In this document: positions 1 through 53,801 of the stretch, in pieces
How the letters are laid out: every line of letters starts with the position of its first letter
Position numbering within the stretch: the stretch's first letter is position 1
Virus record (IMG/VR): IMGVR_UViG_3300028786_000011
Span: 1 to 53,801 of that record
Reading direction: 5' to 3' (one strand)
Length of the DNA: 53,801 nucleotides
DNA from: a virus
Notes under the pieces: model-generated
The model's input: the letters and a program-made list of their open reading frames with translations, nothing else
Databases searched by the model: none
What the model was told of the DNA's origin: nothing
Position numbers and translations under genes: made by a program

Positions 1-2
1 GG

Positions 3-34
3 ATATTAGGTAGCGCCAAATACCTACCTAATAT
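3..34. repeat. 11-bp perfect inverted repeat inside att
   Basis: The arms ATATTAGGTAG (3-13) and CTACCTAATAT (24-34) are exact reverse complements around a 10-base spacer. The same structure occurs at 53669-53700 in the right repeat. It could be an integrase core or arm site, or a transcript hairpin. It sits about 90 bp from the point where the two att copies diverge, so it is probably not the crossover itself. Confidence 0.75.
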
Positions 35-41
35 GAACCAC

Positions 42-73
42 AAAAAGTTAGGGGCCGCTCACTGGCGGCCCCT
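42..73 (-). terminator. Rho-independent terminator of tRNA-Asn, left copy
   Basis: Read on the minus strand, a 9-bp stem (AGGGGCCGC with GCGGCCCCT, plus-strand arms 50-58 and 65-73) with a 6-base loop is followed by a T run (A42-A46 on the plus strand). It lies directly downstream of the tRNA 3' end. Both att copies carry it, so the phage brings its own copy and restores the tRNA terminator after integration. Confidence 0.8.
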
Positions 74-81
74 AGTATTTC

Positions 82-126
82 TGGCTCCCCGACCTGGGCT
101 CGAACCAGGGACCTACGGATTAACAG
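82..126 (-). pseudogene. tRNA-Asn 3' fragment left by integration
   Basis: The minus strand encodes the 3' 45 bases of a tRNA: encoded CCA end (82-84), acceptor 3' strand, T arm with the GGTTCGAGCCC-type loop, variable region and anticodon GTT (complement of 122-124). Sequence 5' of the anticodon loop is unrelated to a tRNA, so this is a remnant, not a gene. Confidence 0.9.
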
Positions 127-206
127 ACGCCGCTCTGAATCGGCCGGCATGCGGCGCCGTTGCTCTCTTTCGTGGGTGACGCTCCTAGTATCTGAAGCAC
201 CGACAT

Positions 207-368
207 TCAGAGTTTCTCCCCGGATTGATCGTCTGAAACCACTGGATATTTGGCGGTTCTGTCGGCGCGAAACTGCCGAACCGCAGAGCGCATCCCGAGA
301 CCATAGCCGATCACGGTTCCAAAGAGTCCACCGACAACGATGCCGATGCAAAACCAAACGAAAGTCAT
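207..368 (-). CDS. small single-pass membrane protein, 53 aa
   Basis: A 53-residue reading frame begins with a hydrophobic, glycine-rich segment (about residues 4-26, FVWFCIGIVVGGLFGTVIGY) and ends in a charged tail. Its ATG overlaps the integrase stop codon (ATGA at 365-368), so it is probably translationally coupled as the last gene of the integrase operon. I do not recognise the family. The 80 bases between it and attL hold nothing I can identify. Confidence 0.6.
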   Translation of the reverse strand: MTFVWFCIGIVVGGLFGTVIGYGLGMRSAVRQFRADRTAKYPVVSDDQSGEKL

Positions 369-1471
369 GCGATCTCCCGGTTGTTCGGCCGCGCGGTCTC
401 GCGCCAACGCGCCTTGATGTACTTCTCGGTCGTGGCCGCGGTGGCGTGGCCGCAGAGCTGCTGAATGTCCTTGATAGGCGTGCCGTCGAGCCACATGTCG
501 GTGGCCCCTTTGCCCTTGAGATCGCGCAGCCCGAACGAGGGCATGTTCGCCAGCGGGCCGCCAGTCTTCGCGTGCGCCGCGCGCACCTTGTCCTGCGCCT
601 GGCGAAGCATCGAGCACAGGCCGTCGTAGGTATAGGCGGTGCCGGCCAGCGTGTGCAGGATCGGTTGGTGAAGCTGCGGCACCTCGCCGATCGCTTCGGC
701 GACCAGGGCGCCGAGCTCGCCGGTCAGCGCGATGTCGATCAGCCGCTTCGTCTTCGACTGCCGGAAGTGCAGCACCTTGCCGCCGTCCTTGTGCCGCACG
801 TTCGCAGGCGTCCAGGCGAGCAGGTCCACCTCGGGCCGCTGCAGTGTGCGGTATTCCAGTTCCATGGCCAAGCGCACCGCCCGGTTGCCGGCGTCGTAGA
901 CGGCGCGGTACTCGGCGTGCGTGACGTAGCGCTCGCGCTGCTTCTCCGGGTTGCGCCGCACGCCGCTGGCGCGCATGCAGGGGTTCACAGAGAGCACGGC
1001 GGCCGGCACCTTGCCCTCGCGGATCATCCACGACAGGCAACTCGACAGGAACGCGCGCTCGCGGTTCGCAGGCACCGGCCGCGGCGGCTTGAGACTGGCG
1101 TTGAAGGCGAGGTAACCCTGCACATGGTTCGGCTCGATCTTCTCCGGGAAGCGCTTGCCGAACGCGGCCATCAACGGCCCGGTCTCGTCGGCATAGCCGG
1201 TGTAGTCGTCGAGCGTGCGCTGGCTCAGCGTCTTCGCCGCGACGCGCAGTTTGCAGTCGGCCAGGAACATGCGGAACCAGTAGGCCATGGTACCGAGGCC
1301 GTCGCCCGGGTTGTTGTACCGCGCGGCAGCCTGCTTGGCGGCCACCACATCGGTGCCGACGTTCTCCCACTTGCCGGTCTCGCGGTGGATGTAGAAGAAG
1401 CGGCCGCGGTCGAAGGCCAGCCGAGTGCCGGCCAGGCCGAGCGGGTCACCGTCCTTGCGTTTTCTGCCCAT
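365..1471 (-). CDS. int: tyrosine recombinase (phage integrase)
   Basis: This 368-aa site-specific recombinase should catalyse integration at, and excision from, the tRNA-Asn att site. The family catalytic set is visible: R212 in QRPEVDLL, K240 or K242, R316, H342 in CGHAT and nucleophile Y351 in TEKYI. Box II reads FGLR (313-316) where most members have HxxR, so the usual first histidine is replaced. I chose the ATG at 1471 (MGRKRKDG) because GGAAGG stands just upstream; the longer frame to 1603 begins with low-complexity shadow sequence. The start lies inside the DUF4224 gene, a common integrase arrangement in proteobacterial prophages. Confidence 0.93.
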   Translation of the reverse strand: MGRKRKDGDPLGLAGTRLAFDRGRFFYIHRETGKWENVGTDVVAAKQAAARYNNPGDGLGTMAYWFRMFLADCKLRVAAKTLSQRTLDDYTGYADETGPLMAAFGKRFPEKIEPNHVQGYLAFNASLKPPRPVPANRERAFLSSCLSWMIREGKVPAAVLSVNPCMRASGVRRNPEKQRERYVTHAEYRAVYDAGNRAVRLAMELEYRTLQRPEVDLLAWTPANVRHKDGGKVLHFRQSKTKRLIDIALTGELGALVAEAIGEVPQLHQPILHTLAGTAYTYDGLCSMLRQAQDKVRAAHAKTGGPLANMPSFGLRDLKGKGATDMWLDGTPIKDIQQLCGHATAATTEKYIKARWRETARPNNREIA

Positions 1472-1703
1472 TGCGCGCCTTCCGTCCTGCTGCCCACCCC
1501 TGGAGATCGACGACGATACTCGCATCGCCCTGGCGGCCATCCTGGTCGTTCTGGACGGCAGGGCGCCAGGCCAGCGGCCGGCCGTTCGGCTTGCGATCGA
1601 CACGCAGGCCCAAGCGTCGCAGGAACCGGATCTTCGCGGCGTCCTGCGTGAGGCCTTCGGTCATCTCTTCGACCTCGGCATCGCTGAAATAGGCCTGTGA
1701 CAT
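1446..1703 (-). CDS. DUF4224 family protein, possible excisionase
   Basis: This 85-aa protein begins MSQAYFSDAEVEEMTEG and continues with the family pattern of a helical N-terminus followed by QDAAKIRFLRRLGL and a DRKPNGRPL strand region. DUF4224 proteins are usually encoded directly before a tyrosine integrase in prophages of beta- and gammaproteobacteria. Here the gene overlaps int by 26 bases. That position suggests a recombination directionality or DNA-binding role, which is inference; no function is shown by the sequence alone. Confidence 0.82.
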   Translation of the reverse strand: MSQAYFSDAEVEEMTEGLTQDAAKIRFLRRLGLRVDRKPNGRPLAWRPAVQNDQDGRQGDASIVVDLQGWAAGRKARNGQKTQGR

Positions 1704-1711
1704 GAATCGAC

Positions 1712-2071
1712 CTAGCCCGCACCACCATCAGCACGAGAAGCAGCGATGGCTGCGAACAGTTCGTCAGCGAAACTGTGCAGCGTCGAGTCTTTGACGAATT
1801 CGTTGTTGTGAGCTTTGGTACGCAGCCCTCCGGCGATGTCTCTGACGATCTCGCGCAGCCGCAACACTTCAGCATGGGCATCAACCGCCTGCCCTGAATC
1901 AGCCAGCGCTTGAAGGGTGAGTTCCTTGACCTGGGCGCGGAGGCCTTGCGCCTCTTCCCAAGCAAAGCAAAGTTGCCCGAACTCGTTCCCCGTGAACGCC
2001 GGCATGCGATTCATCGCGAGGGAGCGCTTCCACTCATCTACCAAAGATTGCGTGACTTGTGCCATATTCAT
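1712..2071 (-). CDS. conserved phage hypothetical protein, 119 aa
   Basis: The protein starts MNMAQVTQSLVDEW; ATG codons at 2071 and 2065 are both possible, and GGAGAGGA sits just before the first. It is mostly helical, with a central heptad-like stretch (AQGLRAQVKELTLQAL and AHAEVLRLREIV) suggesting a coiled coil. I do not recognise a function. An attC-like sequence lies immediately upstream (2089-2183). Confidence 0.6.
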   Translation of the reverse strand: MNMAQVTQSLVDEWKRSLAMNRMPAFTGNEFGQLCFAWEEAQGLRAQVKELTLQALADSGQAVDAHAEVLRLREIVRDIAGGLRTKAHNNEFVKDSTLHSFADELFAAIAASRADGGAG

Positions 2072-2088
2072 TCCTCTCCGGCCCGCAG

Positions 2089-2183
2089 GCCTAACTATTC
2101 CTTCAATCAAACCCTTGGGATCTGATTGTTCATTTGCTCGGCGGCTTCGTTCGAGTCGCTGCCGCTTAGGTCAAACGTTAGCC
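2089..2183. repeat. integron attC-like site
   Basis: The element begins GCCTAACTATTCCTTCAA and ends GCTTAGGTCAAACGTTAGCC. These ends closely follow the integron recombination-site layout: an RYYYAAC box at the left, a left inner box, a variable centre, a right inner box and a GTTRRRY-like box at the right (GTTAGCC, one base off consensus). The single-base spacer before the right outer box and the 5-base spacer after the left one match canonical attC asymmetry. It fills the gap between the genes ending at 2185 and starting at 2071. No integron integrase is visible in the window. Confidence 0.5.
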
Positions 2184-2184
2184 G

Positions 2185-2313
2185 TCATGTGTACTGCCAA
2201 TCAAGATACGCCGCACGCGGTGTCTTGCCTGTGCCGAGCCCAAAGAACGGCGCTTCAGTGCGGCAGTACCACCAGCCGGCACGTAGAAACAAGCGCGGTT
2301 TTGGTGTGCGCAT
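2185..2313 (-). CDS. small phage protein, 42 aa
   Basis: The frame begins MRTPKPRLFLRAGWWYC and continues through a glycine-rich turn (FFGLGTGKTPRAAYLDW), the layout of small conserved phage proteins that place a basic strand before a WW/Cys core. It is in TGATG overlap with the stop of the preceding gene at 2313-2315, supporting real translation. The stop is two bases from the attC-like element, as in a cassette. Function unknown. Confidence 0.55.
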   Translation of the reverse strand: MRTPKPRLFLRAGWWYCRTEAPFFGLGTGKTPRAAYLDWQYT

Positions 2314-2573
2314 CACTCGCGGCCGTCAACTTGCGGCAAATGCATCGCTCTGACTTCACGCAACTGCGCAGCCTTGTCTGAAGTCAGGCTGTAGACCTCC
2401 ATCACACGCTGCATTTCGCCGGGTGCCTTGTACTTCGCCAAGCATTCGTCAGCGGTGGCGGCATACACCGGGTAGTCTTCGTGGTCGAAGGTGTCGCAGA
2501 TCACAAGCATGTACTGCTTGCCTTGCATCGCGCCTTGATCGAACCATCCTGAAATCTCTGCTTTCGTCGTCAT
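2313..2573 (-). CDS. hypothetical phage protein, 86 aa
   Basis: I placed the start at the ATG at 2573 (MTTKAEISGWFDQGAMQ), preceded by a purine-rich GAGGGACACGAC leader; upstream extension of the frame is shadow sequence. The body is a compact alpha/beta pattern (KQYMLVICDTFDHEDYPVY) with no motif I recognise. It lies in the accessory minus-strand operon, coupled to the 42-aa gene downstream. Confidence 0.6.
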   Translation of the reverse strand: MTTKAEISGWFDQGAMQGKQYMLVICDTFDHEDYPVYAATADECLAKYKAPGEMQRVMEVYSLTSDKAAQLREVRAMHLPQVDGRE

Positions 2574-2595
2574 GTCGTGTCCCTCTTGTTCCTTA

Positions 2596-2622
2596 ACCCG
2601 CCGCCTAACCCATCGATTAAGC
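2596..2622. repeat. partial attC-like end (GCCTAACCCATCGATTAAGCGG)
   Basis: The plus-strand motif GCCTAAC plus CCATCGATTAAGCGG resembles one side of an attC (outer box plus inner box). Its mate on the other side is not visible. The same 12-base core (CTAACCCATCGA) recurs at 6131-6142 at the end of the DUF551 gene. It spans the stop codon of the gene at 2617-3615. It may be a decayed cassette junction. Confidence 0.3.
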
Positions 2623-3615
2623 GGACCTTGGCCCAGCCAGACCCCCACCGATCCAGTCGAACTCATCGCCAGCTTTGCTCGCTGCCGGCTCCCCTGCTGC
2701 CCCGGGGCTGGGGGTGAGAGCTGCGCGGAGTGCGAATTCGGCGCCTTTAGCCTTGCATGCGCAATAGCCGTTGTCGTGATCACAAAGGCGTCCTGCGGCA
2801 TCGAGCCACTCGGAAAGAGCGTCCAAGCCAAGTTGCGCAACCTCGCGAATCTTGCGCGTTTCGTCTTGCGCGTCGATCACGTCATGTTCCTGCACTGACA
2901 GCATGCGCTCGCTCGCCTCCCGCCCATCCACCGCGGCCACTGCAATAGCAGGGGTGGCGGAAACCCGAAGTGCGGTGTTGATGTTGTCCCAAATTTCATC
3001 GAGTACGGAGTCATCGAGATAGACCGTCGTGCTTTCGTCGCCGCCTGTCGTCACCTCCAGTTCGTACCCTCGGAAAGCGCTGTACATCACGTCAGTCAAT
3101 GGAGGTAGTTGCAGCGCCGCCTCGCTCGGCTGTTCTCCTGGCCCAGCCCGCAGAGCAGTGACTTTCGCGATTGCGGCCTCGGCCTTGTGCTGTGCTCGAT
3201 CCCAACCGACTCCGTATAGATCACCATGGAAAGAGCGGATGTACTTCCAACCGCTCAGCAGGTCTTCGACAGCCGCAAGCAAATCGTTCTCGGCGCTCGG
3301 CTCTGTGGGTTCTCCTGCTCCAGTAGGAGGGGCGGCGAGTGCGGCGTTGATGCGGTCGCGCAGTTCAACGTCGATGCCATCCATGACGTTGCAGCCATTG
3401 ATCCACACGGCGGTCAGCTCATTGAGAATGTCGCGCATCTCGCTCGGCTGGGCCACTGCTACTGCTGGGATTGGACTGGGGGCGGATTCAAGTCCACGAA
3501 CATACGTATAGAGCGCGCGTCGCTTATCGCCATAGCCAATGTCGGCCGGCTTCTCGGATTGCGACGCTTGCTCGAATGCGTTGAGCAGGTAGTCGAATTG
3601 CGTGAAGGTGGTCAT
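2617..3615 (-). CDS. mosaic hypothetical phage protein, 332 aa
   Basis: The protein looks modular: an N-terminal helical part (MTTFTQFDYLLNAFEQ), several acidic, Ala/Pro-rich linkers, and a C-terminal segment with a cysteine cluster (CDHDNGYCACKAKGAEFALR, about residues 278-297) that could bind metal. AGGA lies 8 bases before the ATG. Such linker-joined modules are typical of accessory phage genes shuffled by recombination. I do not recognise a function. Confidence 0.6.
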   Translation of the reverse strand: MTTFTQFDYLLNAFEQASQSEKPADIGYGDKRRALYTYVRGLESAPSPIPAVAVAQPSEMRDILNELTAVWINGCNVMDGIDVELRDRINAALAAPPTGAGEPTEPSAENDLLAAVEDLLSGWKYIRSFHGDLYGVGWDRAQHKAEAAIAKVTALRAGPGEQPSEAALQLPPLTDVMYSAFRGYELEVTTGGDESTTVYLDDSVLDEIWDNINTALRVSATPAIAVAAVDGREASERMLSVQEHDVIDAQDETRKIREVAQLGLDALSEWLDAAGRLCDHDNGYCACKAKGAEFALRAALTPSPGAAGEPAASKAGDEFDWIGGGLAGPRSA

Positions 3616-3649
3616 GGGTGTTTGTCCTGGTTATTCGGGGGAGCAGCAG

Positions 3650-4747
3650 TCACGCCGCTGCCGCGGGTAGCGCCTGCGGCGCGGCGGGGATGGGCATCCA
3701 GTGCGTGACGCCCCAGCAGCCGGTAGCGTCACCGTCCGCGTTCTGGTACGACTCGTCCATCCAAACAGTGCTCATGTCGTCGCGTCGATACCCGAAGCAG
3801 AAGCCCTCGGCGCGATAGAACATCACGCGCTCCTTCACGTCCGGGAGCCGGTCCTCTATGCTGATCCACATCGACGCCAAGGAATCAAGCGGCAGCGTGG
3901 TGGACGCAGCATCAACAGGATGAGCAGAACCCTCGTTCGGCCCCACCCCTGCAAGTGCTGCGCGAGCGTAGGTGAGCATTTGCGCTGCGGTGAATATCGC
4001 GTAGCCGTTGTACTTCTTGAACTCGCTCGGCGGGATCACGATCGAACCGTGCGAAGTCATCGCGCAATACCCGTCCGGCTCTGGCAGTGGCGGCAGGACA
4101 GCAGTCTCTTCTCCCTGTTCCCGCAGAAGTGGGACGAACACGGCCCGCAGTTCGGCAATCACCATGTTTAGGGTGTAGTCGTCATCGCGCTTCCAGCGCT
4201 CAAGCACTGCTAGAACCATATCTCGCTCAGGTTTGCTCGGCTCCAGCTGTTCCCCCGCAGCGAGCCACTCAAACGCCGCACGCACAGCCTTGTAGTCTTG
4301 GGTCGGCACGTAGACCATTTCGGAGTGCATGTTCGGCCCCCACGATTTCAGCAACTGCTCGTTGGGGTCGCTTTCGAGGTACAGCGTCAGCTTCCTCGCG
4401 CCGCGCCACCATTCAAACGTGGCGTTGCCGTGCTCGTCTTCACCGACGTGCGGATTCGGAAGTCGGGCTGGGGCGGCGTACATGGGCTCGCTCTCCACGA
4501 TCAGCGGGTCAAAGCCAGGCATTGATGCAGCGTGCCGCCAAGTGCGGTCTGAGCCTGCCAGAAAGCGCCAGCGCCACGCCACCGGCTGCTGTTCCCCTGC
4601 AGCAAGGGTGCGGACCTCTGCCTCTATGGCTCGGGCGAACGCGGGCCATCTGAAAGTGTTGGGGCTGGACCCGAACCAAAACTCGGACTTGATCGCAAGT
4701 TCTTCGATCCGCTCATCCGTCAGCAGGGCCGGCGCCTTGGGGCTCAT
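3650..4747 (-). CDS. DUF551-containing hypothetical protein, 365 aa
   Basis: The C-terminal 75 residues form a DUF551 module: MWISIEDRLPDVKERVMFY, then an aromatic/acidic segment and the closing VTHWMPIPAAP. The N-terminal 270 residues contain other accessory modules separated by linkers. The biochemical role of DUF551 is not known to me. The start overlaps the stop of the next upstream gene (ATGA). The DNA coding the C-terminus is nearly duplicated in the gene at 6131-6823. Confidence 0.7.
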   Translation of the reverse strand: MSPKAPALLTDERIEELAIKSEFWFGSSPNTFRWPAFARAIEAEVRTLAAGEQQPVAWRWRFLAGSDRTWRHAASMPGFDPLIVESEPMYAAPARLPNPHVGEDEHGNATFEWWRGARKLTLYLESDPNEQLLKSWGPNMHSEMVYVPTQDYKAVRAAFEWLAAGEQLEPSKPERDMVLAVLERWKRDDDYTLNMVIAELRAVFVPLLREQGEETAVLPPLPEPDGYCAMTSHGSIVIPPSEFKKYNGYAIFTAAQMLTYARAALAGVGPNEGSAHPVDAASTTLPLDSLASMWISIEDRLPDVKERVMFYRAEGFCFGYRRDDMSTVWMDESYQNADGDATGCWGVTHWMPIPAAPQALPAAAA

Positions 4748-4995
4748 GCTGCGTGCTCCGTGCCCATCACGGGCTTATCGGTCAGGAAGCCTTGCCGCTG
4801 GCACAGCGCCTTGAGGTATGCAATTCGCTCGGCGCCTTTCACCACGAAGATCGCGGCCTCGGTGTCGGCCACCGTGCAGCCGGCCATGAATACGCTCACG
4901 GGGTCGGTGTCGCGCTCGGCAGCCGCCAGAAGTTGCGTCACGGTTCGGCGGTCGCTCCGCAGCACACTCATGTTGCTCATCGTGTCAGTACTCAT
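4744..4995 (-). CDS. hypothetical protein, 83 aa
   Basis: Start chosen at the ATG giving MSTDTMSNMSVLRSD. The protein has a helix with an acidic patch (TVTQLLAAAERDTDPVSVF) and a hydrophobic/basic half (AAIFVVKGAERIAYLKAL). Both ends overlap neighbouring genes by a few bases, as expected in a coupled operon. No family recognised. Confidence 0.55.
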   Translation of the reverse strand: MSTDTMSNMSVLRSDRRTVTQLLAAAERDTDPVSVFMAGCTVADTEAAIFVVKGAERIAYLKALCQRQGFLTDKPVMGTEHAA

Positions 4996-5197
4996 CGTCG
5001 CTCTCCCATTGGTGGCACAGGCATTCACACGCCGCATCAGCAGCGCCGAAGTTTCCGCACCATCCGTAGCGCAGCAGGGTGCAGTTCCGGGCGTCTCGGC
5101 TCACGCAGGCGCAACCGTAGGTGCCGGCCGGGCCGCTTGTGTCGCGCCCCGGCGTGTGCTGCGCGCTCGCCTTGGGGCTGGGGGGTTGGGATTGCAT
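4985..5197 (-). CDS. cysteine-rich small protein, possible metal binder
   Basis: The 70-aa form starting MQSQPPSPKA has AAGGAA about 8 bases upstream; an in-frame ATG at 5218 overlaps the stop of the gene before it and is an alternative. The second half carries cysteines arranged as GCAC...NC...WC...CECLCHQW, suggesting a small zinc- or iron-binding fold. It is followed by a 11-base overlap with the downstream gene. Function unknown. Confidence 0.5.
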   Translation of the reverse strand: MQSQPPSPKASAQHTPGRDTSGPAGTYGCACVSRDARNCTLLRYGWCGNFGAADAACECLCHQWESDDEY

Positions 5198-5214
5198 GGG
5201 ATGGATTCCTTTGT

Positions 5215-5625
5215 TCATCCCGCCGCCCTCGCTTCTGTTGAAGCGCTACCTTTCTCTCTGGCAGGTTTATTCATGAAGTCGTCAGCGTAGTCCGCAAGGG
5301 CTTGGCGCAGAATGGCGCTCACTTGCCGGCCTTCTCTCAGCCCGGAAATCTCTGGAGCAAGGTTCAGGATCGATACAGCTTGGCAAATTGCTGCGTGCAA
5401 CTTGTCCTCAAGGTCAGAACAATGCACGGCGCCTGTGGCTCGGGATTCTTCGCAACGTTTTCCGGGTCCGGCTGGATCGTCTCCGGATCGTTCCAGCGCA
5501 ATGCGGGCCTTGTTCTCAAGACTTACATGATTCATCAACCCCATGTGCAGATCGGCCAGCCGCAGTTGCGGAAGCATTGCGACAAAAGCAGTGCGCAGAA
5601 CAGCGATCTTCTCGGCGTTGTTCAT
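5215..5625 (-). CDS. hypothetical phage protein, 136 aa
   Basis: The start at 5625 (MNNAEKIAVLRTAF) has AAGGAACC directly upstream. The sequence is largely helical with a central charged linker and a C-terminal segment (VSAILRQALADYADDFMNK) predicted amphipathic. It belongs to the accessory operon read from the promoter at 5905-5933. I see no catalytic or binding motif. Confidence 0.58.
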   Translation of the reverse strand: MNNAEKIAVLRTAFVAMLPQLRLADLHMGLMNHVSLENKARIALERSGDDPAGPGKRCEESRATGAVHCSDLEDKLHAAICQAVSILNLAPEISGLREGRQVSAILRQALADYADDFMNKPAREKGSASTEARAAG

Positions 5626-5633
5626 CTGGTTCC

Positions 5634-5870
5634 TTATGCCGCAACGGCGGCGTGAATGGTTTGGTAGGCGGCAAGCACGGCGATCGCCTTGCGATTTGCC
5701 AGTGATTCGGTCATGCGCTTCGGCTCCGCGCCGATCAGCAGGCCGACAGCCGAGTGAAGGCGGCAAAGTTCAGCCGTGAACTCATTCGGCTTGGCCGACT
5801 TGACGGAAGCCAGAACGGTTTGCACATGGCTGATGCGGCAGTCGTATTCGAAGTTGCTGATCTTGGTCAT
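5634..5870 (-). CDS. hypothetical protein, 78 aa, first gene of accessory operon
   Basis: The frame from the ATG at 5870 (MTKISNFEYDCRIS) encodes a short helical protein with no recognised motif. It is the first gene downstream of the minus-strand promoter at 5905-5933 and about 35 bases from its expected transcription start. The longer frame to 5936 would run through the promoter and is unlikely. Confidence 0.58.
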   Translation of the reverse strand: MTKISNFEYDCRISHVQTVLASVKSAKPNEFTAELCRLHSAVGLLIGAEPKRMTESLANRKAIAVLAAYQTIHAAVAA

Positions 5871-5904
5871 GGCGTCGTATCCAGGTGCTGTGTCGATGGA
5901 TGTT

Positions 5905-5933
5905 ATTGAATCACGTAAACATCGCCTAGTCAA
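5905..5933 (-). promoter_or_regulatory. sigma70-type promoter for leftward accessory/int operon
   Basis: On the minus strand a TTGACT -35 box (complement of 5928-5933) is separated by exactly 17 bases from a TTCAAT -10 box (complement of 5905-5910). The downstream genes run without a visible terminator to integrase, so this promoter could feed DUF4224 and int. An 11-bp repeat begins at the -10 box and fills the adjoining spacer. Confidence 0.6.
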
Positions 5934-5955
5934 CAAGTATTTGCATCACGTATAC
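5910..5955. promoter_or_regulatory. paired 11-bp operator repeats in a divergent promoter
   Basis: ATCACGTAAAC (5910-5920) and ATCACGTATAC (5945-5955) differ at one base and are 35 bp apart. The first abuts the -10 box of the minus-strand promoter. The second contains most of a TATACT -10 box (5951-5956) for the plus-strand gene. A protein binding both would control both directions. The neighbouring ribbon-helix-helix-like product is the obvious candidate. Confidence 0.5.
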
Positions 5956-5963
5956 TGTGGCTC

Positions 5964-6134
5964 ATGGAACAGCCAAAGAACCCAGGCGGCAGGCCGCCAA
6001 AGCCCGATTCAGAGCGCCGCGTCCAGCGGTCTATCCGTTTACTTCCGCGCCACTGGGAGAAGATCGATGCGGCAGGCAAAGAGGCATTCGAGGCGTACAT
6101 AGATCGTTGGAGAGCCAAACCACCAGCCGGCTAA
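5964..6134 (+). CDS. ribbon-helix-helix-like small DNA-binding protein, 56 aa
   Basis: The 56-aa product begins MEQPKNPGGRPPKPDSERR and continues RVQRSIRLLPRHWEKID, a layout like small Arc/CopG-type repressors: a basic Gly/Pro arm, a short strand (VQRSIRLL) and two helices. No ribosome site is visible. A TATACT -10 box ends 7 bases before the ATG, so the mRNA may be leaderless. It is the only plus-strand gene in the left 13 kb and ends 4 bases inside the convergent DUF551 gene. Autoregulation through the 11-bp repeats is inference. Confidence 0.55.
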   Translation: MEQPKNPGGRPPKPDSERRVQRSIRLLPRHWEKIDAAGKEAFEAYIDRWRAKPPAG

Positions 6135-6823
6135 CCCATCGACCCTGCGCCATCAGCGCTCACCGATTGGGATTCTGTTGATGCGCGGTGGGTGGGTTCT
6201 GCTAATGAGGTAGAGGCTTCGTTCACGTCGCTGCCGCTCATTTGCGCCTGCGGCGCGGCGGGGAGTGGCATCCAGTGCGTGATGTGCTCGAACTCGTTGT
6301 CTGACCAGCCGCACCCGGTCACGATGGTCGGACCACCCATCCCGGTTGGGTCTTCGCGCTGCTCGGCCCACATCTCAACTGCGGCGTATGGCTTGTCAGC
6401 CCATGTCGGCGTGGCAATCCACACCAGCACCTCGACATCCGGATCCGGTAGCCGATCCTCGACGCTGACCCACATCGACACCAAAGAAGCCAGCGCCGCC
6501 AGCTTGTCATTGATGAGGATGGCCGCTTGGTTCCTGATCGCGGGCGCCTCGTCGTTGAGGCTGGTGATCCATGAGCGAAGCGACTCCAGGCGAGTGCGCA
6601 GACCTTCGGCAGTAGCACCCGGTTCAGAAACAAGCGGCAGCGGGGCGCCGCCACTTGCGACAGAATGAACAGAACCAATCGGGGGATTGGCTGCCTCTAC
6701 TTCGACAAGAGCTGCAGCAGCGCGGAGAGCCATGATGAATGCGTTCCGAAATTCATGGCTATCGAACGGGTTTGGTATCGCTCTAATCTTTTCAGCCAGG
6801 GTAGGGATAGGGGTGTCGTCCAT
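6131..6823 (-). CDS. DUF551 family hypothetical protein, 230 aa
   Basis: Residues about 110-195 are a DUF551 module with MWVSVEDRLPDPDVEVLV near its start and HITHWMPLPAAPQA near its end, like the module in the gene at 3650-4747. The N-terminal half is a helical region plus a low-complexity linker. CCGGAG lies upstream of the ATG. It is the last gene of the recombination operon and ends 4 bases into the convergent gene at 5964-6134. Role unknown. Confidence 0.7.
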   Translation of the reverse strand: MDDTPIPTLAEKIRAIPNPFDSHEFRNAFIMALRAAAALVEVEAANPPIGSVHSVASGGAPLPLVSEPGATAEGLRTRLESLRSWITSLNDEAPAIRNQAAILINDKLAALASLVSMWVSVEDRLPDPDVEVLVWIATPTWADKPYAAVEMWAEQREDPTGMGGPTIVTGCGWSDNEFEHITHWMPLPAAPQAQMSGSDVNEASTSLAEPTHRASTESQSVSADGAGSMG

Positions 6824-6835
6824 TGGGGCTCCGGG

Positions 6836-6952
6836 TCAGGGAAGTTCGTATCGATTCAGCTTCGAGCCGGACGGCAGATAGAGCGGGTGCTCCGGGAAGC
6901 CTTCCTTCGTGACTCGCAGGCTGTGAGGAACGGCGCCGACGGCTGCCAGCAT
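6836..6952 (-). other. C-terminal continuation of DUF1643 frame after amber codon
   Basis: Past the TAG at 6953-6955 the same frame continues MLAAVGAVPHSLRVTKEG to EHPLYLP and a TGA at 6836-6838. That is the normal C-terminus of DUF1643 proteins (38 residues here). No ribosome site precedes it, so it is expressed only if the amber codon is read through or suppressed. Confidence 0.7.
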
Positions 6953-7360
6953 CTACATGACCTCGCGCGGCCGATCCAGGCCCTTGACGTTCGTTCCCCA
7001 TGCCACGCAGACCTGACCGCCTTCAGAGACGACCTGCCCAGCCGTGGCCATGATGTAGTCGTCGTTCTCCGGACCGACCGGGAACCCAGCCAGGCGCAGA
7101 TCGATCGGGTCCGTCGCGCGATAGGCGAAGAGGTTCACCACCTCGATCCGGGTGAAGCCCTTGATGCGCCCGTAGCGCATGCACTTCAGGATGGCCCGGT
7201 CGTCGTCGGTCCCATTCGCAGTGGACGGGTTAAGCATGACGAACAGCAACGTCTTGCCCTCGCCCCACTGGCGGTGCAGGTGGTAGCGGTACTTCCCGCA
7301 GTCGCTGATCACAGCGCCGCGCTGCTCCTGGTAGAGCTCGATCTCGGGCAAGACGTCCAT
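6953..7360 (-). CDS. DUF1643 family protein, cut by an in-frame TAG
   Basis: The 135-aa product begins MDVLPEIELYQEQRG and shows the DUF1643 signature LLFVMLNPSTANG followed by DDDRAILKCMRY and VVNLFAYRATDP. It stops at TAG after WGTN...PREVM. The family continues well past this point, and the missing C-terminus is present in the same frame to 6836. The gene is therefore an amber allele, a recent loss of function, a readthrough gene or a sequencing error. It sits in the recombination operon; the biochemical role of DUF1643 is not known to me. Confidence 0.75.
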   Translation of the reverse strand: MDVLPEIELYQEQRGAVISDCGKYRYHLHRQWGEGKTLLFVMLNPSTANGTDDDRAILKCMRYGRIKGFTRIEVVNLFAYRATDPIDLRLAGFPVGPENDDYIMATAGQVVSEGGQVCVAWGTNVKGLDRPREVM

Positions 7361-7362
7361 GT

Positions 7363-8022
7363 TCAGTGCGCTCCTGCGGCGAGCGCAGCCTTCGTCTTGT
7401 CGCGGCCCCGTGCCGTGCGGGTGCCGGTCGGCTGGGCTTGCTCCACTTCGGGTTCGGCCGCTTGCGTGAACATGTCCGTCGCGTCCGGGTGATCCTTCTC
7501 GAACGCTTCGGTCGTTCCGTCGATCGCCTCGATGGGCGTCTTCGGAGCGGTGAGGGTGAAGCTGATCTCCTGGCTCAGGTGGGAGCACAGCAAGCCGGCC
7601 TCCTTGGCGTCCAGGTCGTTGCTGCCGACACGGAACGACAGTTCGATCCAGCCCGGCGCCTTTAGCGGCACGCAGCGCAGCTTGTCGACCTTGCAGCCGC
7701 CCATCTTGATCGGGTCGGCCTCGTCGATGCCGTGATCGACGGCCAGCGTCCAACCCTCGTATGAGGCGTGAATCTTCACGTCCTCGATGAAGGCGGTGCG
7801 TAGCAGGGGGGTCGATGGATCAACGCCCGGCAGGTCTTCCTGGCCAGGGACTGCCGAGTACAGCGCCTGGCGCAGCGTCGGGTCGATGCGGTCGAGAAGC
7901 GTGTTCGGACCTTCGATCTTCAAGCCGAGACTGATCGCGAAAATCTTCTCCTCCCCATGATTTTCTGTTCGCGGGGTAACGCTTGTGAGCGTCGCGTCTT
8001 GATCGGTGAATTCGAATGTCAT
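7363..8022 (-). CDS. conserved phage protein of the recombination operon, 219 aa
   Basis: The protein starts MTFEFTDQDATLTSV with AAAGG upstream. It is a beta-rich globular domain (about residues 1-165) with an acidic and Arg/Lys-rich tail (TRTARGRDKTKAALAAGAH). It sits between NinB and DUF1643 genes and is likely a recombination or host-interaction accessory. I do not recognise a motif that says more. Confidence 0.6.
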   Translation of the reverse strand: MTFEFTDQDATLTSVTPRTENHGEEKIFAISLGLKIEGPNTLLDRIDPTLRQALYSAVPGQEDLPGVDPSTPLLRTAFIEDVKIHASYEGWTLAVDHGIDEADPIKMGGCKVDKLRCVPLKAPGWIELSFRVGSNDLDAKEAGLLCSHLSQEISFTLTAPKTPIEAIDGTTEAFEKDHPDATDMFTQAAEPEVEQAQPTGTRTARGRDKTKAALAAGAH

Positions 8023-8032
8023 TGGTGGCCTT

Positions 8033-8482
8033 TCAGGCGGGTTGAAATTCAGGGGCCAGGATCTCGACCGTGACGCCGAGGGATGCAGCGAAGGCCATAA
8101 GCGCTTCGATATACAGGGTCTTCTCGCCGCGGTTCAGGTCTTCGGTGCTCATCGCTAGTTCGCGATCCCCGTTCGGGAGGTAGCGCCATTTGCTCTTGCC
8201 GCGCGAGTTCTCTTCGGGAAGCAGTTCACGTTTCCCGTACTCGTGCCACGTCTCGGCGTCGTACTGCCGGCCGCGCACCCAGGCCTGATCCGCGACCTGG
8301 TCGTTGATGATCCAGATCAGCGAGCGCTGGGCGTCGCTGGCGTGGGGCTTGTGCACGCGCACCGTGGCCTCGAGCGGCTCGCCTCGTTCGATCGCGGCCG
8401 GTGCGTTGTGCTTCAGGAAGGCCACGAGGCGCTGGGCATCCTCGGCAGACCGGATCACGAAGGTTCTGGCGAGTGCGCTCAT
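8033..8482 (-). CDS. ninB: NinB-like recombination protein
   Basis: At 149 aa it matches the usual NinB (lambda Orf) length and layout: an N-terminal ATFVIR-type strand, a basic SDAQRSLIWIINDQVADQ helix typical of the family, and a C-terminal helix with ALMAFAASLGV. NinB proteins bind single-stranded DNA and SSB and substitute for RecFOR in phage recombination. It overlaps the Ref-like gene (ATGA) and is two genes from the exonuclease/Erf pair, so it fits a phage recombination set. Confidence 0.8.
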   Translation of the reverse strand: MSALARTFVIRSAEDAQRLVAFLKHNAPAAIERGEPLEATVRVHKPHASDAQRSLIWIINDQVADQAWVRGRQYDAETWHEYGKRELLPEENSRGKSKWRYLPNGDRELAMSTEDLNRGEKTLYIEALMAFAASLGVTVEILAPEFQPA

Positions 8483-8943
8483 AACGTTCTACCCTTCTCG
8501 TACTGAAGCTGCGCGAGCAGCACCATCTCCAGCCCATAGCGGCTCTCGAATGTGGCCTTGTCCGGATGGCGACTGATCAGCCCGAGCCACGCGCCACCTT
8601 GGTGATGCCCGGGGTCGCACAGAGGCAGCGTGAACAAGTGCCCCATGCGTACGCCGCCGCGGAGGATGTGGTGCACCGCCGTAGGCCGGCCGCCTGGATT
8701 TCCATCTGTCGAGCAGGCGACACAGCCGCGCGCGATGATCCAATCCATCCATTCGCGCTCGACCTTGGTCGGAGCACGCTTGCCCGGCTTCGCCTTCGGA
8801 CCTTTGGGCAACGGGACGACAAGTCGGTCCTTCCCATCGCTGATGCATACGGCGGCCGCGCGGGGCGCGCTGGGGTTCGCACCCGTGTACTGCTTGCACA
8901 CGCGGGGCGCTGGCGCCTTGGACTTGAAGCCGGAACGGACCAT
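8479..8943 (-). CDS. Ref-like RecA-dependent HNH nuclease
   Basis: The C-terminal half has an EREWMDWIIARGCVAC helix/zinc-ligand segment followed by AVHHILRGG, LPLCDPGHHQG, which is the histidine/cysteine core of Ref-family HNH nucleases. The N-terminus is a basic, unstructured tail (residues 1-50), also a family trait, used to bind RecA-DNA. P1 Ref cuts at RecA-formed D-loops. Here the gene is coupled to ninB and follows the exonuclease gene. Confidence 0.75.
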   Translation of the reverse strand: MVRSGFKSKAPAPRVCKQYTGANPSAPRAAAVCISDGKDRLVVPLPKGPKAKPGKRAPTKVEREWMDWIIARGCVACSTDGNPGGRPTAVHHILRGGVRMGHLFTLPLCDPGHHQGGAWLGLISRHPDKATFESRYGLEMVLLAQLQYEKGRTL

Positions 8944-9599
8944 CAGGCCATCTCCACCACGCGCGCGTGAGTACGATCGAACTCGGCGACGACCTCGGCG
9001 TAGTACCGACGCGCGTGCAGAATCTTGTCGAAGATCGCCGCTTCCTTGTCCAGATCTCTGGCGAGGGACCAGGTCGTAACGCGCATGTACTCCGGGATGT
9101 GGTCGACGAAGTGCATCGTCTGCGGCTCATAGCCGATGAGGTGCTCCGGCGTGTTGACGAGGCAGTAGTTCACCTCCCATGCCTGCGCATCCCACAGTGC
9201 CATGTAGCCGCGCATCTGCCATTCGTAGATCTTGTCTTCGCAGTCGACGTTCGCGATCGGGAACGTGGCGACCGACCAAGATGCTTTGACGTCATGCCCC
9301 CGACGAGCGCCGGTGTCGAACAGATCGGCCTCGCCGGTGATGAAGTCGTTCGTCTTGCGCTCGGTGTTCTTGACCAGAGAAAGGCCACGCGTGCGGTTCA
9401 GCAACGCAATGGCGTCGCCCTCGACGATCTTTCCTTTCTCCATCTGCTTGCTTCCGACCTCGAAGTCGACGCCGAACACCTCTTGCGCGACGAGCTCGCG
9501 GATGTACGTCTTCGCGCCGACAGACAGGACTTCGGACTTCAGCTTTGGCTCGGTCATCAGTTTGCCGATCGACGAGCAGCGGAACTTGACGGCACTCAT
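8943..9599 (-). CDS. phage exonuclease, PD-(D/E)XK (lambda Exo/YqaJ type)
   Basis: The 218-aa protein contains the ordered motifs of a YqaJ/lambda-exonuclease nuclease: a conserved glutamate in KGKIVEGDAIALL, GEADLF, then HDVKASWS (the D-x-K pair), followed by a YEWQMRGYMAL helix. It should resect double-strand ends to give 3' single strands for the annealing protein encoded just upstream. The start at 9599 overlaps the erf stop (ATGA), implying coupled synthesis of the pair. Confidence 0.82.
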   Translation of the reverse strand: MSAVKFRCSSIGKLMTEPKLKSEVLSVGAKTYIRELVAQEVFGVDFEVGSKQMEKGKIVEGDAIALLNRTRGLSLVKNTERKTNDFITGEADLFDTGARRGHDVKASWSVATFPIANVDCEDKIYEWQMRGYMALWDAQAWEVNYCLVNTPEHLIGYEPQTMHFVDHIPEYMRVTTWSLARDLDKEAAIFDKILHARRYYAEVVAEFDRTHARVVEMA

Positions 9600-10357
9600 C
9601 GCGTAGCCCTCGCGTCTGCATCGGTCGCGACCTTGCGCATGCCGCCGAACTCCTTGGACCACTTGCCGCGCTGCTTTGCATTGAGTGAAGCCCACCACTT
9701 CGTCAGCGCATCGCTGCCCTGCATGCTGGCGTCGCGGCCGGCCTGAAGGAACTTCTCGTCCTCCTCGCTGGCGCCGGCCTTCTGCGTGTTGCCGTCGGTG
9801 TCGTCGCCTTGTTCGGCAACTCCGAGGACGGCCTTCAGGGTGTAGCGCTCCAGGAAGGTCTGTGTGCTGGCGCGAGCCTGCAGCGCGCTCTTGGCGCCGC
9901 CAACATCCGGGGGGCCACCCATCGACACGGATTCGAAGTAGCCGGCCGCATGCTTCAGCGTGCAGGTGATCTCGATCCAGTCCTTGTCGTCCTTGGTGAG
10001 CCTCCAGGACGTGGACAGCCCATGTTTGGACAGCGCGGGAGTGACCGCGTTGACGACCGCGAACAGTTCGGCGTACTTGCCGCCGGCGAGCGGGCCTTGT
10101 TGGACCGTCTTGTTCTTGATGATCACGACCGCTTCGGCCTTGAAGGCAGCGAACGCGACGTTGTAGAGCTTCTTCGCCTCGCGCTCTTCGTACTGGACCT
10201 GCATCGCCATGAGGCGCTCCAGGCGGTCCAGATCGGCGCCGCTGTCGATCGCGATGCGCAGAAGATCGGCGGGCGTGGTTCCGGTGGTGGAGACGGCGTA
10301 GCGCGGCTCGGCCTTCGGTTGCTCGACGAGTTCAAGAACTTGTGCTTCAGCGGTCAT
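9596..10357 (-). CDS. erf: Erf-family single-strand annealing protein
   Basis: Residues about 60-175 carry the ERF superfamily pattern: LYNVAFAAFKAEAVVI, KYAELFAVVNAVTPALSKHG, then the FESVSMGGPPDV region. The C-terminal part (from about 190) is a linker plus a basic WWASLNAKQRGKW helix. Erf rings anneal complementary strands and allow circularisation and recombination of phage DNA. GAAAGAG precedes the ATG. It pairs with the exonuclease gene downstream. Confidence 0.88.
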   Translation of the reverse strand: MTAEAQVLELVEQPKAEPRYAVSTTGTTPADLLRIAIDSGADLDRLERLMAMQVQYEEREAKKLYNVAFAAFKAEAVVIIKNKTVQQGPLAGGKYAELFAVVNAVTPALSKHGLSTSWRLTKDDKDWIEITCTLKHAAGYFESVSMGGPPDVGGAKSALQARASTQTFLERYTLKAVLGVAEQGDDTDGNTQKAGASEEDEKFLQAGRDASMQGSDALTKWWASLNAKQRGKWSKEFGGMRKVATDADARATR

Positions 10358-10377
10358 GAGTCTCTTTCGGTAGTTGA

Positions 10378-10584
10378 TCAGGTGTTGCGCAGCACGGCCT
10401 GCCGCACGCGCAGTTGTTCGAGATCGCGATCCATCTGCCGCAGCCGCTTCGGCCCGGCGTCCAGTTGCGACGCCAGATAGGCACGATCACTCTCAGCCCA
10501 GCGCAGCGTCGCGCTGACGGACCAGAGCTCGATGCGGCGCGCGATGAATGCGCGCAGGCCGGTGCTGGTCGCGATGGCGTTCAC
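10378..10584 (-). CDS. hypothetical protein, 68 aa, GTG start
   Basis: I chose the GTG at 10584 because GCGAGG stands 5-6 bases upstream and the longer frame is shadow sequence. The product is basic and helical (RAFIARRIELWSVSATL then MDRDLEQLRVRQAVL), likely an extended helix or coiled coil. It overlaps the gene before it by 4 bases. Unknown function. Confidence 0.5.
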   Translation of the reverse strand: MNAIATSTGLRAFIARRIELWSVSATLRWAESDRAYLASQLDAGPKRLRQMDRDLEQLRVRQAVLRNT

Positions 10585-10835
10585 GAGCACCTCGCCAGAA
10601 GAGCTGACGCGACGATCGCCGCGGTGAAGCCCCAGCCATACAGGCGCACGAGTCGCGGGTCGTCGCGCTCCTCTTGCCACATGCGGCGCGGCGGTGGCGC
10701 GCTGAAGTCGGAGCCAACGTCGAGCACGCCAAAGTCGCTCGTGTGCGCGATCGCGTCGACGGGGAAGGTCGGTGCGGGCGCCACGCGCGCTTGATCGAAG
10801 TCGGCGGCGGTCAAGGGGCCGATGCGGTGATTCAT
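10581..10835 (-). CDS. hypothetical protein with C-terminal membrane segment, 84 aa
   Basis: The first 60 residues are polar (MNHRIGPLTAADFDQ), and a single hydrophobic segment (YGWGFTAAIVASALL) lies at the extreme C-terminus, as in a tail-anchored protein. Start and stop overlap its neighbours. No recognised family. Confidence 0.52.
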   Translation of the reverse strand: MNHRIGPLTAADFDQARVAPAPTFPVDAIAHTSDFGVLDVGSDFSAPPPRRMWQEERDDPRLVRLYGWGFTAAIVASALLARCS

Positions 10836-10909
10836 GCGACCCACCGCATGAAAGCGTAGAAGCTGAACAGCACAGCTGCGATCAGCAGGTAGCTGGCCGC
10901 GCGCTTCAT
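10832..10909 (-). CDS. 25-aa membrane microprotein
   Basis: The ATG at 10909 is preceded by GAGGGG and opens a 25-codon frame reading MKRAASYLLIAAVLFSFYAF and ending RWVA. That is a basic N-terminus and one transmembrane helix. Both ends overlap neighbouring genes by 3-4 bases, fitting the tight coupling of this operon. Its size is below usual gene-calling limits. Function unknown. Confidence 0.5.
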   Translation of the reverse strand: MKRAASYLLIAAVLFSFYAFMRWVA

Positions 10910-11169
10910 TCGCCCCTCGCGATGGCTGCCTTGCGGTCTTCGCGATCGTGGTCCGCGCCTTCCTGGTCGCGCACGTCGAGCCAGCGGTCGGAGCCCACGG
11001 TGCCGATGTCGTCACCGAAGCCCGTCATCGGCTCGCCGGTGAAGCGGCGCGGTGCGGCCTTGCCGAGCGCAACGTCGAGGATGTCCTTCGAAGGGCTGAC
11101 GAAGAGACGGCGGAATGCCGTCGATACGTTTGGGTCCTGAGCGATGGCGTCGAAGAAGTTCACTTGCAT
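10906..11169 (-). CDS. first gene after PL, hypothetical, 87 aa
   Basis: The product begins MQVNFFDAIAQDPNVS; a GTG at 11163 is an equally good start because GGGGA is then correctly spaced. It occupies the place of lambda N, directly after the PL promoter, but it is acidic rather than arginine-rich at its N-terminus and I see no boxA/boxB pair, so antitermination is not supported. It ends in a charged DQEGADHDREDRKAA segment. Confidence 0.5.
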   Translation of the reverse strand: MQVNFFDAIAQDPNVSTAFRRLFVSPSKDILDVALGKAAPRRFTGEPMTGFGDDIGTVGSDRWLDVRDQEGADHDREDRKAAIARGE

Positions 11170-11201
11170 CCCCTGCGCCGAAACACTCAGCGCTTGGATG
11201 C

Positions 11202-11230
11202 AATGTAGCAAAGTAGTTTGTTAAACGCAA
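11202..11230 (-). promoter_or_regulatory. PL-like promoter of the recombination operon
   Basis: Minus-strand TTGCGT (complement of 11225-11230) is followed after 17 bases by TACATT (complement of 11202-11207). The spacer is largely one 14-bp repressor operator, and a second operator overlaps the -35 box, so repressor binding would block polymerase. The first gene starts about 35-40 bases downstream. Confidence 0.6.
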
Positions 11231-11240
11231 GAAGATTTGT
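11208..11240. promoter_or_regulatory. OL: two 14-bp repressor operators
   Basis: GCAAAGTAGTTTGT (11208-11221) and GCAAGAAGATTTGT (11227-11240) share the half-sites GCAA and TTGT around a 6-base centre, with centres 19 bp apart. The same pattern occurs three times at 13400-13462 between the repressor and cro genes. The left cluster lies on the PL promoter, as lambda OL does. Confidence 0.65.
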
Positions 11241-11260
11241 GCGAATCTGCGGCGAACGTG

Positions 11261-11283
11261 AAAAAGCCCGCGCACGGCGGGCT
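11261..11283 (-). terminator. Rho-independent terminator after methyltransferase gene
   Basis: On the minus strand the 7-bp stem AGCCCGC/GCGGGCT (arms 11265-11271 and 11277-11283, loop of 5) is followed by a run of five T (A11261-A11265). It stands 18 bases after the stop of the methyltransferase gene and before the OL/PL region, so it should end the leftward cI transcript. Confidence 0.82.
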
Positions 11284-11301
11284 ACGTTGAAGTTCGTCTT
11301 C

Positions 11302-12558
11302 CTACGTGCTGAGCCTGATCGCTTCGACGGCGATACCCAGGTCGCGAGAATCCCCAATGGGATTGAAGAAGCTCGCGAGCCTGCTGGATTCGGCCGTGAT
11401 CTCCAGCACGGGCCCGCGCGCTGGCACCGTGATGCGTTCGCGCTGCCCGGACTTGAAGCGCATCGATGTGCGTCCCTCTCCGCATCTCAGCTCGACATCG
11501 CGAGCAGACAAGTGGTTGATCAGCTGCAGCTCGACAGCTTGCACGCCGGCCGGCACGGGGAACACGGCGCGGCCAGACGTCCAGCGATGAGTGCCCTCTG
11601 ACGCGTGCCACCCGCTGCCGCCGTGGGCTTCGAATAGGTACGGCGTCTGCATGCCGATGTCTTCGTCCAGTGGCGTCGGCGTGGCCATGTAGCACGCCCC
11701 GCGGCCGGTGACGGGGCAGGGACTGTGCGTCACCAGGAACCCGGAGCGCATCAACCGCTCGACGAAGTACGGGTGCTGGAAGCCCAGCTCGCACCAGCCG
11801 AACTTCCGCGTCGAGCGAACAGAGATGCCATCAAGTCGCGGCCCCCAAGGGAATGGCACGAATGAATTGCCTACCTCGACGATCGGCTCGCCGGCGAACA
11901 GGATGAAGCCGCCAGGCGCAAGCATGGGCCTGAGTTTTTCCAGCACCGCGGCATGGTCGAAGGCGTGGTGAAATGCTTCGAAGAACAGGATGCGATCGAA
12001 CTTGCGGTCGCGCACGGCGTCGCCGAACTGACCCTTCTGCAGCTCGATCTTGATCTGCAGGCTGTCGCACTGGGCCTGCACTGCCGCGAGGTAGCGTTCG
12101 TCGATGTCGACGATGGCGACTTCGCAGCCCATGCGAGCAAGCTGGATCGACAGCTGGCCTTCGCCGGCGCCGTACTCAAGCACGCTGGCGCCGGCGCGCA
12201 CGTCGAGGTTGCGCAGTATCCAGCCCCACGACAGCATGAAGTCTGCGACTGTGGCACTGTCGCCGTACTGGTAGGGCGTCGGAGCGGAGACGGCACGCGC
12301 CGTGTCCACATAGGGCGTGCGTTCGTTGACCCATGGGTCGTAGTCGGTCACCGCAGCCAGGTCGGAGTAGAGCCGCTTCGCTTCAGCCGCGTACTCCGGT
12401 GAGAACGGGTCCAGGCGCTGGAGCTCGGGCGTTCTGGGGTTGTCGGCATACACGCCGCACATCGTGCGGGCTGCTTCGAATGCGGGTTGAGTTTGTTCGG
12501 CCTGCTCGCAGTAGGCCAGCAGGGCATCCACGCTCTGCAACTTGATGGGTTCGGTCAC
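11302..12558 (-). CDS. SAM-dependent methyltransferase in the rex position
   Basis: A 418-aa protein with a GTG start. Residues about 120-235 form a class I methyltransferase domain: motif I VLEYGAGEGQLSIQLA, acidic loop VAIVDID, then ILFFEAFHHAFDH and a GGFILFAGEP strand. The last ~130 residues look like a beta-sandwich (AVELQLINHLSARDVELR). The closest style is methyltransferases acting on surface glycans, but the substrate is unknown. It lies downstream of the repressor gene with no terminator between, and ends at a strong terminator, so it should be made in the lysogen. Lambda has rexAB here. Confidence 0.75.
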   Translation of the reverse strand: MTEPIKLQSVDALLAYCEQAEQTQPAFEAARTMCGVYADNPRTPELQRLDPFSPEYAAEAKRLYSDLAAVTDYDPWVNERTPYVDTARAVSAPTPYQYGDSATVADFMLSWGWILRNLDVRAGASVLEYGAGEGQLSIQLARMGCEVAIVDIDERYLAAVQAQCDSLQIKIELQKGQFGDAVRDRKFDRILFFEAFHHAFDHAAVLEKLRPMLAPGGFILFAGEPIVEVGNSFVPFPWGPRLDGISVRSTRKFGWCELGFQHPYFVERLMRSGFLVTHSPCPVTGRGACYMATPTPLDEDIGMQTPYLFEAHGGSGWHASEGTHRWTSGRAVFPVPAGVQAVELQLINHLSARDVELRCGEGRTSMRFKSGQRERITVPARGPVLEITAESSRLASFFNPIGDSRDLGIAVEAIRLST

Positions 12559-12581
12559 AGGGTGGGCACCTTCTATGGTTG

Positions 12582-12821
12582 CTAGACGTCGGAATCGACA
12601 CCGATGATCTTAAGGCCGAGCTTCAGATGCAGCGCGCCGACAGCGGCGTGCGCCAGCGCCGGCCTGCGGCGGGCCTCGCCTGCGGAGTTCACCCAGAAAT
12701 TACCGCGCTTCAGTATCGCGGCGAATGACACGCCGACAATCCTTCCAGCCTTGGCCTCCTCCAGTAGCTGCGTGAGACATTCGACTGTGTCGGCGGACAG
12801 GGCGTCCGGCTGCAATCTCAT
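12582..12821 (-). CDS. conserved prophage hypothetical protein, 79 aa
   Basis: The product starts MRLQPDALSADTVEC and contains LLEEAKAGRIVGVSFAAIL and a FWVNSAGEARRRP turn, a pattern I associate with small prophage proteins of unknown role. It overlaps the repressor stop by 4 bases and should be co-transcribed with it, so it is probably expressed in the lysogen. Confidence 0.65.
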   Translation of the reverse strand: MRLQPDALSADTVECLTQLLEEAKAGRIVGVSFAAILKRGNFWVNSAGEARRRPALAHAAVGALHLKLGLKIIGVDSDV

Positions 12822-13399
12822 TTGGCCCTCCGTCCGCGCTGCACGGGGGCCGGTGGAGGGAGGAGGGTGTCACGCGGCTCGATCGGTGCCGCTGGCTCAG
12901 CTTGCGCGGAAATCCGCGGTGCCGGTGGCGGCACCATGTGCTCAGATATTTCGTCTGGGATCGGTGAGGCTCGGGAGGGCTTGACCGCTCGAAACAAGTG
13001 CTCGGCATGCTTGCGCATCAGCGTCGCGCGCTCCGAGACCTCCTTCCTGTAGCGCGCACGTTCCTCTGGCAGCAGTGCATTCAAATCTTCGATGAACTGG
13101 CGTTCTTCTGCTGTGAGCTGCTGCGCCTCCTGGAGGCTGGGCGCTTTAAGCGGCGCGGGCGTGTAGTGCATGCCGGCACTGGATTCTCCGAGCTTGGGCG
13201 GCATCTGCAGCGCGAGCAGCGCATCGGCGGATGTACCCATCGCGCGGGCCAGGGCGGCCATGTAGCGCGGCTGCTTGGTCTTGCCGCTCTCCAACTGCTG
13301 GATCTTCTGGTAGGCGATGCCGACTCGCTGAGCAAGTTCGAGCTGCGTCAGGCCCGAGGCCTTTCGCCAAATCTTGACCAGTTCTCCAAGTGATTCCAT
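12818..13399 (-). CDS. CI-like HTH (XRE) repressor, 193 aa
   Basis: Residues 5-65 are an XRE helix-turn-helix domain: LVKIWRKASGLTQLELAQRV, GIAYQKIQQLESGKT and a TSADALLAL end. The remainder is a helical segment (about 95-145) and a Pro-rich tail. There is no S24/LexA-type peptidase, so RecA-driven self-cleavage is not expected and induction must work another way. I took the ATG at 13399, which abuts the first operator; the longer frame runs through the operators. Position opposite a Cro-like gene and between two operator clusters identifies it as the phage repressor. Confidence 0.85.
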   Translation of the reverse strand: MESLGELVKIWRKASGLTQLELAQRVGIAYQKIQQLESGKTKQPRYMAALARAMGTSADALLALQMPPKLGESSAGMHYTPAPLKAPSLQEAQQLTAEERQFIEDLNALLPEERARYRKEVSERATLMRKHAEHLFRAVKPSRASPIPDEISEHMVPPPAPRISAQAEPAAPIEPRDTLLPPPAPVQRGRRAK

Positions 13400-13462
13400 G
13401 CAAATGATTTTGCTGGACTTGCGAACAAGATCATTTGTGCCGTAAACTACAAACATTCTTGT
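13400..13462. promoter_or_regulatory. OR: three repressor operators and divergent promoters
   Basis: Three 14-bp dyads lie 25 and 24 bp apart: GCAAATGATTTTGC (13400-13413), ACAAGATCATTTGT (13425-13438) and ACAAACATTCTTGT (13449-13462). All fit RCAA-N6-TTGY, as do the two OL sites. A plausible PR has TTGCGA (13419-13424), an 18-base spacer holding the middle operator, and TAAACT (13443-13448). I could not place PRM with confidence. The first operator abuts the repressor start codon, which suggests autoregulation. Confidence 0.7.
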
Positions 13463-13477
13463 TTTTGGCGCACGATC

Positions 13478-13741
13478 ATGACCCCACTCGAAGCCCTTCT
13501 GAAAGCCGTTGAGGTTCTCGGGAGTCAGAAGGCAGTCGCAGCGGCGGCCGGCGAAAACCTCGCCACGGGCCACGTCTATTACTGGCTGACCAAGGCTCCG
13601 GAGGTGCCAGCGCAGTACTGCCCGGGGATCGAACGGGCTACGCGTGCCAAGGGCGAAACGGTCTTCTGCGAGCAGCTCTGTCCGGGGACGGACTGGAGCG
13701 CAGTGCGAACCCAAGACGGCCCCGCTCTGCAGGTTGCCTGA
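13478..13741 (+). CDS. cro: Cro-like YdaS-family regulator
   Basis: The 87-aa product reads MTPLEALLKAVEVLGSQKA, then GHVYYWLTKAPEVPAQYC and PGIERATRAKGETVFCEQL, ending TDWSAVR. This is the YdaS/Cro layout: a helix-turn-helix with the YYWL recognition region followed by a PAEYCP-like segment. It is the first gene rightward from PR and divergent from the repressor gene, so it should bind the same operators to commit to lytic growth. Confidence 0.85.
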   Translation: MTPLEALLKAVEVLGSQKAVAAAAGENLATGHVYYWLTKAPEVPAQYCPGIERATRAKGETVFCEQLCPGTDWSAVRTQDGPALQVA

Positions 13742-13913
13742 GTCATGCGCCCTCACAGCCTCAACCCCGCGTTGATGAGCCGGTACAGCTTCCGGAGCAG
13801 ATCGGCTACGGCCTTGGCGGCCCATGTGTCGTTTGATTCCATGGCTGCATCGTCTTTTTTTTGGCCATTAGGGCCAACCCTAGCAAGCCCTAGAACCTAG
13901 GAGCGCTCAGGAA

Positions 13914-14291
13914 ATGAACTCCGGACGCCTCTTCTACGAGGACGAATTCGACGCGCTGCAGGCCATGATCGGCGAGAGCGGGAAGGGCTTCAAAGCGTGC
14001 GCCTTGCACCTGTGGCCCGAGATGAAAGCCGAGAGCGCATACGCCAAGCTGAAGGACTGCGTAGACCCCAAGGGCAGCGAGAAGCTGAAGTTCAGCCAGG
14101 TGCTGCTGCTCATGAAGTTCTGCGAGCGCTACGACCCGCTGCTGTACGCGTGCGACGAGACGCTGCACGCACGCCCCGATCGGAAGACGGTCGACGACGA
14201 GTCGGTCAAGCTGGTCGAGACGATCAACTCGGCGGCGCACGTTCTGAGCAAGGCCATGGCGCAGCTCGAGCGGTTGAGGGCGTCGACATGA
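13914..14291 (+). CDS. CII-like phage regulatory protein
   Basis: The 125-aa protein starts MNSGRLFYEDEFDALQ, then GKGFKACALHLWPEMK and SAYAKLKDCVDPKGSEKL, followed by SQVLLLMKFCERYDPL. That is the arrangement of the phage regulatory CII family: a helix-turn-helix that treats the phage genome as lambda CII does. The position between cro and O-like genes agrees. The 172 bases before it contain a GGCC hairpin after eight T but no gene I can support. Confidence 0.65.
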   Translation: MNSGRLFYEDEFDALQAMIGESGKGFKACALHLWPEMKAESAYAKLKDCVDPKGSEKLKFSQVLLLMKFCERYDPLLYACDETLHARPDRKTVDDESVKLVETINSAAHVLSKAMAQLERLRAST

Positions 14292-14313
14292 AGTTCGCCG
14301 GGGTGACCGCGTA

Positions 14314-15150
14314 ATGGCCGGCGACTGGATCAAGATGCGCAACGACCTGCCGGATGATCCGGCAGTGATCGCGATCGCGTCGAAGCTTGACATCGACGAG
14401 TTCTCAGTCATCGGCCGGCTACATGCGCTGTGGGCGTGGGCTGACGAGCAGTCACGCGATGGTCACGCAAGCGGCGTGACACAAAAGTGGCTTGACCGAA
14501 AAGTCCAGTGTGACGGATTCGCCGCTGCGCTGGTTTCGGTGAAGTGGCTCGAGGTCACCCCGGAAGGCCTGACGATTCCAAACTTCGAGAATCACAACGG
14601 CGAAACAGCGAAGGTTCGGGCACTCGGTACGAGGAGAAAACAGCGCCAGCGCGCGAATCCTAGGGTTGAAATTGTCCCGCCAGTTGTCCCTGCTGTGTCC
14701 AGCGAAGAGTCACGCGTCAGGCGTGACAAAAGCGAGACCAGAGAAGAGAAGAGAAGAGAAGAGATAAGAGATACAGACGCTATCGCGTCTGCTGCGGCGA
14801 AAACGCCGCGCGCATCCAGGAAGTGCCCGAATGGATTCGAGCCTACGGAACCGGATGCGTGGATCGCAGCAAACGCACCCGGTGTCGACTGGAAACGCGA
14901 GACCGAAATCTTTCGGGACCACACGTTCAAGAACGCCATCAGCGATTGGAACGGCTGCTGGCGCAACTGGATGCGCAAGGCTGCGCCAGCGACCGCACAG
15001 CGTGGATTCATGACCGCCAAGGAGCGCGACACGGCCAACGCCGCCGAGTGGGTGCGCAAGAGCACTGGCGGCCTTCTGGACCGCGCTTTCCCCTCAGAGA
15101 ACGTCATCGACATGGAGGCGCCGCATGCCGCTCAAATCGGAAACCGTTGA
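14314..15150 (+). CDS. O-like phage replication initiator
   Basis: The 278-aa protein has an N-terminal winged-helix-like part (MAGDWIKMRNDLPDDPAVIA, then FSVIGRLHALWAWADEQS and LTIPNFENHNG), a highly charged linker (about 105-160) and a DnaT-like C-terminal segment (CPNGFEPTEPDAWIA to NWMRKAA). This is the layout of phage initiator or helicase-loader partners. The coding sequence itself holds repeated GTCACGC dyads and a purine tract, as the lambda O gene contains the origin. The P-like gene overlaps its end by 26 bases. Confidence 0.7.
   Translation: MAGDWIKMRNDLPDDPAVIAIASKLDIDEFSVIGRLHALWAWADEQSRDGHASGVTQKWLDRKVQCDGFAAALVSVKWLEVTPEGLTIPNFENHNGETAKVRALGTRRKQRQRANPRVEIVPPVVPAVSSEESRVRRDKSETREEKRREEIRDTDAIASAAAKTPRASRKCPNGFEPTEPDAWIAANAPGVDWKRETEIFRDHTFKNAISDWNGCWRNWMRKAAPATAQRGFMTAKERDTANAAEWVRKSTGGLLDRAFPSENVIDMEAPHAAQIGNR
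14451..14770. repeat. ori: dyad iterons and purine tract, candidate replication origin
   Basis: GTCACGC occurs at 14451-14457, 14462-14468 and 14709-14715, and its complement GCGTGAC at 14474-14480 and 14721-14727. Two of these pairs form the identical 19-bp dyad GTCACGC-N5-GCGTGAC, each followed by an AAAAG run. Then 14741-14760 is four exact copies of GAGAA, within an all-purine stretch ending near 14770 apart from one T. Iterons plus an asymmetric strand-bias tract inside an initiator gene are what a lambda-type origin looks like. Confidence 0.45.
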
Positions 15151-15661
15151 CTGGATCTTTGCCCGCATGCTGGTGCGCTACGGGGCCTCGTGGGTCGCGA
15201 AGTGGAATGGTGTACCGATGGAGGCTGTCGCTGCAGACTGGGCGCACGAGCTCGAGCGCGTGCCGCGGGATTCGATCCTGTACGCGCTCGGCTATCTGCC
15301 GCTCGAGTTTCCGCCGACCGTGGCGCAGTTCAAGGCGATCTGCCAGCGAGCGCCGGAACCAAAGGTGCTCGCGATTCGCGATGAGGTGAAAGCCGACAAA
15401 GCCAAGGTCGACGCAATCGTGGGCACGCTGAAAGAGCGCTTGGCAGCGCGCCATCGCCTGCAGTGGGCGCATGACCTGGCGGCGCGAGAGAAGCGCGGCG
15501 AACCCCTTACGCCGGTCCAGGCCGCCGCATGGCGCGAAGCCCTGAACAAAGTGCCGATGAGCAATGGTGGCCTGTACACCCCGATCGATCCGAAATGCCT
15601 GCCGCCAGCGATGCGGCCTGCCACCGAAACCACGATGGAGTGGGACCATGCAGAAGCCTGA
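15125..15661 (+). CDS. P-like replication protein (helicase loader)
   Basis: The 178-aa product includes VDWIFARMLVRYGASW, AADWAHELERVPRDSILYAL, and the LEFPPTVAQFKAICQRAP box that is characteristic of lambda P-type replication proteins. A long basic helix follows (TLKERLAARHRLQWAHDL). Such proteins bring the host DnaB helicase to the origin complex. It overlaps the O-like gene, as O and P do in lambda. Confidence 0.78.
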   Translation: MPLKSETVDWIFARMLVRYGASWVAKWNGVPMEAVAADWAHELERVPRDSILYALGYLPLEFPPTVAQFKAICQRAPEPKVLAIRDEVKADKAKVDAIVGTLKERLAARHRLQWAHDLAAREKRGEPLTPVQAAAWREALNKVPMSNGGLYTPIDPKCLPPAMRPATETTMEWDHAEA

Positions 15662-16202
15662 CTTCAACCGCATCCGCGAACACTACCGGCGCAACACGCA
15701 GGCGATCTACGAGGGCGGCAAGTCCGACTGGGGCATCGATGTCTATGCGTGGGACCATGAAGCCGGCATCACGTTGACACCAATCGAGCAGGCTCTGTGG
15801 TCCGACATCAGGTCCGTCGGCGTCGTGATGTACCCGCAGTACCCGGTGTGCCAGTACTTCGTCGACTTCGCGAACCCTGTGGCGCGCGTTGCCATCGAGT
15901 GCGACGGCGCGGCGTATCACGCCGACCACGTGAAGGACGCAAAGCGCCAGGCAGTCATCGAGGCCAACGGCTGGACGGTCTACCGCATCAGCGGCTCGGA
16001 CTGCATGAAGAACACCGACTACGCCGAGGACGAGTACGGATTCGAGCGAGTCGTTCTCAGCCCGGCTTACAAGCTGGTCAAGGACATCGCCGAGAACCAC
16101 GGCATTCGCTTCGCGCCTTGGAAGAAGCGAAAGACGCTGGCCGAACTGCTGGACCAGTGGGTCGATTTCGGTGAGCCGGCCTCACGCGGGGAGCCAGCAT
16201 GA
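15648..16202 (+). CDS. DUF559/VSR-like PD-(D/E)XK endonuclease
   Basis: The 184-aa protein from the ATG at 15648 (MQKPDFNRIREHYRRNT) carries TPIEQALWSDI, QYFVDFANPVARVAIECDG and YHADHVKDAKRQAVIEANGW, then VYRISGSDC. This matches the DUF559/very-short-patch fold: the helix, the D...ExD core and the R...GW/V-x-R ending. The substrate is unknown; a replication or repair nuclease, or host DNA attack, are possible. It sits between P-like and RuvC-like genes. Confidence 0.7.
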   Translation: MQKPDFNRIREHYRRNTQAIYEGGKSDWGIDVYAWDHEAGITLTPIEQALWSDIRSVGVVMYPQYPVCQYFVDFANPVARVAIECDGAAYHADHVKDAKRQAVIEANGWTVYRISGSDCMKNTDYAEDEYGFERVVLSPAYKLVKDIAENHGIRFAPWKKRKTLAELLDQWVDFGEPASRGEPA

Positions 16203-16453
16203 CCCGCGAACACCGCTCCGACGTCTCCACGATAGACGCCGACATCACCGAAGCCATCACGGTGCTGCGTGAAGCCATCCAGCCGATGGAGGGCTCTGTC
16301 GAAGACACCGCGCTGTGCTCGGTCGAGACGTTCATCGTGATCGCGCTTCGGGTGTTCGCCAAGACCAACCCTTCGAAGCTGCGCAGCGAGACGCGCACGG
16401 TCGAGATCAAGGCACGGCTCGACGGAATCCCAGTTGTGCGAGGTGCAGCGTGA
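16199..16453 (+). CDS. hypothetical protein, 84 aa
   Basis: Starts MTREHRSDVSTIDADI in ATGA overlap with the nuclease gene. It is helical (ITEAITVLREAIQPMEG) with a CSVETFIVIALRVFAK hydrophobic helix. No family recognised. It lies in the early rightward operon. Confidence 0.6.
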   Translation: MTREHRSDVSTIDADITEAITVLREAIQPMEGSVEDTALCSVETFIVIALRVFAKTNPSKLRSETRTVEIKARLDGIPVVRGAA

Positions 16454-16659
16454 GCAAGAACCCGACAGAACCTGATTTCCTCAGCAAGCAGTGTCCGCCC
16501 TGCAATGGCGATTGCACTCAAGGGAAGGCCTGTAACGCCTACCCCAAGCCCGACCCGCTGCCTGAGGCTGTCAGCGATCTCGAGTTTGTCTGCTGGGTCG
16601 GCATTGCGTTCCTGGCGCTGTGCGCGCTCGGCTCGTGCGTCTTCGGGAGCAAGGTGTGA
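16450..16659 (+). CDS. small Cys-motif membrane protein, 69 aa, GTG start
   Basis: The GTG at 16450 overlaps the preceding stop (GTGA). The N-terminal half has a QCPPCNGDCTQGKACNA cysteine cluster, the second half one transmembrane helix (EFVCWVGIAFLALCALGSC). This combination suggests an inner-membrane protein with a metal-binding or disulfide head. Unknown role. Confidence 0.6.
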   Translation: MSKNPTEPDFLSKQCPPCNGDCTQGKACNAYPKPDPLPEAVSDLEFVCWVGIAFLALCALGSCVFGSKV

Positions 16660-17099
16660 TCACGCTTGCGATCGATCCGGGAACGACCGAGAGCGGCTGG
16701 GTTCTTTACGACGCCGGCAAGGTGCTCGACAGCGGCATCGGCGACAACCACGACGTGCTGCGCTGGGTGCAGGCGGGGCAGGGCGCGGAGGTGCTCGCGA
16801 TCGAGATGATCGCGAACATGGGCATGGCCGTCGGCACCAGCACCTTCACGACTGTGCGATGGATCGGCAGGTTCCAGCAGGCCTGGCGCGAGCCTGAGGC
16901 CGTGCGGTTCATCTTCCGGCACCAAGTCAAGCAGCACCTGTGCGGGACGCAGAAGGCGAAGGACCCGAACATCCGGCAAGCGTTGATTGATCTGCTCGGG
17001 CCGCAGGGCAACAAACGCCAACCTGGACCGACATACGGCGTCAAGAGCCACGCATGGTCCGCCCTCGCCGTGGCGGTGACGGCCGGGAGCGTTGCGTGA
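16656..17099 (+). CDS. RuvC-like Holliday-junction resolvase
   Basis: The 147-aa GTG-start product has the RNase H-fold resolvase signature: ITLAIDPGTTESGWVLYD (first catalytic Asp), VLAIEMIANMGMAVG (Glu in strand 4) and a C-terminal TYGVKSHAWSALAVAV helix with the family His/Asp region. Phage RuvC homologues cut four-way junctions to resolve recombined or branched DNA before packaging. It fits the Erf/exonuclease recombination system. The start overlaps the previous stop. Confidence 0.82.
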   Translation: MITLAIDPGTTESGWVLYDAGKVLDSGIGDNHDVLRWVQAGQGAEVLAIEMIANMGMAVGTSTFTTVRWIGRFQQAWREPEAVRFIFRHQVKQHLCGTQKAKDPNIRQALIDLLGPQGNKRQPGPTYGVKSHAWSALAVAVTAGSVA

Positions 17100-17254
17100 T
17101 GCTGGTCTTGCGCCCCGTCGGCCGCGGCAACTGGAGTCCAGTTGTGCTCGCGATCACCGATTCCAAGCATGCCCCATTGCCGCTCGAGGTCTACGTCGGA
17201 TTGCGTCTGACGTTGGGCCAGCACGTGTTCCGCGTTTCAAAGGTGCTCCCATGA
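17099..17254 (+). CDS. hypothetical protein, 51 aa
   Basis: The ATG at 17099 overlaps the resolvase stop (TGATG). The short product, MLVLRPVGRGNWSPVVLAIT onward, is beta-rich and ends GLRLTLGQHVFRVSKVLP. The next gene overlaps its stop. Not recognised. Confidence 0.55.
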   Translation: MLVLRPVGRGNWSPVVLAITDSKHAPLPLEVYVGLRLTLGQHVFRVSKVLP

Positions 17255-17625
17255 ACTGGCTCTCCAACCTATTCCGGCGCGGGTTGTGCGCCGGCGAGCT
17301 TTCGGTGCAGCTCGACCAGATGCGCCGCGTTCTTCTCCAATCCCTTCACCACTTCAAGGAAGACATCATGTCCGTAGTCGAAGATATCCAAGCAAAGGCC
17401 GACGCGCTCGCCGCCAAGGTCGAATCCCTCAACGGCAAGGCTGATCTGCTGATCCAGGGCAACGCCGATCTCAAGCAACAGGTTGCCGACCTCATCGCCG
17501 GCGGCACCGGCGCCACGCCGGAGCAGCTGCAGGCCCTGAGCGACAAGCTCGACGCGATCACTGCGTCGGTCGACGCGCAGTCCGCCGAGGACGACGCGGC
17601 GCTGACGCCGGCTTCGGGAGGCTGA
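17251..17625 (+). CDS. coiled-coil protein, 124 aa, with possible internal start
   Basis: The full frame starts MNWLSNLFRRGLCAGEL at 17251 with no ribosome site but in overlap with the previous stop. An in-frame ATG at 17368 (MSVVEDIQAKADALAAK) has AAGGAAG correctly spaced, so an 85-aa shorter form is likely made, perhaps both. Residues 45-75 form a heptad coiled coil (AKVESLNGKADLLIQGNADL), followed by a Gly-rich hinge and a second helix. It directly precedes the sugar gene block. Confidence 0.6.
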   Translation: MNWLSNLFRRGLCAGELSVQLDQMRRVLLQSLHHFKEDIMSVVEDIQAKADALAAKVESLNGKADLLIQGNADLKQQVADLIAGGTGATPEQLQALSDKLDAITASVDAQSAEDDAALTPASGG

Positions 17626-17630
17626 AACCC

Positions 17631-18473
17631 ATGCGCAGCATCCTCGTCACGGGCGGTTCGGGCTACTTTGGCCACGGCTTCGTCCGTGCCGCACTTGATC
17701 GAGGTGCTGAACGTGTCTGCGTGTTCTCGCGCGGCGAGTACCAGCAGTCTCTGATGCGCAAGGAGTTCAACGATGACTCGCGGCTTCGGTGGCTCATCGG
17801 AGACGTGAGAGACGCCAACCGCCTCGAAGAAGCGTTTGAGGGAATCGGCTTGGTCGTCCATGCTGCAGCCCTCAAGCGCATCGAGGTGGGGTTCTACAAC
17901 CCGGACGAGATGTTCGCCACCAACATCGACGGCACACGCAACGTGATCCGCGCGGCGAAGCGCGCAGGCGTGCGAAAGGTCATTGGCCTGTCCTCCGACA
18001 AGGCCTTCGAACCGTGCAGCGCCTACGGCATCAGCAAGGCCGGCGCCGAGTGCCTGATGCTGGCCGCGAACAACACACGCGGCGCGTCGGGGCCGATCTT
18101 TGCTGCGGTGCGCTACGGCAACGTCTGGAACAGCACCGGCTCGATCGTGCCGACTTGGCGCGCGCGCATCGCCAACGGCGGGGCTGACCTGCCGGTGACC
18201 GACCCGGACTGCACGCGCTTCTTCATGCGGCGCGACGAAGCGGTCGACCTGGTGCTGAAGACGGCCGAGACCATGCGCGGCGGCGAGCTGGCGATCCCCG
18301 CACTGCCAGCGTTCCGTGTGGGCGACCTCGCCGAAGCATTCGGTTTGCCGATGTCGGAGATGGGCTTGTCCGCTTTCGAGAAGAAGCATGAATCAATGGG
18401 CCACGGAAACAGCAGCGACCGCGCGCGGCGCATGTCGGTGGCCGAACTGCAGGAGGCGCTTTGTGAAGCATGA
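17631..18473 (+). CDS. pseB: PseB-like UDP-GlcNAc 4,6-dehydratase
   Basis: A 280-aa short-chain dehydrogenase-type sugar enzyme. TGGSGYFG (7-14) is the NAD(P)-binding loop. SSDKAFEPCSAYGISK (121-136) supplies D123, K124, Y132 and K136 at the spacing of inverting dehydratases of the FlaA1/PseB group. RYGNVWNSTGS (161-171) and CTRFFMR also follow that group. The family removes water from UDP-GlcNAc to give a 4-keto-6-deoxy sugar, the first pseudaminic acid step. It is shorter than typical PseB (about 330 aa). It starts five bases after the preceding gene and overlaps the aminotransferase. Confidence 0.82.
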   Translation: MRSILVTGGSGYFGHGFVRAALDRGAERVCVFSRGEYQQSLMRKEFNDDSRLRWLIGDVRDANRLEEAFEGIGLVVHAAALKRIEVGFYNPDEMFATNIDGTRNVIRAAKRAGVRKVIGLSSDKAFEPCSAYGISKAGAECLMLAANNTRGASGPIFAAVRYGNVWNSTGSIVPTWRARIANGGADLPVTDPDCTRFFMRRDEAVDLVLKTAETMRGGELAIPALPAFRVGDLAEAFGLPMSEMGLSAFEKKHESMGHGNSSDRARRMSVAELQEALCEA

Positions 18474-19122
18474 CGAGCCAAAGTGGCCGCGGTGGATTGC
18501 GAAGCCACACGACGTGACTCGTGCATTTGAGGACGCCTTGTGCGAGTACACAGGCGCTCGATTCGCGGTGACAACAACTTCGTGCACCCAGGCGATCCTC
18601 ATGGCGCTGGCGTGGCATCGGCAGACAACGCACTTCGAGTCCCCTTACATCAGCGTCTCGATGCCGCGTCTGTCCTACGTCGGCGTGCCGGCTGCCATCC
18701 TGAACGCTGGCTATCGCCGCGTGAACTTCCGTGATGAGGACTGGCAGGGAGAGTACGAGTTCGGCGAGGATGGCGCCGGCGTCTGGGATTCGGCTCGCCG
18801 CTTCACCAGTGGCATGTACCGCTCCGGTGCGATGCAGTGCATCTCCTTCCACGCCGCCAAGGTGCTCGCCGACACCCAGGGCGGCGCCATCCTCCACGAC
18901 AACCCCGAAGCCGATGCATGGCTGCGCCGCGCGCGCTTCGACGGCCGCACCGAAGGCGTCGACCCGAAGGACGATCAGGTTCAGCTCCCTTCGTGGCACG
19001 CCTACCTGAGCCCCGATGTAGCCGCGCGGCTGCTGTGGCGTCTTCCTGCGCTGCCCAAGCACAACCCGGATCTGCCGAGGTCCGACTACCCCGATCTTTC
19101 AACGATGAAGGCCTTTCAATGA
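18463..19122 (+). CDS. minimal DegT/PseC-like aminotransferase, 219 aa
   Basis: GTG at 18463 with AGGAGG 6 bases upstream. The product has the PLP-domain elements of DegT/DnrJ/EryC1 enzymes: an ARFAVTTTSCTQAILMAL start, D109 in VWDSARRF, and the Schiff-base lysine K133 in CISFHAAKVLADTQGGAI. It lacks the C-terminal domain; family members are about 370-390 aa. It may be a reduced functional enzyme or inactive. In the pathway it would aminate the 4-keto sugar made by the neighbouring dehydratase, which is inferred from context. Confidence 0.7.
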   Translation: MKHDEPKWPRWIAKPHDVTRAFEDALCEYTGARFAVTTTSCTQAILMALAWHRQTTHFESPYISVSMPRLSYVGVPAAILNAGYRRVNFRDEDWQGEYEFGEDGAGVWDSARRFTSGMYRSGAMQCISFHAAKVLADTQGGAILHDNPEADAWLRRARFDGRTEGVDPKDDQVQLPSWHAYLSPDVAARLLWRLPALPKHNPDLPRSDYPDLSTMKAFQ

Positions 19123-19280
19123 ACATCCATGCCCCCGAAAGACAGCCAGGAGAAACGCAGGCCGAGTACCGTCAACGTCGGGCTCGATCACACGCGGCAG
19201 TCGAAATCGCCATTGGTGGCAAAGCACCGAATGTGCTGGACCGCCTTCGCAAGGCGTTCATGAAAATCGCAGCGAAATGA
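19119..19280 (+). CDS. small basic phage protein, 53 aa
   Basis: Starts MNIHAPERQPGETQAEY in ATGA overlap with the aminotransferase gene and ends NVLDRLRKAFMKIAAK, a basic helix. It interrupts the sugar genes but is overlapped on both sides, so it is translated within the same operon. Unknown function. Confidence 0.55.
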   Translation: MNIHAPERQPGETQAEYRQRRARSHAAVEIAIGGKAPNVLDRLRKAFMKIAAK

Positions 19281-19657
19281 GCAATCCCCTCGAGGGCCGC
19301 GAGTTCCGCAGCGACCTGGACATGCAAGTCGTCGCGCGAGACAAGGCCGTCTTCCTGCTGTTCAGCCGCACCGCGAACGACTCCGGCGAGAAAGTCCCCG
19401 CGCTGACCGACAACATGGTCCTGGCACCGGAGACTGCCCTGATGGCATCTCAGGCCCTGGCAGACATGGCGTACGAAGCCGACGACGGTTTGAAGATGCC
19501 CCAAGCCGCGAAACTCGCGATGGTCGAGAAGCATCGTGCCGTGTTGCTCCCGCGGCTGACCGTGATGCTGAACAGCCTCAGGGAGAACAAGGTGGTCGGC
19601 AACGAGCAGCTGGCCCGCCAAGCGCTTGACGCCTTCTGCGCTGAGGTCTTCTCGTGA
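19277..19657 (+). CDS. hypothetical phage protein, 126 aa
   Basis: Starts MSNPLEGREFRSDLDMQ, with a strand-rich N-terminus (VVARDKAVFLLFSRTAND) and a helical remainder (LMASQALADMAYEADDGL). Four-base overlaps on both sides. I see no sugar-enzyme motif; it looks like an ordinary phage gene between pathway genes. Confidence 0.58.
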   Translation: MSNPLEGREFRSDLDMQVVARDKAVFLLFSRTANDSGEKVPALTDNMVLAPETALMASQALADMAYEADDGLKMPQAAKLAMVEKHRAVLLPRLTVMLNSLRENKVVGNEQLARQALDAFCAEVFS

Positions 19658-20232
19658 CCCTCCCGCGCCGCACGGCCATCATCCCCGCAAGAGGTGGAAG
19701 CCAGCGCATCCCCCGGAAGAACATCAAGCCGTTCTTCGGCAAGCCGATCATCTGCTACAGCATCGAGACCGCTCGCGCCTCGGGCCTGTTCAACCTGATC
19801 CTGGTCAGCACCGACGACGACGAGATCGAGGAGATCGCACTCGCCGCCGGCGCGGTGGTGATGCGCCGCAAGTACGACGACGGCACCCAGGGTACCCAGG
19901 AGGTAGCGCAGAAGGTGCTGGAGCAGATGCCCGATGTCAAGACGGCCTGCGTGATCTACGCGACGTGCCCGCTCCTGGCCCCCCGAGACCTCGCTGCCGG
20001 CCTCGTCGCGCTGGGCTACCCCAACAAGCAGTTCGCCATGTCGGTTGATCCGAACGGCAGGGACGCGGGATGCTTCTACTGGGGCAAGGCGGACGCCTTC
20101 CGCGATGACCTGAAGCTGGACGCGCCGCACACCGCACGTGTCGAACTGCCGGCGAGTCGGGTTTGCGACATCAATTTTCCGAGCGACTGGGCTCGGGCCG
20201 AATCCATGTACCAAGCCTTGAGGAGGGCATAG
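19654..20232 (+). CDS. pseF: PseF/NeuA-like CMP-nonulosonate cytidylyltransferase
   Basis: GTG start at 19654. The CTP-binding signature IIPARGGSQRIPRKNI (9-24) is that of PseF/NeuA/NeuN enzymes. YATCPLL (102-108), AMSVDPNGRDAG and the closing CDINFPSDWARAESMY (171-186) follow PseF, where the end is D-x-x-x-x-x-DW. The enzyme would activate the nonulosonic acid with CTP to CMP-sugar, the donor for transferases. At 192 aa it is shorter than the usual ~230 aa. A homing endonuclease gene follows immediately. Confidence 0.85.
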   Translation: MTLPRRTAIIPARGGSQRIPRKNIKPFFGKPIICYSIETARASGLFNLILVSTDDDEIEEIALAAGAVVMRRKYDDGTQGTQEVAQKVLEQMPDVKTACVIYATCPLLAPRDLAAGLVALGYPNKQFAMSVDPNGRDAGCFYWGKADAFRDDLKLDAPHTARVELPASRVCDINFPSDWARAESMYQALRRA

Positions 20233-20233
20233 C

Positions 20234-20737
20234 GTGGTTTGCGAAGCGACTATCGAGCCCACAGAAACGGAGCTTCACCGCGCTGCCGCATGGTGGGCTG
20301 GTGAAGGCTCTGTCAATGGCCTGAAGCGCCGTCTGTCAGTCACCTTCTCCCAGAAAGAAGTGTGTGTGTGCCACTGGTTTCTCGATCGGTTCGGTGGGTC
20401 TGTGTATACACGGCCAGCCAAAGGAACTAAGAAGGAATGCTCGACTTGGGCGGCGTCGGGCCAACGCGCACGGGCATTCTTGCTGGCGATCGTCGAATTG
20501 ATCCCAGAGTCGCCTCGTCGACAGGAGCAGATTCGCGTGGCCCTGGCAGCAACGGAGGGTGACAGACGGCGCGGCCCTAAGCCGGTGGCGACATGCCTGC
20601 GTGGTCACACGAAGACAGCCGGGCGCTGCAAAGAATGCAATGTCATATGGAGAGCAAGCACTCGCGCCAAGCCTGAGGTTGCCCAGCGGCATCGCGAGCG
20701 CGAACGTGATCGGTATCAACAGAGGAGAGCGACTTGA
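20234..20737 (+). CDS. LAGLIDADG-type homing endonuclease with zinc finger
   Basis: The 167-aa GTG-start protein has one AAWWAGEGSVNG motif corresponding to LAGLIDADG helix 1, then SVTFSQKEVCVCHWFLDRFG, GSVYTRP and a FLLAIVELIPESPRRQEQI helix as in single-motif homing enzymes. A CLRGHTKTAGRCKECN zinc finger follows near the C-terminus. The coding DNA is less GC-biased than its neighbours, suggesting recent entry. It fills the gap between pseF and the methylase gene without breaking either. Confidence 0.72.
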   Translation: MVCEATIEPTETELHRAAAWWAGEGSVNGLKRRLSVTFSQKEVCVCHWFLDRFGGSVYTRPAKGTKKECSTWAASGQRARAFLLAIVELIPESPRRQEQIRVALAATEGDRRRGPKPVATCLRGHTKTAGRCKECNVIWRASTRAKPEVAQRHRERERDRYQQRRAT

Positions 20738-21318
20738 GAACAGAGGACTTTTGGAGCGGCCGCTTCGGTGACGAATATCTGGCCAGGAATCGCGTCGAGT
20801 GGGAAGCGCGCGTCCCCTTCTGGCAATCCGCCATCGACTTCATGGAGCCCGGGTCGATGCTCGAGGTCGGTTGCAATGCCGGGTGGAACCTGCGCGCGAT
20901 CCAATCGATCCAGGCCGACATCGACCTGTACGGCGTCGACATCAACGCATCGGCTGCCGAAGAAGCGCGCCAAGCCGGCTTCGAGGTGCGGGTGCTGGGT
21001 GCCCAGGGCATCGTCGGCCTGCACGAACCCGGAAGCATCGACTGCGTCTTCACGGCCGGCGTGCTGATCCACGTTGCTCCCGAGGACATCGAGGCCACGA
21101 TGCGCCAGATCATCGCGGTCAGCGGGCGCTACGTGCTGGCGATCGAGTACATGGCCGACCAGGAAGAAGCGCTCGACTACCGCGGGCACACCGGCAAGCT
21201 GTGGAAGCGTCCCTTCGGAGCGATGTACCAGCAGATGGGGCTGGTGCTGCTGTCCGAGGGGGTGGCGGGGGGCTTCGATCAATGCGGTTACGCCTTGCTC
21301 GAACGGGCGCAGACATGA
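20734..21318 (+). CDS. pseudaminic acid biosynthesis-associated methylase
   Basis: TTG start in overlap with the preceding TGA, with AGAGGAGAG upstream. The 194-aa product has the N-terminal FWSGRFGDEYLARNR segment typical of the Pse-associated methylase family, class I motif MLEVGCNAGWNL (42-53) and YGVDIN (66-71), then a VLIHV post-motif. Members lie in nonulosonate clusters and are thought to methylate the sugar or its amidino group. The substrate here is inference. Confidence 0.8.
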   Translation: MRTEDFWSGRFGDEYLARNRVEWEARVPFWQSAIDFMEPGSMLEVGCNAGWNLRAIQSIQADIDLYGVDINASAAEEARQAGFEVRVLGAQGIVGLHEPGSIDCVFTAGVLIHVAPEDIEATMRQIIAVSGRYVLAIEYMADQEEALDYRGHTGKLWKRPFGAMYQQMGLVLLSEGVAGGFDQCGYALLERAQT

Positions 21319-21479
21319 AGGAGTTCATATTCCTGGTGAGCGCGATCTTGCTGCAAGGGCTTGCGTTCGGAATGGGCTGCATCGCGCTGTGGAACAAGGA
21401 CTGGCCACAGGCGCAGGCTTGGCTGCTCGCCGACGCGGTGCTGACGCTGTCCACCATCAGCCTGAGGATCAAACGATGA
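21315..21479 (+). CDS. small two-helix membrane protein, 54 aa
   Basis: Starts MKEFIFLVSAILLQGLAF and continues with a second hydrophobic segment (WLLADAVLTLSTISL) after a short WNKDWPQ loop. Overlaps both neighbours by 4 bases. It sits between two sugar-modification genes. It could be an inner-membrane partner, but nothing in the sequence demonstrates that. Confidence 0.55.
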   Translation: MKEFIFLVSAILLQGLAFGMGCIALWNKDWPQAQAWLLADAVLTLSTISLRIKR

Positions 21480-22534
21480 GCCTCCTTCGATGCGCGAGAT
21501 GCGTGATGCCGAACACCCGGCCAGACACGCCATTCATCGACGGCGTCTGCTCAGCCTGCCTGAGCTACGACCGCCGCCCCACGATTGACTGGGATGAGCG
21601 CAAGGCCGCGCTGCTGGCGCTGCTGGACCGCCATGACGGTCGCTGCATCGTGCCGAGCTCCGGCGGCAAGGACTCCACCTACCAGGTGCTGACCTTGCTC
21701 GAGCTCGGCGCCGACGTGACCGTGGTGACCGCACGGACCTGCCACCTCACGCCGGTCGGCCGCGCGAACATCGACAACCTCGCGCGCTACGCCAGGACGA
21801 TCGAGGTCGTGCCGAACATGACGGTTCGGGCGAAGCTCAATCGGTTGGGGCTGGAGCTGGTCGGGGACATCAGTTGGCCGGAGCACGCTGCGATCTTCCG
21901 GACGCCAGCCCGCGCGGCCGCACAACTGAACATCCCGCTGATCTTCTACGGCGAGAACCCGCAGAACCAGTACGGCGGCCCGCTTGGGAGCGACGAGGCG
22001 CAGCAGATGACGGCTCGCTGGGTCAGCGAGTACGGAGGCTTCCTCGGTCTGCGCGCGACGGACTTCATCGGCATGGAAGGCATCACACCGCAGGACATGG
22101 CGGACTACCAGCCCCTGAACAGCGAAGAGATGCACGCATTTCACCCAGAAGCCCACTTCCTCGGGCAGTACCTGCCATGGGACAGCCGCCGGAATGCCGA
22201 CATCGCGATCGAGCACGGCATGCAGGCGGCTCTACCCAGCGCAGCGAACTGGTGGAAAGCCGAGAACCTCGACAACGCTCAGACCGGCATCCACGATCAC
22301 TTCATGTGGCTCAAGTACGGCTTCGGCCGCGGCTGCCAGCAGATCAGCGTGGACGTGCGAGCTGGGCTGGTGAAACGCGAGCATGCACTGGTGTGGGTGG
22401 ACGCCAACGATTGGATCTTCCCAGACGACTACGCCGGTGTGCCCATCGCCGAAGTCCTGGATCGCATCGGTGTCAGTACCGAGAAGTTCAAGGAACTGAT
22501 GCAGCAGTTCACCGACAAGGCGGTGCATTCATGA
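21476..22534 (+). CDS. PseA/WbpG-type N-acetyl sugar amidotransferase
   Basis: A 352-aa protein with an N-terminal zinc site (C6, C9, C25, C28 in LRCARCVMPNT and CSACLSY) and a PP-loop ATP-pyrophosphatase motif SSGGKDSTYQ (61-70). Further family blocks are YGENPQNQYGG and LGQYLPWDSRRNADIA. These enzymes, with HisH/HisF-type subunits supplying ammonia, turn an acetamido group of nonulosonic or uronic sugars into acetamidino. The HisF-type gene is at 23368, but no glutaminase is seen. Translation is coupled to its neighbours by ATGA overlaps. Confidence 0.85.
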   Translation: MSLLRCARCVMPNTRPDTPFIDGVCSACLSYDRRPTIDWDERKAALLALLDRHDGRCIVPSSGGKDSTYQVLTLLELGADVTVVTARTCHLTPVGRANIDNLARYARTIEVVPNMTVRAKLNRLGLELVGDISWPEHAAIFRTPARAAAQLNIPLIFYGENPQNQYGGPLGSDEAQQMTARWVSEYGGFLGLRATDFIGMEGITPQDMADYQPLNSEEMHAFHPEAHFLGQYLPWDSRRNADIAIEHGMQAALPSAANWWKAENLDNAQTGIHDHFMWLKYGFGRGCQQISVDVRAGLVKREHALVWVDANDWIFPDDYAGVPIAEVLDRIGVSTEKFKELMQQFTDKAVHS

Positions 22535-22899
22535 AGACATGCAGCAAGTGCAGAGTGCCAAAGCCTCTCGTTGACTTCTATGTGGACAAAAGTAAGTTGG
22601 ATGGTCATCAATATGCGTGTAAAGAGTGCCGCCGTATACGCAGCCATCGAAAGAGGAGCGCGGGTGAAGAGGTACATCGTAAGAGTTGGCTACTTCTGCC
22701 GAAGACAACAGAACAGAACCGCAAGAAGCGCCGACGCCGGACATTGAAACTGGCCGATTGGTACATCCGGAAAAAGCTGCGCGACGCGGGGTTCACTGCG
22801 CCGATATGCCCCGGCCTCATAGATCTCAAGCGCGAGCAACTGATCCTGCGCCGGCTCGCGAAACAGCTGAAGCAGGCAATAACCGAAAGATCGAAATGA
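22531..22899 (+). CDS. zinc-finger basic protein, possible nuclease accessory
   Basis: The 122-aa product has CSKCRVPKPLVDFYVDK and YACKECRR, a C-x2-C pair twice as in small zinc ribbons of HNH/homing-associated proteins. A very basic middle (QNRKKRRRRTLKLADW) and helical end follow. Codon third positions are much less GC-rich than in neighbouring genes, a sign of recent acquisition. It is not a recognisable nuclease by itself. Overlaps the amidotransferase by 4 bases. Confidence 0.55.
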   Translation: MKTCSKCRVPKPLVDFYVDKSKLDGHQYACKECRRIRSHRKRSAGEEVHRKSWLLLPKTTEQNRKKRRRRTLKLADWYIRKKLRDAGFTAPICPGLIDLKREQLILRRLAKQLKQAITERSK

Positions 22900-23189
22900 A
22901 ACCATCACAGAACACCCTTGAATCACTGCAAGACATCAACCGCGTCGAGACTGCAGGCGACATCAGACGCATTGGCGCTCAGATGCTCCTCGCGCTGGCT
23001 CGCAAAGAGATCAGCGCCACCGACCTCGAAGCCGCAGCCAAGATGATCGATGCTCAAGCCAACAGCCTGAACGCAGAAGTCAAACTGGCGAAGGCGGCGA
23101 TCGAACTGCGCGAGCGTGGCGCCGACCTGGGCAAGGTGGTGCACATCGGCCGAACCTTGATCGGCACCCCTGATAAGGAGGCGGCATGA
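22896..23189 (+). CDS. hypothetical phage protein, 97 aa
   Basis: Starts MKPSQNTLESLQDINRV and is predominantly helical (RRIGAQMLLALARKEISA then AAKMIDAQANSLNAEV), ending VHIGRTLIG. It overlaps its neighbours at both ends. A small DNA- or protein-binding role is plausible, but no family is recognised. Confidence 0.55.
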   Translation: MKPSQNTLESLQDINRVETAGDIRRIGAQMLLALARKEISATDLEAAAKMIDAQANSLNAEVKLAKAAIELRERGADLGKVVHIGRTLIGTPDKEAA

Positions 23190-23368
23190 AAGACAACGAA
23201 ATGCATCAAGAATGCGTTCTGAGATGCTACGTGGCCCTTATTTCGGCGAGCCTGGCGGCAGGGGAGTACGGGCTGAGTGACTTGGCCTATCAAGATATGG
23301 CAACACGAGCGATCGAGATGGCCGACGCTTTAGAGAACGTAGTACTGTCTGGGCGCCGGCCGAAATAA
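23186..23368 (+). CDS. hypothetical protein, 60 aa
   Basis: Starts MKDNEMHQECVLRCYVAL with AAGGAGG upstream. The product is a short helical protein (DLAYQDMATRAIEMADAL). The HisF-type gene begins inside its stop codon (TAATG). Unknown function. Confidence 0.52.
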   Translation: MKDNEMHQECVLRCYVALISASLAAGEYGLSDLAYQDMATRAIEMADALENVVLSGRRPK

Positions 23369-24114
23369 TGCTGTGCAAACGTGTGATCCCGTCGATGCTG
23401 GTCCGCGGCCGCACCCTGGTCAAGGGCGAGCGCTTCAACAGCTGGCGCAGCATCGGCCACGCCGCCCAGGCCGCACGCATCCACGCTGCCCGGGGGGTCG
23501 ACGAGCTCATGATCCTCGACATCAGCGCGACCGCAGAGGGCAGGGGGCCGGACCTCGACCTGGTGCGAGAACTGTCCGAAGGCTGCTTCATCCCGATCAC
23601 CGTCGGCGGTGGCGTGCGGAGCCTGAAGGACATCGACGCGCTGCTGCGTGCTGGCGCGGACAAGGTGGCAGTGTGCACCTTTGCACTCGAACGCCCGACG
23701 TTTGTCAGCGAGGCTGCAGCAAGGTTTGGCGCGCAGGCGATTGTGGGGTGCGTGGATGTACGGCAGCCTGGATGGCCATGTTCGGAATCAGGCTCGCTCG
23801 CGTGGCACTTGTTCGGAGCACTTGTTTGGGCCAAAGCACTCGCCGATGCCGGAGCAGGCGAGATCCTGCTGACCAGCGTCGACCGTGACGGCACCATGGA
23901 AGGCTACGACCTCGACCTGATCCGTGAAGTCTCCACGGCAGTAGGCGTTCCGGTGATAGCCAGCGGAGGCTGCCGGGACTACGCTGACATGCTGGCCGCT
24001 TTCAAGGCTGGGGCGGACGCTTGCGCAGCTGGGGCCATGTTCGCATTCACTGATGCAACTCCGAGGGGGGCTGCTCAATTCCTCAAACGAAACAACATCG
24101 AGGTTCGAGTATGA
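23368..24114 (+). CDS. HisF2-type cyclase-like subunit of sugar amidotransferase
   Basis: The 248-aa (beta/alpha)8 protein follows HisF block by block: MLCKRVIPSM, GVDELMILDISAT, PITVGGGVRS, ADKVAVCT, AGEILLTSVDRDGTMEGYD and PVIASGGC. The N-terminal catalytic aspartate of true HisF (in ACLDV) is leucine here (L11 in PSMLV), while the second aspartate remains in GCVDV. The missing Asp fits the HisF2 group, which passes ammonia to sugar amidotransferases rather than making histidine. A glutaminase partner (HisH) was not found. Confidence 0.82.
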   Translation: MLCKRVIPSMLVRGRTLVKGERFNSWRSIGHAAQAARIHAARGVDELMILDISATAEGRGPDLDLVRELSEGCFIPITVGGGVRSLKDIDALLRAGADKVAVCTFALERPTFVSEAAARFGAQAIVGCVDVRQPGWPCSESGSLAWHLFGALVWAKALADAGAGEILLTSVDRDGTMEGYDLDLIREVSTAVGVPVIASGGCRDYADMLAAFKAGADACAAGAMFAFTDATPRGAAQFLKRNNIEVRV

Positions 24115-24407
24115 AGAAGCTGATTCTGTTGACCGTGGTCCTGCTGACCGGCTGCGGTACGTTCCCGCTCGGGGTGTCCTACCCCCAACAAGGCCAGACC
24201 CAGGCCCAGACCGACCAGAACATCCTGGTGTGCAAGGACCGCGCGAGGGACGAGGCCAACACCGACGCCCGCGTGGCCGGGTCGTTCGTCGCCGGCCTGA
24301 CCATCGTCGGCGCACCGATCGCGATTGCCGAGGAGCGCCGCAAGCAGCGTGAAGTCTTCGCTGCCTGCATGACGGAGCGCGGCTACAAAGTCGTGCCGCC
24401 CCAATGA
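24111..24407 (+). CDS. small lipoprotein, 98 aa
   Basis: A signal peptide with lipobox (MKKLILLTVVLLTGCGTF, Cys15) is followed by a Gln-rich segment and a conserved-looking CKDRARDEANTDARVAG, then a Gly-rich hydrophobic stretch (SFVAGLTIVGAPIAI) and a basic tail. The product should be exported and lipid-anchored. Its place among sugar genes is suggestive of envelope action, but phages often carry such lipoproteins. Confidence 0.68.
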   Translation: MKKLILLTVVLLTGCGTFPLGVSYPQQGQTQAQTDQNILVCKDRARDEANTDARVAGSFVAGLTIVGAPIAIAEERRKQREVFAACMTERGYKVVPPQ

Positions 24408-24499
24408 ACTGGAAAGACAACACCAACGCGGGCGGCTGGAAGGGCTCGGCGCTGATCCTGGTGCTGCTGGCCATCCTCGTGTGGGTTCTGTGGGAATGA
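24404..24499 (+). CDS. 31-aa membrane microprotein
   Basis: An ATG in overlap with the lipoprotein stop opens MNWKDNTNAGGWKGSALIL, which continues into one hydrophobic helix ending LVWVLWE-like residues. The stop overlaps the acetyltransferase start (ATGA). A short polar N-terminus with one membrane helix is all that can be said. Confidence 0.5.
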   Translation: MNWKDNTNAGGWKGSALILVLLAILVWVLWE

Positions 24500-24891
24500 A
24501 GCTCCTCGACGCCTATACCCACCCCGAGGCTGTCGATCTGCTGTGGCAACTTCTCTACGAGCGCGAGCCCCACCAGAACATCAGCCACAAGCGCCTGCCC
24601 TCGCTGAAGGAGCACAAGGCCTTCGTCGCGTCCAAGCCCTACCCGCACTGGTACCTGATTGACTGCGGCGACCTGGTGGGCGCCACCTACCTGACGTGGC
24701 GCCGGGAAGTGGGTATCGGCATCCTCCGACGGTTCAGGGGCAGCGCCTACGGCCGGCACGCAGTGATGGAGCTTGGCCGACTCCACCCGGGCCCCATGTA
24801 CGCGAACATCAACCCGGCCAACCGATCGAGCATCGACATGTTCCGGGACCTCGGCTTCACCCACCTGCAGAACACCTATGCACTCCCATAG
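24496..24891 (+). CDS. PseH-like GNAT acetyltransferase, 131 aa
   Basis: The product starts MKLLDAYTHPEAVDLLWQ. EREPHQNISHKRLPSLKEH is followed by the strand pair WYLIDCGDLVGATYLTW, then an acetyl-CoA binding turn (RRFRGSAYGRHAVMEL) and the INPANRSSIDMFRDLGF ending diagnostic of GNAT enzymes. In pseudaminic pathways PseH acetylates the 4-amino sugar. Here the gene overlaps the PseI-type gene by 14 bases, which supports a shared pathway. The substrate is inference. Confidence 0.72.
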   Translation: MKLLDAYTHPEAVDLLWQLLYEREPHQNISHKRLPSLKEHKAFVASKPYPHWYLIDCGDLVGATYLTWRREVGIGILRRFRGSAYGRHAVMELGRLHPGPMYANINPANRSSIDMFRDLGFTHLQNTYALP

Positions 24892-25897
24892 CCCGTTCAT
24901 GGTCGCCGAAATGTCTGCGAACCATCTGGGCAGCTTTGATCGCGCGCGCCAGATCGTGTTGGCCGCAGCCGAGTCTGGCGCCGACGCCATCAAGTTCCAG
25001 GTCTGGAAGCCGGACACGATGTGCATCGACCCGAGCCAGACCACTACCTGGGCTGGCCGGATCGTCAGCCTGGTCGAGCTTTACCGGAAAGCGCATACGC
25101 CGTGGAGGTGGCTGCCCGACCTATTCTCGCACGCGCGATTCCTCGGCATCATCCCATTCGCTGCTGCCTTCGACCGCGAGAGCGTGGACTTCCTCGAGAC
25201 GCTGGGCGTCGATCGCCACAAGGTGGCCAGCTTCGAGCTCATCGACCTCCCGCTGATCCGCTACATGGCCAGCAAGGGCAAGCCGATGATCCTGAGCACG
25301 GGGATGGCTACCCGTGCAGAAATCGACGCCGCGCAATATGCGTGCATGCGCGCCAGGAACTACGACCTGACGATCCTGAAGTGCACCAGCGCCTATCCTG
25401 CCGATGCGTCGGATGCGAATCTGGCAACGCTCTATGAACTCGGCGACCATCCGAACGGGGAAGGGAACGCGTCAGAGGAGTTCAAGATTGGCATTTCTGA
25501 CCATTCAATGGGATGTGGTGTTGCCGTCGCCGCGACGGTGCTGAAGGCTTCCATGATCGAGAAGCACCTCACCCTGAGCCGCGCCGACGGCGGACCCGAC
25601 GCCAGCTTCAGCATGGAGCCCGCCGAGTTCAAGCAGATGGTCACCGAGTGCCGGCGCGCGGCCACGGCGATAGGTGTGCCTTCCTACGGCCCCGGCCCGA
25701 ACGAGTCTACAGCCCTACGGCGCAGTCTGTGGGTCGCGAAGGACATCGCCGAGGGTGAACAGCTGCGACTGGGCGACAACGTGGTGATCGCCCGCCCGGC
25801 GCTGGGGATTCACCCGGATTCACTGATCGAGGGATGCCGCGCCCGCCACGCGCTGAAGGCCGGAACGCCGCTCACCGCCAAAGGAGTCGTGCCATGA
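24878..25897 (+). CDS. pseI: PseI-type nonulosonic (pseudaminic) acid synthase
   Basis: The 339-aa protein has both domains of NeuB/PseI enzymes. The barrel has AEMSANHLGS (10-19), SGADAIKFQVWKPD, PMILSTGMAT, LKCTSAYPA, ISDHSMG (H209) and IEKHLTLSR (H230), where the two histidines bind metal. A C-terminal SAF domain starts at RRSLWVAKDI (281). The SANH signature favours PseI over sialic or legionaminic synthases. The enzyme condenses a hexose derivative with phosphoenolpyruvate. It is full length and looks active. Confidence 0.88.
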   Translation: MHSHSPFMVAEMSANHLGSFDRARQIVLAAAESGADAIKFQVWKPDTMCIDPSQTTTWAGRIVSLVELYRKAHTPWRWLPDLFSHARFLGIIPFAAAFDRESVDFLETLGVDRHKVASFELIDLPLIRYMASKGKPMILSTGMATRAEIDAAQYACMRARNYDLTILKCTSAYPADASDANLATLYELGDHPNGEGNASEEFKIGISDHSMGCGVAVAATVLKASMIEKHLTLSRADGGPDASFSMEPAEFKQMVTECRRAATAIGVPSYGPGPNESTALRRSLWVAKDIAEGEQLRLGDNVVIARPALGIHPDSLIEGCRARHALKAGTPLTAKGVVP

Positions 25898-26133
25898 TCC
25901 CCGCGAACATCGACCATCAGCACATCATCGGCGAACTGAACGCCTGGGGCCTGCGCGACTACAAGATCGAGATGATCTGCGGCTTCTCGGTCGGCTACGT
26001 GGCCCAGCTCAAGTGCGGCAACGTCAAGCAGATGACCTACCAGCGCGCGGCGCGTCTGTACAACTTCTGGTTCGAGGAACGCGGGACGCGCAGCCCCTTG
26101 CGGACTCATAGTGCCGAGGCGCTGACGACGTAG
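25894..26133 (+). CDS. small helix-turn-helix protein, 79 aa
   Basis: Starts MIPANIDHQHIIGELNAW in ATGA overlap with the synthase gene. LRDYKIEMICGFSVGYVAQL followed by a KQMTYQRAARLYNFW helix resembles a compact helix-turn-helix. It directly precedes the terminase small-subunit gene, so it may regulate late genes or recognise packaging DNA. No family recognised. Confidence 0.58.
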   Translation: MIPANIDHQHIIGELNAWGLRDYKIEMICGFSVGYVAQLKCGNVKQMTYQRAARLYNFWFEERGTRSPLRTHSAEALTT

Positions 26134-26155
26134 GCAGCACGTCCAATCGCTTCTC

Positions 26156-26791
26156 ATGACAGAGAAGCGGACCACCGACTGGGAAGGCATTCAGCGCGAG
26201 CACCGCGCGGGCATTCGCTCGCTGCGTGAGATCGGCGCCGAGTTCGGTGTCAGCCATGTCGCGATCAAGAAGCGCGCGGACAAGGATGGTTGGGAGCGCG
26301 ACCTCGGCGCCAAGATCAGAGCCAAGGCCGACGCACTGGTTACCAAGGAAGCGGTTACCAGCCTGGTTACCGTGGAAACCAAATTGGCCGAGAAGGACAT
26401 CGTCGATGCGAACGCGACGATCCAGGCCACGATCCGCCGCGAGCACCGCACGGACATCCAGCGCACCAAGCGCATCGCCAACCGACTGTTGGAAGCGCTC
26501 GAGGGAATCGCGCTCCCCGAGATGCCGACGACCGGCTCCAAGGCCGAGAGGCAGCAAGCCAGCGCCATCCTGATCGGCGTGATCAAGGAGCACGCCAGCG
26601 TCACCAAGCAACTGGCCGACACCCAGCGGGTGACCGTGAACATGGAGCGTGAGGCCTTCGGCATTGCCGCAATGGTCGAGGCGCCACCTCAAGAGCAGGT
26701 CGAACTGACCGAGGCGCGGATCACGGACGGTGCGCGCCGCATTGCATTCCTGCTGCGCAAGGCGGCGACCCTCACTCCATCGAAAGGCTGA
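26156..26791 (+). CDS. terS: terminase small subunit
   Basis: The 211-aa protein has an N-terminal helix-turn-helix (SLREIGAEFGVSHVAIKKRA) followed by KDGWERDLGAKIRAKAD, the pattern of small terminases of Terminase_2/phage type. A long central helical region (IQRTKRIANRLLEAL) would form the ring. It recognises phage DNA for packaging. The large subunit is 2.1 kb downstream with structural genes between. Confidence 0.75.
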   Translation: MTEKRTTDWEGIQREHRAGIRSLREIGAEFGVSHVAIKKRADKDGWERDLGAKIRAKADALVTKEAVTSLVTVETKLAEKDIVDANATIQATIRREHRTDIQRTKRIANRLLEALEGIALPEMPTTGSKAERQQASAILIGVIKEHASVTKQLADTQRVTVNMEREAFGIAAMVEAPPQEQVELTEARITDGARRIAFLLRKAATLTPSKG

Positions 26792-26792
26792 C

Positions 26793-27179
26793 ATGGCCAC
26801 CGGACCAAAGCTCGTCGACATGGCCTACAGCAAGGCCGAGCTCAAGGAAGAGAAGCGGGAGATGTGCGGGGCCGACGGCCAGCCCAATCCGTACCCCTGG
26901 GGCCTGTGCCTTCGCCTGGAGAAGAAGGAACTCGACAAGCTCGGGATCGCCGAGCTTCCTGGTGTCGGCGACGAGATGCACCTGCTGTGCGTGGCCAAGG
27001 TCACCAGCGTCAATCAATCCGCCCGCGAAGGCCAGGGCGAAGAGTCATCGGTCGGCCTGCAGGTCACCTTCATGCAGGTGCTGCTGAAGGAATCCGCAGC
27101 CGACGAGAAGGGCGAGAAGGAATCGGGAGCCAGCGAAGGCGCCGAGACCAAGTCCCTGTTGAGCTACTTCAAGGGGTAA
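26793..27179 (+). CDS. capsid staple-like / virion-associated protein, 128 aa
   Basis: Starts MATGPKLVDMAYSKAELKEE. PNPYPWGLCLRLEKKELDKL and GVGDEMHLLCVAKVTSV followed by a SSVGLQVTFMQVLL strand form a pattern shared by small capsid-region proteins that I associate with capsid staples. The tail is acidic and ends LLSYFKG. The gene is in the head region between terminase subunits. The functional assignment is by resemblance only. Confidence 0.55.
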   Translation: MATGPKLVDMAYSKAELKEEKREMCGADGQPNPYPWGLCLRLEKKELDKLGIAELPGVGDEMHLLCVAKVTSVNQSAREGQGEESSVGLQVTFMQVLLKESAADEKGEKESGASEGAETKSLLSYFKG

Positions 27180-27182
27180 GAG

Positions 27183-27509
27183 ATGAGCATCACCGCATTC
27201 CAGCCAGCCGGCCCGACGGCATTGATCGCGGCCACCAGCAGCACCGCCTCCGCGGCGACGCAGGTGTGCACCGGCAGCCAGCAGGGAATGTTCCTGAGCA
27301 ACCCCAGCACCGTGCCGGTGTACTTCGCGACCGGCGCGTCGTCGGCAATCCAAGCCGCACAGCCCACCACGGCACTGCCGTGTCCTGGCGCCTGCCTGCC
27401 TCCGAGCGGAACGCAGACGGTCACCGTCGCGCCGCAAGGCTGGCTGTCTGCGGTCACTTCGGCGGGCAGTGCCAGCCTATTCGCAACTCCCGGTTTCTAC
27501 GGGGCGTAA
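27183..27509 (+). CDS. putative minor structural protein, 108 aa
   Basis: Starts MSITAFQPAGPTALIAATS. The rest is Ala/Thr/Ser-rich beta sequence (VPVYFATGASSAIQ then GTQTVTVAPQGWLSAV), common in small head-decoration or fibre-tip proteins. The following 66 bases contain a short GCCTGA/TCAGGC hairpin and no gene. Confidence 0.5.
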   Translation: MSITAFQPAGPTALIAATSSTASAATQVCTGSQQGMFLSNPSTVPVYFATGASSAIQAAQPTTALPCPGACLPPSGTQTVTVAPQGWLSAVTSAGSASLFATPGFYGA

Positions 27510-27575
27510 CCCGCCGCCTGACGGTCTCAGGCATCTCCACAGCAGCTTCGGCGAGCAACCATAAAGGAGTTCGAC

Positions 27576-28052
27576 ATGTCCTACGGGAACAGCATCATCA
27601 CGAGTATCTTCGGCCGACGGCTCGGGCTCCAGCCCATGTCCTCGGCTGCCTCCGGCTCCGGCCGCAACGGCGAGACGCCTGACTTCCTTCTCGGCGCTGA
27701 AGCCGTGAAGATGGGCATCAACGCGGGCACCACCTCGCGCAACCTGCCGGCCTACGGCGTCAGCAACATCGCAGGCACCAGCGCCCTGTCGAGCTCGGTC
27801 TACACGCTCGACCCGCCGATCCCCGGCGTGCCGGTGTACCTGAACTTCAACAGTTCGGCCAACGCCCCGGCCTACGTGAAGACCGCCAACGGCGAGACCA
27901 TCGTGTCGAGCCAAGGGACCACGTTCTCGGTGATCAAGTCGACCAACGGCGCGGCCAACGGCGTCCTGGGGTTGATCGGCATCACGACCGCGATCTGGGG
28001 CGCGCTGTCGGGCATCAGCTCGGCGACCTTCGCGCTGAGCACCACGACCTGA
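27576..28052 (+). CDS. putative structural protein, 158 aa
   Basis: AAAGGAG is well placed before MSYGNSIITSIFGRR. The body is Gly/Ser/Ala-rich with strand character (GVPVYLNFNSSANAPAYV) and a hydrophobic C-terminus (LGLIGITTAIWGALSGIS). It resembles the small capsid-area protein at 35701 in starting MSY. Likely virion-associated; no family recognised. Confidence 0.5.
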   Translation: MSYGNSIITSIFGRRLGLQPMSSAASGSGRNGETPDFLLGAEAVKMGINAGTTSRNLPAYGVSNIAGTSALSSSVYTLDPPIPGVPVYLNFNSSANAPAYVKTANGETIVSSQGTTFSVIKSTNGAANGVLGLIGITTAIWGALSGISSATFALSTTT

Positions 28053-28102
28053 GCAAGAGCGTATTGAGAACGGTTCTTCAACTGCTCTGAGGAGGGCATA
28101 CC

Positions 28103-28888
28103 TTGAAAGTAGCACTGGTCGGCTCAGCGCCGGCATCGGTCCGGCTCGCGCCTTACGGCGATACCACCTGGCGCATCATCGGATGCAGCCCGGGTGTGTT
28201 CGGTGTCGCCGCTCGCGTAGACGAGTGGTTCGAGACGCATCTGTGGGAGCCCGGACAGACCTGGTTCAGCCCGGAGTACGTGCAGTGGCTGACCGCGCTG
28301 CCGAGCCGTGGCGTGAAACTGTGGGTCGGCGGTCCGGTCCCCACGATCCCCGACGCGGTGATCTACCCATTCAACGACGCCCTGACCAAGCACGATCCCC
28401 AGCGGTGGTTCTGCTCGTCGTCCCTCTTCTGGATGATGACGCGGGCCATTCAGCTGATCGAGGACGAAGCCAAGGCCGAGAATCGGAAGATCGATTCGGC
28501 CCTCGACAAGATCGCCTTCTTCGGCGTCGACATGGCCGCGGGCGAGGAGTACGAGATGCAGCGGGCCGGCATCCACTTCCTGAGCTATCAGGCAGTGGTG
28601 CTGGGCATCGAGGTGGGAGCACCGCCCGAGTCCGACCTGTTCACGCCGCGGTTCCGCTACGGAGCCGACGAGTGGACGCACTCCTACCGCAAGGTCCGCG
28701 CTCGGCTGCAAGAACTGAAGGCACGACAAGCCCAAGCCCAAGCACAGGCGCAGGCGAGCACGCAGGAAGCCGCGTTCCTCGGCGGCGCGCTGGATGACTT
28801 GAAGTACATGGGTGACACCTGGGTCGACAAGGGCACCTACACCGGCCCGGCGCTGTTCAAGCCCGTCGAGGACCCGGTCACGCCATGA
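28103..28888 (+). CDS. Rossmann-like protein, candidate sialyltransferase/Maf-type transferase
   Basis: TTG start after GAGGAGGG. The 261-aa protein opens KVALVGSAPASVRLAPYG, a nucleotide-sugar-type loop, then has DEWFETHLW, SSSLFWMMTRAIQLIED and KIAFFGVDMAAGEEYEMQR. The order (GSGPS-like loop, then S-S/T-S-x-YM helix, then I-x-G-D) parallels the GT42 sialyltransferase and Maf/DUF115 layout. Similar proteins of unknown function are common in phages, including ones without sugar genes. A Gln/Ala-rich repeat (QAQAQAQA) follows at about residue 212. A transferase role for the CMP-nonulosonate is a hypothesis. Confidence 0.4.
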   Translation: MKVALVGSAPASVRLAPYGDTTWRIIGCSPGVFGVAARVDEWFETHLWEPGQTWFSPEYVQWLTALPSRGVKLWVGGPVPTIPDAVIYPFNDALTKHDPQRWFCSSSLFWMMTRAIQLIEDEAKAENRKIDSALDKIAFFGVDMAAGEEYEMQRAGIHFLSYQAVVLGIEVGAPPESDLFTPRFRYGADEWTHSYRKVRARLQELKARQAQAQAQAQASTQEAAFLGGALDDLKYMGDTWVDKGTYTGPALFKPVEDPVTP

Positions 28889-30510
28889 GCACTCTCGACG
28901 ATCTGATCGAACGCTTGACGCTGACGCCTGCATCGGAGGCAGCGGCGGCGCTCGAACAGGCGTTCGATCTGACGTCGAATCTCAAGTTCGTGCCCAATAT
29001 CGGGCCACAGACCGACGCCTACCTCTCACTCGCGGACGTGCTGCTGTACGGTGGCCAGGCGGGGGGCGGGAAGACGCTGCTCGAACTTGGATGGGGTGTC
29101 AATGAAGCCCGCAACGGGATCATCTTCCGTCGTCAGCGCACCGAGACCGACGGCCTGGAGAAAGAAGGCAAGAAGCTGATCTCCACCGGCGCGAGTTTCA
29201 ACGGCACCGACCTGGAATGGACGTGGCCCGACGGCAAGGCGCTGAAGCTGGCCGGCATGAAGGGCCCCGACGACTGGCAGGATCACGCCGGGCGCGAGCG
29301 CGACTACATGGCGTTCGACGAGGGCGGCGAGTTCCTCGAAGTACAGGTGGCGAGCATCATGGGCTGGCTGCGCGCCGACACTCGGACGCGCGTCATCATC
29401 GGCTCCAACCCGCCGCGGACATCCGATGGCCTGTGGCTGGTGAAATGGTTCGCGCCGTGGTTGGACCCGCGCTTTCCCGACCGCGCCCACCCCGGCGAAT
29501 TGCGGTGGGCCGTGATGGTCACGAGGGCCGGCGAGATCAGCGTCAAGTGGGTGGAAGGTCCGGGCGAGTACCTGATCGACGGCGAGCCCTTCACCGCCAA
29601 GTCCTACACCTTCATCCCGGCATCGCTGGCCGACAACCCGGCACGCGACACGGCCGCCTACCGCGCGCAACTTCAATCGCTGCCCGAACCCTTGCGGTCG
29701 CAACTGCTGTACGGCAAGTTCAGCGACTCCATGAAGGACGGCGCGAACCAGTTGATCCCCACGCGCTGGGTGCAGCTGGCGCAGGACCGCTGGACCGACA
29801 AGCCGCCCAAGGGCGTGCCGATGTGCAATATCGGCGTCGACGCATCAGGGGGTGGCGATGATCCGATGATCCTGGCACCACGATATGACGGCTGGTATCA
29901 GCAGCTCATCGAGGTGCCCGGCGCCGAGATCCCGGCCGAGCGCGCGGGCGCACATTGCGCTGGCGTGGTGGTGTCGCATCGCTTGCACGGCGCGCTCGTC
30001 ACGATCGACATGGGCGGTGGCTATGGCGGCCCGATGTACGAGGCCCTCGTGCGCAACGATATCCCATGCCGACGCTATAAGGGCGCCGAGAACACCACGA
30101 AGCGCAGCCGCGATGGCCAGTTGAAGTTCGTGAACAAGCGCAGCGCGGCCCTGTGGCTGTTCCGCGAGGCACTGGACCCAGGCCAGCCTGGCGGCTCACC
30201 GATCCAGTTGCCTCCAGGTGATTCACGCCTAGTCGCCGACCTGACCGCACCCACGTTCGAATTCACGCCACGCGGCATCAAGGCCGAATCGAAAGAGGAT
30301 GTGTGCAAGCGCCTCGGCCGCTCGACCGATCGCGGCGACGCTGTGATGATGGCCTGGTTCGAAGGGCCACGGATGCTTGAGAACGCGATGGACTGGATGG
30401 ACCTGAAGCAGGTCAACGGGCACATCGTGAAGAAGCCGCAGGTGTTGACCTCCGGCCGCGCTCCGCTGTCTGCCGGCCGCGCGGCTCTTTCGGCGAGGGG
30501 CCGGTCATGA
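28885..30510 (+). CDS. terL: terminase large subunit
   Basis: The 541-aa protein has Walker A GGQAGGGKT (56-64), Walker B YMAFDEGGEF (141-150, with catalytic E146) and IIGSNPP as the coupling motif. The RNase H-like nuclease part has NIGVDASGGGDDP (D319), LVTIDMGGGYGG and the closing DRGDAVMMAW. This ATP-driven motor cuts and packages DNA into the procapsid. Start overlaps the preceding gene by 4 bases. Confidence 0.93.
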   Translation: MSTLDDLIERLTLTPASEAAAALEQAFDLTSNLKFVPNIGPQTDAYLSLADVLLYGGQAGGGKTLLELGWGVNEARNGIIFRRQRTETDGLEKEGKKLISTGASFNGTDLEWTWPDGKALKLAGMKGPDDWQDHAGRERDYMAFDEGGEFLEVQVASIMGWLRADTRTRVIIGSNPPRTSDGLWLVKWFAPWLDPRFPDRAHPGELRWAVMVTRAGEISVKWVEGPGEYLIDGEPFTAKSYTFIPASLADNPARDTAAYRAQLQSLPEPLRSQLLYGKFSDSMKDGANQLIPTRWVQLAQDRWTDKPPKGVPMCNIGVDASGGGDDPMILAPRYDGWYQQLIEVPGAEIPAERAGAHCAGVVVSHRLHGALVTIDMGGGYGGPMYEALVRNDIPCRRYKGAENTTKRSRDGQLKFVNKRSAALWLFREALDPGQPGGSPIQLPPGDSRLVADLTAPTFEFTPRGIKAESKEDVCKRLGRSTDRGDAVMMAWFEGPRMLENAMDWMDLKQVNGHIVKKPQVLTSGRAPLSAGRAALSARGRS

Positions 30511-31244
30511 GACTCGCCACGCCAGCCGACCAGGCCCGCATCGAGGCGATCTGCAACGATCCGCTGATCCGCACCTGGACCGCGTTCGAAGGCGCTCCCC
30601 TGTGCAACGCCGCCAAGTACCTGACTGCGCCATCGTTCAGCGTGATCGGTGAGGAAGGCTGCTTCCTGGCTCAGCACCTGGACACCACGCGGTACGTGAT
30701 CCACACGAACCTGCTGCCCGAGTACCGCGGCGAGGCGGCAGTGATCGCCTCCAAGGAAGCGCTCGCTCTGGCCTTCCTGAAAACCGACGCGACCGAATTG
30801 CTCACTATGGTGCCGGCCACGATCCCACACGCGCGCTTGCTCGCCCGGCACATGGGATTCAAGCTGATGTTCAACCGGCAGCGGGTGTGGCCGGCACTTG
30901 GCGAACTACATGCGATGGGCTTCTTCAGCCTGAGCCTCGACGACTGGATCCTGTCTGGCCAGTGCGAGGCCTCGGGGCAGGCCTTCCATCACCGACTACA
31001 TGGTGAGCTCGGCCTCGAGTCCCACGCAGCGGACCGGGTGCATGACGACTACGTGGGAGCCGCTGTCGAGATGATCCGCGCCGGCAACGTGTCCAAGGCG
31101 ATAGGGACCTACAACCGATGGGCGCGTTTCGCCCTGTATCAACCGGTCGAGATCGTGTCGACCGACCCACTGCGGATCGACATCCGCCAGTGCGTGATCA
31201 GGATCGAGGGGGATCAATTCTTCATGGAGGCACCAAATGCCTGA
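30507..31244 (+). CDS. GNAT-like acyltransferase of the packaging region
   Basis: The 245-aa protein has a GNAT-type core: TTRYVIHTNLLPEYRG strand pair, VIASKEALALAFLKTDATEL helix, then VPATIPHARLLARHMGFK and a FNRQRVWP ending. It is one of the acetyltransferase-like genes found beside head genes in BPP-1/Bcep22-like phages. The target is unknown. It overlaps both neighbours and could act on a virion protein or, less likely, the phage sugar. Confidence 0.6.
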   Translation: MRLATPADQARIEAICNDPLIRTWTAFEGAPLCNAAKYLTAPSFSVIGEEGCFLAQHLDTTRYVIHTNLLPEYRGEAAVIASKEALALAFLKTDATELLTMVPATIPHARLLARHMGFKLMFNRQRVWPALGELHAMGFFSLSLDDWILSGQCEASGQAFHHRLHGELGLESHAADRVHDDYVGAAVEMIRAGNVSKAIGTYNRWARFALYQPVEIVSTDPLRIDIRQCVIRIEGDQFFMEAPNA

Positions 31245-31737
31245 AACAGCAGCGGCGATCGGTACCTACTTCACTGCCGCGGAGGGAACGGCGGCCGCAG
31301 CCGGCGCTGCAACTGCGGGCACGGCGGCCGCGGGAACCGCAGCGGCAGGGACGGCTGCAGCTGGCGCCACGGCTGCAACTGCCGCGGGAGTGGCCGCCGA
31401 GACAGGCGCGCTCGGCTACGGGCTGGGCGGCTTGGCGGGCACCGGCGGTGCGTATGTGCTGCCGGCCAGCGTCTCTGGCGCTGCGGCGGCTGGTGCAGGT
31501 GCGACAGCCGGAGGCCTGTTCTCAGACCTCGCCAAGCCGGCCGCACAGGCTGGCGCGAGCGCTGTCGTCAGCTCCGCACTGAGCCCGAAGCGCCCCGACC
31601 TCCCCAAGCCGCTGGCCATGCCCGATCCGGTCGCGCAAGAGGAAGCCCGCAAGAAGTCGATCGTCGAGCAGATGGCCCGCCGCGGCCGCGCGTCGACGAT
31701 CCTCACGGACGCCGGCTCTGGCGCGTTGGGAGGCTGA
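31237..31737 (+). CDS. Ala/Gly-repeat virion protein, 166 aa
   Basis: The N-terminal half is built from AAAGTAAAGT-type repeats (about residues 20-55), and the C-terminal part is a conserved-looking tail: LPKPLAMPDP, EEARKKSIVEQMARRGR and ASTILT. The tail resembles small connector proteins next to portal genes in short-tailed phages. Likely a structural or portal-associated protein. Confidence 0.55.
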   Translation: MPETAAAIGTYFTAAEGTAAAAGAATAGTAAAGTAAAGTAAAGATAATAAGVAAETGALGYGLGGLAGTGGAYVLPASVSGAAAAGAGATAGGLFSDLAKPAAQAGASAVVSSALSPKRPDLPKPLAMPDPVAQEEARKKSIVEQMARRGRASTILTDAGSGALGG

Positions 31738-31738
31738 C

Positions 31739-33358
31739 ATGGACGTCAAGCAACTCTGCGAGGTGGCCGACAACCTCTTCGGGAAGAAGATGTCCCTCAC
31801 CTCGCTCCATCAGGAGATCGCGGACAACTTCTACCCCGAGCGCGCCGACTTCACGATCAGCCGATCGCTCGGGACCGACTTCGCGGCCAACCTGATGACC
31901 AGCTACCCGGTGCGCTGCCGGCGCGACCTGGGCAACCAGTTCGGGACCATGCTGCGCCCGACGGCAAAGGAGTGGTTCGCGACGAAGCGCAAGTACGCCA
32001 AGCAGGAGAGCAACGAGGTCCGCACCTACCTGCAGTGGTTCACCGAGACGCAGCGCCGGGCGATGTACGACCCGAGCTCGCTGTTCACCCGCGCCACGAA
32101 GGAAGGCGACCACGACTTCGCAGCCTTCGGGCAGGCCGTGCTCAGCGTCGAACTGAACAAGCACGGCAACGGCTTGCTGTACCGCTGCTTCCACCTCCGT
32201 GACGTCTGCTGGCAGGAGAACGACGAGGGCAAGATCGGCTTCATCGCACGCAAGTGGAAGCCCACGGCCCAGACGCTGAAGCGCACCTTCAAGAACGTCC
32301 ACGAGAAGGTCAACCTGCTCGAGAAGAAGACCCCGTTCGAAGAGGTCGAGTGCATGCACATGATCGTCGAAGAGGACATGTACGACGACAAGTCCATGGG
32401 CCGGCCGCGCTGGTCGATCTGGTACGACAAGACCAACAGCCACCTGATGCAGGCCACGCCGATCTGGGGCAAGCACTACATCATCCCCCGGTGGCAGACT
32501 GTCTCGGGCTCGCAGTACAGTTACAGCCCGGCCAGCGTGTGCGCGCTTCCGGATGCTCGGCTGCTCCAGGCGATGACCTTCACGCTGCTGGAAGCGGGAG
32601 AGAAGGCCACGAGTCCGCCGATGATCGCGACGCAGGGCGCCGTTCGCTCCGACCTGTCCATCTACGCCGGTGGCGTCACCTGGGTGGACGAGGAATACGA
32701 CGAACGGCTGGGCGAGGCCTTGCGCCCGATCGCGCAGGACTTCCGCGGCTTCAACTACGGCCTGCAGATGAACCAGGATACCCGGTCCATGCTGCACAGC
32801 GCGTTCTTCCTGGACGCATTGACGCTTCCCCAACGCGCGCCTGAGATGACCGCCTACGAGGTCGGGCAACGGGTGCAGGAGTACATCCGCAACGCCCTGC
32901 CGATCTTCGAGCCGATGGAGATGGAGTACAACGCCGCGCTCTGCGACGAGACCTTCGATTTGCTGTGGCGCAACGGCGGGTTCGGTGATCCGCGCACGTG
33001 GCCGAAGGAACTTCGCGGGGCCGAGATCGAGTTCACGTTCGAGAGCCCGCTGCACGACGCGATCGAGGAGCAGAAGGGCCAGAAGTTCTCGCAGGCCCAG
33101 GCGCTCATCGGCCAGGCCATCGCACTGGACCCGTCGAGTGCTTTCCTGCCGAAGACCGAGGTCGCGCTGCGCGATGCCCTGCTCGGGATCGGTGTCCCGC
33201 CGACCTGGCTCAACAGCGAAGCCTACGTCGACGAGGCCAAGGCCAAGCAGCAGGATCAAGCCAAGCAGCAGGCCCAGCTGGCGAACATCGAGCAGGCCTC
33301 GAATGCGGCGAAGAACATCGGCACGAGCGGGCTTGTTCAAGCCTCGGCGCCGGTCTGA
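31739..33358 (+). CDS. portal / head-to-tail connecting protein
   Basis: The 539-aa protein matches the podovirus head-tail connector family: MDVKQLCEVADNLFGKKMSL, RRDLGNQFGTMLRPTAKEWF, FGQAVLSVELNKHGNG, and GKHYIIPRWQTVSGSQYSYS are all typical blocks. A Gln-rich tail (KQQDQAKQQAQ) ends it. It forms the ring through which DNA enters and to which the short tail attaches. Confidence 0.9.
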   Translation: MDVKQLCEVADNLFGKKMSLTSLHQEIADNFYPERADFTISRSLGTDFAANLMTSYPVRCRRDLGNQFGTMLRPTAKEWFATKRKYAKQESNEVRTYLQWFTETQRRAMYDPSSLFTRATKEGDHDFAAFGQAVLSVELNKHGNGLLYRCFHLRDVCWQENDEGKIGFIARKWKPTAQTLKRTFKNVHEKVNLLEKKTPFEEVECMHMIVEEDMYDDKSMGRPRWSIWYDKTNSHLMQATPIWGKHYIIPRWQTVSGSQYSYSPASVCALPDARLLQAMTFTLLEAGEKATSPPMIATQGAVRSDLSIYAGGVTWVDEEYDERLGEALRPIAQDFRGFNYGLQMNQDTRSMLHSAFFLDALTLPQRAPEMTAYEVGQRVQEYIRNALPIFEPMEMEYNAALCDETFDLLWRNGGFGDPRTWPKELRGAEIEFTFESPLHDAIEEQKGQKFSQAQALIGQAIALDPSSAFLPKTEVALRDALLGIGVPPTWLNSEAYVDEAKAKQQDQAKQQAQLANIEQASNAAKNIGTSGLVQASAPV

Positions 33359-33361
33359 CGC

Positions 33362-33667
33362 ATGCAGAAGCCAGCAACCCGGGCCATTGGGCCGCACGTC
33401 CCGGCGCCGTACGAACTCGCGGATGCCAGCGCCATCCAGGCCCTGCACCGCGGGGATGCCAGCGCGGATCAGCAGCAGCGCGCCCTGAAGTGGCTGATCG
33501 AGAGGGCCGCGGGCGCCTACGAGTTCCAGTTCTACCCGAGCGATCGGGAAACCGCCTTTGCCCTCGGGCGAGGCTTCGTCGGGCAGCAGATCGTGAAGCT
33601 GCTCAAACTTGACCTGTCGACTCTGAGGAGGGCCGAAAATGTGGAAGCTCCGAAACGTACTGCGTAA
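33362..33667 (+). CDS. Bbp19-like structural protein, 101 aa
   Basis: QQRALKWLIERAAGAYEFQF and YPSDRETAFALGRGFVGQQI match the small Bbp19-type protein of the Bordetella phage BPP-1 group, which lies after the portal gene. Its end overlaps the scaffold gene by 29 bases. Probably a virion or assembly component. Confidence 0.68.
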   Translation: MQKPATRAIGPHVPAPYELADASAIQALHRGDASADQQQRALKWLIERAAGAYEFQFYPSDRETAFALGRGFVGQQIVKLLKLDLSTLRRAENVEAPKRTA

Positions 33668-34649
33668 ACCTGACGACGAGGGCGCTACTGGCGGCGGAGG
33701 TGTTGCTGCTGCGCCCGCACCGGCAGCTGCGCCTGCGGCCGCTCCAGCGCCAGCCGCCTCTGCGCCAGCCGGGGCGCCAGCGGCATCTCCCGCTGCAGCA
33801 CCGACCCCCGCGGCCGCGCCTGCTGCTGCCCCAGCGCCTGCGGCGGACAAGGGCAACGAGGGCTACTGGCCAGCCGACTGGCGCGAGACCGTGTCGAAGG
33901 CCGACGAGAAGCGCCTCACCGCGCTGGGCCGTTACGCCTCGCCAGAAGCTGCGATGCAGGCCCTGTTCGCGGCACAGGACCGCATCCGCTCCGGCGAACT
34001 GAAGCCGGTCCTCGGCAAGAACGCCAGCGCCGACGAACTGAAGGACTGGCGCGCCGCGCACGGCATCCCCGAGACCGCGGACAAGTACGACCTCGGCAAG
34101 GACGTGAAGATCGACGAGGGCGACGCGCCGATGATGGCCGAGATCCTCAAGGCCGCGCACGGGACGAACCAGACGCCGGCCCAGGTCGCAGCCACGGTGA
34201 AGACCTGGAACACGATCAAGGCGCAGGCGTTCGAACAGCGTGCCGTGAAGGACAAGGAGATCCAGACCGCCAGCGAGGACGCGCTGCGCACCGAGTGGGG
34301 CCCGGACTACCGGCTCAACATCAACCTGATTCACGGCATGCTCGATGGCGCCAGCGACCAGGTGCTGAAGGACCAGCTGCTGCAGAGCCGCCTCCCCGAC
34401 GGCACGCCTTTCGGCAGCTCACCTGAGGTCATGAAGTGGCTGGTCGGCCTGTCGCGCATCCAGAACCCGACCGGCGTGGTCGTGCCTGGGGGTGAAGGCA
34501 ACCAGATGCAGGACGTCGAGACCGAGATCGACAAGATCGAGAAGACGATGCGCGAGAACCGCACGGCGTACAACAAGGACGAGAAGATGCAGGCCCGCTA
34601 TCGGGAACTGCTGGGCGCACGCGAGAAGCTCAAGCCGCGTGGCGCTTGA
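33639..34649 (+). CDS. scaffolding protein
   Basis: The 336-aa protein begins MWKLRNVLRKPDDEG, has an Ala/Pro-rich region (about residues 25-70) and then a helical body including LGRYASPEAAMQALFAAQDR and AHGIPETADKYDLGKDV. The C-terminus is a charged helix (EKTMRENRTAYNKDEKMQ). This composition and the position just before the major capsid gene are typical of a procapsid scaffold that is lost on maturation. Confidence 0.75.
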   Translation: MWKLRNVLRKPDDEGATGGGGVAAAPAPAAAPAAAPAPAASAPAGAPAASPAAAPTPAAAPAAAPAPAADKGNEGYWPADWRETVSKADEKRLTALGRYASPEAAMQALFAAQDRIRSGELKPVLGKNASADELKDWRAAHGIPETADKYDLGKDVKIDEGDAPMMAEILKAAHGTNQTPAQVAATVKTWNTIKAQAFEQRAVKDKEIQTASEDALRTEWGPDYRLNINLIHGMLDGASDQVLKDQLLQSRLPDGTPFGSSPEVMKWLVGLSRIQNPTGVVVPGGEGNQMQDVETEIDKIEKTMRENRTAYNKDEKMQARYRELLGAREKLKPRGA

Positions 34650-34677
34650 TTCTTTTCATACTGCCAATCGAGCAGGG

Positions 34678-34707
34678 ACGCAGCGCAACCCTAGAGTGGC
34701 GCTGCGT
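34678..34707. repeat. 9-bp-stem hairpin before capsid gene
   Basis: ACGCAGCGC (34678-34686) pairs with GCGCTGCGT (34699-34707) around a 12-base loop in the 180-base gap between scaffold and capsid genes. It is not followed by a T run, so it is not a clear intrinsic terminator. It may protect or process the 5' end of the abundant capsid mRNA. The rest of the gap has no gene. Confidence 0.5.
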
Positions 34708-34829
34708 TACCGAGTAGCAAGGCCCCGTTGGCGGGCCGCTGGCCCCTCTCCAGGACACCCCAGCGAAACAGCCATGTACGGACACCCCGAGCGACGGTTC
34801 ATCACCTTCGTATCCACAGGAGTCCGATC

Positions 34830-35681
34830 ATGTCTGACAGTGCGTTCCAAATCCAGTACCGCCAGGAGTTCATCCAGGCGTTCGAACAGCATCAATCGCT
34901 GCTTCGCGAAACCGTCACCACCGAAGCGGTGATCAAGGGCCAACAGGCCGTCTTCCTCGTCGCCGGTTCCGGCGCTGCCTCAGCCGTCACGCGCGGCCTG
35001 AATGGCCGCATCCCGGCGCGCAACGACAGCAACAACCAGAACACCTGCACGCTGCAGGAATGGCACGACCTGGTTCGCAAGACCGGGTTCAACGTGTTTG
35101 CCTCGCAGGGCAATCAGCGCGCGATCATGCAGATGACCACGATGGCGGTCATCAATCGCAAGATCGACGAACTGATCATCAACCAGCTGAACACCGGCAC
35201 GGTGACGATCGGCTCGTCCTCGACGATCCCGAACGTCTCGCTGTTCCAGAACGGCCGCGTCAAGCTGTCCAACGCCGCGGTGCCCTGGGACTCGAACATC
35301 ACGCTGCTGTGCCAGCCGTCATTCCTGGCCTACCTCGAGCAGGCCCCGGAGTTCTCGAACGCGCAGTACATCGAGATCAAGCCGTTCGCCGGAGCCGAGA
35401 ACCCGAGCTGGCGCGACAAGCCGATGGCCTACCGCTGGCGCAATGCGCTGATCGTGGAGCACCCGAACCTTCCGGGCAAGGGCACCACCAGCGAGAAGTC
35501 CTTCCTGTACCACAAGACCGCTGCCGGTCACGCGATGGACACAGCAGGCCTGCAATCCCCGGTCGGCTACGACCAGGAGCAGGACTACTCGTGGGCTCGC
35601 GCGAGCGGCTACCAGGGCGCGCTGCTGTTGCAAAACACCGGCGTGGTGGTCATCACCGCTGACGGCTCGGCGTACGCCTGA
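34830..35681 (+). CDS. major capsid protein
   Basis: The 283-aa product begins MSDSAFQIQYRQEFIQAFEQ with ACAGGAG upstream; the longer frame from 34728 has no support. RLNGRIPARND-like N-arm, QEWHDLVRKTGF, VINRKIDELIINQL and YIEIKPFAG plus a C-terminal TGVVVITADG strand follow the HK97-fold podovirus capsid of the BPP-1/Bcep22 type. It directly follows the scaffold gene. Confidence 0.83.
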   Translation: MSDSAFQIQYRQEFIQAFEQHQSLLRETVTTEAVIKGQQAVFLVAGSGAASAVTRGLNGRIPARNDSNNQNTCTLQEWHDLVRKTGFNVFASQGNQRAIMQMTTMAVINRKIDELIINQLNTGTVTIGSSSTIPNVSLFQNGRVKLSNAAVPWDSNITLLCQPSFLAYLEQAPEFSNAQYIEIKPFAGAENPSWRDKPMAYRWRNALIVEHPNLPGKGTTSEKSFLYHKTAAGHAMDTAGLQSPVGYDQEQDYSWARASGYQGALLLQNTGVVVITADGSAYA

Positions 35682-35700
35682 GCCACAAGGAGAAATCACC

Positions 35701-36090
35701 ATGTCTTACTTTGGCAGCACGCAACTCTCTTCGGTGGCGAATCCGCCGCGGCAACTCGTCGCGCCGTTCGCCGTCAACCCGGCCATCGCCGGCTCGACGC
35801 AGTTCCTGTCCACGCAGGGCTCGACGGCCGCGAACAACCCCAACGGCCCGGGCGGCGGCGGTGGTGGCCTGTGGTTCTACGCCTCGACCAACCTGACCAC
35901 CGACCTGACCGTGGCGAACTTCTTCTCCGACGGCTACTACCTCGGGATGAAGGCCGGCGACATCGTCCAGGGCGCGCAGTTCAGCTCGCTCGGGTCCACG
36001 GTCACGGTCTTCATGGGCGCGGTCGTCTCGGTCTCGACCGCTGGGGCTTCGCTGTCCACCGGCAGCCTGCTCACGTCCACGTTCACCTGA
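35701..36090 (+). CDS. putative head decoration/structural protein, 129 aa
   Basis: AAGGAG precedes MSYFGSTQLSSVANPP. The sequence is Ser/Thr/Gly-rich with a poly-Gly run (GPGGGGGGLWFY) and strand segments (DGYYLGMKAGDIVQG). It lies between the capsid gene and a terminator. A decoration or spike-like role is inferred from position and composition. Confidence 0.55.
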   Translation: MSYFGSTQLSSVANPPRQLVAPFAVNPAIAGSTQFLSTQGSTAANNPNGPGGGGGGLWFYASTNLTTDLTVANFFSDGYYLGMKAGDIVQGAQFSSLGSTVTVFMGAVVSVSTAGASLSTGSLLTSTFT

Positions 36091-36114
36091 TAGGGGCCGC
36101 AAGGCCATTTCGTT

Positions 36115-36146
36115 CGGGCGCGTCTCCTCGGGGCCGCGCCCGTTTT
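36115..36146 (+). terminator. Rho-independent terminator after head genes
   Basis: Stem CGGGCGCG (36115-36122) pairs with CGCGCCCG (36135-36142), a 12-base loop, then TTTT. It is 25 bases after the preceding stop and before the tail-region genes, so it could set the ratio of capsid to tail transcripts. Confidence 0.68.
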
Positions 36147-36167
36147 CGCAACTGAGAGGAGTCTCGA

Positions 36168-36632
36168 ATGAGTGAAGTGATGGACAAGCCCGTGGCCGAG
36201 AAGCGCGCGGTGATTCTGAACCCCCAACGCATGGGCCTGGCCGAACAGCTGCGGCAGGACTGGGTCGTGAACGCCGAGCAAGGCACCACGGTGCCGGACG
36301 TGCTGGACCCGCAGTATTTCGCGCACATGGCCTCGCAGCTCCAGCAGCTGGACCACATCGAGGTGCGCCTCGAGACCGGCGAGTGGGTGCTCGAACTGCT
36401 GGTCACCGGTGTGGGCCGCAACTACGCGCAGGTCCACCTGCTGCACAAGTACGACCTCCAACCCACGGACGAGTCGGTGGCGCCGGCGGCGAAGCACCGC
36501 GTCGAGTACAAGGGTCCGCAGCAGAAGCACATCGTCCTTCGCGTCGCGGATGGCGCGATCCTGCAGAGCGGCTTCGACAAGAAGGTGCTCGCGCTGGAGT
36601 GGCTGGCGAACTACGAGAAGGTCACGGCCTGA
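36168..36632 (+). CDS. hypothetical structural protein, 154 aa
   Basis: Starts MSEVMDKPVAEKRAVILNPQ with GAGAGGAG upstream. The protein is alpha/beta with GEWVLELLVTGVGRNYAQVH and a SGFDKKVLALEWLANYEK end. It is encoded between capsid-area and tail-tube genes, so it is probably a connector or internal protein. No family recognised. Confidence 0.58.
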   Translation: MSEVMDKPVAEKRAVILNPQRMGLAEQLRQDWVVNAEQGTTVPDVLDPQYFAHMASQLQQLDHIEVRLETGEWVLELLVTGVGRNYAQVHLLHKYDLQPTDESVAPAAKHRVEYKGPQQKHIVLRVADGAILQSGFDKKVLALEWLANYEKVTA

Positions 36633-36636
36633 CGCC

Positions 36637-37287
36637 ATGACCACGCAGCTCGACATTTTTAACGGTGCGCTGCTGCTCTGCGGCGAGCGCTTCCTCTCGT
36701 CCCTGACGGAGGAGCGCGAGCCGCGGCGCCTGCTCGACCGCGTGTGGTCGAGCAACGGCGTCAAGACCTGCCTCGAGAAGGGGCAGTGGAACTTCGCCCT
36801 GCGTACCGTGCAGATCGACTACGACCCGTCGATCGAGCCGAGTTTCGGCTACAACCGCGCGTTCGCGAAGCCCGACGACTGGGTGCTGACCACCAAACTC
36901 TGCTCCGACGAGTTCTTCCGTGCTCCGCTGACGCGCTACTGGGACGAGGCGAACTACTGGTACTCGGACCTGGACACGCTGTACGTGAGCTACGTCTCCA
37001 GCGACGTGCTCTACGGCCTGAACATGAACAAGTGGCCGGAGTCCTTCCGCGAATACGTGGAGGAGTTCTTCGCCAGCAAGATCATCCTGAAGCTGTCCAA
37101 CTCCGAGCAGGAAGAGGCCAATTCGCACGCGCGGCTGAAGAAGAAGCTGCTGTCGGCCAAGAGCGCGGCCGCGATGATGGAGCCGACGTCGTTCCCCGCT
37201 CGGGGTTCGTGGGGGCTGTCGCGCAACCGCTTTCCGAATCGCCGGGATGGTGGGAACACCAACGGCAGCGGCAATCTGATCGGCTGA
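36637..37287 (+). CDS. tail tubular protein A (gp11-like adaptor)
   Basis: The 216-aa product reads MTTQLDIFNGALLLCGERFL, REPRRLLDRVWSSNG and the GQWNFALRTVQIDYDPSIEP block that typifies T7 gp11-like adaptors, followed by YRDDWVLTTKLCSDEF-like and ESFREYVEEFFASKI segments. It forms the ring joining portal and nozzle. Length is close to T7 gp11 (196 aa). Confidence 0.82.
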   Translation: MTTQLDIFNGALLLCGERFLSSLTEEREPRRLLDRVWSSNGVKTCLEKGQWNFALRTVQIDYDPSIEPSFGYNRAFAKPDDWVLTTKLCSDEFFRAPLTRYWDEANYWYSDLDTLYVSYVSSDVLYGLNMNKWPESFREYVEEFFASKIILKLSNSEQEEANSHARLKKKLLSAKSAAAMMEPTSFPARGSWGLSRNRFPNRRDGGNTNGSGNLIG

Positions 37288-37288
37288 G

Positions 37289-40018
37289 ATGGCGCGCCAA
37301 GTGCAGTCACTCTACAGCCTGAACCGAGGGGTCGTCTCGCGCTACGGACTTGCGCGAGCCGACGTGAAGCGCCTCGCCCTCGCGGCTCAGACGCAAACGA
37401 ACTGGATGCCGCGTGTTCTCGGCCCGATGATGCTCCGGCCGGGCCTCAAGTACCTGGGCGCGACTTACACCAACACCGCCGCGCGCTTCCTGAAGTTCAT
37501 CTTCGGCACCAGCGACACCGCGCTGCTCGAGATGACGCCGCTGCTGATGCGGGTCTGGATCAACGATGCCCTGCTGTCCCGTCCTTCGGTGACGACGACG
37601 ATCACGAACGGGACATTCGCGACGAACCTGACCGGCTGGACCGACCTGGACGAGGTCGGCGCCACATCGCAGTGGGTGGCGCCCAAATACATGGAGCTCG
37701 TGGGTGATGGCTCGGCCCGCGCCATCCGCGAGCAGCAGGTGACTGTCGCTGGCGCAAACATCAGCGTCGAGCACGGCATCCGCATCACGATCGCCCGCGG
37801 CCCGGTGACCCTTCGCATCGGTTCCACCTCGGGCGACGACGACTACGTTCGCGAGACGACGCTTCCGACCGGGGAACATTCGATCTCGATCGTGCCGACG
37901 GGCAATTTCTTCATCCGCTTCTTCAGCCTGCTGGCACGCAAGACATGGGTCTCGAACTGCACGATCGAAGCGGCCGGCGTGATGACGATCCCGACCCCGT
38001 GGGGCGCGAGCGATCTCAACAGCCTGCGCATCGACCAGTCGGCGGACGTAGTGTTCGTCGCCTGCGCCAACTTCCAGCCGCGTCGGATCGAGCGCCGCGG
38101 CACCCGGCCGAACTCGCGGTCGTGGTCGGTGGCGCTCTACACCCCGACCGACGGGCCGTTTCGCGTCCAGAACATCCTCCCGACCACGATCACTGCGAGC
38201 GCGCTGGCCGGCAATGTGACGCTGACCTCATCGGTCCCGCTGTTCAAGCCCTTGCACGTGGGGGCGCTATTCAGCCTGACCTCCGTCGGTCAGCGCGTCT
38301 CCACGACCGCATCGGCCTCCGGCTTGGCGACGAACTCGATTCGGATCTCCGGCTCCGGCTCCGACTCGCGCAGCTTCAGTGTCGTCATCAGCGGGAATGC
38401 GACCGGCTCTACGGTCGACCTCCAGCGGTCGTTCGACAATCTGACGTGGGTGAACGTCGGCGGCGTCAACACCTGGACCGCGGACACCACCACCGGCGTG
38501 ACCGATGGCCTGGACAACCAGATCGACTACTACCGCCTGATCCTGACGACCCGTGTGGCGCCGGATTCGGTGACGATGACCCTGGTCTATCAGGGAGGCA
38601 GCATCCGCGGCGCGGCACGCATCACGGACTACACGAACTCGACCACCGTCGGCGCTGAAGTCGTGGCCAGCCTGGGCGGCACGGTGGCCACGGCCGTCTG
38701 GCAGGAAGGCCAATGGTCGGACCTCCGCGGCTGGCCGACGGCTGGGAAGATTCATGAGGGCCGGCTCTGGTGGAGCGGCCTGAATGGCGTCTGGGGGTCG
38801 ATTTCCGATGCGTTCGATTCGTTTGACGAGACCTTCGCCGGCAATGCGGGGCCGATCAATCGCACGATCGGCTCGGGTCCGGTGGACACGGTCAATTGGC
38901 TGCTGAGCCTGAAGGGCCTCTGCCTGGGTGCCCAGGGCACCGAGTATTCGGTTCGCGCCTCGTCCCTGGATGAACCGCTGACGCCGACGAACTTCAACGT
39001 CAAGAGCGCTTCCACGCAAGGCTCTGGAGTGGTCGACGCGGTGAAGATCGACCAGAGCGGCTACTTCGTGAATCGGAGCGGGGTCAAGGTTTTCGACCTG
39101 TCCTTCGAGGTTCGCAGCTACGACTACACCTCGACCGACCTGATGGAGCTCGCGCCGGAGATCGGCCGGCCGGGCATCGTTCGCACCGACGCGCAGCGCC
39201 TCCCGGACACGCGGCTGCACTGCGTTCGCTCCGATGGTGTGGTGGTGGTCGCGGTGTTCAACAAGGCCGAGGATGTGCTGGCCTGGGTCACGATCACGAC
39301 CAGCGGATTCGTCGAGGACGTGGTGACGCTGCCGGCGCTGAACGGCAACACCGACGACCAGGTGTACTACGTGGTCCGTCGGACGATCAATGGCGCGACC
39401 GTGCGCTACCTCGAGAAGTGGGCGCAGGAGACCGAGTGCCGCGGAGATGCGCAGCTCTGCAATCTCGCCGACTCATTCGTGAGTTACACCGGGGCGGCAG
39501 CGACCGTGATTCCGGTCCCGCACCTGGAAGGCAGCTCAGTGGTCGTGTGGGCCGACGCCCGTGACGTTGGTACCGACGACTCCGCGCGCCCATGGACGCA
39601 GCGCTACACCGTCACGGGCGGCCAGATCACGCTGGCCACTGCCGCTTCGAACGTGGTGGTCGGGCTCGGCTACACCGCGCAGTTCAAGAGCGCCAAGCTG
39701 GGCCAGGCGATGCAAGGCAGCTCCTCGCTGAACCAGGCCAAGAAGATCGGACACATCGGTTTCGTCCTCGCCGACACGTACCCGAAGGGGGTCAAGTACG
39801 GCCCCACGCTCGACGACACCGGATCGATGCGCATGGACGACATGCCGGGGGTCGAGGGTGGAACCGATGTGGGTGCCGCGACGTTGACCGACTACGACGA
39901 GAACCTGATCGAGTTCCCAGGGACCTGGACGACCGATCTTCGTGTCTGCGTGCAAGCGCAGGCACCGCGCCCGGCGACCGTTCTCGCCATCACCCTGGAT
40001 GAGACGGCGCACTCATGA
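37289..40018 (+). CDS. tail tubular protein B-like nozzle, 909 aa
   Basis: The N-terminal part (RQVQSLYSLNRGVVSRYGLA, MPRVLGPMMLRPGLKYLG, ARFLKFIFGTSDTALLEM) and the middle (GKIHEGRLWWSGLNGVWGSI, DSFDETFAGNAG) are the nozzle pattern of gp12-like proteins. Between about residues 100 and 215 is an inserted beta-sandwich (ITNGTFATNLTGWTDLDEVG) that resembles a carbohydrate-binding domain. It should form the tail nozzle and may bind surface glycans. The frame overlaps the next gene by 4 bases. Confidence 0.8.
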   Translation: MARQVQSLYSLNRGVVSRYGLARADVKRLALAAQTQTNWMPRVLGPMMLRPGLKYLGATYTNTAARFLKFIFGTSDTALLEMTPLLMRVWINDALLSRPSVTTTITNGTFATNLTGWTDLDEVGATSQWVAPKYMELVGDGSARAIREQQVTVAGANISVEHGIRITIARGPVTLRIGSTSGDDDYVRETTLPTGEHSISIVPTGNFFIRFFSLLARKTWVSNCTIEAAGVMTIPTPWGASDLNSLRIDQSADVVFVACANFQPRRIERRGTRPNSRSWSVALYTPTDGPFRVQNILPTTITASALAGNVTLTSSVPLFKPLHVGALFSLTSVGQRVSTTASASGLATNSIRISGSGSDSRSFSVVISGNATGSTVDLQRSFDNLTWVNVGGVNTWTADTTTGVTDGLDNQIDYYRLILTTRVAPDSVTMTLVYQGGSIRGAARITDYTNSTTVGAEVVASLGGTVATAVWQEGQWSDLRGWPTAGKIHEGRLWWSGLNGVWGSISDAFDSFDETFAGNAGPINRTIGSGPVDTVNWLLSLKGLCLGAQGTEYSVRASSLDEPLTPTNFNVKSASTQGSGVVDAVKIDQSGYFVNRSGVKVFDLSFEVRSYDYTSTDLMELAPEIGRPGIVRTDAQRLPDTRLHCVRSDGVVVVAVFNKAEDVLAWVTITTSGFVEDVVTLPALNGNTDDQVYYVVRRTINGATVRYLEKWAQETECRGDAQLCNLADSFVSYTGAAATVIPVPHLEGSSVVVWADARDVGTDDSARPWTQRYTVTGGQITLATAASNVVVGLGYTAQFKSAKLGQAMQGSSSLNQAKKIGHIGFVLADTYPKGVKYGPTLDDTGSMRMDDMPGVEGGTDVGAATLTDYDENLIEFPGTWTTDLRVCVQAQAPRPATVLAITLDETAHS

Positions 40019-40650
40019 GCTTCTTCGACGACATCGCCCTGCTGACGAAGCAACAGCCGACAGCGGGACTCAGCCAAGAGCAGCAGACCGCGCTGAACCT
40101 GAACAGCTGGGCCTCGAACGCCGATGCGACCGGCCAGCTCATGGGGGCCATCAGCCACCTGACGTTCGGCATCCAGTCGAAGCAGGCCTCGGACTTCCAG
40201 GCGGCGCAGCTTCGGCAGAACGCGAGCGACACCCGGGGCTCCGGACAACGTGCCGCGGCGGACGAGGACCGCAAGGCGCAACTCGTCACCTCGGCGGCCC
40301 TGGCCAGCGCGGCCGCAAGTGGCGGCGGTGCATCCGATCCGACGGTGGTCAACATCATCGCGCGCACGGCCAGCGAGGGCGCCTACCGGCGTGCCGTGGC
40401 GCTATATCAGGGCGACGACCGAGCGCGCGCGATGAACTTGCAGGCCGACGCCAAGCAGTACGAAGGCGGCAGCGTGCTCGCCAACTCGGCGATGGTGGCT
40501 GGCGCTCAGGCCTTCGGCGCCACGACCTCGCTGCTGAAGGGCTCGGCGCGCGGGGCTTCTCTGTATCAGCGCTTCGGCGGTGGTGGTCCGGGTGCCATGG
40601 CCGGCACCGGCGCCAGCGATTCGTGGTCCAGCACCGGACCGGGTGAGTGA
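40015..40650 (+). CDS. internal virion protein, 211 aa
   Basis: Starts MSFFDDIALLTKQQPTA. It is a helical, Ala/Gln-rich protein (QEQQTALNLNSWASN and AQLRQNASDTRGSGQRAAAD) with a Gly/Ser-rich end. By position (after the nozzle, before a transglycosylase protein) it matches the smallest of three internal ejection proteins of short-tailed phages (gp14-like). Confidence 0.65.
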   Translation: MSFFDDIALLTKQQPTAGLSQEQQTALNLNSWASNADATGQLMGAISHLTFGIQSKQASDFQAAQLRQNASDTRGSGQRAAADEDRKAQLVTSAALASAAASGGGASDPTVVNIIARTASEGAYRRAVALYQGDDRARAMNLQADAKQYEGGSVLANSAMVAGAQAFGATTSLLKGSARGASLYQRFGGGGPGAMAGTGASDSWSSTGPGE

Positions 40651-42902
40651 TGGCCACGCTACCCGACTACACCGCCCTCGGCGAACGCCCGACCCCTCAG
40701 GCAGCGGGTGGAGTCGCGACCTACGAGCCGCCGAACTGGCGCCAGGTCGGGATGTCCGGCCAGATCGTCTCCGGCGCGGGCCGGGACATGCAGGAGGCAT
40801 CGAACACCGTCGCCGCGATGAGCGACGCGCAGGACCAGAAGACTGCGCTCGCGGCCGTCAACAAGCTCAACGCCGCGCGCCTCGGGCTCGAGCAAGACCC
40901 GACCTCGGGTTTCGTGAACGTCAAGGGCAATGGCGTCGTCGGCCCGCAGTTCATCTCCGACTACAAGGGCAAGTTCCAGAACGCCCAGAGCGAGATCGCC
41001 GACTCGCTGACGAACGAGAACCAGAAGCGCCTGTTCGGCCAGCACGCCGAGGTCGTCGGTCTCCAGTTCCAGAGTCAGCTGCTGCAGCACCAGGCGAAGC
41101 AGACGGTCGCGTTCAACGCCACCACCCGAGACAACACGATCACGCTGGGCCTGAACGACATCGCCGCGCACCCGTATGACGATTCGACCTACCAGACCAA
41201 CCAGCTGCTGATGGGCCGGACAGTGGTCGAGGCCGGCAAGGACATGGGCCTGAGCGGCGACGCCCTGGCCAATTTCGTCCGGGTCGGGACGACGAAGCTC
41301 GACAGCCAGGCGCTGACCTACCGCACCTCCGGGATGCTGCTCGACAACCCGATGAAGGCGGCCGACTTCTTCCATCAACACGAGCTCGACTTCGATCCTC
41401 AGGATCGGATGCGCCTGGCCGGAACGCTGAAGACCGCCGTCGACGCGCAGACCAGCCGCATCGGTGGGGAGCAGGCCTACAAGTCCGCCGTCGGCACCCC
41501 GAACGCTGCACCGCTTCCCGCGAACCTGAACGCGGACTTCGTCAAGCCGTATGACGCCGCACGCGTGGGCAAGGTCGTGGAGCAGGTCAAGGCGCCAAGC
41601 CCCTACGACGCGGCGATCAACAAATGGGCCCAGGCCTACAACGTCAGCCCGACCGAACTCAAGCTGCGGATGGTGGCCGAGTCGGGCGGGGACAAGGACG
41701 CGGTCAGCCCATCCGGAGCGGTCGGCCTCATGCAGTTCATGCCCGACACCGCGAAGGCATTGAAGATCGACCCGAAGGATCCAGAGCAATCGATCATCGG
41801 CGCCGCGATCCTGATGGCCAAGGCTGGCGGAACGGTTGGCGGCGACATGTCCCGGGTCGACCGCACCTACTACGGCGGCAACGCCGACGCGAAGGGGCCG
41901 AACACCGACCAGTACGTCGAGAACATGCGCGCGGTGCGGCAGAACCTGATGGGCACCGCGCAGGCGCCGCTGACGCAGGCCTTTCTCGAGGGCCGAGAGG
42001 GTGTGGTGGTCGACAACGCGCGCTCGCTCGCGCAGCAGCAGCGGCCCGGCGACATGGTCTACCAGGATCAGGTGATCGCCGAAGCACGGAAGAACTACAC
42101 CAACCAGCTCGCGGCGCTCCGCGGGACGAACGATCAGACCGTCTCGAACATCATGGGCATGTTCGCGAGCGACAAGCCGCCACAGGCGCTCGGCGATCTC
42201 CCGGTACCGCTGCAGCAGGCCTACGCGCAACTCTCCGGCACGACCCAGGCCGCGATCATGGCGCGCATGGTGAAGGGCGAGCAGCAGCGCACGCCCGACA
42301 CCATGAAGCTGTACTACCAGCAGCTCGGGCGCTATTCGAACGACCGCGAGGGGTTCGCGAATCAGGATCTCTCGCCGCTGATCGGCACGCTGCCGAACGC
42401 CGACTTCACGCACCTTGCCGGGCTGCAGGTCCAGGCCCGCAACAAGCAGGACCTGGCCGCGGACAAGGCGGTGAACCTCCAGCACGCCCTGAGCCTGTCG
42501 GTGAACTACGCCTTGAAGCCGATCGGCCTGAGCGAACCGACCAAGGACACGCCCCAAGCCAAGCGCGCGATGTACGACCAGTTTACCGGCGCGCTGGTGG
42601 AGCAACTCGACCAATTCAAGACCCAGAACGGCCGGCCGCCAAACGACACCGAGATCGTGACGATGGCGAAGAACCTGACCACGACCGTCCAGATCCCCGG
42701 CAATTGGTTCGGCAAGACCGACAAGCGCGCCTTCGAGATCACGCCGGAGCAGGCAGGGCAGGTCACGACCAAAGTGCCGGATGACTTCCGCTCGGGCATC
42801 ACCGGCGCGCTGGCCAAGGCGCAAGGCAAGCCACCGACCGAAGCACAGGTCCAGACCGCCTATCTGCTGCACCTCCGCAGCGCTCCGAAGGCCAAGCAAT
42901 GA
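40650..42902 (+). CDS. internal virion protein with lytic transglycosylase domain, 750 aa
   Basis: I took the ATG at 40650, overlapping the previous stop; a GTG at 40647 is equally near. A soluble lytic transglycosylase domain lies at about residues 325-430: AINKWAQAYNVSPTELKLRM, catalytic E344 in VAESGG, SGAVGLMQFMPDTA and YYGGNADAKG. The rest is long and helical with many Gln. Such proteins are ejected into the host and open peptidoglycan for DNA entry. Confidence 0.83.
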   Translation: MATLPDYTALGERPTPQAAGGVATYEPPNWRQVGMSGQIVSGAGRDMQEASNTVAAMSDAQDQKTALAAVNKLNAARLGLEQDPTSGFVNVKGNGVVGPQFISDYKGKFQNAQSEIADSLTNENQKRLFGQHAEVVGLQFQSQLLQHQAKQTVAFNATTRDNTITLGLNDIAAHPYDDSTYQTNQLLMGRTVVEAGKDMGLSGDALANFVRVGTTKLDSQALTYRTSGMLLDNPMKAADFFHQHELDFDPQDRMRLAGTLKTAVDAQTSRIGGEQAYKSAVGTPNAAPLPANLNADFVKPYDAARVGKVVEQVKAPSPYDAAINKWAQAYNVSPTELKLRMVAESGGDKDAVSPSGAVGLMQFMPDTAKALKIDPKDPEQSIIGAAILMAKAGGTVGGDMSRVDRTYYGGNADAKGPNTDQYVENMRAVRQNLMGTAQAPLTQAFLEGREGVVVDNARSLAQQQRPGDMVYQDQVIAEARKNYTNQLAALRGTNDQTVSNIMGMFASDKPPQALGDLPVPLQQAYAQLSGTTQAAIMARMVKGEQQRTPDTMKLYYQQLGRYSNDREGFANQDLSPLIGTLPNADFTHLAGLQVQARNKQDLAADKAVNLQHALSLSVNYALKPIGLSEPTKDTPQAKRAMYDQFTGALVEQLDQFKTQNGRPPNDTEIVTMAKNLTTTVQIPGNWFGKTDKRAFEITPEQAGQVTTKVPDDFRSGITGALAKAQGKPPTEAQVQTAYLLHLRSAPKAKQ

Positions 42903-45900
42903 GCGCCGAAATCGACTTCGACGACCTGGCCAAGCAGGCGCTGTCGCCTCCGGCGCAGGGCGGGCAGGTGCTGCAGTTCCCCACGCCAGCGAATGCGCCC
43001 GGCCCGGACTATGAAGGCCTCGCCGGCCAGATCATGGGCATGCAGAAGGCCGCGGCCACGCAGAACCTGGTCTCGGCGCAGAGCACGAACCCGGACAACG
43101 CGGCCAAGGCGCTGCAGGCCTCCAAGGTGACGGGCATCCCCCAGCCGGCGGCCGAAGAGAACCTCGTGCAGGCCGAGCAGGCCGCGACGCTGCAGAAGAA
43201 CGTCGAGACTCTCGGGCAGAACCCGAACCTGTCGGCGTTCGTGGCCAGCAATCCCCTCGCGGCCCGGATGGCGCAGGACGACTTCGACAAGCTCGGCTTG
43301 ATCGAGCGCCTGTCGACCGCATTCAAATCGGGCGCCAGCACCGCGCTGCTGACCAATCAACTCGGCCGCTTCGGCAACGAGCAGCAACTCGGCGCCGCCG
43401 TCGGCGTGAGCACCCCGACCGCTGACGCCAAGATCAAGAGCCTGCAGGGCAGCATCAACGCGCAACCCAAGCTGACCGGCCCGCTGGGCTTCGCGCAGAA
43501 CTTCACCGGGTTCCTGGCTGGCCTGGTCGACAACGCGATCGAGGGCGGGACGCAGGGCGCACTCGTCGGCGCGGCCACGGGCGCGGGTGTCGGCGCGTTC
43601 GCCGGCGGTGTCGGCGCCATCCCAGGTGCGGCCGCAGGTGCAGGCACCGGCGCGGCGGTCGGCTTCAATATCGACATGGCCCGGGTGGCCGCGGGCAATG
43701 CGTACATCAAGATGGGCCAGATGCGCGGCTCGGATGGCCAGCCGCTGTCCGAGGGCGGCAAGCAGTTCGGCGCGGTGTTCACCGGTGCCGCGACCTACGC
43801 GATCGGCAAGTACGCCTCCGGCATCGAGAGCAAGCTCCTCGGCGAGACCGCTGAATCACTGGCTCAGGCCGCCATCGCGAAGGCCGCGCAGTCGCCGACC
43901 TTCGCAAGCGCTGTCGCTTCGTTCGCCGGCGGCGCGGCCAAGGGAGCGGCTCAGGGCGCCGTGCTCATGACCGCGATGGAAGCTTCGGGTGTGATCGGCG
44001 AGGAGATCGCCAAGGTCGCCAGCCAGGGCCACTTCGACACCGACCCTCACGAGATCGTCGACCGCCTCGCGGATGCCGCGATCAACGGCGCGGTGCTGCT
44101 CGGGACGATGCACGGCTCCATGCGGGGCCTGAGCCTGTACGGCGACATCAAGAGCGCGCAGCGCGCCACCAGCAGCGCCGAGATGATGCAGAACATCATG
44201 ACCGGCGCGACCGAGTCGAAGCTGCGCGAGCGCGACCTGCAGAGCTTCCAGGACTTCATGCAGCACCAGACCGACGGTTCGCCGGTCGAGAACCTGTACC
44301 TGCCGGCGAGTGTCGTGCGCGAGCTCTACCAGGGTGCGCGCTTCGATCCTGCACTTGGCGAGCGCGCCCAGGACCCGCTGTTCAGCTTCGTCTCCGACAT
44401 GCAGAAGCAGCTCGAGGAAGCGGCGGCCAGCAACGGCGACGTCGTGATCAAGACCTCCGACTTCGTCGCGCACCTGGCCGGCTCCCCGATCGCCGAACGC
44501 CTGATGCCGGACATGCGTGTCGGCGCGGATGCGATGAGCCTGAACGAGGCGAACGCCTTCAAGAAGGAATACGCCGACCGGATCAAGCAGGCGACCGAGG
44601 AAGCCGCAAAGGGCGGCGAGGTGAGCCCCACCCAGCGCATCGCCGACGAGGTCCGCCAGCAGGCAGTGGCAGCCGGCTACAGCGATGCCGTGGCCAGCCG
44701 CTACGGCGCGGTCTACGCGGCCCGCTACGGCGCGCGCGGCGAGCGCCTGGGCATCGACCCCTACGAAGCGTTCAAGCAGTCGAGGGTATCGATCGAGAAG
44801 GGCGCAGTTGGAGATGCCGCGGGTCGCACTCTCAATCAGGAAGCCAAGCCCGAGGCGCACATCGGCAGCACGCTGGTCGAGATTGGCAAAGACAAGAGCC
44901 TGTACCAGTACCCGAAGTCGGCCGCCAAGGATATGGCCACCATCGCGAAGGACAAGAACCCCAAGCTGAAGGTCGAGGCCGAGACCATCACTCAGATGGA
45001 CGGCAGTGAGAAGCCAACCGGACACTACAACGTGACGCTGCCCGGCGGCAGAAAGGGAAGCATCCAGGAGAAGGACGGCAAGGTCTGGATCAACGCCGCA
45101 GGCGTTGGCGAGGGCAAGGGTGGCAGTCTTCTGTACGACTTGGCCGCGAACTACGCGCACAGCAACGGGCTGAAGTTCATCGGCGACCCGGACGGCCTGT
45201 CCGATGCCGGCATGCGCCGCCGCCTGGAGAACATGCTGTCCAGCGCCGTGAAGTACGGCACGACCGATCATCTGGAGCCACATCCCCGTCAACTCAGGGG
45301 GGAGTCTGAACTGGCACTGCCGCCGCTGGCATGGCAAGATGGCGACACCGCGGGAAACATCAGATCGATGGTCCGCGCCTCGGTAGCGACGCATGAACAC
45401 GGCAACCCGCTCGGCACCAGTCTCGACTACAACCCCGCGACGGGGAACTTCTACGACGCTGCCGGCAATGTCATTGCAGACGCTCATGGCGTCTTTGCCG
45501 ACCTTGCGAGTGCTGAAAGAGGAGCGTCTGGAGCTGGAGCGTCTGGCCGTGCCTCTCTACAAAGAAATGCTCTGTTCCGTGCCCTTCTATCAGGAGAGGA
45601 TGCACGACGATCAATTCTGGATCGGGTACGTGGGGTCGAGGATGGTCGAGGCGAAGGAATTGGTGAACCTCTCAAGGGCAGCTTCTATCAAGGCCTAGAA
45701 GAGGGCCCGCGCGGGCAGATCCGCTTCACCGACGGCAAGGCCGTCATCAGCCTATTCGAGAAGGCCGACCCCAGCACCCTGATCCACGAGTCTGGCCACG
45801 CCTGGCTCGAAGAACTCGCCGCGGACGCCACCGGCGAGAAGGCTCCCCAGCAGCTGCGCGACGACATGGCCACCGTGCGCGAGTGGCTGGGCAACGATGG

Positions 45901-48900
45901 CGGCGAGCTCACCACCCCGCAACACGAGCAGTTCGCACGTGCGGCCGAGGCCTACTTCATGGAAGGCAAGGCCCCGACGCTGGCGCTGGCCCGGGTCTTC
46001 ACGCGCTTCAAGCAGTGGTTGACCCGCATCTACCAGACCGTCTCCCGCCTGGACACGCCGATCAACGACGACATCCGGCAGGTGTTCGACCGCCTGCTGG
46101 CCACCGACGCCGAGATCGAGCAGGCCAAGCAGACCACCGGCCTCGAGCCGAACTTCAAGACCCGCGAAGACGCCGGCATGACCGCTGCCGAGTGGAAGGC
46201 CTACACCAATGGAATCGAACGCGCGAACCAGCAGGCTGAGTCTGCTCTGCTGGACAAGACGATGGCGCGCATCCGTCGGCAACGGAGCGCCGAGTACCGC
46301 GAGGAGCGGGCAAAGGCCGTCGACGAAGCTGCGAAGGAAGTCGACGCACGCCCGGACGTCGACGCGCTGAACATGCTCCGCGGCACCAAGGTGCCCGGCA
46401 ACCCCGAGAACATCAAGCTCTCGGCGAAGGAACTGGAGCAGGTCTACGGCAAGGACGGCGTCTCCAGCATGCCGAAGGGCACCGTCTCGAAGGACGGCGT
46501 GCACCCGGACTACGTCGCCGAGATGCTGGGCTTCGACTCCGGCGATGCGCTGGTCCGCTCGCTTCAAGGCCTGGAGAAGCAGCAGCGCGAGATCCAGGCG
46601 ACCGAGGGCGAGAAGCGCGGGATCCGCAAGTACCTGATCGACCAGGCCGCGGACCAGAAGATGGAGCAGCGCCATCCCGATGTGATGGACGAAGGCGCCA
46701 TCCGTGAGGAGGCGATCTCCGCGATCCACTCCGAGCAGCGCGCCCAGCTGCTGGCCCAGGAGCTCCGCTACCTGAAGCGCAGCGCCGCGCGCGCGCTCGA
46801 GGAACGCGGCGCCGGACGGAAGGCGGTCGAGCAGGTCAAGACCGAAGAGGACTGGAAAGCCGCCGAGGCCGATCTGATGGCCAAGCTCGACAAGGCCAAG
46901 GACCAGAACAAGATCGACGCCCTGAAGGCCCAGCTCGCCGAGGTGCGCCAGGGGATCAAGGACGTGCGGGCCGAAGAGAGCGAGTCCCGCGCGAAGCTGC
47001 GCGAGGCGGTCAACGTCAGCAAGCCGATGCTCGACGCGATCCGCGCGCACGTGGACGCGATCCTGGCCAACAAGACCACCGAGGACGTGGGCAACTTTGG
47101 CCAGTACTTGCGCGACGAGCGCAAGGCTGCCCGCGAGGTCCAGCAGGCCATCCTGAAGAAGGACTGGGCGGCGGCCGCAGCGGCCAAGCAACGCCAGCTT
47201 CTGTCCCATGTGGTCTACACCCGGGCCAAGGAAGCCGCGGCCGACATCGAGCGCGGCACCGCGACCTTCAAGCGCCTGACCAGCAAGGCGAAGTTCGACG
47301 GCATCGCGCAGGAGTACACCGACCAGATCCACGACCTGCTCGGCCGCTTCGGTTTCGACTCGGGCCGCGGCGAGGAACTCCAGCGCGGCAAGCCCCAGAC
47401 CCTCGAGGAGTTCGTCAACGCCAAGTCTGAAGACGCCGGCATCGAGATCGCGATCGACCCGGCCCTGTATGCGATGCAGGGCAAGCCGGTCGGCTCGCTG
47501 AAGCTGTCGGAGTTCCGCGCGCTCGATGAAGCGATCGACTCCCTGCGCGAGCTCGGCCGCGGCGAGAAGATGATCAGCGTCGACGGCGTGGAGCGCGACT
47601 TCAAGGAGGTCAAGCACGAGATCGTCACCGCCATCCGCGCCCTCGGCGAGCGGATGAAGTCGGACTACTACGACCCGCGTGACGCCGGCAAGCTGGCCGC
47701 CGCGAAGGAGAAGCTGTTCGGCGTGTTCCGCAACATCGACGCGACCCTGACGAAGCCCGAGGCGCTGTTCGACCAGATCGACAAGGCCGACCCCTTCGGC
47801 ATCATGAACCGCGCGGTGTTCCGACGGCTCAAGGAAGCCCAGGGCCGGGAAGACCGCTGGCAGGAAGTGGCCTCCAAGGACCTGAAGGACGCGGTCGAGA
47901 GCGCCGGCAAGGACTGGTCGAAGCGTCTGAACGATGTTGTTCCAGACGATCCCGCGCTGCTGAACCCAGACACCGGCCGCCCGATGAAGCTGACGCGCAA
48001 GCGCATGCTGTCGATGGCGTTGAACTGGGGCAACGAGGGCAACCGGATCAAGCTGGCCGACGGCTACAAGTGGTCCGCGCCGGCGATCAAGGCCTTCCTC
48101 GACCGCAACATGTCGAAGGCCGACTGGGACTTCGTGCAGCGCATCTGGGGCATGTTCGACGCCCGCAAGCAGGAACTCGACGACCTCCAGCGGCGCGTCA
48201 CCGGGGTGGGCCTGGACATGGTGCACGCCGACGCGTTCAACACGCCGCACGGTACCTACTCGGGCGGGTACTACCCGATCGTCTACGACGCGACGAAGTC
48301 ATTCGCTGCCGAGACCCACGCCGAGAAGGCGACCGAAGCCTTGTTCCCGAACGGCTACACCCGGGCGACCACCCCGAAGGGTTCCACGATCAGCCGCGTC
48401 GAAGGCGTGAAGCGCCCGATTCAACTGAGCCTGGACATCGCCCCGTGGAAGATCGGCCAAGTCATCCACGACGTTGCCTTCCGCGAAGCGATCATCGACG
48501 CCGACCGCCTGCTGTCCGCGGACTCGGTCAAGAAGGCGATGGACGACGTCTTCGGCCCCGAGTACCGCAAGATGCTACGGCCCTGGCTGAAGCACATCGC
48601 CAACAGCCGGAACATCGACGACGCGGCGATCGGCTGGCTGGACAAGGCCATCAGCACGGTGCGCACGAACACCGTGATCGTGGGCATCGGCTTCCGTCTG
48701 TCGACGATGTTCAAGCACGGCTTCGGCGCGCTGTCGAACAGCATCGGTGAGGTCGGCGCGAAGGACTTCCTAGCGGCAACGCGGGACCTCTACAGCCCAC
48801 GCGGGGACAGCAGCTGGTCCTTCATCTTCGAGAAGTCGGCCGAGATGAAGTACCGCCGCAACGCCTACGACAAGGACATCGCGAGCCAGTACGACAAGCT

Positions 48901-49729
48901 GGTCAATGACAGCACCTACACCACGTTCCAGAAGAACGCGCAGCACTTCGGCCACCTGGGTGTGAGCTACCTCGACCTGGGCAGCGCCGGACCGGTGTGG
49001 CTCGCCGCCTACCGCCAGTCGATCGCCAAGGGCATCGGCGATGCTGATGCGGTCTACATCGCCGACAAGGCGGTGCGCAACGCCCACGGCGCGCAGGGCA
49101 TCACCGACACCGCCGCATTCCAGCGAGCCAAGGGTGTGGCGAACCTCGTGAACATGTTCTACGGGTTCTTCAATCACATCTACAACCGCCAGCGCGTGAT
49201 CGTCTCGGACGCGGCCTCGGGGATCAAGAACGTCAAGGCCGGCGAGTACAGGGAAGCGTCGAAGGACTTCGCCTCCGTGCTGGCGCGCAGCTTCTGGTAC
49301 ATCGCTGTCCCCGCGATCGTCGAGACCCTGGCCCACCACGGCGGCCCGAACGAGGACAACGAAGAGAGCTGGGGCGCGTGGGCCGCGAAGGCGATGCTCG
49401 GCGAGATCCCGGCCGGCATTCCGGTGGTCCGCGACATCGCGAAGGCCGCGCTCGAGGGCCGTGACTACGAGATCAGCCCGATCGCCAAGGCCGTGAACGA
49501 CGTCATCGGCCTGAAGCGCGACATCACGAACTACGTGCAGGGCAACGACCCTTCGCCGCACGTCGGCAAGCACATGGCGATTGCGGCCGGCTACGCGCTC
49601 GGCCTGCCCCTGGCCGCGCCGTTCACGGCCGGCAAGTTCATCTGGGATGTCAACAACGGCGACGCCGATCCGCACAGCATCGCCGATTGGTACGAGGGAC
49701 TGACCCGCGGGAAGGTCGACCACAAATGA
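42899..49729 (+). CDS. giant internal virion / polyvalent protein, 2276 aa
   Basis: The protein contains a hydrophobic Ala/Gly-rich region (about residues 180-270), a zincin-like HESGH motif (963-967, in TLIHESGHAWLEEL), long coiled regions (about 1350-1600, REVRAEESESRAKLREAVN type) and a C-terminal amphipathic/hydrophobic end. Domains of this sort mark the large polyvalent proteins of Bcep22/BPP-1-like phages that travel with the DNA. Between about residues 650 and 920 the sequence is less uniform and looks like an inserted module. It starts in ATGA overlap with the transglycosylase gene. Confidence 0.8.
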   Translation: MSAEIDFDDLAKQALSPPAQGGQVLQFPTPANAPGPDYEGLAGQIMGMQKAAATQNLVSAQSTNPDNAAKALQASKVTGIPQPAAEENLVQAEQAATLQKNVETLGQNPNLSAFVASNPLAARMAQDDFDKLGLIERLSTAFKSGASTALLTNQLGRFGNEQQLGAAVGVSTPTADAKIKSLQGSINAQPKLTGPLGFAQNFTGFLAGLVDNAIEGGTQGALVGAATGAGVGAFAGGVGAIPGAAAGAGTGAAVGFNIDMARVAAGNAYIKMGQMRGSDGQPLSEGGKQFGAVFTGAATYAIGKYASGIESKLLGETAESLAQAAIAKAAQSPTFASAVASFAGGAAKGAAQGAVLMTAMEASGVIGEEIAKVASQGHFDTDPHEIVDRLADAAINGAVLLGTMHGSMRGLSLYGDIKSAQRATSSAEMMQNIMTGATESKLRERDLQSFQDFMQHQTDGSPVENLYLPASVVRELYQGARFDPALGERAQDPLFSFVSDMQKQLEEAAASNGDVVIKTSDFVAHLAGSPIAERLMPDMRVGADAMSLNEANAFKKEYADRIKQATEEAAKGGEVSPTQRIADEVRQQAVAAGYSDAVASRYGAVYAARYGARGERLGIDPYEAFKQSRVSIEKGAVGDAAGRTLNQEAKPEAHIGSTLVEIGKDKSLYQYPKSAAKDMATIAKDKNPKLKVEAETITQMDGSEKPTGHYNVTLPGGRKGSIQEKDGKVWINAAGVGEGKGGSLLYDLAANYAHSNGLKFIGDPDGLSDAGMRRRLENMLSSAVKYGTTDHLEPHPRQLRGESELALPPLAWQDGDTAGNIRSMVRASVATHEHGNPLGTSLDYNPATGNFYDAAGNVIADAHGVFADLASAERGASGAGASGRASLQRNALFRALLSGEDARRSILDRVRGVEDGRGEGIGEPLKGSFYQGLEEGPRGQIRFTDGKAVISLFEKADPSTLIHESGHAWLEELAADATGEKAPQQLRDDMATVREWLGNDGGELTTPQHEQFARAAEAYFMEGKAPTLALARVFTRFKQWLTRIYQTVSRLDTPINDDIRQVFDRLLATDAEIEQAKQTTGLEPNFKTREDAGMTAAEWKAYTNGIERANQQAESALLDKTMARIRRQRSAEYREERAKAVDEAAKEVDARPDVDALNMLRGTKVPGNPENIKLSAKELEQVYGKDGVSSMPKGTVSKDGVHPDYVAEMLGFDSGDALVRSLQGLEKQQREIQATEGEKRGIRKYLIDQAADQKMEQRHPDVMDEGAIREEAISAIHSEQRAQLLAQELRYLKRSAARALEERGAGRKAVEQVKTEEDWKAAEADLMAKLDKAKDQNKIDALKAQLAEVRQGIKDVRAEESESRAKLREAVNVSKPMLDAIRAHVDAILANKTTEDVGNFGQYLRDERKAAREVQQAILKKDWAAAAAAKQRQLLSHVVYTRAKEAAADIERGTATFKRLTSKAKFDGIAQEYTDQIHDLLGRFGFDSGRGEELQRGKPQTLEEFVNAKSEDAGIEIAIDPALYAMQGKPVGSLKLSEFRALDEAIDSLRELGRGEKMISVDGVERDFKEVKHEIVTAIRALGERMKSDYYDPRDAGKLAAAKEKLFGVFRNIDATLTKPEALFDQIDKADPFGIMNRAVFRRLKEAQGREDRWQEVASKDLKDAVESAGKDWSKRLNDVVPDDPALLNPDTGRPMKLTRKRMLSMALNWGNEGNRIKLADGYKWSAPAIKAFLDRNMSKADWDFVQRIWGMFDARKQELDDLQRRVTGVGLDMVHADAFNTPHGTYSGGYYPIVYDATKSFAAETHAEKATEALFPNGYTRATTPKGSTISRVEGVKRPIQLSLDIAPWKIGQVIHDVAFREAIIDADRLLSADSVKKAMDDVFGPEYRKMLRPWLKHIANSRNIDDAAIGWLDKAISTVRTNTVIVGIGFRLSTMFKHGFGALSNSIGEVGAKDFLAATRDLYSPRGDSSWSFIFEKSAEMKYRRNAYDKDIASQYDKLVNDSTYTTFQKNAQHFGHLGVSYLDLGSAGPVWLAAYRQSIAKGIGDADAVYIADKAVRNAHGAQGITDTAAFQRAKGVANLVNMFYGFFNHIYNRQRVIVSDAASGIKNVKAGEYREASKDFASVLARSFWYIAVPAIVETLAHHGGPNEDNEESWGAWAAKAMLGEIPAGIPVVRDIAKAALEGRDYEISPIAKAVNDVIGLKRDITNYVQGNDPSPHVGKHMAIAAGYALGLPLAAPFTAGKFIWDVNNGDADPHSIADWYEGLTRGKVDHK
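45486..45698 (+). other. overprinted 70-aa frame inside the giant gene
   Basis: In the +1 frame relative to the giant gene, an ATG opens MASLPTLRVLKEERLELERL, continuing through a PFYQERMHDDQFWIGYVG segment to TAG at 45698. Its codons end in G/C far more consistently than those of the main frame over the same bases, which read as unusual Gly/Ser/Arg-rich sequence. This could be an ancestral frame of an inserted fragment or a real overlapping gene. Confidence 0.35.
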
Positions 49730-49815
49730 GTTTCAAGCGTCACGCCCGGCCCCAAGAGCGGTCCCCCTCCTCGCCGTTGGCGGGGTCGGTGCGTGGCGAC
49801 CCACAGGAGAAGTAG

Positions 49816-51825
49816 ATGGTTTCCGCAACGACTGATCGACGCCTCGGCTTGGCGGGGAACACGGCCTACAAGGTGCCAGCCACGGTGGTCGCGACTGCGA
49901 ACATCACGCAATCTGGCGAGCAAACCATCGATGGCATCGCCGCCCTGGCGAGCAACGCTGCCGGCGTGCCGGATCGTGTGCTTTGCGTCGGCATGACGGA
50001 TACGACAAAGAATGGCCTGTGGGATGTGCAGACCAGTGCATGGACACGAAGCATCGATTCGAACGGCAACTATGACCTGACGCAGGGGACGCAGGTCTAC
50101 ATCGGCCGCGGGTCAAATGCTGGGCTCGTCTATGTCCTGACGACCGCCAACCCGATCACCATCGGTACGACGGGGCTGGCTTGGTCCCAGCAACTCGGCA
50201 CCGGCTTCCTGGCCGCTCTGGCCAGCACAGCGGTAGGCAGTACAAACGGTGATGGGCTGGTCGGCGTCAACAATGGCGACACCAACGAGGTAGGCCGCAC
50301 CCTGCACTACTGGATCAAGGCCAGCCGGCGCAACCTGTGCAACTTCCTGACCACTGCCGAGGTGGATGACATCCTGAGCGGCACGGGCTCGATCGACGTG
50401 GCGGCGAAATTCACCAACGCGATGATCGCGGCGGCTGCTGCGGGTGGCAACCGTGGCGCATATCTCGACCTCCCGCAGGGGCTGATCAAGGTGTCCAGCG
50501 CCATTGCTCCGGGCAACGTCAATCGCGTGTGGGTCGAAGGGCAGGGCAGCTCCACTCGAATCCAGACCAGCAGCGCAACCGCCGACATTTTCACCTTGGG
50601 CGACAGCTCGAACGAATGCTCGGGCTACGCCTTCAGTGACTTCGATGTCTGGTCCAGCGTGGTCAAGTCCGCGGGCTACGCGTTCAACAACCGGATCGCG
50701 ACCGACAGCCAGTGGCGCAACGTCAACGTCGGCTCGAATGACTTGTACACAGTTGCGGGCGCCCATCGCCTGTTCCGCGGCTGGTACTTCGACCGATTCG
50801 ATACGGTGTCGATCTACGCCGGACAGTGCGTGACCAACGACGATGGGGTTCAGGCTCGCGGGATCATCGGCGACACATTCGGCGCCGAGCTGGTCATCGA
50901 CGGGAACATGCGCTTCTTCAGGCAGAACGCGGCAGGTGCTGCTGCGGTGCGCATCGGTGGGTGCTGCGGCGGGGTCTATCTGCGTCGCGCAGATGCAAGC
51001 CTCGCTACCTATGGATTGGTGATCGACACCACGCTGGTGGCTGGCGGCGTCACGGCGACGAAGCGCAATCGAGAAATCTTCATCGAGGGTTTCAACGTCG
51101 ACAGCTGCAAGAAGTGGGGAATCTTCCAGACTGCAGACTCGGTGGCACTGCTGGTCATGGACAAGCCCTGGATCGCATCGAGCGGCACGGACGACGACGG
51201 ATCTGGCGGTCTCTGGCTCGGCGGTGGCGCGACGGTCGTCCCTCAAGTCGTCATCGGCGGTGCGCCGTTCATCTACAACAACGTCGGCCCGGGCGTTCAC
51301 CTCGAGAACGGCGGCTACTACTCGATCGATGGCGGCCAGATCACGCAGAACGGCACCAGTGCCTCGGGTGGGCATGGCATCGAGTTCGGCGCCACCTTCC
51401 CGACGCGCTTCTCGTTGACGGGGACCGATCTCGCGCTCAATGGCAAGGCCGCCAAGGGGTACGGGGCCAACATTCCGGCGGGTATGGACAACTTCGTGAT
51501 CTCCGGCTGCTCGGTCTACAGCAACGCCCAGGGCACGATCAACAACGCGGCGGGCTTCAGCGTCAGCCAGATCATCCGCGACTGCCCGGGCTACGTGACC
51601 GAAAACTCAAACGTTGCGACGGTGCTGAACGGTAACTCGTCCGTTGTCGTGACCCACGGCCTGGCGGTGACTCCGGCTTCGGTGCTGATTTCTGCTGTGG
51701 GGGCACCATCGGTCGGCACCTACTCGGCCGGCGCGTTTGGCGCAACGACCTTCACCATCGACAACGGAGCGGTCGCGGCGGGCGCGCGGCAGTTCTCGTG
51801 GCGTGCAACTGTCAACGCGGGCTGA
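49816..51825 (+). CDS. beta-helix tailspike / receptor-binding protein
   Basis: ACAGGAG precedes MVSATTDRRLGLAGNTAYK. A short N-terminal adaptor is followed (from about residue 190) by a right-handed beta-helix rich in short strands and Asn/Gly turns (FRQNAAGAAAVRIGGCCGGV, GVHLENGGYYSIDGGQIT), and a distinct C-terminal beta domain (TVLNGNSSVVVTHGLAVT). This is the layout of podovirus tailspikes that bind and often cleave surface polysaccharide. It is the last structural gene before lysis genes. I cannot identify catalytic residues. Confidence 0.78.
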   Translation: MVSATTDRRLGLAGNTAYKVPATVVATANITQSGEQTIDGIAALASNAAGVPDRVLCVGMTDTTKNGLWDVQTSAWTRSIDSNGNYDLTQGTQVYIGRGSNAGLVYVLTTANPITIGTTGLAWSQQLGTGFLAALASTAVGSTNGDGLVGVNNGDTNEVGRTLHYWIKASRRNLCNFLTTAEVDDILSGTGSIDVAAKFTNAMIAAAAAGGNRGAYLDLPQGLIKVSSAIAPGNVNRVWVEGQGSSTRIQTSSATADIFTLGDSSNECSGYAFSDFDVWSSVVKSAGYAFNNRIATDSQWRNVNVGSNDLYTVAGAHRLFRGWYFDRFDTVSIYAGQCVTNDDGVQARGIIGDTFGAELVIDGNMRFFRQNAAGAAAVRIGGCCGGVYLRRADASLATYGLVIDTTLVAGGVTATKRNREIFIEGFNVDSCKKWGIFQTADSVALLVMDKPWIASSGTDDDGSGGLWLGGGATVVPQVVIGGAPFIYNNVGPGVHLENGGYYSIDGGQITQNGTSASGGHGIEFGATFPTRFSLTGTDLALNGKAAKGYGANIPAGMDNFVISGCSVYSNAQGTINNAAGFSVSQIIRDCPGYVTENSNVATVLNGNSSVVVTHGLAVTPASVLISAVGAPSVGTYSAGAFGATTFTIDNGAVAAGARQFSWRATVNAG

Positions 51826-51826
51826 C

Positions 51827-52144
51827 ATGGACTTCGACCCCGAGCGCATCGCGCGCAGCCCCTTCACTGCTGGCCTGGTCGGTTCGCTGATCACGGCCTT
51901 GAAGTTCACGCCTGGTGCCAGCTGGTGGGAGCGAACCATCAACGTGGTGGCTGGCTGGGCTGCTGCCGGCTTCGTGACGCCGCCGCTTGTCGAATGGCTG
52001 CACCACAGCCCACCCGAGGGCTACGTCAGCGGCGCGGCCTTCCTCGTTGGCCTGCTCGGGATGTCACTCGTCGCTGCGGCGATGGACTGGCTCAAGAGCG
52101 GCAAGCTCGGCGAGACGATCTCGTCATGGACCATCCGGAGGTAA
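51827..52144 (+). CDS. holin-like membrane protein, 105 aa
   Basis: Starts MDFDPERIARSPFTAGLVG. Three hydrophobic stretches are visible: SPFTAGLVGSLITALKF, INVVAGWAAAGFVTP and GAAFLVGLLGMSLVAAAM. A phage membrane protein of this size just before lysozyme is a holin candidate. The next gene is a second one, so which is the true holin and which the antiholin is not decided by sequence. Confidence 0.65.
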   Translation: MDFDPERIARSPFTAGLVGSLITALKFTPGASWWERTINVVAGWAAAGFVTPPLVEWLHHSPPEGYVSGAAFLVGLLGMSLVAAAMDWLKSGKLGETISSWTIRR

Positions 52145-52148
52145 CGCG

Positions 52149-52481
52149 ATGGACGCACTACTTGTACTCCTGAATGCAGCCACCTGTGGGGCGCTGTCCC
52201 TGGTGCTGGTCTACGCCATCCTCTCACCTCGCGTGCAGGACGGCGTTGTCATCAAGGCAGGCTTGATCCTGATGGCGCTCGGCTTCGGGTCGATCGCGCT
52301 GCTGATGTTCGACGGCCTCAAGCCGCATGAGATCGAAAGTCTCGAGCGCGCGCTGCTGATGATCAATGCCGGCATCTCCGTGGTGATCGTGGGCTACCTG
52401 CTGCGCAAGGCGAAGGTCCGGCATCCGGTGCGCCGGTCGACGGATTGGTCGCCGCTGGAAGATGAGAGGGCCGTATCGTGA
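52149..52481 (+). CDS. second holin-like membrane protein, 110 aa
   Basis: Starts MDALLVLLNAATCGALSLVL with further hydrophobic segments (KAGLILMALGFGSIALLMF and LLMINAGISVVIVGYLL) and a basic C-terminal tail (RRSTDWSPLEDERAVS region). Four-base overlap with the lysozyme start. Likely holin or antiholin. Confidence 0.62.
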   Translation: MDALLVLLNAATCGALSLVLVYAILSPRVQDGVVIKAGLILMALGFGSIALLMFDGLKPHEIESLERALLMINAGISVVIVGYLLRKAKVRHPVRRSTDWSPLEDERAVS

Positions 52482-52912
52482 ACCTGCAGTTCATGCTCGA
52501 GCGCGACGAAGGCCGGCGCTACGTGGCCTATCCGGACCCGCTGACGGGTGGCGCTCCCTGGACCATCGGCATCGGCCACACGGGTCCGGAGGTGCACCAG
52601 GACACGATCTGGACGCCAGAGCAAGTCGACCAGGCGTTCGCGCGCGATGTGTCCAACGCGACGGCCCAGTGCAGGAAGAACTTCGATCCGTGGTTCAGCC
52701 AGTTGACAGAGGCGCGACAGGCGGTGCTGATCGCGATGACATTTCAACTTGGTATAGGCGGTCTGCTGGGGTTCAAGCAGACACTCGCCGCGGTGCGAGA
52801 CGAGCACTACGCACTGGCCGCCGACAGGATGAAGGACAGCGACTGGGCGCGGCAGACCCCGAAGCGCGCCATGCGCATGGCAGCTCAGATGGCTTCCGGC
52901 GATTGGGCCTGA
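52478..52912 (+). CDS. endolysin: T4-type (GH24) lysozyme
   Basis: GTG start overlapping the preceding stop. The 144-aa protein carries the GH24 triad at nearly T4 positions: E11 in LERDEGRRY, D20 in AYPDPLTG and T29 in PWTIGIGHTG. ARQAVLIAMTFQLGIGGLLG and a DSDWARQTPKRA helix also follow the family. It hydrolyses peptidoglycan at lysis. No export signal is visible, so it depends on the holin. Confidence 0.9.
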   Translation: MNLQFMLERDEGRRYVAYPDPLTGGAPWTIGIGHTGPEVHQDTIWTPEQVDQAFARDVSNATAQCRKNFDPWFSQLTEARQAVLIAMTFQLGIGGLLGFKQTLAAVRDEHYALAADRMKDSDWARQTPKRAMRMAAQMASGDWA

Positions 52913-52913
52913 C

Positions 52914-53342
52914 GTGCTCGCGCTGCTGAACCCGTATGTCTGGATCGCCGCCCTCGCGATGATGCTCGGGGCCTATGGGACGGGCCGCTGGCAGCAGTTC
53001 CAGAGCGACAGCAAGGCCCAGGTAGCCGCGACGCTCAAAGCGACCCAGGAGGCGCGCCAGGTCGAGGCGAACTGGCAGACCAACCTCGAGGCACAACAGG
53101 AGCTCAACCATGAAGAACTCGCCAAGGTGGCCGCTGCTCGCGACGCTGCTCTGCTCAGCCTGCGCAACCGCCCCGCCAGTGTGCCCGCGGCTGCCCGCAG
53201 CACCGCCGTCTGTGGAACTGGGGCAACCCTTTACCGCGACGATTCTGAGCTTCTTGTCCGGGAAGCTGCCAGAGCCGACGAGCTACGCGCTGCCCTCGGG
53301 AACTGCCAAGCTTGGATCGACACGGTGACGCACCCGAAATGA
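52914..53342 (+). CDS. Rz: Rz-like inner-membrane spanin
   Basis: The 142-aa GTG-start product has one N-terminal membrane anchor (LLNPYVWIAALAMMLGAYG) followed by a long periplasmic coiled coil (AQVAATLKATQEARQVEANW) rich in Gln, Glu and Ala. A second gene (Rz1-like) is nested in another frame inside its C-terminal half. Together they form the spanin that fuses the inner and outer membranes after lysozyme acts. Confidence 0.82.
   Translation: MLALLNPYVWIAALAMMLGAYGTGRWQQFQSDSKAQVAATLKATQEARQVEANWQTNLEAQQELNHEELAKVAAARDAALLSLRNRPASVPAAARSTAVCGTGATLYRDDSELLVREAARADELRAALGNCQAWIDTVTHPK
53110..53328 (+). CDS. Rz1: Rz1-like outer-membrane spanin lipoprotein
   Basis: Wholly nested in Rz in a different frame. 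The 72-aa product has a signal peptide and lipobox (MKNSPRWPLLATLLCSACAT, lipobox LCSAC) and a proline-rich mature part (APPVCPRLPAAPPS). These are the hallmarks of Rz1, the outer-membrane partner of Rz. Confidence 0.82.
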   Translation: MKNSPRWPLLATLLCSACATAPPVCPRLPAAPPSVELGQPFTATILSFLSGKLPEPTSYALPSGTAKLGSTR

Positions 53343-53452
53343 TCGACGCGCTCTACCCGCACATGCACTGGGCCTGGGAAGGCTGGTCGATGGCCTTCAT
53401 CCACGCGGCGCAGCTGTCGTGTGCGCTCGGCTGGATCGCGAGCGATGAGTGA
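53339..53452 (+). CDS. small hypothetical protein, 37 aa
   Basis: ATG overlapping the Rz stop (ATGA) opens MIDALYPHMHWAWEGWSMAF, continuing to an aromatic/hydrophobic end (AAQLSCALGWIASDE). Rich in Trp and His. It overlaps the following gene by 8 bases. Unknown function. Confidence 0.5.
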   Translation: MIDALYPHMHWAWEGWSMAFIHAAQLSCALGWIASDE

Positions 53453-53675
53453 CCATCCGCCGCAGTACCTGCGCCCGGCGGGCACGAACACCGGCATGCC
53501 CTACGTGGTGTTCGAGATCCGCAAGTCCGTGCTGCGCATCTTCCACGCCAAGCACATCGGCGAGGCGATCCTGGTCAAGGCGGAGTGGGAGCGGGGCGTC
53601 TATGAGCAGTCGCCGGGGCGCAAGCGGAAACTGCCGAGCAAGTCAGCGGAACCGCCCGCAAGTACTGGATATTAG
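53445..53675 (+). CDS. last prophage gene, hypothetical, 76 aa
   Basis: Starts MSDHPPQYLRPAGTNTGMPY and contains VVFEIRKSVLRIFHAKHIGE, then a basic Arg/Lys/Ser-rich tail. Its last codons and TAG stop lie inside the right att repeat (stop at 53673-53675), so integration defines its C-terminus. Role unknown. Confidence 0.6.
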   Translation: MSDHPPQYLRPAGTNTGMPYVVFEIRKSVLRIFHAKHIGEAILVKAEWERGVYEQSPGRKRKLPSKSAEPPASTGY

Positions 53676-53792
53676 GTAGCGCCAAATACCTACCTAATAT
53701 GAACCACAAAAAGTTAGGGGCCGCTCACTGGCGGCCCCTAGTATTTCTGGCTCCCCGACCTGGGCTCGAACCAGGGACCTACGGATTAACAG
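53667..53792. repeat. attR: attR: right copy of 126-bp attachment repeat
   Basis: The copy is identical to 1-126, including the inverted repeat (53669-53700), terminator and tRNA 3' part. Here it continues into the rest of the tRNA 5' half (tccggcgct to the window end), so this is the junction that restores the intact tRNA gene. Confidence 0.93.
53708..53739 (-). terminator. tRNA-Asn Rho-independent terminator, right copy
   Basis: This is the copy of the hairpin plus T run described at 42-73, directly downstream of the reconstituted tRNA-Asn on the minus strand. Confidence 0.8.
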
Positions 53793-53801
53793 TCCGGCGC
53801 T
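53748..53801 (-). tRNA. tRNA-Asn(GTT), 5' part outside window
   Basis: Read on the minus strand, the sequence gives an anticodon arm with anticodon GTT (complement of 53788-53790), variable region, T arm with GGTTCGAGCCC, acceptor 3' strand and an encoded CCA (53748-53750). The D arm and 5' acceptor lie beyond the window end. This is the gene interrupted and restored by the phage. Confidence 0.9.

Follow-up and report, generated by a model that had tools for sequence, protein, structure and literature searches.

A methyltransferase gene in the repressor operon of a temperate phage and its possible link to surface glycans

Two genes follow the repressor gene of the virus record IMGVR_UViG_3300028786_000011 and end just before a predicted left operator, which raises the question of whether they are expressed together with the repressor in the lysogen and what the larger of them, a methyltransferase, might modify there. 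The whole record of 53,801 bases was analyzed and is called the window in the following. Its termini carry a 126-bp direct repeat (1–126 and 53667–53792, 100% identity) that takes in the 3' part of a tRNA gene and ends 9 bases before the right terminus. In an Rfam search of the window this tRNA fragment at the right end (53751–53801) was the only match, and as its anticodon reads GTT by eye it would be a tRNA-Asn. We read the repeat either as the attL/attR pair of a provirus or as a circular overlap that is imperfect. Taken together, the end repeat with the tRNA, a weak tyrosine integrase match (365–1603, minus strand, E 1.8e-5, just under the curated cut-off) and the repressor/cro region identify the record as a temperate phage, and it is probably near complete. 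No DNA-level similarity to sequenced phages was found. The large terminase is nearest to that of Acidovorax phage AP1 (40%), followed by Bordetella phage BPP-1 (37%), the portal resembles podovirus head-tail connectors, and a related portal is present at 57 IMG/VR loci (36–82% identity), all of which is best explained by a temperate podovirus that has BPP-1 as a distant relative.

Two further observations concern the record as a whole. A protein of 2276 amino acids encoded at 42899–49729 (plus strand) carries the large polyvalent protein domains LPD37 and LPD22 and is perhaps an injected virion protein. A 39-bp direct repeat (3670–3708 and 6244–6282, 95%) lies within two minus-strand genes (3650–4747 and 6131–6823), and both genes match the same PHROGs, phrog_924 and phrog_60, to which no function is assigned there.

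The repressor operon itself has the lambda cI-rexAB-tImm-OL layout, with repressor, cargo, terminator and OL/pL following each other and the three genes on one strand (Table 1), so that the rexAB-like position proposed in the sequence-only reading was borne out. The stop codon of the repressor gene overlaps the start of the gene for a 79-aa protein by 4 bp (ATGA), and this gene is probably translationally coupled to the repressor, as judged from the overlap. Only 23 bp separate its stop from the start of the methyltransferase gene, which is too short for a terminator plus a promoter; the earlier claim that both genes lie behind the repressor with no terminator between them thus agrees with the gene junctions. 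Ribosome binding sites were found upstream of both genes (GGAGG for the 79-aa gene and AGAAGG for the methyltransferase, which starts with GTG), and the GC content at the three codon positions is coding-like for the methyltransferase (0.65/0.47/0.81) as well as for the 79-aa gene (0.68/0.45/0.78).

Table 1: Features of the repressor region and of the pseudaminic-acid cluster in the window.
Feature	Position	Strand	Evidence
OL operators GCAAAGTAGTTTGT (11208–11221) and GCAAGAAGATTTGT (11227–11240)	11208–11240		motif search
Intrinsic terminator, tImm-like, closing the repressor operon	11256–11288	−	fold −14.9 kcal/mol, z −2.36
Methyltransferase, 418 aa, class I SAM-dependent	11302–12558	−	Pfam, AlphaFold model, PDB fold matches, alignment
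79-aa orphan protein, between repressor and methyltransferase	12582–12821	−	ATGA overlap, GGAGG, coding-like GC3
Repressor, 193 aa, HTH_3 and Pro-rich tail	12818–13399	−	HTH_3 2.4e-9; PHROG transcriptional regulators/repressors
OR operators GCAAATGATTTTGC (13400–13413), ACAAGATCATTTGT (13425–13438) and ACAAACATTCTTGT (13449–13462)	13400–13462		motif search
Cro-like gene (YdaS/Cro family), first of the right operon	13478–13741	+	Pfam YdaS_toxin 1.1e-12; phrog_35 transcriptional repressor 1e-7
Erf-like ssDNA annealing protein, left (pL) operon	9596–10357	−	phrog_155 8.3e-33
PseB-like	17631–18473	+	6.5e-80
PseC-like aminotransferase, short	ends 19122	+	profile match
PseF-like	19654–20232	+	1.1e-51
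Pse-associated methylase TIGR03587	20734–21318	+	above cut-off
WbuX amidotransferase	to 22534	+	above cut-off by 0.7 bit
WbuZ, HisF-like	23368–24114	+	2.4e-71
GNAT-like acetyltransferase	24481–24891	+	Pfam E 0.003, below cut-off
PseI	to 25897	+	1.1e-99

The strong terminator that had been proposed before OL is indeed present, as a hairpin (AGCCCGC-CGTGC-GCGGGCT-TTTT on the minus strand) with a G+C-rich stem of 7 bp, a loop of 5 nt and a T run at about 11260–11283, with OL lying beyond it. An automatic terminator scan overlooked it, as the scan requires five T after the stem. When the isolated hairpin was compared with shuffled sequences, 4 of 200 shuffles were equally good. Both control regions share the operator motif RCAAN6TTGY, of which the window has seven copies where 1.9 would be expected, a number reached in none of 100 shuffles, although this raw probability is no independent test since the motif was derived from these very sites, and it is the clustering that counts as evidence: three copies lie between repressor and cro, two just past the terminator and two elsewhere in the 53.8 kb. 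We therefore regard the clustered copies as real, if predicted, operators that single out the two control regions and are nearly confined to them. A candidate pR (TTGCGA-18-TAAACT) and a candidate pL (TTGCGT-17-TACATT) each have an operator within the spacer. As a sigma-70 promoter scan of 10.3–14.4 kb gave zero matches, we infer the transcription of the repressor operon from its layout. Given that this layout is of the lambda type, both cargo genes are very probably expressed along with the repressor in the lysogen.

For the repressor, the earlier assignment as cI holds only in part, as the protein is a repressor with an HTH_3 domain but not a lambda CI-type protein with a LexA-type peptidase domain. 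An S24/LexA peptidase domain was not found in PHROGs, NCBIfam or Pfam searches, which detected the HTH only, and induction must therefore differ from that of lambda CI. The repressor start codon (ATG) directly adjoins the first operator of OR and lacks a ribosome site, so that the message may be leaderless, like that from lambda pRM. The 79-aa protein showed no relatives in Pfam, PHROGs, NCBIfam, PADLOC, phages, plasmids or viral contigs. Two marginal genome matches to it (E about 4e-4 to 6e-4) were inspected and judged to be due to chance.

The methyltransferase can be divided into an N-terminal helical part (residues 1–110), a Rossmann core (113–230), a family-specific part (230–295) and a C-terminal beta part (330–417). 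Pfam, NCBIfam and PHROGs alike assign the core to the class I SAM-dependent methyltransferases, with Pfam Methyltransf_25 matching at E 2.7e-14 (54 bits against a curated cut-off of 27), and its motif I reads VLEYGAGEGQ. The AlphaFold model (mean pLDDT 78, pTM 0.73) finds its nearest PDB folds among small-molecule O- and N-methyltransferases, with E values down to 2e-11. The C-terminal beta domain suggested earlier reappears in this model as seven predicted strands of low to moderate confidence. Taken on its own, this part showed a weak likeness to CBM6, CBM36 and CBM4 among other beta folds (E 0.0045–0.05, not significant), and above the cut-off Pfam recognized methyltransferase domains only. 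A possible recurrence of the domain in a membrane protein beside the Aurantimonas homologue described below was set aside as unproven, as a profile built without that protein gave E 0.32. Ten aligned family members have FFEAFHHA, PWGPRLDG-type and GW-ELGF-type motifs in common, which are not general methyltransferase motifs. There was no match to RexA or RexB in Pfam or PHROGs, no DNA methyltransferase family was among the 19 Pfam and 25 NCBIfam matches listed, and the sole PHROG match to a DNA methyltransferase had an E value of 0.55. By its profile and fold matches the protein is a class I methyltransferase and neither RexA or RexB, a DNA methyltransferase nor a known defence protein.

To which substrate class the enzyme belongs can be approached through its relatives, which are alphaproteobacterial chromosomal proteins. 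A peptide-pattern scan of 84,980 genomes gave eleven relatives, nearly all labelled Alphaproteobacteria, and by profile search the family turned up in 17 of 250 genomes from one order and in one of 398 others drawn from across the phylum. The only whole-length homologues found, which include the C-terminal domain, come from Aurantimonas aggregata (L002, 36% over the alignment) and Inquilinus limosus (L005, 33%), and both are located within O-antigen/glycan clusters. The former has a double GT4, a second methyltransferase, an ABC-2 exporter and a GDP-mannose 4,6-dehydratase as neighbours, the latter GT4 and GT2/GT4 glycosyltransferases. A further homologue (L004) adjoins an acyltransferase-3 gene, and two others (L119, L120) lie near genes that, read by eye, resemble those for capsule export or mannose-1-phosphate guanylyltransferase. 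Several homologues (L003, L004, L110, L112 and L118) end in an S(T)SWR-PLR tail, which we take to be associated with glycan-cluster enzymes. The glycan-enzyme style attributed to the methyltransferase is thus seen in the two whole-length homologues, whereas many others are isolated chromosomal genes amid housekeeping neighbours. Judged from this kinship a link of the enzyme to glycans is probable, and we consider a glycan to be its somewhat favoured substrate.

The homologues away from glycan genes are also what makes the strongest competing explanation worth weighing, namely that the enzyme is expressed in the lysogen but methylates a small molecule, a lipid, an RNA or a protein, with a metabolic or regulatory benefit to the lysogen. 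The class I core would allow this, as it matches a broad range of small-molecule and RNA methyltransferase models, but the only homologues that share the whole length of the protein sit in glycan clusters, and we therefore rate such a substrate as rather unlikely.

Among phages the gene seems to stand alone. No homologue was present among 50,697 phage records, peptide patterns found none in IMG/VR, plasmids gave nothing beyond one weak Rhizobium match, and none of 30 related viral records, many of them fragments, contains it, so the gene is dispensable to the lineage. In the two relatives with a placeable repressor (L082 and L070) other genes occupy the place behind it. As the gene is absent from the phages searched and different genes stand there in these relatives, the methyltransferase is cargo in a variable slot and seems to have been acquired as an accessory gene. 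The same absence bears on the idea that the 79-aa gene and the methyltransferase serve the lysis-lysogeny decision, for example as antirepressor or co-regulator, with the methyltransferase as a passenger. A repressor that has no self-cleavage domain and is probably coupled to the 79-aa gene would make a partner that allows induction necessary, but the 79-aa protein matches no regulator family (best PHROG E 0.24) and the methyltransferase is missing from all the related records searched, which makes this role improbable.

The phage also invests in sugar chemistry outside the repressor operon, which we count in favour of a glycan methyltransferase. On the right arm, between the replication genes and the terminase, a near-complete pseudaminic-acid/acetamidino-sugar cluster extends over 17631–25897 on the plus strand (Table 1). 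Several of its matches fall under the strict NCBI cut-offs, several proteins are shorter than the bacterial models, and a PseG hydrolase was not seen in the cluster. The gene order is kept in related IMG/VR contigs (e.g., L074, L081, L083 and L076), and PseI occurs in about ten distinct ones. Among the 50,697 sequenced phage records, PseI was matched in only three and WbuX in none, and a literature search of partial coverage found no report of phage pseudaminic-acid pathways. For phage sugar chemistry, the pathway of this lineage gives a stronger lead of its own and is arguably a better find than the methyltransferase. It might be that two glycan modules lie on opposite arms of the switch, the methyltransferase retouching the coat of the lysogen and the pseudaminic pathway acting in the lytic state, so that the surface would be remodelled in both states with different chemistry, but we regard this as unlikely.

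That the methyltransferase acts instead in the lytic cycle on a phage-made pseudaminic-type sugar might be suggested by the presence of this pathway on the lytic strand of the same phage, but the methyltransferase gene runs on the other strand as part of the repressor operon, on the far side of the terminator-OL boundary, the sugar cluster has a methylase of its own (TIGR03587), and relatives keep the cluster without the methyltransferase, all of which leaves this reading highly improbable. A role in internal anti-phage defence or epigenetics, by DNA methylation or as mad2 of the Methylation-Associated Defence System, is just as hard to credit: the PADLOC mad2 model does match residues 113–225 (E 3.3e-16), but only with 117 of its 492 positions (282–398), the generic SAM-binding core, so that the mad2 identity was rejected; PADLOC assigned no family to the 79-aa gene, only HTH/regulator models to the repressor and no MADS partner, no DNA methyltransferase family of Pfam was matched and the nearest folds are small-molecule methyltransferases.

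Our preferred reading is therefore that of accessory genes expressed in lysogeny, with a methyltransferase that O-methylates a surface glycan or its precursor and thereby alters the surface of the lysogen, and to this reading as a whole we give about an even chance. Both genes would be ‘moron’ genes, transcribed leftward together with the repressor from its promoter, and as the transcript would stop at the terminator before OL/pL, the cargo would be on while the lytic genes are off. With SAM as the methyl donor, the enzyme would O-methylate a sugar in the host surface polysaccharide or in a glycan precursor, which its C-terminal beta domain perhaps grips. The altered surface could then lower the adsorption of related phages, a form of lysogenic conversion; such a receptor change or superinfection exclusion, which the sequence-only reading had suggested, goes one step further and is put forward only tentatively. 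The sequence-only reading is thus borne out in what it observed and in part in how it was interpreted. If true, surface-sugar methylation would join the known ways in which prophages re-dress their host, with the repressor promoter guaranteeing expression in the lysogen. The placement of the gene also backs the slot between repressor and OL as a cargo site in phages that are only distantly related to lambda. A literature search of partial coverage brought up no prophage glycan methyltransferase reported from this slot.

The closest counterparts in function might be gtrABC and oac, the O-antigen conversion genes of P22-, Sf6- and epsilon15-like phages, in which enzymes of the prophage modify the glycan that serves as receptor. 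The action would be similar if the substrate of the methyltransferase is an O-antigen, whereas a methyl group instead of a glucosyl or acetyl group would be transferred, the slot is different and the operon has no GtrA/GtrB or acyltransferase partner. The closest counterparts in sequence, the methyltransferases of A. aggregata and I. limosus, share the full length including the C-terminal domain but belong to an unnamed family and are chromosomal genes inside glycan clusters, unlike the prophage gene described here. With regard to position, lambdoid phages commonly carry accessory genes in the slot from repressor to N, rexAB being one example (PMC7067206), and Pseudomonas phage Fc02 likewise has an accessory gene downstream of its repressor, inside the lysogen-transcribed region (PMC9936078). 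The slot is thus already known and the methyltransferase is the new cargo, as none of the other phages searched proved to carry it. The gene bstA of the Salmonella prophage BTP1 is another accessory gene behind cI in this slot, with the cI promoter driving its transcription (PMC7067206), but the methyltransferase is a different protein, with only methyltransferase domains recognized. Lambda rexAB differs in encoding a sensor and an ion channel instead of an enzyme, has no sequence relation to the genes described here and accompanies a LexA-type CI, which the present repressor is not; both systems share a location behind the repressor, on its strand and ahead of a terminator and OL/pL, and with it the expression expected in the lysogen.

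Follow-up and report, generated by a model that had tools for sequence, protein, structure and literature searches.

A putative phage replication origin built of paired dyads and a purine tract inside the gene of its own initiator

The window analysed here is a stretch of 53,801 nucleotides of viral DNA (IMG/VR record IMGVR_UViG_3300028786_000011). Its region from 14451 to about 14795 is very probably a phage replication origin that lies inside the gene of its own initiator. Covariation between protein and DNA strongly supports the view that this initiator reads the half-sites embedded in its gene. The original prediction had placed an origin within an O-like gene at this locus. That proposal is supported by DNA conservation beyond coding, covariation of the dyad arms, covariation of a protein helix with them, a fixed distance to a purine tract and the assignment of the protein to a replication-initiation family. 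The coordinates of the features are given in Table 1.

Table 1. Features of the putative origin, its initiator gene and the adjoining gene (window coordinates)
Feature	Position	Strand	Evidence or remark
Initiator gene, 278 aa	14314..15150	+	phrog_2509 profile match and AlphaFold2 model
Extra half-site GTCACGC	14451..14457	+	Exact match; 11 bp upstream of dyad 1
Dyad 1, GTCACGC-N5-GCGTGAC	14462..14480	+	Gene nt 149-167, codons 50-56
Basic helix, codons 99-114, proposed half-site reader	14608..14655	+	Arm-class prediction
Dyad 2, GTCACGC-N5-GCGTGAC	14709..14727	+	Encoded in the linker
Degenerate half-site GCGAGAC, one mismatch	14732..14738	-	Exactly 11 bp past the right arm of dyad 2
Homopurine tract, (GAGAA)n; strand-opening/loading element proposed	14740..14764	+	Sole such run of the window
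Hairpin CAGACGC-TATC-GCGTCTG	14774..14791	+	Folding z = -4.3 as ssDNA
Following gene (178 aa), at the place of a helicase loader; overlaps the initiator gene	15125..15661	+	phrog_1524, unknown function

Five GTCACGC half-sites were confirmed at 14451 (+), 14462 (+), 14474 (-), 14709 (+) and 14721 (-), spanning 277 bp. Four of them form two 19-bp dyads, 247 bp apart, which had been described as identical. The positions and the arms agreed with that description; the 5-bp spacers differ (AAGCG and GTCAG), and the identity is therefore limited to the arms. A sixth, degenerate half-site had been overlooked. It lies in the 11-bp phase used by the relatives, which often have an intact half-site where the window has GCGAGAC, with their purine tract 1 bp after it. 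The original prediction took an equal frequency of GTCACGC elsewhere as an argument against an origin. By raw count the word was indeed no more frequent than expected, with 17 copies in the whole window versus 17.8 expected; thus GTCACGC is not enriched as a word, and its clustering into dyads alone is unusual. Among all 7-mers of the window, five copies in 280 bp were matched otherwise only by GC-rich low-complexity words. The pattern GTCACGC-N5-GCGTGAC occurred only at the two dyads in the 53.8-kb record, and none of 5000 synonymous-codon shuffles of the window gene produced a repeated perfect dyad. We saw no second half-site cluster outside the initiator gene in the window.

The ORF carrying these sites matched the profile of phrog_2509, 'replication initiation protein', over residues 1-250 (E=1.3e-57). 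Its relatives include proteins of epsilon15, Xanthomonas phage CP2 and the Rac phage of E. coli 442/2. In the AlphaFold2 model, residues 16-94 formed a winged-helix-like domain and residues 99-114 a long basic helix; a low-confidence linker (about 115-170), predicted to be disordered, led to a helical domain at the C-terminus. Within the N-terminal domain, the core had pLDDT >90. Dyad 2 and the tract are encoded in this presumably disordered linker, so the protein could tolerate DNA-imposed codons there. A Pfam search matched no family, RepA_N included. Profile comparison with PDB chains gave nothing at E up to 0.1, and Foldseek of the model against the PDB gave nothing at E <=0.001. When structures were re-aligned, 5kbj, 4pql and 4pt7, which we take to be RepA_N-type plasmid initiators, came top with a weak Z of about 5, and CRP-type winged helices tied with them (Z 4.9 versus 5.0). 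BLASTP detected no similarity to lambda O (best E=3.8). The label 'O-like' thus holds for function and gene position and not, by sequence similarity, for ancestry. Our search of open-licence papers found no origin linked to the phrog_2509 initiator family.

IMG/VR, GTDB genomes and phage records yielded 239 relatives, 167 of them non-redundant; they were drawn by the peptide MAGDWIK with the 80 best hits per scan, so the sample is not random. In 94 of the 167, one and the same perfect dyad occurred twice within the first 600 nt of the gene, 60 nt or more apart, versus a mean of 0.28 genes and a maximum of 2 in synonymous-codon shuffles. The other 73 failed this strict test, and many of them still had repeated half-sites. 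Four arm classes were distinguished among the relatives: GTAACGC, GTCCGCA, GTCACGC and GTAGACG. Both dyads of one gene share the arm word, the word varies between genes and phages, and the left and right arms change together across the classes. In the near sisters L059 (GTCACG) and L263 (GTAACG), for example, the word differs at both dyads together. The classes nevertheless follow the tree: on a tree built from few columns, arm class changed 10 times, versus 65 times with shuffled labels.

The layout was also shared. Most GTCACGC and GTAACGC relatives have the first dyad at gene nt 149, as in the window; it lies at 66 in the GTCCGCA class and near 142-154 in the GTAGACG class. The second dyad lies at about gene nt 340-410. 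A half-site at gene nt 138, the place of the extra half-site of the window, was found in 18 of 29 GTCACG-class relatives. Half-sites in the relatives are spaced in 11-bp phase and occur in both orientations, with unpaired ones beside the dyads. We also scanned IMG/VR blind with GTCACGC-N5-GCGTGAC alone as the query, counting two dyads with six-base arms. Among the viral contigs returned, 24 had two dyads about 200-285 bp apart; these in part are, or are near copies of, the collected homologues and so are not all independent. The N-terminus of the family was encoded upstream in 19 of the 24, and the other five had no start within reach. In 17 of these contigs, dyad 2 and the tract motif began exactly 34 bp apart, the spacing found in the window.

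We then compared arm class with the protein sequence after removal of close relatives, with identity over the remainder of the N-terminal domain capped at 45% or 40%. Residues 101-114, within the basic helix, predicted arm class with an accuracy of 72% and 78% at the two limits, respectively. Other 14-residue windows that did not reach into the helix gave 5-29%, and shuffled labels gave 32% on average and 42% at most. Residues 105 and 109 alone reached 68%, and their codons overlapped half-sites in 2 and 0 cases of 827. T105 and V109 occurred only in the GTAACG class; all 41 members of the GTCCGC class had D or E105 with K109; and all nine of the GTAGAC class had K105, Q109 and W112, including two away from the main GTAGAC clade. 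This pattern is what a recognition helix would show, and the predictive power of the helix alone points to the initiator as the reader of the half-sites. Part of the association could reflect linkage by recombination, as dyad 2 lies near the helix codons; yet dyad 1, which precedes these codons by more than 130 nt, has the same class in most genes. An independent-pairs test of residue against class found two pairs on supported branches and had no power.

The dyads might instead be operators through which the protein or a repressor controls transcription of the replication operon, with the origin elsewhere. Dyads with identical arms are typical of operators, and genes for a repressor and a YdaS-like regulator lie immediately upstream of the initiator gene. 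We nevertheless consider this improbable, because the sites lie deep within the coding region, their spacing to the purine tract is fixed, their arm class tracks a helix of the initiator itself, and no other gene start in the window had a half-site cluster nearby. It is very improbable that the dyads work as DNA or RNA hairpins, that is, as transcript structure or single-strand initiation sites, rather than as protein sites. Both fold well as single strands, but half-sites that lack a partner also stand alongside them, phased by 11 bp and in either orientation; pairing would be needed only within a dyad, yet one word is common to both, and that word correlates with a basic protein helix.

The purine tract next to dyad 2 was as first described, with four GAGAA units (14741-14760) and a single T (14765). 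Apart from its run up to 14764, the window has no pure purine or pyrimidine run of 16 or more, and the 40 bp at 14735-14775 are 60% AT, in the top 0.2% of this 64% GC window. A (GAGAA)n-type tract was found in 148 of the 167 relatives, starting in most of them 1 or 12 bp past the last half-site, and AT content past the tract start was 64%, versus about 44%. A first codon test of the tract was dropped as circular, an all-purine tract admitting only AGA or AGG, and was replaced by one in which the charged linker was defined on the protein only. In linkers so defined, AGA made up 92% of the Arg codons, versus 9.6% in the remainder of the genes and 10.7% for charged runs in other ORFs, indicating that the tract is constrained, or generated, as DNA. 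It is hardly credible that the dyads and the purine repeat are by-products of the protein sequence (a G-H-A-x-G-V-T motif and a charged REEKR linker): dyad 1 does encode a conserved peptide and the tract gives a charged linker in any frame, but this reading is contradicted by the shuffles that left the protein unchanged (0.28 versus 94 genes), and the AGA bias, the position of dyad 2 in a non-conserved linker and arms that switch together across classes speak against it.

A further element, the hairpin after the tract, had been overlooked. Perfect stems of at least 7 within 75 nt past the tract occurred in 31% of 151 genes, versus 5.9% in synonymous shuffles and 2.7% further downstream. Hairpins at this place, e.g. 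in L025, L028, L262 and L316, vary in their stems, and their loops are often TAAC, TGAC, TAAA or TATC.

The tract extended beyond this family. A blind search of IMG/VR with the exact 23-bp GAGAA pattern found 93 loci, 69 of which had the family N-terminal domain in the same ORF. Twenty distinct non-family loci were tested, and 13 matched PHROG replication initiation or primosomal families. Repeats upstream of the tract in these non-family initiators were visible by eye in several; only 3 of 20 reached p<=0.05 in a shuffle test, so they are suggestive only. In open-licence papers, a weak basis for a negative, we found no prior description of a GAGAA tract as a phage origin element.

Exchange of the upstream part was seen in the Rac prophage gene ydaU. 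In Rac phage 442/2, ydaU has the family N-terminal domain, GTAACGC dyads and the purine tract. It shares only nt 428-789 with ydaU of K-12 Rac, at about 86% identity; the border of the shared part is the end of the tract, and the DNA-binding domain, repeats and tract upstream all differ. Unlike the window family, K-12 ydaU (L366:920-1777) has a DUF1376 N-terminal domain and other repeats, namely its own TGTTCAAACA, present three times in the linker upstream of the border. An origin of the Rac prophage, oriJ, is active but kept repressed (PMC3945230). The three copies of TGTTCAAACA are a candidate core for oriJ; our literature search found no source locating oriJ within ydaU. The window resembles Rac further in having a ydaS-like gene upstream of the initiator. 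The exchange between 442/2 and K-12 resembles the chimeric initiator of plasmid pPR9, in which joint replacement of the N-terminal domain and the origin gave a hybrid that replicates (PMC5703833). It is possible, although somewhat doubtful, that the (GAGAA)n tract is an origin element common to phage initiators with unrelated DNA-binding domains, serving as a standard strand-opening or helicase-loading sequence. On the same tentative reading, initiator-specific repeats would be attached to the tract and exchanged as cassettes, and a hairpin with a TAAC, TGAC, TAAA or TATC loop would follow.

Several known origins offer parallels. The lambda ori lies inside the initiator gene O, its iterons are 19-bp imperfect inverted repeats, and an adjacent AT-rich segment is needed for opening (PMC7466680). 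The window likewise has its 19-bp repeats inside the initiator ORF. Unlike the contiguous array of four lambda iterons, these are two separated dyads with phased half-sites, and the GAGAA tract stands in place of the AT-rich sequence. The 40 bp past lambda iteron 4 are 75% purine, and GAGAAGAG was absent from lambda O. RepA_N initiators (pSK41) have a winged-helix N-terminal domain, an origin in the linker and a separate C-terminal domain (PMC5703833). Dyad 2 and the tract of the window similarly fall in the linker between the DNA-binding and C-terminal domains; dyad 1, however, lies in codons of the DNA-binding domain, and the initiator belongs to a phage replication module. SPP1 oriL lies in gene 38, an initiator gene that carries repeats of its own together with an AT-rich region for unwinding (PMC6316719), but SPP1 has direct repeats and a second origin outside the gene, whereas the window has dyads and only one cluster was seen in it. 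The putative origin of the window is best read as lambda-like or RepA_N-like in its working, with a different initiator family and layout.

GC skew, which the original prediction had put forward as a check, showed no switch at 14.5 kb and neither supports nor contradicts an origin. AT skew showed no clear switch at the site, and a sigma-70 promoter scan of 13300-15300 found nothing.

On the evidence of sequence and model, the initiator would bind the GTCACGC half-sites, probably as one dimer per dyad, through its winged-helix domain and helix 99-114. Protein bound at the two dyads and at the phased half-sites may then join into a single looped complex. From its position, composition and conservation, the AT-richer purine tract (14740-14771) would be opened, leaving strand-asymmetric ssDNA. 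Recruitment of the host replicative helicase would fall to the C-terminal domain together with the next gene's product, and the hairpin may aid loading or priming. The product of the next gene had no similarity to lambda P by BLASTP. Relatives have at this position a gene that is DnaC-like or encodes an ATP-binding protein. On a circular Pusillimonas record that includes phage structural genes, a gene for an ATP-binding protein follows the initiator; this is consistent with a replicon without proving one.

The surroundings of the replication region held further features. It is flanked by an ERF-family recombinase (9596-10357, -) and a Holliday junction resolvase family match (16620-17099, +). 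A 418-aa methyltransferase-domain protein is encoded at 11302-12558 (-), between the recombination genes and the repressor. In the early region, 17631-20232 (+) encodes a Polysacc_synt_2 dehydratase (E=1.7e-68), a DegT/DnrJ aminotransferase and a cytidylyltransferase; the gene order is like that for pseudaminic or legionaminic acid synthesis and may relate to modification of a surface or virion glycan. At least 80 bases of the window start (1-80) recur near its end (53667-53746), not as an exact prefix-suffix overlap, and contain two inverted repeats; they could be attachment-site or imperfect terminal repeats.

If the origin reading is true, the specificity between origin and initiator would be readable directly from sequence for the phrog_2509 family, which we found in phages and genomes of Pseudomonadota, Planctomycetota and Verrucomicrobiota. 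The four natural half-site words and their helix sequences would constitute a testable recognition code and possibly a source of orthogonal phage replicons. The tract, kept as DNA within coding sequence and met again, by blind search, in other initiator families, may reveal an unnamed common step in origin opening.
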